The notes under the pieces: generated by a model
The model's input: the letters and a program-made list of their open reading frames with translations, nothing else
What the model was told of the DNA's origin: nothing
The model's database searches: none
Position numbers and translations under genes: made by a program
Source: Fragilariopsis cylindrus CCMP1102
Taxonomy: Eukaryota; Bacillariophyta; Bacillariophyceae; Bacillariales; Bacillariaceae
Length of the DNA: 38,506 bases
Direction: 5' to 3'
Assembly: GCA_900095095.1 (NCBI GenBank)
Contig: FMBT01000241.1
Span: 1-38,506, forward strand
Shown: positions 1 through 38,506 of the stretch, in pieces
How the letters are laid out: each line of letters starts with the position of its first letter
How positions within the stretch are numbered: the stretch's first letter is position 1

Positions 1-1
1 C

Positions 2-1720
2 GTCGAAGAAGAATTGGAGGTTTCTGCGCCCAGATATGAAGTGCACAATGATGATACCGAGGATTCCTTATTTGATATATCAGAAGTGGTTGCGATGGTA
101 GCTTCTCGAGTACCACTTGTGGCATCCCGTAACGATTTTAGCAATCTGAACGGAAAAGGCAATAAGGTCAACCTATCATACACGCTTACACCAAATAATC
201 ATTCATGTTTGGAAGCAATGGCAAGATTGCGAATGATGCAAGGTGACTATGATTTGGCATTACAATGTTTTCTAGCCATTGGTGCTTGTCATTCAAAGGA
301 ATCTCTTCAGTCCTTCGAGAAGGCAGCTATCAAAATTGTAAACGGAACAACAGATACCACAACCGAATATTCAACTTCTCCGATAGGAACACACTCTTAC
401 GAGTTTGTGATGAGTTTGATTGAAAGTCATAATTTGAATCAATTTCTTTTCGAGAAAGACTTCTTATTGTCAACATCGAGTGACTCGAAATTGTTCATGC
501 CTATCTTTGCCCTAATCCGTTTAGTAGGATTACGACGGGTGGGCAACTTTTTGATACAACATTGTGTCGCACCCGGTTTTGCCTACAACATGACACTAGA
601 AGAAGCGAGTAACGATACGAACTCACAAGACTCTAGTGATGGATCGAAAGATAGAATACTTCGTCGTGGACCTCTTCCAATAGACAAGGTCGCAGAACAA
701 CTGGAAAGCAGTCCGGCTCTCCTTCATTGGTACTTGTATTTGGTACTTACGAGAAGACCCGAGTTCTATGTCAATTTTCCAACTAGTTCAACTCCGCCGA
801 AAGCTATCACTGATTTACACCGTAAGCACTTTCAACTATATGTTGACTTTGCTGGAGAAATGAGAGATTCTAATAAGGTATTAGCAGGAACAGAAGCATA
901 CAAAGTTGAGTCAAAAACAACTCCGTTGTTAACCTTCTTGGAGGCAGCCTTACCTCTTGGTGGTGTTATACCCGTAGATGTACGGCGTGTGTTAGAAATC
1001 GAACGAAGCCAGGACAGCGACAGTAGTAATAATACCGGTGGTGACGACACGGTCGGCGGCTCACGGGAATTATCTTCACCTATCTTTGCGTTGGAATTGG
1101 CCTACGTGATTGAAAAATATAACAAGCAAACAGAAACGGACGCTTTGGGTATATTAAAATTGTATCTTAAAGGAGCACAGTCACTAGCTTTATCAGTTTC
1201 GTACGCCCAACGACAGAAGAAATTCTCCTCTGTTTTATGGGATCATCTTATCTCATATTGTCTGAAAAAGGCATCGGATGGTGCCATATTTGGAGAATTA
1301 CTTGAGGCTGCTGCATTGTCTGGTGCTGATCTTGGACGGTTAGTCGAACAAATACCACCTGGGATGGTCGTTGAAGGACTCCGACCAAGATTGGTCGCTG
1401 CTGTAGCAGACTATCGTATGAAATTAGAAATTTACGAAGCGGCAATGGCAGCTGGATCAGAAGAGGAAATTACTTTAATGAGAGAAATTGGTCATAGAGT
1501 ACGAAGAGGAGTACGATACGATTTGGAAAAGTATAGTGCTCGTAAGAGCTTTGCTGAAATAATTCAAGAGAGAATTACAAGGGATAATAAGGAAGCGGCA
1601 GTGGCAGCAATGATTATTGATGACAATAAAAAGATTGATAACGACGACGGAAATCTCCTTCTGGAGCAACCTTGTATAAGATTACGAAGACTAGAATACG
1701 GCGAGGTCATCAACGTCTAG
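2..1720 (+). CDS. VPS41: VPS41-type HOPS subunit, C-terminal part (5' end outside window)
   Basis: The frame is open from base 2 and ends at a TAG, giving about 570 residues with no Met needed at the left edge, so this is the C-terminal portion of a longer protein. VPS41 is a subunit of the HOPS tethering complex for late endosome/vacuole fusion. Seen here: helical clathrin-repeat-like text with a segment HSYEFVMSLIESHNL that resembles the VPS41 'LI-x-HNLF' region, and near the C-terminus LVEQIPPGMVVEGLRPRLV followed by a DYR motif, which matches the conserved 'IPxGMEIxGLRxxLVxILxDYR' block of the family. The N-terminal beta-propeller would lie upstream, and I see no C-terminal RING-type Cys/His cluster. 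There are no introns or frameshifts in the 1.7 kb. VPS8 or VPS39 are less likely because that block is VPS41-like. Acidic Ser/Asp/Asn insertions are typical of this genome. Confidence 0.8.
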   Translation, partial: VEEELEVSAPRYEVHNDDTEDSLFDISEVVAMVASRVPLVASRNDFSNLNGKGNKVNLSYTLTPNNHSCLEAMARLRMMQGDYDLALQCFLAIGACHSKESLQSFEKAAIKIVNGTTDTTTEYSTSPIGTHSYEFVMSLIESHNLNQFLFEKDFLLSTSSDSKLFMPIFALIRLVGLRRVGNFLIQHCVAPGFAYNMTLEEASNDTNSQDSSDGSKDRILRRGPLPIDKVAEQLESSPALLHWYLYLVLTRRPEFYVNFPTSSTPPKAITDLHRKHFQLYVDFAGEMRDSNKVLAGTEAYKVESKTTPLLTFLEAALPLGGVIPVDVRRVLEIERSQDSDSSNNTGGDDTVGGSRELSSPIFALELAYVIEKYNKQTETDALGILKLYLKGAQSLALSVSYAQRQKKFSSVLWDHLISYCLKKASDGAIFGELLEAAALSGADLGRLVEQIPPGMVVEGLRPRLVAAVADYRMKLEIYEAAMAAGSEEEITLMREIGHRVRRGVRYDLEKYSARKSFAEIIQERITRDNKEAAVAAMIIDDNKKIDNDDGNLLLEQPCIRLRRLEYGEVINV

Positions 1721-1990
1721 CCTACTCCATTTCACGCCGTTAAATTACTATGAATTAGAAAAAGGTAGATTTTTATTTTCTCATTTTGTTTTCTTCTATT
1801 TAGTTAAATTTTATTATAAATTACTATATTTCCCATGCTAGCTAGTGTTGTTATTGGGCATCGATTCTCTTTCTTGAGGCGCGTACATATAACTTCTTGT
1901 TATAATCTAAAGGAGGTTCCGTACGTTTATGTTTATGTTTATGATTTATCTTTTCGTCGTCGATTCCTTTATACAAGTTTCCTAATCCAA

Positions 1991-3356
1991 TTATTCGCCC
2001 CCTGCTTCTATGGCGGCGCTTTGTTCATCGGCTTTTTTCTTATCCAATTTTTGTTTTAATATAGCTTTTACATTAATTCCATTTGGACCTGTTACGTTCG
2101 TTGCAACTGGTCGACCATTCCTTGGATCTGTACCAACATCAAAATCAACAGTTTCACGCATATATAATTTACGAAAGAATGTTTGTCCTTCATGAATGTC
2201 ATCATTAGTAGGACATTGTATTGCAGAATGATGAACAAATATACCTTTTGTACGTGTTTGTGGTCCCTTTGGATCACATGCTAATATTTCTTTAATTTCT
2301 TTTTCTTCTTCAGAAGTTTCAAATGGTCGAATAAAACCAAATCCTGTTTTACCATTATACCATTGAACAACACCCTGTATCCGGCTATTCGTTTCTAATG
2401 CATCATTAATATACGCATCAATTTTCTCATCAGTAGGAGCTTTTCTAGGAGGAAAAGGAGCAGACTTTTCCTCTTCTGCCTCCTCCTCCTCTACTACTAC
2501 TACTACTGCTACTGCTTCTTCCTTTTTCTCTTCTACTGCTGCTACGACTACTGCTTCCTCCTTTTTCTCTTCTACTGCTACTGCTACTACTTCTTCCTTT
2601 TTCTCTTCTACTGCTACGACGGCTACTTCTTCTTCCATCGTTGACGACGACACAGGTGTATGTGGTTGTTCTATCTTCTCAACTATTTTTTCTTCAACAA
2701 CAGGTTGCTTTGCAATTACTTCTTCTATTGCCTTGGCAATGTATTTAGGCTTGAAATCAGCAAATGACACGGACTTGTCAGATCGATCATAAGCCAATTG
2801 AGCTGCACTGTCATAAGGAATGCTAATATCAACAGGTTGCTTTGCAATTACTTCTTGTATTGCATTGGCAAGAAATTTGCTTTCAAACTTATCATATGGC
2901 ATGGATTTATCAGATTGTTCATAAGCAATTTGTGCTGTCGCCATGTATGGTATCGAAACGTCGATCGTCTCGATCTCGGCCTCAACAGCTGTTTCCTCCA
3001 CTGCGACAGGGACTGCAACTGCAACTGCGACAGCTTCTGTAGCATCGACGACAGTACTACTAACTGCTTTATCTTCTTGAACTTTTTCTTCTACCTTTTG
3101 TATTTCTTCTTCCTTAGGATTCCTCCTTCTCCTCCTCTGCAACGACCACGACCGCCGTTGGTGTTGTTTCATAGGTCTGTTTCTGTTGGTGTTTGTAAGA
3201 GGGAAATATACCACCGAATAAATCATCCACCCAATCAAACATCCCAAAAAGACTAGTGCTACTGCTACTGGTGGTGGTCGAAGTCGTACTACCACTACGT
3301 GTGCGTGTAGTACAAGTACTTTGAATGTTATTTCTATTCTTATTATTCGTTGTCAT
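1991..3356 (-). CDS. Cold-shock-domain protein with internal 44-residue repeats (one frameshift)
   Basis: The C-terminal part carries a cold-shock (nucleic-acid-binding) domain: RNP1-like GKTGFGFI and RNP2-like GIFVHHSAI, separated by an unusually long acidic insert of about 30 residues. Before it lie Val/Glu-rich low-complexity runs and two tandem copies of a repeat beginning ISIPYDSAAQLAYDRSDKS and ending AIEEVIAKQPV (about 2700-2960). The long frame has no ATG at its left end (only GTG at 3295). An ATG at 3356 opens another frame with an FGMFDWVDDLFGGIF segment that stops at 3114. The acidic text of both frames joins well near 3114-3125, so I propose one gene with a +1-type shift or an unrecognised small intron. 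In the long frame the N-terminus would read as a membrane segment, which is then probably a shadow. Function: RNA/DNA binding; substrate unknown. Confidence 0.65.
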
Positions 3357-4154
3357 TATATTGGGTCTGACATCGATTTATAAACAGAAGACGTAGGAGA
3401 AGACACCCAGGCTTCAGAAGGCTGTAAAGTTGTATCGATCCCATCATCATTAACATTGAGGATATCATAAAAACAGCCACAATCATTTCATGCAATGTAT
3501 TATTATTATTATTATTGTTGTTCATCATCATTATCGATCGATCTTGATTACTAGTATGCGTACGTTTTTTTATTTTTCTTCTTCTTCGTTCTCCCTGATC
3601 TTTATTGAGATGATACAAATAGTTGTATCACTGGTCTTTGGATATCGTGAAATATTTTTTCTATTGACACAACCTGTTTTATTATTACAGGGGAGATAAA
3701 ATAAATGAAAAACTGAAGATTGATTTTCGAATATTTATGATTGGTGTTGCTGTGTTGGCATGATGGAATTGAAGTCAAAAATCTTGTTAGTCACGAATGA
3801 ATACGTGAATGAATGTACTGTAATTAAAAAAATAGGCGAATTAGAATACACAGCTCACAAAATTAATACAAAAACGAAGAAAATACAAATTAATTATTAT
3901 ATAGTATGAAGATGTAAAAATGAAATATGAAGTATCTATCTAATTCGCTATCCACCAATAGGTGTATGGCCCAACACACTCATATATGATGTGACGTACG
4001 CGGATGGATATAGGTCCTAGTACATAAAGCTAGGACTATATTCTGGCTACACATACATATACGATTCACGTAATTATTTTTGACAAAAAAAACACCCAAC
4101 CCACTGCCGATATAAACAAAAAATTACAGCTACACAGTAGACAATTACAAAAAT
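3357..4154. other. Spacer, no gene recognised
   Basis: AT-rich spacer downstream of a minus-strand fossil and upstream of the cold-shock gene. It holds an ATT/ATA trinucleotide run near 3498-3515 and no reading frame that reads like protein. Promoter elements of the minus-strand cold-shock gene should lie in its left part; none could be named. Confidence 0.5.
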
Positions 4155-4735
4155 TCAAGTCTTCGTTCTACATGGTGGCAGACCATATTTTTTGGTGTAA
4201 ACAAAAGTAGGACTCCTGCCCTCGAGGAAAGGTACGATAATCATGTCTTCGTTATATACCTGTTGGAGGCGGTTCTGTTGGCAACGGTAAATATATGCCT
4301 TCTTATATCAAAATCTCCCACTGTAATCGCTACAATAGCGATGCACCTTACAAAAGCAAAGAAGAATCCACAAAGAATGACAAAAACGCTTTCGTATCAT
4401 GATGATTTGATTAAATATGTTTCCTTTCTGTTCATGTTGCGGGAATTACAAGTACGATTGTAATAATCAATTACTTCATCGAGGTGTTCGTATTTTGTGA
4501 AGTATTTGGTTCATATTAAACAAGAACACACAATGAATGCCTGGTCACTTTGATGAAAAACAAAAGGAACAGTCTTTTTGTCTTTTATTATGAATGTGAT
4601 AGCATGTGACACGTGCTTCCATTTTTTAGCATCGTCAATCGGCTCGTATAGTGTGCTGATTGGATTGATTTTGTAGTAGAATGCAGTATTGAGCAAAATT
4701 ATATTTTTAACATAAAGTTTCTTCCATCAGTGTAG
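4155..4735 (-). pseudogene. Decayed membrane-protein fragment with in-frame TGA codons
   Basis: One minus-strand frame reads like protein across about 490 bases but is interrupted by in-frame TGA codons. In order it shows a hydrophilic part (YKINPISTLYEPIDDAKKW, then HAITFIIKDKKTVPFVFHQ), a TGA, a Tyr/Asn-rich part (YFTKYEHLDEVIDYYN), a second TGA, then a hydrophobic segment FVILCGFFFAFVRCIAIVAI. After a frame change a Tyr/Lys-rich tail follows (EDMIIVPFLEGRSPTFVY) and stops at 4155. That is an ectodomain, one membrane span and a cytosolic tail. No family recognised. It lies directly downstream of the plastid-type gene, same strand. Alternatives: an exon set that I have not parsed, or indel damage. 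Confidence 0.4.
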
Positions 4736-4758
4736 GATCAAATATCATACTTCTACCA

Positions 4759-5553
4759 TTAGGATGGTGGAATATTACAAATCGGCAAATAAGCAGAATA
4801 ATCCAAAATTGGTTTAGCATTTGGTATACAACCCTGGTCGACAATTAATCCAATCAAAGTAAGTAATCCCAAACTAAAGTTATTCGTGATGATAGTGTCG
4901 TCACTTCAACTATAGTCATCGTTTTTGTTGTTGTTGTGACGATGGCACTATCATCATCATCACCATTATCTTGTTGTTGTTGTTCGTCAAAAGATGATGA
5001 TGGCAATAGTGATGGAAAAAATGCAAATATAACAACAAGTAAATATGAGAGTCCCTCTATGGCACCAATTATTCCACCCGGTCCAGCTGGTAATCCTCCT
5101 CCAGTAGTTTTTACAAAATAAAGAGATATCCATACCACAGGTTGACATAATAATCCAATTGTTTCTAATGATAATAGTGATACTCCTTCATTGATATTAA
5201 TATTATCATCATCATCGTTGTCGTTATTGTTGTTATTCCCAGCAGTACTTTTCAGGTATAATATGGAGGAATGGCGAGAAAGTTGTTGTTGTCCTACTTG
5301 TGGCGATAAGAATACTTGTCGTTGTTGGAGGAATTGCCCATGCCGTTGTTTTTGTTGATGACCACCACCATTAATAAGAACAGAATTATGATTATGAAAT
5401 TGTGATTGCGATTGTGATTGTAGTGATAGTGAATTTACCGGTAACGGCGACGATATAAGAAGTATAACGACAACAAACAATCAAGCAAGATATCTTTATT
5501 ATGGTAGAACCGACAGGTAATGAAGAACGTGTTGCTGTTGTTGTCGTCACCAT
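4759..5553 (-). CDS. Small plastid-type membrane protein (two frameshifts)
   Basis: The central frame (about 5480-4880) contains CQPVVWISLYFVKTTGGGLP, then a Gly/Pro-rich AGPGGIIGAIEGLSYLLVV, i.e. two likely membrane spans around a Gly-Pro loop, preceded by a signal-peptide-like stretch (VVVILLISSPLPVNSLSL) and Gln/Asn-rich text. That frame lacks an ATG. An ATG at 5553 opens MVTTTTATRSSLPVGSTIIK in another frame, and a shift near 5475-5490 would join KISCLI to VVVILLISS, giving a normal signal peptide. At the 3' end the central frame stops at 4854, but a -1 shift near 4870-4895 leads into NNFSLGLLTLIGLIVDQG and continues to a TAA at 4759, which reads as the true C-terminus. Signal peptide plus hydrophobic core suggests a plastid or other endomembrane protein; function unknown. 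Confidence 0.6.
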
Positions 5554-6123
5554 TGTGGCGTATAACTTGAGAAACGTTCAGTACGTATTCAGTATATCCA
5601 ATTGAAGGCAATTTGTCGAAATCAATCGCTTCGGTACAAAAGTTTTTCGTAACACAATAGTAACAACGCTATTAACAACAGTACAGTAGTTTATTAATGA
5701 TGATGGCAACGACGACGACGACAATCAATTAACAATCTATCTTTTTTTCACAGATATGATCGACGGACGGACGGACGGGCGATATGTTTTTTTAATTTAT
5801 ATAAATAAAATATTACTTAACGTTAGTAGTGATAGCGCGAAATTCGAATTCAATCGAAGATAAATCTCATTCATTTGAAGATCTTAAAAAATGATTATTG
5901 ATCATGTTTGGCTAAATTGTACCGTAATAAAAATCGAAAGAACTTATTGACACGTATACAGCCTCGGAGTAGTACTAATGTCATGACGTAAGCTTGAAGT
6001 TGAGCGTGATCATCATCACTTGTGAATACGACTCGAAAGACAACCACCATCGCTATATCACTACCACCACCCATCATGATATCATCATATAAATACGGTA
6101 CGACAAGGAAGTTAATACAATAG
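5554..6123. other. Spacer between divergent genes; probably holds carboxypeptidase exon 1
   Basis: Region between the minus-strand plastid-type gene and the first clear carboxypeptidase exon. It should contain both promoters and the missing first exon (signal peptide) of the carboxypeptidase. A short plus-strand frame at about 5520 (MKNVLLLLSSPLWRIT) has signal-peptide character, but it overlaps the 5' end of the other gene and could not be spliced with confidence. A (GGAC)n-like run lies near 5762-5778. Confidence 0.4.
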
Positions 6124-8850
6124 CATACCTTTTCATGATGAAGAAGCCGACAAGACGACGAAGGAAGATCTTAGGGTAACTGATTTAGGATCCATCGAAC
6201 CTTTATACAATGAATTCGATGGAGACATGTACGGTACGTATGAGTTTATTCATTTGATTCATAATATGTCATATATATATATCTGATTTTGGTAATTTGA
6301 TGAAAGCGACCTTTTTCAAAAATGATCTACTAATTTATGGGATTGATGAGAAGACAAGATATAGTATAATATCAATGCGCTTTGCCGTTTTTGGCTTCTT
6401 TTCTTAACGGCTCGGGACAATTTTACTTAACTTCTTCCTCACATGCTCACCAATCATTAATAACAATACATATAATTGATGTACAGCGGGACTGCTACCT
6501 AGTACTCATGATGATAGACCAGGAGAGATGACGTTTTGGTTATTTGAACCTGAAACACAAGCAGTACCTGATACAATGGGTAAGTATAAAACGAATGAAA
6601 TTGAATTTATATAACAGTTAGTTGTCATGAACTCGTTCTACTTTCATTGGATGTTTTTTTCTGACAAATAAATAATAACCATCTCGTATTAAACTCATAT
6701 TTATACCATCCGTCGTTATTCTATCTATTTTTCTTTTCTTCTCAGTTATTTGGTTGAACGGTGGGCCAGGATGCTCAAGTTGGAATTGTGGTGTTATGAT
6801 GGGTAAGTTGAGGATTCGACCAATGCGCCTATATTATTGATCGTGTATGATTCTTGTTGTTGGTTCCTTCGAATGGCCTTTTACAAGTACAGTACCGTCG
6901 ACGCTGACTGATATCGTATAAAAATTCTATATTTTTTCTTTAAATAATGTTACAAATCCTTTATTTATTTGAGTAGAACACAGTCCCGTCACACAACCCC
7001 TTCGTCACGCTGGATATTGCTGCTTATCGTCAGCACCTGAATTGGGTGTTAATAAGTATAGCTGGACAAAGTCAACAACGATGTTATATCCAGAACAGCC
7101 TATTGGGACTGGTTTTAGTTTTGGAAAATATCCCGAGAATGAAGAAGACGTGGCGGCTGATCTATGGCAATTTATGCAAAGTTTTTATGGTGTCTTTGAT
7201 CATTTGAAGGACTATAAACTCTTTATTATGGGAGAATCTTACGCTGGGATGTATTTGCCTTCCGTGGGACGGTACTTTCATTTGCAGAACGAAAAAATCC
7301 GGAATGGCGAATTATTAATGGGACTACCGATGACGACGGATGTATTTACGATCCCAATTGGTGGAGTAGGTATCGGGAATGGTTGGATGAATGGTATGAT
7401 TCAGGGACCGGCTGTTATTGATTACTCATGGTGGCATGGACTTATCGATGAACCCACCCGAGATGCCCTCCATAATGTCTTTAAGGCTTGTGTGGATCAA
7501 TGGAACGGAAACGATAGCATCGAACTACCTGATCCATTTCATTCATTTAACGTGCAAGGTAAGCTATACAGAATGACACAGTGTCTACTTTAGGAAGTCT
7601 ATTCCACCATGAAAGATGCCGCTCACATCTAAGCTATCTACTCCTCTACACCTTCTCTACATCTATCAAGATGACTGTGGTTTGATGTGGGGAGTTCTCC
7701 AAGCAGCGGGCAATCCAAATGCATACGATGTCACTACGTGGGTGCGTACATGCATTGAAATGTTAAACTCTTTTCTTCTTCGGTGGACAAAGTACCGATT
7801 TGCTTGTCATATTGATGTGAATTGTTGACTAAACTGTTTCACCTTACGTGTTGTATGTATACCACTTCTTGTGTTGTGATTTCAAATTTTACGTTTCTGT
7901 TGTTGTTAGGATCCGAACGTTGATCAGGTTACATTTACCTCCGAGGCGTTCTATAATCGTGAAGATATCCGAAAGGCTTTGCACGCTCCTATGAATATTA
8001 CCTGGCATGGATGCGCCGGAGGTAATAGTCGTAGACGAAGACGACGAGGACGAAGAAGTCTACAAGGTGGTATAGGAGATGACCTCTTTCATCGTAGACT
8101 CTATTTGGACAATGACCGACCTATCGATGTCGTCCCGTACGTCGCTGACTTGTTAGATGCGGACATTCCGGTATTAGTCTATAATGGAGATCGTGACATG
8201 ACTACTGGTGGAACTGGCAGTGAAATGTTATTGAACGGGATGAATTGGAAGGGAAAGAATGAATGGCTCGATGCAACTCGTGGAGTTTGGATGGCAGAAG
8301 AAAAGAAGGCAGGAGAAGGTGGCTGGGCCAAGGAACATCTTGGACTGACCTTTGTAGTAGTATACAATTCTGGACACAGTACGTTGAAAAATCATGTCTC
8401 GTAGCATATTTGATTGGTGAAGAGAATATACTGATCATTGTTTTGCTTTCTTTTTATTGCTGTCGGTCCCCTCATTCATCGCTCATTCGTTCGTTCGTTC
8501 ATTCGCTCATTTATTAATTCACAGTGGTCCCGTACAATCAACCCGTCGCTGCCATGGATTTGCTGAATCGTTTCCTTAAGAACGAAACCTTTTTGGATCT
8601 ACCTTCCCCTACCATCCGCTTCGGTGATCGGAAGATTGAGAGGGCTGAAGTTGCAGCGAATCCTACTGTAAGCAGCAGCACCAGCAGCACAAACGCTGAA
8701 ATTTACAGCAACGACTCCTTCGTCGTCGGCGGCGGCGGAGTTGCTTTACTGGCGTTTGTTGGTGGAATCATTTTCACGTTACTCTTTACCAAAATTCAGA
8801 ACAGTAAAAGAAAAGGTGGAAATTATAGCCGCATTCCGGAAACACGCTAA
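6124..8850 (+). CDS. Serine carboxypeptidase (S10), membrane anchored, at least 7 exons
   Basis: Exons by GT-AG and phase: about 6124-6233, 6487-6579, 6746-6802, 6977-7558, 7671-7741, 7910-8378, 8525-8850; an upstream exon with the start Met is missing. Peptidase family S10 signatures: VIWLNGGPGCSSWNCGVMM (substrate-binding loop), IMGESYAGMYLP (catalytic Ser), VLVYNGDRDMTTGGTG (catalytic Asp region) and, across the last intron, SGHMVPYNQPVA (catalytic His). The usual Cys/Asn after the Asp motif is replaced by Thr/Gly. Exon 6 has an Arg-rich insert (RRRRRRGRR). The C-terminus has a single membrane span (VGGGGVALLAFVGGIIFTLL) and a basic tail with Tyr-Ser-Arg-Ile, a possible YxxPhi sorting signal. 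This resembles Kex1-like, Golgi/endolysosome-anchored carboxypeptidases rather than soluble vacuolar ones. No frameshift in about 1.6 kb of coding sequence. Confidence 0.88.
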
Positions 8851-9164
8851 TAATACAATGCTAAATGTGTGCATTGTACAGTGGTGGTTTCATATTAGTG
8901 CGTTCCACGAAGGAAAAAAAAGGGAAGGAAGAAATTTATTGCGAATTGGATGTCAGGAACAAGCTTGGAAACTCCGACAGGGTAAGCAAATATAAAAATC
9001 GGAACTGTTCGACCTATTCACTCCTGAGAATATTAGTAGGTAAACAGTTGGGTCTGTACTCAAAGCAATATTTTTTCAATAGTAGACCAATCTATTTAGA
9101 AACAAAAAGAAATTTGCATTCACTACTAGCCATATTGTTTCTAATTATACTATAATAGTAAATA
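8851..9164. other. 3' flank between convergent genes
   Basis: About 310 bases between the carboxypeptidase stop and the end of the minus-strand small membrane gene. AT-rich, no convincing coding text; presumably the two 3' untranslated regions. Confidence 0.5.
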
Positions 9165-9609
9165 TCAATAGTTTCCAAACGAAGAATGTTTCGATGAAAA
9201 CGAAGAACGAATAGTTTGAGCCGTCATATTATCATCTACATCATCATCCTCATTGCCTACACTTCAATCCCCATCCCGTTATAATATTCGCCGTTCTTTT
9301 GTAGCACCTAATTTATCATAAAAACTTCGTTTGTTTGATCGCTTGAAATCCAAAGAAACCAAAACTACCACCATCCACACAGCAAATATACGATGTGGTA
9401 ATAAAACAATGAAACTAAGGTAATAAACACCTTGCGCCAACTTTTTTTTCGAAAGCCCATCATTATTCGTATCCATCCCTCAAATTTGCTTGTTCACGCA
9501 CATGCTGCCACTTTTGGATCTCCGAAATGGGTTTTGATGTTTTGTGTGAAACGAGATCGGATTGATTGATCACCAAACTTCCAGACCCACAATTTTCCAT
9601 ACGTTCCAT
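9165..9609 (-). CDS. Small membrane protein, unknown family, frame broken about three times
   Basis: Not visible as a single reading frame. An ATG at 9609 (second ATG at 9600) opens MERMENCGSGSLVINQSDLV and continues through ISEIQKWQHVREQANLRDGY. A frame change near 9465-9475 leads into DGLSKKKLAQGVYYLSFIVL, a hydrophobic stretch with VWMVVVLVSLDF, and KRSNKRSFYDKLGATKERR. Further shifts near 9280 and 9245 lead to an acidic tail (GNEDDDVDDNMTAQTIRSSF) that stops at 9165. Two hydrophobic segments between hydrophilic ends suggest a small membrane protein of about 145 residues. No family recognised. Next to a homopolymer A8 near 9448-9455. The breaks may be sequence errors or decay. Confidence 0.45.
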
Positions 9610-9756
9610 TCAAAAGTTACTAGTATTGTATTTTGTGGTGTCTAAGAAACAGCCAATTTGTGCTGAATATCAAAAACGACGGTTTATAACATTCATATCA
9701 GTCATGCATGCGAGGCGGAGAAAAAAGCATAATCATCATCCATAAATTCCCACTAA

Positions 9757-10332
9757 CTAACGACCTCCGAAACCCAGCTGTTCTCCAGTCGATGACGTTT
9801 CAAACGGTGCAGGCGAAGCAAAGTGAGTACCAACCGCCAGCACCACGACCAATGCCAAGAATCCCAAGGTTAGATTCCATTCGGAAAGGGACAACAAGTC
9901 CACGTTCTGTTTGGATTGTTTTAAACCGGACGTCACCGCTCTTGTGGCAGAATCTACCGATCGTTTGGCGGCCTTGACTTGCATTCCTTTTCTGCCACCT
10001 TCCTCCTTCAATCTTGCTTGGAATCCGGCTTCAAAATCGTAATCGTCGTCGTCCCATCCGTCCAATAATTCTTCACTGACTGTACTACTTGTATCGATGG
10101 CTTCCTCCTCGGGATCGCCTTCGCCTTCGCCCTGATTGCTATTGCCGTCGTCCTGTTGTGATGCTGAAAGACGGCCACCAAAAGCTTGATGAAAGTATTG
10201 TACGTTATTACTCCTGTGAATCATGGCAGTGACTCGTCCTGGTGTAGAGAGAGGAACAAAACCTTCTACTACAGTGAAGCCTAGTGGTACAACGGACAAC
10301 ATAATATTATGTAGGAAAATGCACGTCTTCAT
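9757..10332 (-). CDS. Plastid-targeted single-span protein, unknown function
   Basis: 191 residues from ATG at 10332 (an in-frame TTG six codons upstream is not a eukaryotic start). The N-terminus MKTCIFLHNIMLSVVPLGFT is a signal peptide followed by VVEGFVPLSTPGR, i.e. cleavage before a Phe followed by a Ser/Thr/Arg-rich transit region, the diatom 'ASAFAP'-type plastid signal. The middle is acidic (EEELLDGWDDDDYDFEAGF-like) and basic/helical (QARLKEEGGRKGMQVKAAK). Near the C-terminus is one membrane span (LTLGFLALVVVLAVGTHFA). The likely location is a plastid membrane, with the acidic part on one side. No catalytic motif seen. Confidence 0.75.
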   Translation of the reverse strand: MKTCIFLHNIMLSVVPLGFTVVEGFVPLSTPGRVTAMIHRSNNVQYFHQAFGGRLSASQQDDGNSNQGEGEGDPEEEAIDTSSTVSEELLDGWDDDDYDFEAGFQARLKEEGGRKGMQVKAAKRSVDSATRAVTSGLKQSKQNVDLLSLSEWNLTLGFLALVVVLAVGTHFASPAPFETSSTGEQLGFGGR

Positions 10333-10861
10333 GGTTCTATTCGTTTGCAATAGGTGAAACTGGCTCTGATTGGTGCTGGTTGTACTAGTAGCAGTAGTAA
10401 TTGTTGTACTTGCTTACCGTTAGTGCATCAGTAGAGGAATCAGCTATTTTCTACGGTATGCACCAAGATGCACCATGCATCATACTCGAAGTGCCATAGG
10501 CCATGGGTACTTGTACTTAGTCAGCTCGGTACGTAGATCTGTTCCGTGCTTGTTTATCATGCAAAATGAAGGAATTTTGCGACACCTGTTTGTTGGATAA
10601 GTCCCGAGTAATAGAAACGGGAATGGATTTTGATGATGGCGCGCTCTTCTTTTCCGCGAGTCGAGCAATGACAAAACACAAAACAGTCTCTATCGTTACA
10701 AGTTCAAAAATTTTAATAGAATAAATAGCGACAACAAATACTAGTACAACAAACATGCAGCATACATCTAACATTGCCAAGTCTCTTGACCATTCGCCCT
10801 TCACCCAAAAGCATAACAATAAATAAAGAAGAGAAATCAAATCAAATCAAATCAGAAGATC
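10333..10861. other. Divergent promoter region between plastid protein and LRR gene
   Basis: About 530 bases between two divergent starts. A weak minus-strand frame (10840-10517) has no ATG and is not accepted. The right end holds the pentanucleotide array next to the LRR start codon. Confidence 0.45.
10834..10855 (+). repeat. Pentanucleotide array (AAATC/ATCAA)4 just before a start codon
   Basis: Four perfect AAATC-type units end 7 bases before the ATG at 10862, probably in the 5' untranslated region of the LRR gene. Similar pentamer runs precede other starts in this window. Confidence 0.85.
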
Positions 10862-12316
10862 ATGTTCATCAAGAAAGATTTACGTAAGATCGCAACAATC
10901 CTTGATGATGCTGTAGATTGCAATACTTACGAAAAGGAGAACAATGAGGATGAAAATGAAAATGACAATGACAATACAAATAATACAAATAAGAAAATAA
11001 AACGTCTGAAACGTGAAGAACCACTCACAGTATTACGATTAGGACGTCGAAAACAAGAATTTAATGGTACAGTACAAGTATTATGTACACCATCACATAT
11101 ACCAAAATTAAAATTTCTTCACACCATTAATTTATATGAATGTAATATTTCCAACCTTCATGGTTTTGGTCCCATGTTTCATGTCGCCAGTCCAAATTTA
11201 GAAACTATTAATTTAGGACGTAATCCAATTGAGAAGATACCAGACGATTTTGCCGATGTCTATCCATCGTTAAAACATTTATGGTTAGATGATTGTTCCT
11301 TATCTGGTGAATTTCCACGTCCATTATTATTATTAAAAAATTTAATAACATTACGATTACCAAATAATAATATCACACATTTAAATATTGGTGGTATTGA
11401 TACCAACGAGAATAATAATAAGAAAGATAATGATAATGATGACAATGATCACAACAACAACGGCGGCGGAGGTAGCAGTAAGGTAATTCCACTTGAAAAT
11501 TTAAAAACATTATGTTTAGATCGTAATAAGCTTGGTGGTGGGGATACCTTTAAAGTTAGTGATCAAAGAATTGGTACCGGTACAGAAGAAAAAGTCATTG
11601 ATGTTGATATTAGTGTTGATATTGACAGCGACAACGACAACGACAACGATGATGATGACGGCAAGAAGAAGGAGAAGGAGAAAGAGGAACCACAACAACA
11701 ACTAGAACAACAAGATTCTAGTAGTAGTGATTCTGTATTACCATCTAATTTAGCAGAATGGTTACCAAATTTAGAAGGATTACTTTTACGACATAATCAA
11801 TTGACAAAATTAGGTGTCACAATCTGGCCAACGACATTACAAGTATTACATATTTCATCCAATCAACTTAGTAATTTAAATGAAATCATGGGTACTATGG
11901 TTACTATGGAGAATGATAATGACAATGATACATCGATGGAGGATGATGATACTTCTGCATTATTGCAACCATCAAATTTGACACATTTATATGCGAATGG
12001 TAATCAATTGCAATGTATACCAACTAATATACTGACAAAACATCCAAAATTACAACGTTTTGTGATATCACATAATCCACCATTGAAAGAATTATCGAAT
12101 GAAATATGGAAGCAAATTGATAAGAATGAGAATGATAATAGAGATGAAAATGATAATAATAATACTAATGAGTCGTCGGCGTCTTCTTCGTCTCCTTGTA
12201 AAATTCTTTGGAAACCTAATCCTAATTTATCTCCTCCAGGAACGAAGAATAGTAGCAGTAGCAACAATGATGACGGTGACGGTGACGATGATGGAGGAGA
12301 AAAAATGCAAGATTAG
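10862..12316 (+). CDS. Leucine-rich-repeat protein with acidic inserts
   Basis: 484 residues, ATG with A-rich context, single exon. Recognisable LRR units: LHTINLYECNISNLHGFGP, LETINLGRNPIEKIPDDFAD, LKHLWLDDCSLSGEFPRPLL, LITLRLPNNNITHLNIGG, LKTLCLDRNKLGGG, LEGLLLRHNQLTKL, LQVLHISSNQLSNLNE, LTHLYANGNQLQCIPTNIL, LQRFVISHNPPLKEL. Units are separated by Asp/Asn/Glu-rich spacers (about residues 190-215, 240-290, 345-365), and the tail is Asn/Ser/Asp rich. LRRs are protein-binding scaffolds. There is no signal peptide, membrane span or kinase domain, so it is likely cytosolic or nuclear with an unknown partner. The inserted acidic runs between otherwise regular LRRs are low-complexity expansions rather than domains. 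Confidence 0.85.
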   Translation: MFIKKDLRKIATILDDAVDCNTYEKENNEDENENDNDNTNNTNKKIKRLKREEPLTVLRLGRRKQEFNGTVQVLCTPSHIPKLKFLHTINLYECNISNLHGFGPMFHVASPNLETINLGRNPIEKIPDDFADVYPSLKHLWLDDCSLSGEFPRPLLLLKNLITLRLPNNNITHLNIGGIDTNENNNKKDNDNDDNDHNNNGGGGSSKVIPLENLKTLCLDRNKLGGGDTFKVSDQRIGTGTEEKVIDVDISVDIDSDNDNDNDDDDGKKKEKEKEEPQQQLEQQDSSSSDSVLPSNLAEWLPNLEGLLLRHNQLTKLGVTIWPTTLQVLHISSNQLSNLNEIMGTMVTMENDNDNDTSMEDDDTSALLQPSNLTHLYANGNQLQCIPTNILTKHPKLQRFVISHNPPLKELSNEIWKQIDKNENDNRDENDNNNTNESSASSSSPCKILWKPNPNLSPPGTKNSSSSNNDDGDGDDDGGEKMQD

Positions 12317-12822
12317 GTTATTGAATTAAATTGTGCAGTGAGTTGGTAATACAGTAGTCTAATTCAGTTCTATTTCGGCTGCGATAAGAAGTAGATGATG
12401 ATGGTGGTGGCAGATAAAACATACACTGAAATAAAAAAGAATTCAAAGTTATATAAGATCAAAAAAGGGGACATGGAAGAATAATACTTTTCATTATAGA
12501 CTAGGATATGCTAGTAATAAATAAATGAACCTTCATCTATAATTAACATATATATTATATTTAAAAAGTAGTATGCAGTAGGATGCAGTAGGGGAGGGGT
12601 GCATATAATCCGACTATATTAGCGCGCGTAGGATTTCTATTATTTTTGTCTATGATTTTATAGTTTCAATTTTCAATCTTTTTTTATGGCGCGAACTTTT
12701 TAATGTCATTGGTTCTATTGCACGTATCTTTCACATGGACCACGAAAACATTCTTACATACCGTTGCTATCATTATTTCTTTCACAGGACTGTCACTACG
12801 ATTCTCCCTACAACTCACCACC
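12317..12822. other. Spacer between LRR and SAP genes
   Basis: AT-rich spacer of about 500 bases. No protein-like frame except a short plus-strand run (12735-12920) that overlaps the start of the next gene. Presumably the LRR 3' untranslated region and the SAP gene promoter. Confidence 0.45.
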
Positions 12823-14214
12823 ATGACCGACAGCAATTTCCGCAACCGAACCTACGCCCAGTTCGTCGAGCGGTTATCATGAACCGCAACAGATCTCTCG
12901 TATTTGGTTTGAAGAATTGAATGCTAGCCAATGCAAAGAACTTTGCAAAGCTGTCAAAGTCAGATGTTCCGGTACCAAAAAGAACATCATTGAACGTTTA
13001 CTCGACCAGGAATTCCTTGTTCAATATGCTATTAACTTGAAGAGATACATGATTAAAATCGATGCTTTAAAAGCCGAATGTCGCAAACGTATGTTACAAG
13101 TCTCCGGAAATAAATTTGATTTAGTCCTTCGAATCGTCCAACACGAACATGGACCGGTGGTGATACGTTAAAACGTCCTGCAACTTCAATCGTCGTCGAT
13201 GAAACATCCGGAATTGAAAAGCATGTTGCGAAGAAACGTAAACCATCTAAACCAAGCCCATCTACTATGTACACCCGTATCCAAAAAAAGATCCGATCAT
13301 GTTCTCAGAAGAAATATCAATCTCACTGGGGGTCGAAGTCACACGCACCGGCTGTTTGTTCTCTCGTTCATAGTCTTTTGGAAAGTCTTGACAAATATAC
13401 AGAAACTGATCCAAACTTGGTCGTTGATGGGTGTTATGCTATCGTATCATCATTCGTTGAAAACTTCGATTACTTTGACCGTCCTGGTTACTGTGAAGAT
13501 TTAGAAGATTCAGCAGAAAAAATTATACAGTACGTCGTTTATGATATTCCACGTAATATGGTTTCTTCAAATGACTTGGATAAGCTGGCAAATATTATGA
13601 TCGAATGGCAAAATGTTGCAGCTCCTTATGGAGTTTTGAATAACCGCTGTCTTGGCTTCGACATAGGAGCCAATCTTATCCGAAATGGTCGTGGTGCCGA
13701 CGAGGAGGAGGAAGACAAAAAACCACCAGCAGCAGTTGCACAAGCTCCCATCAACAAAAAGTTTTCGCAATTCTCAAACAAGAAGTCTGGTGGTTCATCT
13801 ACTACAAGTACCGGCGATTGCTGGTTGAAAGTGGCGGTAGCCACCACCTCGGTGAGGAGTAAAGGAACTGCAAGCAGATGTGGGTTATCACTTTCGCAAT
13901 TCACGAACAAGAAGTCTGGTGGTGGTGGTGGTGGTGGTGGTACCATGACACGATTTGAACAACAAAACAGCAAGCGTCTAACGAAAGAATGGCACTGTCA
14001 GACTTGTCATAAAATATTCAGTTTGAAACCTAAAGGTTGCTTCACACAAAATCATCAAGTTAGGACGAACTATAATATTAAAAAATCTACAACGAAGGAC
14101 GAGCAAAGAACCAAATTGCGTGGAAAAAGTGCAGACGATGACGGATTAACTCTTGGATCAGGTATTGATTGGAGCAATGGTAATGATCGAGTAGGTCAGA
14201 ATCGTTTCAATTAA
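12823..14214 (+). CDS. Nuclear-type protein with two SAP-like motifs and a C-terminal CxxC motif (frameshifted)
   Basis: The protein-like text runs from about 12827 to 14214. First SAP-like motif: LNASQCKELCKAVKVRCSGT then KKNIIERLLD. Second: IDALKAECRKRMLQVSGNKF then DLVLRIVQHEHG. A -1 shift at about 13153-13157 (one missing base) joins this to TGGDTLKRPATSIVVDE, a basic KKRKPSKPS stretch (possible nuclear signal), and a globular part (VCSLVHSLLESLDKYTETDP). Two repeated SQFxNKKSGG boxes follow, with a Gly run encoded by (GGT)n, and near the end WHCQTCHKIFSLKPKGC, a Cys/His cluster that might bind zinc. SAP motifs bind scaffold/AT-rich DNA. The start is uncertain: the ATG at 12823 is in another frame from the good text, so a shift just after it or an upstream exon is needed. 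Confidence 0.65.
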
Positions 14215-14610
14215 TATCAAATAGATACATATATATATATATATATATATATAAATTGACAACAATTCCGTCGAGGAAACTAGCAACAAAAATCTAGCAT
14301 TCTTTATTTTCAATTAATAAATAGCACCAACCATTCATCTAAAAATAAAATGTAGTCAAGATAGGAAAGATCCCCATGTTGTCCTAATCAATTGTTTGTA
14401 AAGAAATAGAGATTCCGATTCGATATTATGGGAAAGGAAGGTTTCTTATCAAAAAACGCCGTCACTCTTATAAAAGAGGTCAGTATCGTTGATGCATAAA
14501 TTATATGATTATATTATACTAAATTACTTAAATAATTCCATGTATTCATGATATTTGCATCATATATTGTGCATTAGAAGATATAGTCCTACTAGACTAG
14601 AAAGGGTGAT
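14215..14610. other. Convergent 3' region with AT microsatellite
   Basis: Between the SAP gene stop and the end of the minus-strand aldolase. Contains a TA dinucleotide run and AT-rich sequence. A 23-codon plus-strand frame at 14428 (MGKEGFLSKNAV) resembles a gene start but ends at once and is not accepted. Confidence 0.5.
14228..14253. repeat. (AT)n microsatellite
   Basis: Uninterrupted alternating AT/TA run of about 25 bases, directly after the SAP gene stop codon. Confidence 0.9.
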
Positions 14611-16239
14611 TCAAGTTGATGATGATAGTAATGTAACTTTGTTGAAAAAAGCAGACCATGCCTCTATCCAAATTTCAGTAGGAATATTCCCATTTGCTTC
14701 ACCAATTGATAATTCAAATTTACATCGATATCCTTTTTGAAAGGCAACATAATCAACGCCATCCTCTTCTTCTTCTTCTATAGATCGCAATCGATGAAAT
14801 ATTGATATACCATTACATTCATTTATAATTTCATCGCGAATTAATTCACATGTTTCTTTCGATGGTTGTAAATAACAATGTACCATATTAACTTCAGGCA
14901 TTGATGGTTCAAATAAAAGAATGCTTCTTTGATTGTTGCTATATGAAGAAAGTTCCTTAACAATATGTACCAATTTATCTTTCTTGTCTTGAAATGTCAT
15001 CATTGGTTGTTCTACATTATCATCATTATTATTTTCATCATCATCGTTGTTTATTATTGTTATGTCTTTCCAATATCGTTTATATCCTGCCCAACCAGAA
15101 ACAGCATACGGTAGTAACGTATATAGATTACCACCAAATCGTCGTAACCATACCCTGGCTTCATCACAAAACTCTTTCGAACCTAATAACATTGCACCGG
15201 ACATACCACCTAATCCTTTATAGAATGATATATAAACAGAATCAAATGGATCTACTAATTCTGCCAGTAATGGTTTGTTGTGTTGGTTATAACCAGTTGC
15301 AGTAGTTGCTTCAAAGATACGTGCACCATCACAATGTAATTTAATATCATGTGTTGTGGCGAACTTCCTTAGTTGTATTATATCCTCCCATGGTGTTATT
15401 TTTCCACCTAATTCACGATGTGGTAATTCCAACATAATTGTAGAGATCATGCTTTCCCTAACATCATTACCATTATCATTATTTTGCCGTTGTTCTTCAA
15501 AATAATCCTGTACATGTTGGTATAGTAATGGAGATGCACCTAATCCTAATCCTATATTACTATGAGGTAGGGGAATAGCATCTAAACCACATAGTTCTCG
15601 ATAACCATCTTGTTCATGTAAAAGTAAATGACTTGTTCTATGACAAATAAAGGACAGCTTATTCTTGCTTTTGCTTTTACTAATCTTTTCGTCGTCGTCG
15701 TCGTCGTTATTAGTATTAGAATTAGAATTAGTATGAGTATTAGAATGAATAAGGAGTGCAATTGATTGTGCCATACCGCCACTGGGCATAAAAACTCCAT
15801 CCTCTTGACCGAATTCTTGTGATATTTCTTTTTCAAATGATCGTAGAAATGATGCCGATGATGCCGATCCTGCTTGTTTATCAAAGTCACCATATATATC
15901 CCATTCAGTAATACCCAACTTTTTACAATCCACAATAGTTTGTTCTAACTTTTCTATGGGACTAGATATTGGATGTGGTGATTGGAGCATTGTAATTATT
16001 TTTTCTTCTTCATTCTGCTCATTCTTATTATTGTTCACTTTATTAAACCTTTTTGTTTGAAAACGCGACGGCGATGACGATGATGAAGACGGCGAGGATG
16101 CCGCAAATGCCATGACTCTTACTCGGTGTCGTCCACCGACAGCCGACGAAATGATTATGACACCAGTAAGGACAACCAATAGTAATGTTGTAGTTGCGAC
16201 TGTCTTTGATCGATCCCTGGATGGCCGATTAACCTGCAT
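14611..16239 (-). CDS. Threonine aldolase-like PLP enzyme (beta-eliminating lyase fold), signal/plastid presequence
   Basis: 542 residues, single exon, ATG at 16239. Fold-type I PLP enzyme of the threonine aldolase/beta-eliminating lyase family, which cleaves L-threonine (or related beta-hydroxy amino acids) to glycine and an aldehyde. Seen: GDFDKQAGSASSASFLRSFE, FGQEDGVFMPSGGMAQSIAL (cofactor phosphate region), HRTSHLLLHEQDGYREL, IMLELPHRELGGKITPWEDI, IKLHCDGARIFEATTATGY (the conserved Asp that contacts the pyridine ring) and SVYISFYKGLGGMSGAMLLG with the Schiff-base Lys. The N-terminus has a hydrophobic stretch (TTLLLVVLTGVIIISSAV) followed by VMAFAASSPSSSSSS, like a diatom bipartite plastid signal. 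Acidic Asn/Asp inserts lengthen it beyond the usual 350 residues. Substrate cannot be fixed from sequence. Confidence 0.85.
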   Translation of the reverse strand: MQVNRPSRDRSKTVATTTLLLVVLTGVIIISSAVGGRHRVRVMAFAASSPSSSSSSPSRFQTKRFNKVNNNKNEQNEEEKIITMLQSPHPISSPIEKLEQTIVDCKKLGITEWDIYGDFDKQAGSASSASFLRSFEKEISQEFGQEDGVFMPSGGMAQSIALLIHSNTHTNSNSNTNNDDDDDEKISKSKSKNKLSFICHRTSHLLLHEQDGYRELCGLDAIPLPHSNIGLGLGASPLLYQHVQDYFEEQRQNNDNGNDVRESMISTIMLELPHRELGGKITPWEDIIQLRKFATTHDIKLHCDGARIFEATTATGYNQHNKPLLAELVDPFDSVYISFYKGLGGMSGAMLLGSKEFCDEARVWLRRFGGNLYTLLPYAVSGWAGYKRYWKDITIINNDDDENNNDDNVEQPMMTFQDKKDKLVHIVKELSSYSNNQRSILLFEPSMPEVNMVHCYLQPSKETCELIRDEIINECNGISIFHRLRSIEEEEEDGVDYVAFQKGYRCKFELSIGEANGNIPTEIWIEAWSAFFNKVTLLSSST

Positions 16240-16712
16240 ATCGGTTAGCTACTGACGCTTTTTGGTGTTCTGCAAGTACAAGTCCCGATACGCTGTACAT
16301 GTACTGATTCGATGGATTGTGTGTGAAATAAGATTATGTGAAAGATCCAAAATACAATGGGGTTCACGTGAAGAGAAAAGCAATGCGCAAAACCGCGCGC
16401 GAGTAAAGGGTGCCAGGGGAATATTAGTAATGTTTAATATTGTTTTTAACTCGCCGGGCGGAAGATGCTCCTGTCACGTGCACTTTAGTGTTCGTACTTT
16501 TTGAGTCCCACCACTTGATAAAACTCCTTAGTACGACTTAAAAAATTCTTATTGTGTCACCAATAAATTTCAAATTACGAATAGAACATATGCAATATTA
16601 CGAATAGAACAGCAGCATCATGCAACATTGCTTCTATTATTTGACACACACAAAAACAAAACAACAGCCAAAGAACAAAAAAATAGCAAATCAAATACGA
16701 TTATATAATAAT
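16240..16712. other. Divergent promoter region
   Basis: Between the aldolase start (minus) and the next gene (plus), with no convincing gene. It contains CACGTG-type E-boxes/palindromes (TTCACGTGAA near 16365 and GTCACGTGCA near 16474), possible bZIP/bHLH sites between the two divergent starts. Confidence 0.4.
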
Positions 16713-17411
16713 ATGTTAGCAAGTCGTTTGCAACGGATCGTGGTGGGTAGTAGCGCTGCTGCCACTGCATTTGCGGCATATCACATAAATGCCATGGGAG
16801 GCTTTTGGTCTAAAGTGCAGCAACAGCATGAAATCCCGGTGGGGTCCATTTTTGAAGGAGGAGATTTATTCGAGTTGGAAGTTCCAAGATCGTATCTAAT
16901 AATGAGTAATAATAAGGAAAAACAAGATACCGGAGATGACAATGGCAATGGCGATGGTGATACCGCTGGAGTGTTCGTGCGAGCATTTTATAGCGCTCCA
17001 TTTTTCACGATTGAGCGCAGTATTATCGACCTAGTGATAAATCGTCGGTGGCCAGAAGTGATACACGAAGATAGTTCAACGTTTGAGGTGGGTACCCAAC
17101 ACGCCGCTTGGACCGTGACGGAAAGATATCCAACAGCTCTTTCTATGGCATGGGGTGGTACACGTATTGGTGGAACGACCAATCTGCAAATTAGACCCTC
17201 CAAAAGAGTGGTAGGTGATAATAGTCAATTCGTCATTTTACAATTCGGTTCGACACTCAATTCATCAGTAAATCCTGGGATCATGTACTTGCACTACAAA
17301 TACAGCCAATTGCTGTTGGCTCAGACCGCACAACACCTGAAGCATCAAGAAATGAAAATGACCAGCAGCGTATCTTGTCTAAAGTACCGAATAAAGATTT
17401 CGTTTGTATGA
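16713..17411 (+). CDS. Conserved unknown protein, possibly DUF2867-like
   Basis: 233 residues from ATG at 16713 (an in-frame ATG at 16620 would add 31 Lys/Gln-rich residues; I prefer the second because MLASRLQRIVVGSSAAATAF looks like a real N-terminal targeting helix). Body: GVFVRAFYSAPFFTIERSII, STFEVGTQHAAWTVTERYPT, ALSMAWGGTRIGGTTNLQIR and, near the end, GIMYLHYKYSQLLLAQTAQH. The alternating beta text, a Trp after 'MAW' and a final helix with His/Tyr/Ser-x-Leu-Leu-Leu remind me of DUF2867-type proteins, but this is tentative. The Arg/Ala-rich start could be a mitochondrial presequence. The last 15 residues look unrelated and may come from a late frame change. Confidence 0.6.
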   Translation: MLASRLQRIVVGSSAAATAFAAYHINAMGGFWSKVQQQHEIPVGSIFEGGDLFELEVPRSYLIMSNNKEKQDTGDDNGNGDGDTAGVFVRAFYSAPFFTIERSIIDLVINRRWPEVIHEDSSTFEVGTQHAAWTVTERYPTALSMAWGGTRIGGTTNLQIRPSKRVVGDNSQFVILQFGSTLNSSVNPGIMYLHYKYSQLLLAQTAQHLKHQEMKMTSSVSCLKYRIKISFV

Positions 17412-17975
17412 ATGTGATGTTCAACGAATTTATTGATAATTCTGCACGATGATCACAAAATGAAACCACACGTTGCTTCAAACGCTAACAAAAAGATATG
17501 ATATGTGTACTACTATTAATGTAACTGTTTTGTCTCATCGATTGATTGTTTGACAGTCGTAGTATATTAGAATAATTTATTTTATTTTATTTTATTTATT
17601 TTATTCTGATTAATTTAATTTAAATTGGACATTATATTACTGTAACAAAACTTCTCTATTCCATACTAGCAATAGGTTGATATAGATACATTTTCGAATA
17701 CAGTTATGTTTTCTAGATTTTTTAGATCTCTGTCAGATCTTCAAATAAGAATGGCGTGAATGAATCAATCCGGGACTGTAACACGACTCAAAACTATACC
17801 GTTTTGTAGCTTTTCGTAGAGGACAAGGAAAAACTCAAAAAAGCTAAAAGCACACTTTTAACTTTTCTTATTCACCCATGCATGGTGAGAGCGTCAATTT
17901 TGTCCATCAAATAATCAACGAAAGAATCAGTCAGTCAATCGATCATCTTCATTGAATAGGAAATAAAGTTCAAAT
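17412..17975. other. Spacer with TTTTA repeats
   Basis: AT-rich spacer with a (TTTTA)n run at about 17577-17606 and no protein-like frame. The 3' end holds imperfect AGTC/ATCA repeats before the next ATG. Confidence 0.5.
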
Positions 17976-20010
17976 ATGACGACTATGATAACGGAACTAA
18001 TCGACGACAGTAATAAGAATGAGATATTGTATCTTCGTCAACAGATAAAGGATCTGGTCCTTTTAGCATTGGAAAAAAAGGGTAAACTTTCGTTCGACGA
18101 CCTACCAGAAGTACTTCGTAATGATCGAGATATCGTTCTAGGAGTTGTACTTGCTGGGTCGAATGCAGAGGAGTGGTACAAGCTACCACAAAGATGGAAG
18201 GATGATGCTGAAATAGCTTGTGCTGTATTTGCTCGCGAAATAACAAGTTTTTTTAGTACCGACCCCCCTAAAGAAGGACGATCGTTGAAATTTTTGGATC
18301 TACCATATCATCTCTGTATGGACAAAAAAGTTGTACTACACTTTCTTCGGTCCGACTGCTCGAAATGGGAAAATATTCCTATGAAATTTAAGTCAGATGC
18401 AGATATCCTTGCTACAGCATTCTTTTACGAGAAAATAGATTTTGATGATATTCCCAAGATCTGAAACGAAGCAACAGAGAAATTGCTTCCTACGGTGTAT
18501 CCAACGATTTGATACAGGTTGATGAATGTACATGCTTTGATCGCGATGACTTTAGGGTAGCTATACAAGACGGTGAATTAGAATGGCGACACTTACCTCA
18601 AACACTCAAAAATGATTATAAATTTGCTGCCAGCATCTCCTTGCTAAAAACATACAACGACTCGCCAAGACAGATTATGGAGCAGATTCCAAAATTCGGT
18701 CAGACAAGTCCTATTGGCGTCGCATTCTTTCTTCGCCGTATAATCTTTACCATAGTTTGAAAGATTTGATTAAAGACTTTGCGCCAGTTGAACTTTGTTC
18801 GGATCATGATTTAATGTTGGAAATTTGCAGTAAATGTACCCATGCATTCTCTTTGATCGACGAAAACTATTAAATAATCGAGACTTTCTAGAGAAAGTTC
18901 TTCGAGCAAACGTGAATGTTATACAACTCTTACCGCATCAAACGCAAATACTCCATCGAGATTTGGTCTTTACAGCTCTACATAGCCTTGACAAAGAACC
19001 GAACATATACGTGGAATCTGCAACATCCGATGCGATCTACCCACCTTTCTGGGAAGATTGTAAATTTATTATGACTGGGTGAAAGCTGGTTATCGGCTTC
19101 CGTTCATTTCTGATGACTTATCCAAGGCATGGACGAGTAATCGAGCACTGTGTCTCGCTGGTTTGATATGTAACGGAAAAAAATATCGCACACCACTTAC
19201 CTACGCCCGAAGTTTCATAGGGGAAGCGCAGTTCATGGCAGAGGTACTGGACCATCACCCAGATATGTATGGGAAAGCCAAAGGTGCAGCAGTAAATGAT
19301 CCAACATGTATGACAATCGCATTTGCAGCCTCACTAGAGCTGACGACTCGTAAGATGAAAGAACTTCATTTCAATGGAAAGGACGATGAAATCAAGAGGT
19401 ACATTTCCTTTCTTCGTCACAAACTGGATCCATAAAGGTATTCGTTGAGTGTATCCTGGCAGTATGCTTTCAACCCAATCGATAGACGTTACAGGAAGTA
19501 ATTTGACTCTTCTTAATCAGGGTATTGAAACTAGTATCAATTACAAACGCCGTTTGGTTGAATATCTAGGTATCCCAACTGGACGAAGGCTTCTTCAATT
19601 ACTGCAGGCGGAACGGAATGTTCTAGAAGCAACTGCTCCGTTCGAAGATTTTTAGAAGTACAGTATTGATAATCAACTGCAGAAGCGACTCCCTCCAAAC
19701 TCGGATACGATTGTTGCAACCGCATTCGTCGGCTTGAAAAAAGAAGGACGAAGACTCAAGATAATCAGAATTTATTAAGTATGATATAAACAAATAAAAT
19801 ATTAATCATAGACGATAACAATAGACAAAAAAAAAGTCTACTTTGAAAAAGATTCGATTGATTCATTATTGAAAAATCAGTCTATTCGCACTCTTGGATA
19901 AGCAGAACGGCATTATTACCCAGTCTCTGAGCCAATTTTTCGACGCTACTGTTTTATGCGATGCCGATGATCCCTTTGTTCGTCTGTACGTTACGTTGAA
20001 TAACAATTAA
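17976..20010 (+). CDS. Helical repeat protein, DUF4116-like, broken by repeated frameshifts
   Basis: Protein-like text starts at ATG 17976 (MTTMITELIDDSNKNEILYL) and continues through at least five frames: 17976-18464, about 18470-18760, about 18706-18870, 18834-19082, 19079-19435 and 19449-19655, with plausible tails to about 20010 (SLSQFFDATVLCDADDPFVR). The first four changes are all -1 in the reading direction. Repeats of about 50 residues share a pattern: LPxxLxxDxxxVLxxV, then WxxLPxxxKxDAxIAxA (DLPEVLRNDRDIVLGVVLAG; EWYKLPQRWKDDAEIACAVF; KWENIPMKFKSDADILATAF; EWRHLPQTLKNDYKFAASIS). This resembles DUF4116-type repeats, which alternate 'D+E.VL.AV' helices; function unknown. Either a pseudogene or a gene with several missing bases; continuity of the repeat across breaks favours the latter. 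Confidence 0.5.
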
Positions 20011-20268
20011 TATATAAGTACTCTAACGCTACTATTAAATATTACTGTATTATATTACTATTACACACGCTTCATTATACAGTAGTAGGATATCACAAAT
20101 ACTGTACAGGATGTATGCTCATTCCTCCTGATAAGCCTGCCAAGGTGAGCTATTTGTGTTGTACGTGATGTGTAACTAGTGAAATAGGATTCAGATCAAT
20201 TTCTGGTCTTTTTTTCTTTCTTTTCCGTTTCGTCGTAATTATAAATTACTACTTACTTCTTGTATGTA

Positions 20269-21549
20269 TTACATATCAAAGACTCGTTTTTTCTTCAAAG
20301 GCGACGACGAGGAAGTCATATTATCACTATCTTGATCAACGTTAGCAGTTCCTAACGCATCAGTCAGAAGATCCGACAATAATCCTACATCATCATCATT
20401 ATCATCATCCTTTACATCAACCTTTTTCATCTTCCTACCATCGATTTCTTCTTGTGATGTTTTTTTTGATTCTTCTAACTCCAAGTCCAAATCCATATCC
20501 AACAAAGAACGTAATTTTTCTTTTTCATTTTCTATCCAAATTTGTTCAATAATTTTTTGTTTTTTATCATTGTCTTCTAATCCTTCATTACCAATTTTTT
20601 CTTCTAATTTTAACCGTAATGTCTGAACAAATAATAATTGATTTGTTGTTGATTCCTTATCGTCATCTTCTGATAATAATGTAGAAGTAGAAGTAGAAGT
20701 CGACTTCGATTTTGTACCGAATAACCACGATTTCAACCAAGACGATGACGATGACGATGACGATGACGACGACGATCTCTGTTCAGCAACATCATTTGTT
20801 GTTGATACTATTGTATTCGATACAACATCCGAAATAAAATCATTTGTGGTTATGGAACGTAATATTGATCGTAATTTTAAATTTTGTTCACGTTCTATAT
20901 TTAATTCATTTTGTAATTCTGTATTTGCTTTCATTTTTAAATGTAATCGATGTGCTAATATATAGGCGAATGTTGCTACTAATAAATTAATGATTGAATG
21001 TTGTCTTGTTTTTAATCTTGCTGTGAGACGGTTCCACATTGATTTATCTAATTCTGTATGTAATTTGAATTTTGTGTCATCTATTTCTTTTTGTAATCGT
21101 AATATACTTGCTTTGGGATTTTTTAAAAATTCACCGGCACGTTTTTGTGATTCTATATATTGTTGTTTTGCTTTTGCTGGTGATAATTTTGTTGTTGCAC
21201 TTATTGTACTTGTACTGCTGGACGATGGTGGAAGGGGTGGAGGTAAATTATTTTTGGACGGTGAAGTCAACAGTCGACAAGAAATAGATTGTTGTCGGTT
21301 CTTAACTAGTAATGACGACGACGATGACGAAAACGAAATCGTCGTTCTATGGCGGCCAGTTTTGGTGGTGAGGAGCGTCCTCCTACTAGCTGAAGATGCA
21401 TAACAGAGGCTCATACTTGTCGATAAGTTTCTATGCCGTTGTCCCAATTGTGGTTTCGTGTACTGTACAATATCTTCTTGTGTCTGCCTTTTATGTTGTT
21501 TGTGTTGTCTCAATCGACAATCGACGGTTGCCGCCGCCATCGTCATCAT
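20269..21549 (-). CDS. Coiled-coil single-span protein, likely mitochondrial
   Basis: 426 residues, ATG at 21549, no introns. The N-terminal 100 residues are Arg/Ser/Thr/Gln-rich without acids, as in mitochondrial presequences. Then comes a basic helical region (SPAKAKQQYIESQKRAGEFL, ILRLQKEIDDTKFKLHTELD) and a membrane segment (SIINLLVATFAYILAHRLHL). A coiled-coil follows (NTELQNELNIEREQNLKLRS), then a Ser12 run encoded by (GAC/GTC)n, a second coiled-coil (RLKLEEKIGNEGLEDNDKK) and an acidic tail ending in basic KKKRVFDM. Function unknown. Domain order (presequence, helix, span, coiled-coil) recalls inner-membrane coiled-coil scaffolds, but there is no specific family motif. Confidence 0.7.
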   Translation of the reverse strand: MMTMAAATVDCRLRQHKQHKRQTQEDIVQYTKPQLGQRHRNLSTSMSLCYASSASRRTLLTTKTGRHRTTISFSSSSSSLLVKNRQQSISCRLLTSPSKNNLPPPLPPSSSSTSTISATTKLSPAKAKQQYIESQKRAGEFLKNPKASILRLQKEIDDTKFKLHTELDKSMWNRLTARLKTRQHSIINLLVATFAYILAHRLHLKMKANTELQNELNIEREQNLKLRSILRSITTNDFISDVVSNTIVSTTNDVAEQRSSSSSSSSSSSSWLKSWLFGTKSKSTSTSTSTLLSEDDDKESTTNQLLFVQTLRLKLEEKIGNEGLEDNDKKQKIIEQIWIENEKEKLRSLLDMDLDLELEESKKTSQEEIDGRKMKKVDVKDDDNDDDVGLLSDLLTDALGTANVDQDSDNMTSSSSPLKKKRVFDM

Positions 21550-21810
21550 TTTTTGAACGCTGGACCACCCATCATTTTTTCATTCACACGGGAGTGAAAA
21601 GATACTATGTTTATCTCAACTTGACAAAAAAGATTTTTATTGGATTTTTCCATTTTGAATGTCTGAAGCACTACTGTATAGTATGTAACGTTACTTACTG
21701 GTAGTCTGGATTAAGCACATTATTGGTAGCACTGTTGATCTGGCAAGGAAGTAAATCCAAAAAGCACAAACAAGGAATAGATCGCATAATGCTCCTGTTA
21801 TGTGTGTGGT

Positions 21811-22422
21811 ATGTCATTGATCGCACAAACACATTCCTCTGGTGAAAACAGAGGATCGGCTATTGGATTAGCACAAACAAGATAAGCACTTGGTTTATTA
21901 TGCGGATCCCTAATCAGAGGACTATTATCTCAAAAATTTGGACGTAAAAAAAAAACATTCCAATGTGCAGCAATTTTTTGTGTTGATAAATGCTGTTGCA
22001 CAATTATTCTTAATGATATTTGCTCCACCAATAACAACCACAAAAACGGTCGTAGAAAAACAATCAAAACTTGTTGCTACATCATTAATTTTAATGTTTA
22101 TGGCATCAGTATTCTTTGGTATTAGTCTAAACTTTGTTTCATTATGGCCCATGCATATAGGTGCTGGTTTAATCGGTACGAGTATGGGTGTTGCTGGTGC
22201 CGCTAGTCAGGCTTTATTGGCAGATATAGTAGATCGTGGTGATAACAGTAATAGTAGTTGTAGTAATCATGGTGAATATAGTAGGGTATTTGCACTAAGT
22301 GATGTTGCCGATTCTTTAGGTTTAATTTTGGGACCTATCAACGTTTTGGTTCAAGTGTCGGACTAGCAGTCATGGGAATCCTATGTATTTCGCTTGTTCC
22401 AATGGTTCTCTGTATGCCTTAA
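21811..22422 (+). pseudogene. Half of an MFS transporter (broken, N-terminal half missing)
   Basis: Readable text: ENRGSAIGLAQT, an in-frame TAA at 21883, then ALGLLCGSLIRGLLSQKFGR (MFS loop signature G-x-L-x-x-x-x-G-R+). After an A10 homopolymer at 21946-21955 the frame changes to FVLINAVAQLFLMIFAPPIT, SLILMFMASVFFGISLNFVS, AGLIGTSMGVAGAASQALLA and SRVFALSDVADSLGLILGPI. A further -1 shift near 22343 leads to FGSSVGLAVMGILCISLVPM and a TAA at 22420. These are membrane helices of a major facilitator of the 12-span, DHA1/SLC18-like type. The N-terminal spans have no counterpart upstream, where the sequence runs straight into the promoter of the minus-strand gene. One stop, at least two frame changes and the missing half mean a likely pseudogene. 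Confidence 0.65.
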
Positions 22423-22601
22423 CCTTCCTATAGTACAAACTAATTATAATAGTAATAATAGTAATAATAAAATAATGCCGAAAGCATTGGCTACCTAATA
22501 GAACAAGTCGGCATGTCATGTCATTAGTTGTTTATTTAATTTTATATTAAACCATTCTCGTTCGCGACGATCATCTTGACGTTGCCAGTGGTATTATATG
22601 A

Positions 22602-24673
22602 TCATCTTCTTCCTCGTTCTTGATCATCGACATCGTCGTTGGACGTTGTTTTTGTCGGTGGTGGTACTATAAGACCATCTACTTCTGTCGGTAATCCTGC
22701 ATGACGCGTCATGGGTGTAAATAAACAGGTATAATTCCACCAGGCGTATATGACCTGAATCATTACCTGTATACGACCCAGCAAATCTTTTCGAAGGACC
22801 AATCCATATTACGATTAACTAGATCACCAAAGAAGCCACCACCAGGTACACTTAATGTAAGAGCGTTGATAAACCAAACGAAGATACCGAAACCATACAG
22901 AATAAATTTTTCAATCCCCTTTGATGCGAACCCTCCCATGATTAAGGGGGAACAATTGTATTTGATGAGTGGCAATAAAGCGAATGGTAATAAAAATCCT
23001 AATGCAGCATTTACAATATTAACCATTTGATTTAGATGCGATGGGAAGAATATGCTAACGATCACACAGGGTGTGATAGCAACCAACCTGTAACAATGGC
23101 TCTAACTTTAACAGGAAGTCGGACCTTTAAAAAACCATCCATAATGAATTGTCCTGTATAGGTTGTAGTAATAGCAGATGATTGTCCGGCAGCCAATAAT
23201 GCGATACCCCACATCAGACAACCACCCTTTAAACTGAAAAAGTAATTGCAGAAATCTGTCAATCCAACGGTTGCAGCACTCGGTGTACCGTAGACACGTT
23301 CCGCAGCAATCGCAACCACCGCTAAATTAACAAAAAATGATATCAGTATGGGCAATATCGGTTCAATAGAGCAATACCAAACTGCTTTCTTCACAACATC
23401 ATCACGTCGGACGACTTTCCTACTTTGTACCGTTGCCGTATGAAGATACAAATTATGAGGCATAACACCGCTCCTATTAAGTAGTGAAAAAGGAAGAAAA
23501 ACACGCATCCGTGGGTTAGTGGCTGTGAGATAGATGAATGGATGAGACATTATTTGCTCTTTTTTTGCTGTGCTATTATAATTATAATTAGTACACGTAA
23601 ACACGTACCTAAAATACCAGCTATGGTAAATAAATCATCTGTTGTAACATCCACAAATCCATAGATCCATCCTTTCATTAATTCCGAGGTATCTGGTTGT
23701 ACGAATGACATTTCCACAAATATAGCAATTGACATAATACCAACAAAGAAAACAATAATATATTCTAATATATGCATCCCATATTGCATTGTTCCTAAAA
23801 TAACATGGTTGTTACTAATGACATTAACACGCCAATCCAATACGGCCAACCAAAGAATAAATTACAGGCAATACCAATACCAATGACTTCCGGTAAATCA
23901 GTTAATATCACAGAAAATTCGGCAAGGAACCATGCGAAGTATCTTCGCCAAGTGGATTGTTGTTGTTGAAATTCATGTGCTTGTACTTCTGCTAATGTTT
24001 GTTGGGCATAATATCCTAATCGGACACAGAGTACCTGTACATATATTGATAATACAGAGGACCACCAAATTGTAAATAATAAATAATATTGTGTTGTGGC
24101 ACCCGCTTGGATATCAGCTTGATAATTTCCTGGATCGATATATGCAATTGAAACAAGCCAACCTAGTATATTATTTGTTTGTTTGTGTAATTGTAATGTA
24201 AATTGTGAACAAATTATTGCAAGGTCAGGTAAATGCTGGATATGATATCTAAATAGTACAGACTGGACTGGCTGAATGGACTCGACAAACCAAACCAAAC
24301 CAAACCAAACCAATACAATACAGTACGACGAACAAGCAAAACAATTGCTGAATCGGAACGGATATTGGGAGATTAAAATATTGGAAGTAGTTAGAATAAC
24401 TTACCAGGTCCAACAAAATATAACATATCTTTCCACCATGTTCCTGACGGCGACCATGGTATTATTGCTGTAGCTTCTGACAGGAGATGACGGTGATGCT
24501 GATATTTCAAATGATGATCGTGACGATCGTCGATCCTGATTTTGATCATTGTCATCGTCTTCATCTTGAATCATTGATTCCTGCATGATACTACTATTGT
24601 CTTGCTGTTGCGTTACATCGATTTCATCTTCATTTTCATACTCGTTTTCATCCTCGTATTTGGTTATCGACAT
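22602..24673 (-). CDS. NRAMP: NRAMP-family divalent metal transporter, 2 introns (frameshifted in sequence)
   Basis: Exon 1 24673-24405 (MSITKYEDENEYENED acidic N-terminus, later WKDMLYFVGPG), intron 24163-24404, exon 2 24162-23609, intron 23474-23608, exon 3 23473-22602. NRAMP signatures: VSIAYIDPGNYQADIQAGAT (TM1 DPGN metal site), LTDLPEVIGIGIACNLFFGW, VMPHNLYLHTATVQSRKV (TM6 Met-Pro-His-Asn), LLAAGQSSAITTTYTGQFIM, and the C-terminal VMIQVIYAWWNYTCLFTPM. H+-coupled uptake or export of Mn2+/Fe2+ is the family role; location may be vacuole, plastid or plasma membrane. Frame breaks: upstream of the WKD motif, at 23797-23800 (LF-L), near 23468, near 23091 (RAIVT-R-LVAITP) and near 22790. The middle three are each repaired by one base. 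Convergent with the MFS remnant. Confidence 0.85.
24286..24313. repeat. (CAAAC)5 array inside NRAMP intron 1
   Basis: Five near-perfect CAAAC pentamers inside the 242-nt first intron of the NRAMP gene, on its non-coding strand; the RNA would carry GTTTG units. Confidence 0.8.
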
Positions 24674-25170
24674 ATTACTTTCCTCCCGTCTTTTTTTTTG
24701 GGGGGTGATGTGATCACAAAAAAATAATGTCACAGACCCGATGCAGCACAAAAGCAATGCTTTCTCTATCTATCTCTCTATCTTTCTCTCAGATAAGATC
24801 TCTTTACCGATAGCTCCAATACTAATAATAGTTTGTCGGTCGGTAACGCTGTTGAGGGTACAGTATTCGTAATACGAAATTATGATTGTATTGCTTGTTC
24901 ATATTTTTCTTGGCGTGCTTTTTTCATCCATCACTTGAACCTAAACACGGTTCGAGCACGGATCCGACAGTCCCGCGTGTTCGGTTCATGAATGTACACC
25001 CCAAACTATTCATCCCCCAAAGGACAAATACATTTGGACATGTTAAAATTTAATATTATGAAACTGTGGTAATATTGAAAACTAACTTGAACACTGTACA
25101 AAGAACAGATACACCCTAGTCCAGTCATAGTGCTGAATTCTAAGGTGATAAATGAACCATTATATATTCC
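24674..25170. other. 5' flank of NRAMP and spacer
   Basis: Upstream of the NRAMP start: a T8/G6 homopolymer near 24691-24705 and a CTAT/CTCT pyrimidine run (24760-24790). No gene seen; the promoter of the NRAMP gene should be here. Confidence 0.45.
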
Positions 25171-25400
25171 TTAGTCTGGTTTAAGCTTTCCTGGTATCTC
25201 ACACTGTAAAAGCTCAACCACAGCACTTGGCAGGTTCGTGAAGTTTGCTTTTCTGGTGAAATTGATAACACCAAGGGGGCTTGTTGATCCACTAATCACC
25301 AGAGTTTGGAATGCTAATAATCAAGGGATATTTGTAGTCAGTAACCAAATGTTAGGTTCCAATACTGTCATAAGTACAGAATCAATCTTACTGTGTTTAA
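25171..25400 (-). pseudogene. Coding fossil with one in-frame TGA
   Basis: A minus-strand frame ending at TAA 25171-25173 reads like protein on both sides of a single TGA (25321-25323): KIDSVLMTVLEPNIWLLTT before it; LVISGSTSPLGVINFTRKAN and FTNLPSAVVELLQCEIPGK after it. About 75 codons with balanced composition, unlike the flanking AT-rich DNA. No family recognised and no upstream continuation found (a T8 run precedes it). Probably the end of a decayed gene or transposable element. Confidence 0.4.
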
Positions 25401-25635
25401 AAAAAACCTGCTAATATTTCTAATTTGGGACTAAATTATTCGGCACGTAGGTTTCTACATCTACATTAATTGCCTACCCGACTGGACTATCCTAAAGGAA
25501 GTCCAGACTACATAGTAAGACCAAACAAATGAATTTGCAAGTATAGACATCCGTTACAATGTACATTTTGTACCTACAGTACATTATTTATGTCCTCTGT
25601 ATTATTACTGGCGTCCTCGTGGTACTAGTAGTCGC
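25401..25635. other. Spacer with a near-palindrome
   Basis: No gene. Contains a stem-loop at 25482-25506 (ctggact/agtccag arms with a partly paired loop). Confidence 0.5.
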
Positions 25636-25645
25636 GACGTCGCGA
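25632..25645. repeat. Perfect 14-bp palindrome tcgcgacgtcgcga
   Basis: Self-complementary 14-mer of CpG-rich sequence in AT-rich surroundings, at the left border of the first 100-bp repeat. The second copy keeps only gacgtcgcgag. Confidence 0.9.
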
Positions 25646-25872
25646 GAAAATGTTTTCTGGGAGATTTAACAGAGAATAAAAATGGGTTCTCCAGGAGAAC
25701 CTTTTACTACATTATAATATTGGCGTAACTCGTCAGACGTCGCGAGAAAAAAAAATCCGACCAAAATGTACTCCTGGGAGATTAACAGAACCTAATTAGG
25801 AATAAAAATGGGTTCTCCAGGAGCGTGGGACCCACGCTCCAGTAGAACCTTATTTACATTAAAAAAAAGGCG
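25636..25872. repeat. Two direct repeats with nested hairpins
   Basis: Two diverged copies start exactly 100 bases apart (25636 and 25736), each with gacgtcgcgagaaaa, then gggagatt-aacaga, aataaaaatgggttctcc, and a final agaacctt/tacatta block. Copy 1 has an 8-bp-arm hairpin (25685-25701). Copy 2 has the same outer arms plus about 20 extra bases that form an inner hairpin with 10-bp perfect arms (25820-25829 and 25831-25840). Confidence 0.75.
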
Positions 25873-26454
25873 AGATGTCATAATATCGCACATTGTTTGT
25901 ATCAGTCAAATACATTATGTACTATTATGTATTAGTTATAGTACTTTTACGCCATAGTAATAATAGGACTTATCTTTCTTGTTTTACTCATGAAAATGAT
26001 TAATTATGAAATACCGTAGTCGCGGGTTTATAATAATAATATAATATTATGATACAGTACTTTATGATACTGTTGATATCATATTAGGTGGTGTCACCAA
26101 AGGTGCACCAAAGGTGCGACGTGGTGGTGTCAACCAAAAAGAACAACGGAATTGCAGGTGGGAGAACGCCCACCGCCCAAACAACTCTGGCCCTATGATT
26201 CTTTATTCTTTTTTTTAATGAATATAGTTATTGCACAAATAAAACCCCACACGGGTAGTCGTGCATTGCTAGGCTGGTCCACATATTATTATAATCTTAT
26301 GTAATTATCCCTCATATTTTGCCCGTTACAAAAAGAATGGAAAAAAGTGAACGAGAGGGAGTGAGTTTACGCACATAGTTGGTACAATATATGAGACAGT
26401 ATCGGAACGAATCGAATCGAATCGAATCGAATCGTAAACATTCTATCAAAGGCA
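25873..26454. other. Spacer with short repeats
   Basis: AT-rich spacer, no gene seen. Contains an 11-bp tandem pair (accaaaggtgc twice, about 26096-26118) flanked by ggtggtgtca copies (about 26090 and 26122), and the CGAAT array before the next gene. Confidence 0.45.
26407..26434. repeat. (CGAAT)5 array upstream of a start codon
   Basis: Five perfect pentamers ending about 20 bases before the ATG at 26455, probably in the 5' untranslated region. Confidence 0.85.
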
Positions 26455-27177
26455 ATGAAATCTGATATTGTTGATAATGGTGGCACAAAGTTGCCAAGTC
26501 GCTTCATCCACATGATATCACTTCGGGATCTTATTTATCAGGAATCCGAATATGAAGCAGAGTGTTTTCTAAACAAGTACAGCAACGAGAGCAGCAGTGA
26601 CGACGACGACGACGACGACGACGAGTCAGTTGACACTACGGCTGCGGTTGATGATAGTAATACAATAGACGAAGAAGAAGATGACTTATTGCTGTCGGAT
26701 TTATTATTGGGTCCAAACGGAGCTGCTATCATAGTTGATGATGAATTGATTGCACGCCATCACTTTCCTAGTAATCATCAACAGCAATATCATCGCCATA
26801 TCGATGATGGTGACAATGATAATTACTATGAACATCAACAAGTTCGACTACTGCCACAACAAATAATATCGGCACCAACACATACCGTCGGACGATATCA
26901 TCAAGAGCAGCAAGAACAACACTATAAGAGAAAGAAGAAACATCTTTATAACAACGACAGTGATGACGATGACGCTAGTATCAATGGCGACGATGATGCA
27001 TTGATGGATTCTTTACCATTTCAAGAAGAACAGGGACAACATGAATATAATACAACATGTGGTTTACAAAAGCATTGGGATACTGCTGCTGCTGCTGCTG
27101 CTGACAATACCGCTACTAAACGTAGCTATAAACGTCGTAAGCATAATAATAGGGATTATAATGATGCAGTAGAATAA
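26455..27177 (+). CDS. Acidic low-complexity protein, unknown
   Basis: 240 residues, ATG at 26455, single exon. N-terminal MKSDIVDNGGTKLPSRFIHM and LRDLIYQESEYEAECFLNKY, then an Asp8 run from (GAC)n, the short hydrophobic motif DDLLLSDLLLGPNGAAIIVD, His/Gln-rich text, two basic clusters (YKRKKKHLY; KRSYKRRKHNN) that could be nuclear signals, and an Ala7 run. The acidic patch with a Leu-rich DLLLSDLLL core resembles a transcriptional activation domain. This is inference only; no DNA-binding domain is present and no family is recognised. Confidence 0.55.
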   Translation: MKSDIVDNGGTKLPSRFIHMISLRDLIYQESEYEAECFLNKYSNESSSDDDDDDDDESVDTTAAVDDSNTIDEEEDDLLLSDLLLGPNGAAIIVDDELIARHHFPSNHQQQYHRHIDDGDNDNYYEHQQVRLLPQQIISAPTHTVGRYHQEQQEQHYKRKKKHLYNNDSDDDDASINGDDDALMDSLPFQEEQGQHEYNTTCGLQKHWDTAAAAAADNTATKRSYKRRKHNNRDYNDAVE

Positions 27178-27498
27178 TAGAATGGATGCAGTAACTCGTC
27201 CCACAATAATAAAGTATCGTTAGAAACAATCTGCAGCTGAGAGATAGATAGATGGATCGATCGATATCGAATGTCGAGAAGAATGACTCGTCCTCGTCGT
27301 TTTTGATACTGTTGGTGAATTTTTTAAATACTCTGTATTCTATGCTCTTTTTCAGTACCTTTTTGTGATAATATGTTGCAAGTGAGTTTATAAATAAGTG
27401 TAGGTGTAATCGATAAATGTAAAATGTAGTATAGGATATAAAATAAAGACCTATAATATTATTTAATTATTAAATAGTTATTCTTCAATTTGCTGCAT
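27178..27498. other. 3' flank
   Basis: AT-rich, GATA/GATC repeats near 27241-27266, no coding text. Confidence 0.5.
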
Positions 27499-27645
27499 TT
27501 ACCATCTATAATTACTACCTACATATAATAGTTGACCTGCCAAGCAAGGATCTAGTCTTGTACGGCGATCCTCAATTATTCTACTAGCTAAACTAAATAT
27601 TCTCTCAGTAGGTGCTGATGTAGCTTGAATGGATACGAGAATGGA
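27499..27645 (-). pseudogene. hAT transposase C-terminal dimerisation-domain fossil
   Basis: Minus-strand frame reading ILVSIQATSAPTERIFSLAS, then RIIEDRRTRLDPCLAGQLL and a stop at 27499. It matches the hAT dimerisation motif (Ile-Gln-Ala-Thr-Ser-x-Pro-x-Glu-Arg-x-Phe-Ser-x-Ala ... Arg-x-x-Leu-x-Pro), the most conserved end of hAT-family (hobo/Ac/Tam3) transposases. An in-frame stop lies just upstream and the catalytic part is absent, so this is a dead remnant of about 48 codons. Parts of this motif also persist in domesticated hAT genes, but the lack of an open frame argues against that. Confidence 0.75.
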
Positions 27646-27743
27646 TCATTGATGATAGATTTTCTAATTTTTCGCCCCACTTTTTCGCTTGTTGTGAGTG
27701 TATGGATTTGGGTGTCACAACCAGGGGCATACATAGGACTACT

Positions 27744-27760
27744 GGGGGACGAAGTCCCCC
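27744..27760. repeat. Hairpin gggggac-gaa-gtccccc
   Basis: Perfect 7-bp arms with a GAA triloop about 100 bases from the hAT fossil. It may be a remnant of a transposon end or a structured element. Confidence 0.7.
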
Positions 27761-27884
27761 CCTACCACTCAGTTGTTCTTCTCAAACGTGGATAGATGTT
27801 CACGATTGATTCTTCCACGTGTCATCGTGTTGTCACTAGAAGTGTTGAAGAATAAATAATGATGAAGTACGTGTTTCCCGCACA

Positions 27885-27905
27885 AATTCATGAACTTCAT
27901 GAATT
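27885..27905. repeat. Inverted repeat with 10-bp arms
   Basis: aattcatgaa, one spacer base, ttcatgaatt. Perfect arms, 220 bases upstream of the SulP start; it could be an operator-like site. Confidence 0.75.
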
Positions 27906-28092
27906 CTCGCTACCGGTATGATGATTATCACACGACAATCGTCATGTGTTGGTGATCGAGTGATGTGTACTGTGGGAGTTTATGATGTATGTGTCGGGAC
28001 AACCTTTTCCTTTTGGCAATTTATTTTAGAAAACGATATTATTCATTATTTCGGATATCCTTCTTATCTAAAATTTAGACTGTATAGAACAG

Positions 28093-28120
28093 AACAAATC
28101 AAATCAAAACAAAACAAAAG
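28093..28120 (+). repeat. Pentamer run (CAAAT/CAAAA) before SulP start
   Basis: Tandem aaatc/aaaac pentamers end about 6 bases before the ATG at 28126; same location relative to the start as the array before the LRR gene. Confidence 0.75.
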
Positions 28121-28125
28121 CCAAT

Positions 28126-29810
28126 ATGGGAAAGCCTCAATTTAATCCGATGAGAGATCTGGTCAGTGGTGCAATCATGGCTGCTACTTCTGTCCCACAG
28201 TTAATTGCATACGCTGAAACTGTCGGATATGCTGGTTATCGTGGATTGGCAACGGCAGGTGCACCACTTGCTGTTTGGGGAATGATCACAGGTGGACCAT
28301 TCATGAATGCTGGTGTTACTTCTATCACAGCTTTAATGGCCAAATCTGATCTGAATGGAGAACAATACATGGCAGAACATGGAGAACAGGCATACGTGGA
28401 ATTGGTAGCAGCATACTCAATGTATGTAGGAATTGCATCATTTTTATTAGCCTTGGTCGGATTCGGTAAATTAGCCGGTTATATACCAAAATCTGTTAGG
28501 ACGGGTGAGTAGTACTGAGAGTGAAGCGATTGAATTATTTATAGAATTCTTTGCTTTTTACGAGTTTTCAATCTGTTTTATGTCGACCAAAGAGAACATT
28601 ATCTTTGTTTAATTGTGCAGAACGTGTTGTCTACCAGGTTTTTTCTTTACGTAAATTTAGAATTAAAAATGTGTCGTCTATCCATGTTTTCGTCGTATCA
28701 TTTCGCAGAAGTTTTGTTTGTTTCTATTTTCTAACGTAAACTACTTCCTTTTTTTTTGGTCGAATACAATAATTATTCAATATATATTATATTATAGGAT
28801 TCAAATGGGGATGTGCACTTGGTGTACTGGTATCTGCTTTACCCAATGGACTGTTCGATAGTGGAGGTAAGCAGGTTAAGGCATTGGTAGCAGACGATGG
28901 TACTTTTGGTGCGTTGGTTGCTCTGTTCAAGACACAATTCCCCCAAGCGACGGGTGCTGTTAACCTATCGGGATTTATTTACAGTTTAACACATCCTACT
29001 CAGTGGTCAATTGTACCTACTATCATGTTCGTGACTGGAACGTGGTTCGTTATGAACGGGAAGAAAATGCTACCAAAATTCTTACCACCAGGTTCGGAAG
29101 TTATCTTAGTAACAGCCGCCGGAACCTTGTTTAGCATGCACTTTGATTACTCTGGTGGCATCGTAGGAGAAATCCCTGCTATGGATCCGGATGCCGGGAT
29201 TGCTATTCCTGGTACTGATTTAAAATTCCCTGTCGAATTTTTGGACTACCAAAAGATTTTGGATGCACCGGTAGCAGACCGCATGGGTGGTTGGTTTTCA
29301 TTGGCTATCACAAGTCTACTATTTGCTGGTGTAAACTTCTTGTCGATCATGGGTATCTGTTCCGGATTTGAATCGGAGAATGGCATTCCATGGAGCGCCC
29401 CACAGGAATTGGCAGCCCAAGGTGGTAGTTGTTTAATGGCTGCTATGGTCGGATCGGCACCCGTTTCGGGTAGTATGAGTCGATCGTTAGTATCACGAAT
29501 GTCAGGAACGACCTCCCAACTAGCATGCATCATAACGGCTCTAATTTGGATCCTCGCTATGCCATACATGAGCATCATGAGCCCAACACCCAAAGCCGTT
29601 CTCAGTGCCGTCATTGTTAGTGCCGTACTGAAGAGTATTATTTTTCCTAAGTCTTTGATGGAGTTGAAGGGAATTGACTCCATCGTTGGTTGGGGAACAG
29701 CTGTTTTGACTGCAGTTACATCCCCTACTTTGGGTTTCGGTTTGGGATTAGGATTATATTTGGTAACAATCCCTCTCCAATCTACTACGAAGACGGTCAA
29801 GAAAGATTAA
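28126..29810 (+). CDS. SulP/SLC26-type anion transporter lacking a STAS domain, one intron
   Basis: Exons 28126-28504 and 28798-29810 (intron 28505-28797, gtgagt...tatag; codon Gly split), 463 residues. N-terminus MGKPQFNPMRDLVSGAIMAA and TSVPQLIAYAETVGYAGYRG is the SulP first-helix signature. Also FMNAGVTSITALMA, ITSLLFAGVNFLSIMGICSG, LMAAMVGSAPVSGSMSRSLV and ILAMPYMSIMSPTPKAVLSA. The protein ends a few residues after the last membrane helix (GFGLGLGLYLVTIPLQSTTK), so the cytosolic STAS domain of typical family members is absent. The usual length is 550-750, so it is short. Substrate not determinable (sulfate, molybdate, bicarbonate). Intact reading frame. Confidence 0.85.
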
Positions 29811-30080
29811 AAGAGTAGGAATGCGTTGTATAGTCATAAATTGCATATGTATTAAAGGGGATGCTACACCCCTAATTTTATAATTTCTTTTTAACGTACA
29901 AGACAACGACTTATCATTCTCGTCAAGAATTATTTATATCATAGGATTCAAATTGCTTACTAATAATAATACTCTTAATCGAGGCCATAAATTTTTTGAA
30001 TCAACTGTACCGGAAAAATTTCCATCCAGTGATCCAAACGATATTGTTATTTGCTGTGTTCTTCCCAACTATCTCCTTTT

Positions 30081-31733
30081 CTAGAGACCCGTGGATAGGC
30101 GTCGCTTCAAATATATCTCAGATTCTGGCTCGTTCGGGTTGATAAAATGGAATTTACTGAAACCCAAAGTTGCAAGACCTACGTCAAAGACTAGGAACTG
30201 CCCTGCTGTTAGAAATCCTACGTGTAGGATTCTCGTGAATAGTGCCGTGGTACTAAGCCTATACAATCCCATCGATCGAACAATATTCCCCATCTTTTTT
30301 ACCAGACCTTCATCACCTCCTGCACTGCTCTTGTTTATTAGTGTGAGGAGGGTATCGGCAGGATGGGATATCACTGCTGCAACTGCACCGGCCCCGAATC
30401 CACTAGTGACAGCCAGACCGATCTGTGTTGCGTAACTGCTTTGATTTACCTCCCCCATATTTTTTATACCGAAAAATGGGGCCAACTTCTCGCGCAAAAT
30501 ATCCTGTACTCCAAATTTTGCCATAGTGTCTGTGGCGGTGATTGATTATTATTACAGTATCATATATGCAGGAAAGACCGGCGTATGGATATGTGAGAGT
30601 GGCATTGATGCAAACATGCAATTAGTTGCATATGCATTTTACAAAGATATTCATATACGGATGCATATGTATGTATATTAGTTAAAAGAAACATGGGGTA
30701 TGTCACAATACACTTACATGGTACTTGTTTGCATAGGAGAGGTATGAGACCACTATAGAATCCAGTAATTAGACCTTCCTCTGTCATTACCTTTTGAAAT
30801 GATGCAGCCATACCAAGACCTGGATTGCTAACCTGTTTAATTCTAATCGCCTCGAATGGGCATAACCAGAAAATGTCCGTCAATGTTTCTGCCACAGCAC
30901 TCGCCACGAGAGTACAACTCGTTTTGTTTTCATATACCTTCTCATCACCGAGATACTTAGCGAGTTGGATTTTAATAACCTCTACACCACCAAATTTTCC
31001 AGCTCCTTGTCCAAAGTATCTTTTCGGATGTACACACAGAGAATGAGAGAGAGAGAGAGGTTGTTGTAAGTAAGTAGATGATATTATGATCTACCTCTCA
31101 TTCCTATTCTAAAATGAGAGGTAGATATATATATATAGAGGGAGAGAAGAGAGAGTGTGTATGTGTACATGCGCAGAGGAGGAGAGAGGAGAGACTTACC
31201 CAATAGCGGTTGGGATACCACCGGTAAATAAAGGAATCTTTTGTTGTTGCAATAAACGGGACGTTGTGAGTGGATTCCATGGGTATTTTGTTGGTTCAAG
31301 TTGGATCTTAGTTTTTATAACATCAAATGGACTGTAATGGGGTTTTATTATCATTGCGGTATGATCAAGATGAAGATAGAAGAAGAAAGTTGTCGTACAT
31401 CCATGGTGAGAACTCAATGTTACTGCGTTATGATAGATGATTGTGTACGCCAAAATCTGGGTCAGACTTCTGTTTTTTTTTTTAAATTGTAGAGGATGTA
31501 CTTACGTCATAGCTGTGTAAAGTGGAAGGAAAGACATGAAAAGGCAGTAATAACAGTAGAGATATAAGCAAAGCATAAAGTACAAATAATCCACAATGCC
31601 CAGACGATAGATGGAACAACGATTACAGACGATATCGTCTTACCAGTATGTGTGATACAAGTACCGAGTGACCCAGCGGCTAGACTTGTTCCATAATACG
31701 CCGTATTGTATTGGTTAAAATGTATACAGACAT
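30081..31733 (-). CDS. PIC: Mitochondrial phosphate carrier, 5 exons including a 7-nt microexon
   Basis: Exons (minus): about 31733-31644, 31512-31506 (microexon), 31331-31200, 31019-30718, 30529-30081. All junctions are GT-AG and in phase. Protein text: FNQYNTAYYGTSLAAGSLGT, then CITHT-A-M-T-PFDVIKTKIQ across the microexon, YFGQGAGKFGGVEVIKIQLA, ETLTDIFWLCPFEAIRIKQV, LIPLLCKQVPYTMAKFGVQD and VISHPADTLLTLINKSSAGG. Three carrier signatures are present: PFDVIK, PFEAIR and HPADTLL; the third, without the basic residue, is typical of phosphate carriers. Role: inner-membrane phosphate/H+ symport for ATP synthesis. The start is tentative: ATG 31733 (MSVYI) needs one extra base near 31724 to reach the good frame. 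An upstream exon is possible. Confidence 0.85.
31089..31126. repeat. Intronic hairpin with 14-bp perfect arms
   Basis: atctacctctcatt ... aatgagaggtagat with a 10-base loop, inside intron 31020-31199 of the phosphate carrier, next to GA and AT simple repeats. Confidence 0.85.
31506..31512 (-). other. 7-nt microexon (CTATGAC) of the phosphate carrier
   Basis: On the minus strand the seven bases are preceded by a pyrimidine tract and tttacacag, and followed by gtaagt. They supply the bases needed to complete THTAMTPFDVIK exactly: ACT G|CT ATG AC|T CCA. Flanking introns are 31513-31643 (131 nt) and 31332-31505 (174 nt). Confidence 0.8.
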
Positions 31734-32652
31734 GGTTATTATTTTTTGTCTTGCTTTTACAGTCTATTTCCAAGCTTGAGATATTTGATTTAGTAATCGT
31801 GTGATTCTTTATTCTCTTGTTTTTTGTGTCGTATTTTGTTTGTTCTGAGTTGCATTTTTTTTGATTTTGTACTTGCACGACTGCTTGACTGTTGCATACG
31901 GCGTCCGATGCGCTCTCATCAGCGGCAGTATCTTTTTTTTGGTATCTTCACTTTCTTACCAATAAATTCATAAATTCACTCTCGCCGTTAAATTTTTCAA
32001 AACGCGAAGTGAGGAAAACTTCTTGATTGATTCGATTGATTCATTCGACTAACTCAATCACGACGAGTAATCATTCGTTTATTCATTCACGTATGCTATG
32101 ACGTGTTTTATTTATCGCAATCTAATTGGTGTAGTTTTTCTTACCCGCGTAACGTAGTCAGCACGTATGATCACGTGTACCATTTAGATCCAGCGCGAGG
32201 ATTGCCGAGGGATCATGATTGATGTTGACGACTTGGATCTTGTGTCGACTCATGCATGCTGTTACACCAGTGTAGATGTGTTATGCTGGATGATGATGAT
32301 CTTTAGTTAGGTAAGCATAGTCATTGCTGATTCGATCTGATATTTTGCTTCACACAAATCTATCTTGCCTTTAAATCAATCATCAACAGCAGGTTTCATC
32401 AATCAGAACAGCATTAAAACGTAATCAGATTGAATCAATCAAGAAACGTAGCAATAGTATCCCCCGTCGCTCTACTTTTATTCTGTTCCGACAAACTTTT
32501 CTTGTGGAACCAATCTACTCACAAAATAAAAATTTCCTTACAAAACGAATATTAATAACAGCTTAACAACACACACGCACCAAAATAAATCAAGCCGAAC
32601 ACTCATAACACACAACACATTATACTTTCAACAAAATAAATAAATAACAAAA
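31734..32652. other. Divergent promoter region, phosphate carrier and EF-hand/Tic20 gene
   Basis: Over 900 bases. A minus-strand frame continues upstream of the carrier start but without ATG; it may hold a presequence exon (MQQSSSRASTKSKK at about 31895) or be untranslated. Towards the right are long A/C-rich and ATCA-rich stretches that look like a 5' untranslated region. No other gene seen. Confidence 0.4.
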
Positions 32653-33877
32653 ATGAAATTCGGAACCGCATATCTTGCTTTGGCTTGTGCCTTGGCCACC
32701 AATACTCAGGATGAAGTCCATGCCTTCTCGCCATCCTTAACAACAAGACCTACTACACTACTATCAAGATCAATAAGAACAACGAAATCATCGTCGTCGT
32801 CGTCGTCGTTCCTTAACTCACCATCATCTTCATCATCATCGCCGTCACTAGTATATTAAATATGGCGGACAGCGCATCGTCTTCAGGTGCAGATGATGAA
32901 ATTGCACGCCTCAAGGCAATGGCACAAAAATTACGTTCCGAGGCTGCTGGATTAGAAGCGAATCAAGCGGAAGAACGTGCGTCGGTTGCAAAATTAGCAT
33001 TTGAAAAATTTGATAAAAATCAAGATGGGGAAGTTTCCTTACAAGAATTAAAAGCTGGATTAGAAAAAGCTATGAAGACAGAATTACCCAATGAACGTGT
33101 ACAAAAATTAATGAACGAATTTGATGTGAGTGGTGATGGTTCCCTCCAATTAAATGAAATGGTATCAGTGGATCAATTTCGCAATAAATTAGAAGCATAT
33201 GCACGTGAAGAAAAAGTTTAGCACGAGATGCTGTCGATGAAGCAAAGAAGCAAGAAGAAATGGCACGAAAAGCAGAAGCACGTTTAGAAATATTGAACGA
33301 TAAGGATCCAACAACAAAGGATAAAATTATTAGTGTTATACCATACTTGTTCCCGTTATTGGATTCATTACAATTTGGACGGTTTTTAATTATGGAAAAT
33401 GCTGACAATCCATTGGTTGGATTACTGGGATTATTATTTACTGCCTACCGAAGTATCCCATTTTCAGGATTTATTGCATTCTTGGCACTTAATACTTTAT
33501 CATCCAATCCAGGTTTGAATAAACTTGTTCGATTTAATATGCAACAAGCAATATTCTTAGATATTGCATTATTCTTTCCGGGACTAGTAATTGCGTTAAT
33601 TTCTGGACTTGGTTCAGTAGCAGGATTTACAATTCCTGATGCCGGAAATCAAGCAGCAAATACTGTAATATTTGGTGTACTATTATTAACAGTATTGTAT
33701 ACATCAATAAGTTCATTGTTGGGAATAACTCCTGATGCAATCCCTATCATATCAAAAGCAGTAGAAGATCGAATGCCGACAACGGATATGTTTGATGATG
33801 AAGGTAAATTCGTCCCACGTGAAGCACGAGAAGAAAAGGATGAAAATAAAAAGGACGATGACAAGAAGAAAGACTAA
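32653..33877 (+). CDS. Plastid-targeted EF-hand plus Tic20-like membrane protein (two frameshifts)
   Basis: One protein in three frames. N-terminus: MKFGTAYLALACALATNTQD signal peptide, then VHAFSPSLTTRPTT plastid-type cleavage/transit region and a Ser run. A -1 shift near 32852-32857 leads to NMADSASSSGADDEIARLKA, then two EF-hands (FEKFDKNQDGEVSLQELKAG; MNEFDVSGDGSLQLNEM, each with a D-x-[ND]-x-[DS]G loop). The first frame stop (TAG at 33219-33221) is removed by one T: EEKV-L-ARDAVDEAKKQ. Then a four-span Tic20-like domain: YLFPLLDSLQFGRFLI, TAYRSIPFSGFIAFLALNTL, LNKLVRFNMQQAIFLDIALF and YTSISSLLGITPDAIPII. Tic20 is a core channel subunit of the inner-envelope protein translocon. EF-hands in front would place Ca2+ sensing on the same chain. 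The C-terminus is charged (KDDDKKKD). Confidence 0.8.
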
Positions 33878-34137
33878 GCATGCATAATTCAATATAATAA
33901 CGATGACGATACAGTGGTAGAGAATAACCATAAAATAAAAATAAATATTTTATAAAAATTGATGTTAATAAATATACTGGCCATACTATACTTTTTATCG
34001 TAGTACTTTAAGTACATTACTATAGTAGCGGTTGTTAAGATTACGTCCTCACTATCATATCTAGACTTTATATTATCCCCGCTCTTCTTTTTAGAAGGAG
34101 CGACATACGAAAATGGATGTGTTGATGATGTTGACCA

Positions 34138-34999
34138 TTAAAATGTTCGAGTCCCATTTTCATAACCCTGGGTTTTAATTTTATAGGGATGGACAACTGC
34201 TGTTAGGAATCTACAACGGTTGATCATGGTATGTGTATCTCTTGTAATATCAAAAAATGTAAAAAGATCGGCACTTCCGACTTGGTTGTATTGGGCGTCT
34301 TCTGTCGTTCATATAACAATTTAAGGAAAATCACATTCAAGGAATACCTTATGATCTACCATTATTTCAGCTACTGTAGCAAATAAGCTGCCAATGATGT
34401 TGGTACATGCATATCATCAGCTTGGATTTGGATTAAATCATTTTCCTTTTATTTGTACGGTTGACTACATGGATCATTCGAAGCTGATGTATGTGCTTTG
34501 ATATAATCTGGAAATGTTTGCCATCTACGAAGTGATGTTTTGAGTGCCCACACTTTGCGCTTTGGAAACATCAACTTCAGAAGTAGTAGGAGCTGATACC
34601 GAATAGATCTCCATTAGGAAGAAATGGATGATTAGTACCAGTACCAGTAAGTCTCCCACTTGATGGCTCGATAATCCAATTATAAATGGTTGGAATTATC
34701 CGATCTTGGTCAACTACTGTTCGATGTTATTGCTGTTGTTGCTGTTGTTGTTCCTTAATTATTTGATCACGTACTGATTTCGTCGTCGTCGTCGTCTTTG
34801 AATTTGGTGGTTGGCGTAATAATAGATTGCTATCGGTACTAGTAAGTTTAAGGCTACAACCTTGATGGTTTGCTATAGTTCCAATTGAAAACGTACATAA
34901 TTATTGTACAATCAATCTCGATGATATAAGCATTCTCCGTTCCAGTTGACTTCGTCGTGTATAGATCGTATTTAACATATTATTTTCATAGTGGTTCAT
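34138..34999 (-). pseudogene. Hidden minus-strand gene, heavily broken, unknown family
   Basis: Coding-like text appears in successive frames from ATG 34999 to TAA 34138. In order: MNHYENNMLNTIYT, STGTENAYIIEIDCTII, FSIGTIANHQGCSLKLTSTD, a Gln8 run, a TAA, TVVDQDRIIPTIYNWIIEPS with GRLTGTGTNHPFLPNGDLFG, LMFPKRKVWALKTSLRRWQT and FPDYIKAHTSASNDPC. Then LIQIQADDMHVPTSLAAYLL, VAEIMVDHKVFLECDFP, stops, and EDAQYNQVGSADLFTFFDIT and MINRCRFLTAVVHPYKIKT to the end. About 270 codons with normal amino-acid balance. It contains no family I recognise. It must carry five or more breaks, so it is either a pseudogene or a gene in an indel-rich stretch. Confidence 0.5.
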
Positions 35000-35576
35000 T
35001 TTTTTATTTTTTATCTTTGGTTATTTTGCTTTGTGACTTGTTATTCTGGTGTTTGCAGCAAGGTCTTTTGAGTGAACTGCTTCTATCTATCTTTGCCTGT
35101 TGAGATTATAATGGGTAAGCCATAAGCTGTCTAGCTAGTAGGCTCGAGAATGAGGTAAATAATAGTGGGTGGGGATGTTGTGGGTGCAGGTGTAAACGAA
35201 GAAAGCAAGGATCAAATAAAAAATGCATGAAATTGTGAGCTTCAAACAATTCAATTTGCTACAGTACCTCATTCGAGGACCGTGATAAGTAACAGGTACC
35301 AGTAGGAGTATTAGTATCGAGATAACAGGTTTTTGTGCGAAAGTCCTTTCTAATTGTTAGAATCTGCTTGCTTATGGAGGCACAAAGCTAGTAGCGATAG
35401 TGCACAAGTCGCCGATATCGGAGACCGAGTGCTACATATGAACCAATTCGAGCCGTCTCGCACAAAAGAGAACACATCAGACCACCAAGTGATGCCATTC
35501 CGTCTGAGCATTTTTTCTCTCCTATAATATATCTGTCGCCGAAGAAGTTTGCCTAAAATGTGAGAACTATAAATCG
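35000..35576. other. Spacer
   Basis: No protein-like frame. AT-rich with a G-rich part near 35170-35195. Presumed 5' flank of the minus-strand broken gene. Confidence 0.5.
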
Positions 35577-35643
35577 TCGGCTAAGAGTCTATACCGTCGC
35601 GCTATTAATCGCGCTTCTGAAACTCAGAGGGAGTCAATACCGT

Positions 35644-36280
35644 CGCGTAGAGAAAGGCGCTTTCGCAACACAACGCTCCAATTACATTTATAAATAATGC
35701 TTAGAGAAAAGCATCGCGTAGAGAAAGGCGCTTTCGCAACACAACGCTTCAATTACATTTATAAATAATGCTTAGAGAAAAGCGTCGCGTAGAGAAAGGC
35801 GCTTTCGCAACACAACGCTTCCAATTACTTCCTCCAGTCAACGCTTAATGACCGCGCGCTATCGTGAAAATTTAGCGTGTAATTAACACGATATCACTCA
35901 AAAAACTAAATAATGCCCAAAAAATAACTAGCAAATACTAGTAAAACTATACATCATTCAACTGTGTGCAACTCTATCAATAAACAATTTCTTTCAAAAT
36001 TTGAAGGTTCCATCTAAACTATTATTCTACACAGATTTCATATATCAACATCCATAAGGTTCTACCCTAGCTGAAATAGGCAACCTGATAGACTAAATTA
36101 GCATGTGTGAAATGCACGTTAAAAAAATCAAGATTGACCGTTGAACGTGTTAATAACACACGCTAAATTTTTACGGATAGCGCGCGGTCATTAAGCGTTG
36201 ACTGGAGGAAGTACATTTATAAATAATGCTTAGAGAAAAGCGTCGCGTAGAGAAAGGCGCTTTCGCAACATAACGCGACA
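35644..36280. repeat. 71-bp tandem array, four copies split by a MITE
   Basis: Unit starts 'cgcgtagagaaaggcgcttt' at 35644, 35715, 35786 and 36244. The first three are spaced exactly 71 bases. The last is 458 bases after the third, which equals 72 after removing the 386 bases of MITE plus one TA copy; the extra base is an additional C before the insertion point. Confidence 0.9.
35828..36211. mobile_element. Tc1/mariner-type MITE (384 bp, TA target site duplication)
   Basis: Terminal inverted repeats of about 63-66 bases: left 35828-35890 beginning cttcctccagtcaacgctta, right 36146-36211 ending in its complement gcgttgactggaggaag. Flanked by TA on both sides (35826-35827; 36212-36213). The middle is AT-rich with no reading frame, so it is non-autonomous. 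TA duplication and CTTCCTCC ends fit Tc1/mariner (Stowaway-like) elements. The empty site is visible in the neighbouring tandem units (caatta-catttataaataatgc). Confidence 0.88.
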
Positions 36281-36810
36281 TTACTACATTTTACTACTAT
36301 ATGTACGACTTGTACAGAGACCAAGTTCTTTGCATTCTATTAATCGCACTTCTGAAACTCAGAGTCAATACCGTCGCGCTATAATCGCGCTTCTCAAATT
36401 CAGAGTCAATACCATCGCGCTTGAGTATTAAGTATTAAAATACTGTATCAAGACCATTGAAGCGCGGACTGAAGCGCGATGAAACGCGCTACCGACCATT
36501 GAAGCGCGATGAAACGCGGTACCGCCATGATAGAGGATTTAGTTTGGCATTGAATCTAAATACATAGAGCAATGAATTGAGCATTTTTTCTAGTTCCAAA
36601 AAAGATTTCAATGGCCGCTTTGTGCTTTTATTGGAGATCATGCAGTTGTTTGCTAAAAATAATCGCACGCTAATAAAACGCTAATAAAAATAATGCATTT
36701 ACATTGTAGCGGCGGACGAAAATGTTGCTTCGTTCTCATAAGTTTCAATCTCATAAAATATCAAAGGAGCCGAAAGAAAACCCTTGCTGTTTATATTTGC
36801 TTGACTGAAA

Positions 36811-37659
36811 ATGATGACTTCTTCTGACCGCCACGGCAACACCAAAACCACGAGTATGAGAATGAGCCTTGTGGCCGCCCTTATTCTCGTTTTGGGCGGA
36901 GGTTTCCTCCTCGCCACTCTTACGATGCAACAACCTCAACATCACTCGGTACGTACCGTACATTGATCCGGTGGTATACTTGGCCGATCCTACCGTCATC
37001 TCACTCCCTCTTGCTTGTTCCTTGTTGTACTGTACATGCGACATGCCTTCCGTCAATCATTACAATGTTGTAACCACAGCTCCAGAGATCCCATGAGCAC
37101 GACGATATCACGGGAGAGGACAACTTCCGTTTGTCACTCCATGGTGGTCATGATGGTGATGCTGATGATGATGACGATGATGCTGATGATGATGATATCG
37201 CGAAGGACCATAAAAGACGACTCAACCCCGTCAAGAATTAAAAAAGAAATTAAAGAATGGAAAAACAAGAACAACAAATTGCAAACCGATGTCAACAACT
37301 TGCAAGGCAACGTCACCATGTTGCAAGACCAGGTCGACGTGTTGCAAGGCAACGTCACCATGTTGCAAGGCAACGTCACCATGTTGCAAGACCAGGTCGA
37401 CGTGTTGCGCTCTGTTCCTACTCCTGTTCCTTCTACCGAGTGTTCGCCATGTGGTATTTGTTCTGTTCCTTTGGAAAATACTAATATTGGCAGTTGTAAG
37501 AATAGTGACTGTTCTGAAGGAGTTCAAGGAGTTGCAGATGGTATTAACAACAATTGTTATTGTGATAATGTATGTTCACTTAAGGGGGATTGCTGTGAGG
37601 ATGTATGCGAATTTTGCCCCTCGGAGCAGCAAATTGATGATGGCGATGGTCGTAGATAA
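36811..37659 (+). CDS. Type II membrane protein: heptad-repeat stalk and somatomedin-B-like domain
   Basis: Exon 1 36811-36948 (MMTSSDRHGNTKTTSMRMSL, then VAALILVLGGGFLLATL, a signal-anchor helix with few acids before it), intron 36949-37079 (gtacgt...cacag), exon 2 37080-37659. Exon 2 begins LQRSHEHDDITGEDNFRLSL, HGGHDGDADDDDDDADDDDI, then KDHKRRLNPVK. A frame change near 37235-37245 (A6 run) leads to IKKEIKEWKNKNNKLQTDV. Tandem heptads LQGNVTM / LQDQVDV follow (21-nt units), with NVT glycosylation sequons inside the coiled-coil. The C-terminal Cys-rich domain has CKNSDC ... CYCDNVC ... GDCCEDVC, the spacing of somatomedin-B (8 Cys, CC pair). Likely an extracellular or luminal adhesion/binding protein. 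Confidence 0.7.
37300..37410 (+). repeat. 21-nt in-frame tandem repeats encoding heptads
   Basis: Five 21-base units encoding LQGNVTM or LQDQVDV in the order N-D-N-N-D. The near-identical DNA (not only protein) shows recent duplication by unequal exchange or slippage. Confidence 0.85.
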
Positions 37660-38312
37660 ATTGTTGCTGGCGCGAGGGGGCGTCTAAGTTCATTGCGTGA
37701 AGAAGTAGAGAGAGAGAAAGAGAGAGACATAAAGAGTTTCGTATTCTAAAAATAAATATTTGAAAATAGTGTTGAGTACCGTAACTACATATTTTTAGCA
37801 CAGGATTTCAGCTAGGTTTCTACGCGTTCTACTGCTGTTTTTAGTTGTTTCTGGTTTTATTTTGTTTTCTCACCATGAACTGTAGAGTGAATTAGTGTTT
37901 CACTACATAACCGACTCGTTTTGACTACTTAGATTAATTTAAAAATTAGTGTTGAACTTATTAGTCGAATACGATGGTTGATGAAATATTATCGTGATGT
38001 TGTGGAAATTGTTAATAACCATTAAATACTAGATGAAGTATTGGGATCCCCAACGGTTTTGGTTTTAGAGCACATATAATTTGAAATATAAGGATGAGGC
38101 TTAAGCAATTCAAACTACATAATATTATTATTACCATCAATATCGAATATTTATTGTGATTCAATTACTAGAGACGCGGTAGAGATACTTAGTGTACAGT
38201 AGGGTCCTACTAGGAATAAAGCAGCAAGCAGCAGAGACAAGATAAAATCGAAGAATATCGAATCGAACTCTTGACTGAACCTTGGGTACGGTTTAGTATA
38301 AAAGAAACAAAG
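37660..38312. other. Spacer before last gene
   Basis: AT-rich, a GA-run near 37705-37725, no convincing coding text. Presumed 3' flank and promoter of the next gene. Confidence 0.5.
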
Positions 38313-38506
38313 ATGTCGTCTCAATCGAGAAGAAATAACGATGACCTTCCTTCACCGAAACGATTAAAATCGACGGGTGAAGATTTCATCTTGCGTGAAT
38401 TGGATTATACGAAAGACAGTTGTCAAACAAATGATGAGCTCCATAAAAGTATTTTCCTTTGTCCCGTGATGAAAATCCTAATAGATACAGAGGTATTCCA
38501 ACGCTT
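38313..38506 (+). CDS. Start of an unknown gene (3' end outside window)
   Basis: ATG at 38313 with an aaagATG context after an A-rich leader, open to the window end. Text: MSSQSRRNNDDLPSPKRLKS then FILRELDYTKDSCQTNDELH and LCPVMKILIDTEVFQR. The basic PKRLKS near the start could be a nuclear signal. Too short to place in a family. Confidence 0.55.
   Translation, partial: MSSQSRRNNDDLPSPKRLKSTGEDFILRELDYTKDSCQTNDELHKSIFLCPVMKILIDTEVFQR

Follow-up and report, generated by a model that had tools for sequence, protein, structure and literature searches.

The seven bases CTATGAC on the minus strand at 31512..31506 of the window (the whole 38,506-nucleotide stretch of DNA that was analysed) very probably form a coding microexon that is normally included in the product of a mitochondrial phosphate-type carrier gene. 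Judged from the DNA, this exon is probably constitutive, and it is of a kind that gene finders would probably overlook. The original prediction placed a 7-nt exon at 31506..31512 between a good acceptor and a good donor, and both the coordinates and the letters proved exact: CTTTACACAG precedes the exon and GTAAGT follows it. Read along the minus strand, the 5' neighbour of CTATGAC is CCTTCCACTTTACACAG and its 3' neighbour is GTAAGTACATCC; the upstream acceptor is pyrimidine-rich (TTTCCTTCCACTTTACACAG), and the downstream donor reads GTAAGTACAT. An internal exon of at most 15 nt with canonical splice sites counts as a coding microexon (the limit is taken from PMC8831610), and the 7-nt arrangement CACAG-CTATGAC-GTAAGT in the DNA corresponds to this definition, with the use of the two sites being predicted.

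The coding consequences of the seven bases are specific. When exon 1 is joined straight to exon 3 (...CACACATACTG followed by TCCATTTGATG...), translation yields ITHTVHLML and a stop codon, and the protein ends after residue 35. When CTATGAC is placed between the two exons, the reading frame is restored and continues through ITHTAMTPFDVIKTKIQ, that is, ITHT-AMT-PFDVIK, both in the window and in a second copy of the locus on contig C504 of the same 67.9-Mb assembly. The product, ITHTAMTPFDVIK, has the same spacing as the seven other carrier genes that cover this place. Together with one base from each neighbouring exon, CTATGAC encodes Ala31-Met32-Thr33 (numbering of the C504 protein), which stand just before Pro34, the proline of the first PxDxxK signature. 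The exon therefore lies within the first carrier signature and contributes to three codons, as had been proposed, and the break of frame and motif on direct joining, as well as its repair by the seven bases, is reproduced by translation. Pfam and profile scores likewise indicate that the microexon is required for the conserved motif.

The host gene occupies 31733..30081 on the minus strand and consists of five exons with GTAAG-type donors and AG acceptors; its spliced reading frame, taken from the C504 copy, encodes 326 amino acids. Exon 1 (31644..31733; 90 nt in the window, 91 nt in C504) starts with the ATG at 31733, and its coding part ends with ...AYYGTSLAAGSLGTCITHT and the first base of the Ala codon. 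Intron 1 (31513..31643; GTAAGA ... CTTTACACAG) is inserted in phase 1 and measures 131 nt in the window and 132 nt, free of stop codons, in C504. It is followed by exon 2, the microexon, and by intron 2 (31332..31505; GTAAGT ... CCATTACAG), a phase 2 intron whose 174 bases are all identical in the two copies. Downstream lie exon 3 (31200..31331; 132 nt), which encodes PFDVIKTKIQ...TAIG, the repeat-rich intron 3 (31020..31199; 180 nt, 174 in C504; GTAAGT ... AAAAG), exon 4 (30718..31019; 302 nt), intron 4 (30530..30717; 188 nt; GTAAGT ... CCACAG), and exon 5 (30081..30529; 449 nt including the TAG stop). With 131-188 nt, the four introns are close to the mean of 142 nt given for Phaeodactylum tricornutum in its current annotation (PMC5859163). 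The 44 residues that intron 1 of the C504 copy would encode, if retained, are mostly hydrophobic. On the plus strand, an ORF of the sulfate-permease family (28773-29810; PF00916) converges with the carrier gene and is separated from the carrier stop codon by 270 bases.

Pfam recognises three Mito_carr stretches in the encoded protein (88 bits, E 3.5e-25). Members of the SLC25 family are defined by three homologous repeats, each bearing a Px[DE]xx[KR] signature, and the protein contains PFDVIK, PFEAIR, and PADTLL, the last of which deviates in the final residue of the signature; it can thus be assigned to this family. We take three motifs to be typical of phosphate carriers of the SLC25A3 type, namely TH-x4-P in repeat 1, KQ[VI]PYT in repeat 2, and SHPAD in repeat 3, and all of them are present here, in the form of ITHTAMTPFDVIKTKIQ, KQVPYTMAKF, and SHPADTLL. 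The carrier is thus of an apparent phosphate type, as judged from these motifs, while the nearest solved structure by sequence is that of a mitochondrial GTP/GDP carrier (E 2.1e-6). Of the original assignment as a mitochondrial phosphate carrier, the first half is secured by the Pfam match, and the second is suggested by the three motifs. In favour of a diatom host, the genome has 27 silicic-acid-transporter matches (best E 1.1e-226), a figure that includes exon pieces and copies and is not a count of genes.

The place of the microexon could be compared with nine carrier regions of the same genome, which correspond to eight genes given that C679 and C389 hold two copies of one; they were drawn from the stronger of 37 carrier matches. 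Seven of the eight genes cover the place, and all seven are free of introns there and keep the same His-to-Pro distance as the window gene. The sequences that read through are SITHGALTPVDVVK (C679/C389), ARWALTPFDYIK (C297), VHLMVTPLDVIK (C88), SHGITTPIDVVK (C139 and C117), and THSFVIPLDVVK and VQLALTPLDVVK (both C324); the match of the eighth gene, on C306, starts at residue 75 and does not cover the place. The microexon and its two flanking introns are thus absent from the seven other carriers of this genome that can be compared at this position. A threonine precedes the proline in six of these seven, as it does in the microexon gene. The gene found at G000:C679:746786-747980 and C389:29388-30582 is a second phosphate-carrier-like gene, presumably of the phosphate type according to the same motifs, and is 44% identical to the window carrier over the alignment. 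It has one modelled intron, located elsewhere than in the window carrier, and no microexon, and the two copies share 99.95% identity across 2,099 columns.

We scored alternative gene models with a profile derived from five further carriers of this genome. The 42 models comprised five specified ones (microexon, skipping, intron 1 retained, both introns retained, and repair by one unknown base) and 37 single-intron models with a GT or GC donor, an AG acceptor, an intron of at least 40 nt, and a frame that stays open from the start as far as FDVIKTKIQ; because the intron-1-retained model occurs in both groups, 41 of the 42 are distinct. The models considered here and below cover a single intron or, with the flanking exon ends in place, one extra exon. 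The microexon model ranked first with 246.5 bits, 9.8 bits ahead of a single-intron model with a poor donor, GTCTGT (236.7 bits), which was followed by the one-base repair (235.5) and a further model at 226.6. The scores were 224.7 bits with intron 1 retained, 7.1 with the microexon skipped, and 4.1 with both introns kept. None of the 37 single-intron models reproduces the family distance from TH to PFDVIK, and all score below the microexon model. For the N-terminal part of the protein, the Pfam Mito_carr score was 44.4 bits with Ala-Met-Thr, 32.3 bits without these residues, and 32.0 bits for the runner-up single-intron model.

The seven bases also stand out within the gap between exons 1 and 3, which measures 312 nt in the window and 313 nt in C504, the copy used for the tests. 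With the flanking exon ends fixed and sites kept at least about 30-40 nt from either end of the gap, CTATGAC is the sole open AG-N(k)-GT exon for k from 1 to 39 with k = 1 mod 3 in C504, no other internal exon of 1-39 nt being both open and frame-fitting; if YAG...GTRAG ends are demanded, no other appears among exons of up to 119 nt. The C504 gap was also shuffled 20,000 times at the dinucleotide level, with the microexon kept in the source: YAG-N7-GTRAG arose 18 times, was open in 15 cases, and encoded family-like residues, by a loose rule, in four; an open YAG-N7-GTAAGT arose twice. A bare AG-N7-GT appeared in 4,798 of the shuffles and was open in 4,602. Since the bare pattern is this common by chance, the argument draws its weight from the consensus ends together with the fit to the coding sequence.

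In the C504 copy, the seven bases and their splice junctions are identical to those of the window. The exons of the two copies differ by two SNPs (in exons 3 and 4), which leave the protein unchanged, and by one indel: at 31722, which lies 78 bases upstream of the 3' end of exon 1, the window has one base fewer than C504. As a result, only C504 has the well-placed ATG at 31733 in frame with the rest of the gene, and the window copy represents either a consensus error or a broken allele; the microexon reading is unaffected by this difference. Alignment of window positions 524-38506 with C504:40300-78981 yielded ten pieces, with some stretches unaligned, and the eight pieces that were counted (the other two span fewer than 1000 columns each) contain 370 SNPs and 406 indels, 279 of which involve a single base. 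Per 100 columns, about 0.9-1.0 differences occur in the two end pieces, one of which includes the carrier, and 2.6-6.8 in the six counted pieces from the middle (roughly 9500-27000). The numerous one-base indels, some of them inside long ORFs, suggest residual consensus errors, with real allelic divergence being possible as well. Because such one-base differences are frequent, agreement between the two contigs is weaker evidence than agreement between two clean haplotypes and no proof of each base, and frameshift-based findings in this window call for care. On the plus strand, an ORF at 32877-33221, which we take to be EF-hand-like, overlaps a TIC20-like ORF at 33209-33877 (Pfam PF16166). Together they resemble a single gene (32877-33877) interrupted by a frameshift that is present in both contigs.

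Among the other explanations, the one that fares best is a variant of the main reading and its odds overlap with those of the latter: the microexon might be real but regulated, such that skipping, or in-frame retention of intron 1, serves as an expression switch. Skipping would shift the frame and end the protein at the stop after residue 35, as befits such a switch, and intron retention is described as prominent in P. tricornutum (PMC5859163); next to microexons, retention is reported to be commoner in plants, while skipping is frequent in animals (PMC8831610). However, the strong splice sites on both sides and the position of the encoded residues in a conserved motif favour constant inclusion, and most plant coding microexons are reported to occur in major isoforms (PMC8831610). 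We therefore consider regulated use of CTATGAC unlikely, and continue to read the exon as one that is normally included.

Far less probable is a gene structure in which intron 1 is no intron at all, such that exon 1 extends to 31506, the 174-nt intron alone is spliced, and 44 extra residues come to lie inside the first signature. In C504 (C504:71970-72101), the 132 nt in question are indeed stop-free, and the frame continues into TAMT-PFDVIK. At 31540, however, the contigs differ by one base, such that the same segment measures 131 nt in the window and exon 1, read onwards there, meets a TGA at 31509..31507. The retained model also falls 22 bits below the microexon model and obtains 27.2 rather than 44.4 bits from Pfam, and an insert of this kind is present in none of the five other aligned carriers. 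Moreover, the GTAAGA donor and the pyrimidine-rich acceptor sit exactly where similarity to the family ends and restarts. Because of its far poorer fit to the carrier family, we set the retained form aside and read intron 1 as an intron; an isoform that retains it, in frame in C504, may occur. Least probable of all is an assembly error, that is, one base lost at the junction of exons 1 and 3 with a single intron and no microexon: one-base differences between the contigs are frequent, the window itself having one in exon 1, 78 bases from its 3' end, and the genomic error named in the original prediction as a possible refutation is conceivable in principle on this ground, but no difference between the contigs falls in the last part of exon 1, in the microexon, or in the first part of exon 3, the repaired frame reads THT-X-P, which is two residues short of the family length and 11 bits worse than the microexon model, and CACAG-N7-GTAAGT in the gap would be left unexplained (open YAG-N7-GTRAG: 15 in 20,000 shuffles).

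For the microexon reading, the following course of splicing can be proposed. Ordinary GT-AG splicing would remove the 131/132-nt intron before and the 174-nt intron after CTATGAC, and these two short introns would most likely be recognised singly, each across the intron. At a 7-nt exon, there is scarcely room for both sets of factors to occupy the two splice sites simultaneously, which argues for intron-by-intron recognition, and the flanking introns, being short with good consensus ends, offer a setting in which this is possible. CTATGAC would then be joined to one neighbour first and to the other afterwards, and its inclusion would place Ala-Met-Thr before the proline of the first carrier signature. 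From these features we infer actual splicing and constitutive use of the exon, as well as how and in which order its introns are removed. For exons too small for exon definition, intron definition aided by PRP-40, and more so with longer introns, has been put forward as a model that its authors regard as speculative (PMC8378409). Three FF domains, along with a WW match that stays under the Pfam cut-off, mark a Prp40-like gene in the present genome. Such a gene is expected in most eukaryotes, and its presence proves nothing about the CTATGAC exon.

As to the origin of the arrangement, two intron gains seven bases apart, or intron loss from the other carriers, are both possible. In a genome search with E up to 1, which disregards simple repeats and highly frequent words, intron 1 matched only itself and its C504 copy, and so did intron 2; further genomic copies, as expected from introner-like mobile introns, were not found at this sensitivity. 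A search for relatives outside the genome found none in viral contigs by sequence, and an alignment-based search there gave 61 pattern matches, none of them confirmed; the phage collection likewise contained none. Tentatively, CTATGAC could be envisaged as a constitutive, frame-shifting microexon that arose by two gains seven bases apart in the most constrained motif of an essential diatom carrier, is handled solely by intron definition, with no need for the microexon-specific factors that animals have, and belongs to a hidden diatom class, although we hold this combined scenario to be rather doubtful.

Coding microexons are an established class, of which CTATGAC is a further predicted member. 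In ten plant species, 2,398 coding microexons of 1-15 nt have been reported in a study that relied on the mappers OLego plus STAR (PMC8831610), and CTATGAC resembles them in being tiny, in its location in a conserved protein motif, and in having an intron on each side; about half of the plant microexons are reported not to be multiples of three, as is the case for 7 nt, and the class is missed by standard annotation, as would probably happen here. In contrast to the plant examples, the present exon lies in a mitochondrial carrier gene of a diatom-like genome and is predicted from the DNA of one species. Arabidopsis APC11 contains a constitutive single-nucleotide exon, the smallest constitutive exon known earlier having been 6 nt (PMC4674806). 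This exon, too, is extremely short, and it indicates that size alone is no bar to splicing, although its 1 nt is experimentally verified, as opposed to the 7 nt predicted here (PMC4674806). The PRP-40-dependent microexons of animal neurons are similarly thought to be too short for exon definition (PMC8378409), but they are alternative and cell-specific (PMC8378409) and usually multiples of three (PMC8831610), which 7 nt is not. A literature search on microexons of diatoms, stramenopiles, Phaeodactylum tricornutum, and Thalassiosira, outside subscription journals and preprint servers, returned no paper recognisably about diatom microexons.

If spliced as predicted, CTATGAC would provide an example of an exon of less than 10 nt in a diatom-like alga, and an annotation that omits it would disrupt the first transmembrane segment of the carrier. 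Diatom introns are described as few and short (PMC5859163), which would make this group a good test ground for the question of whether intron definition alone can handle exons so small.
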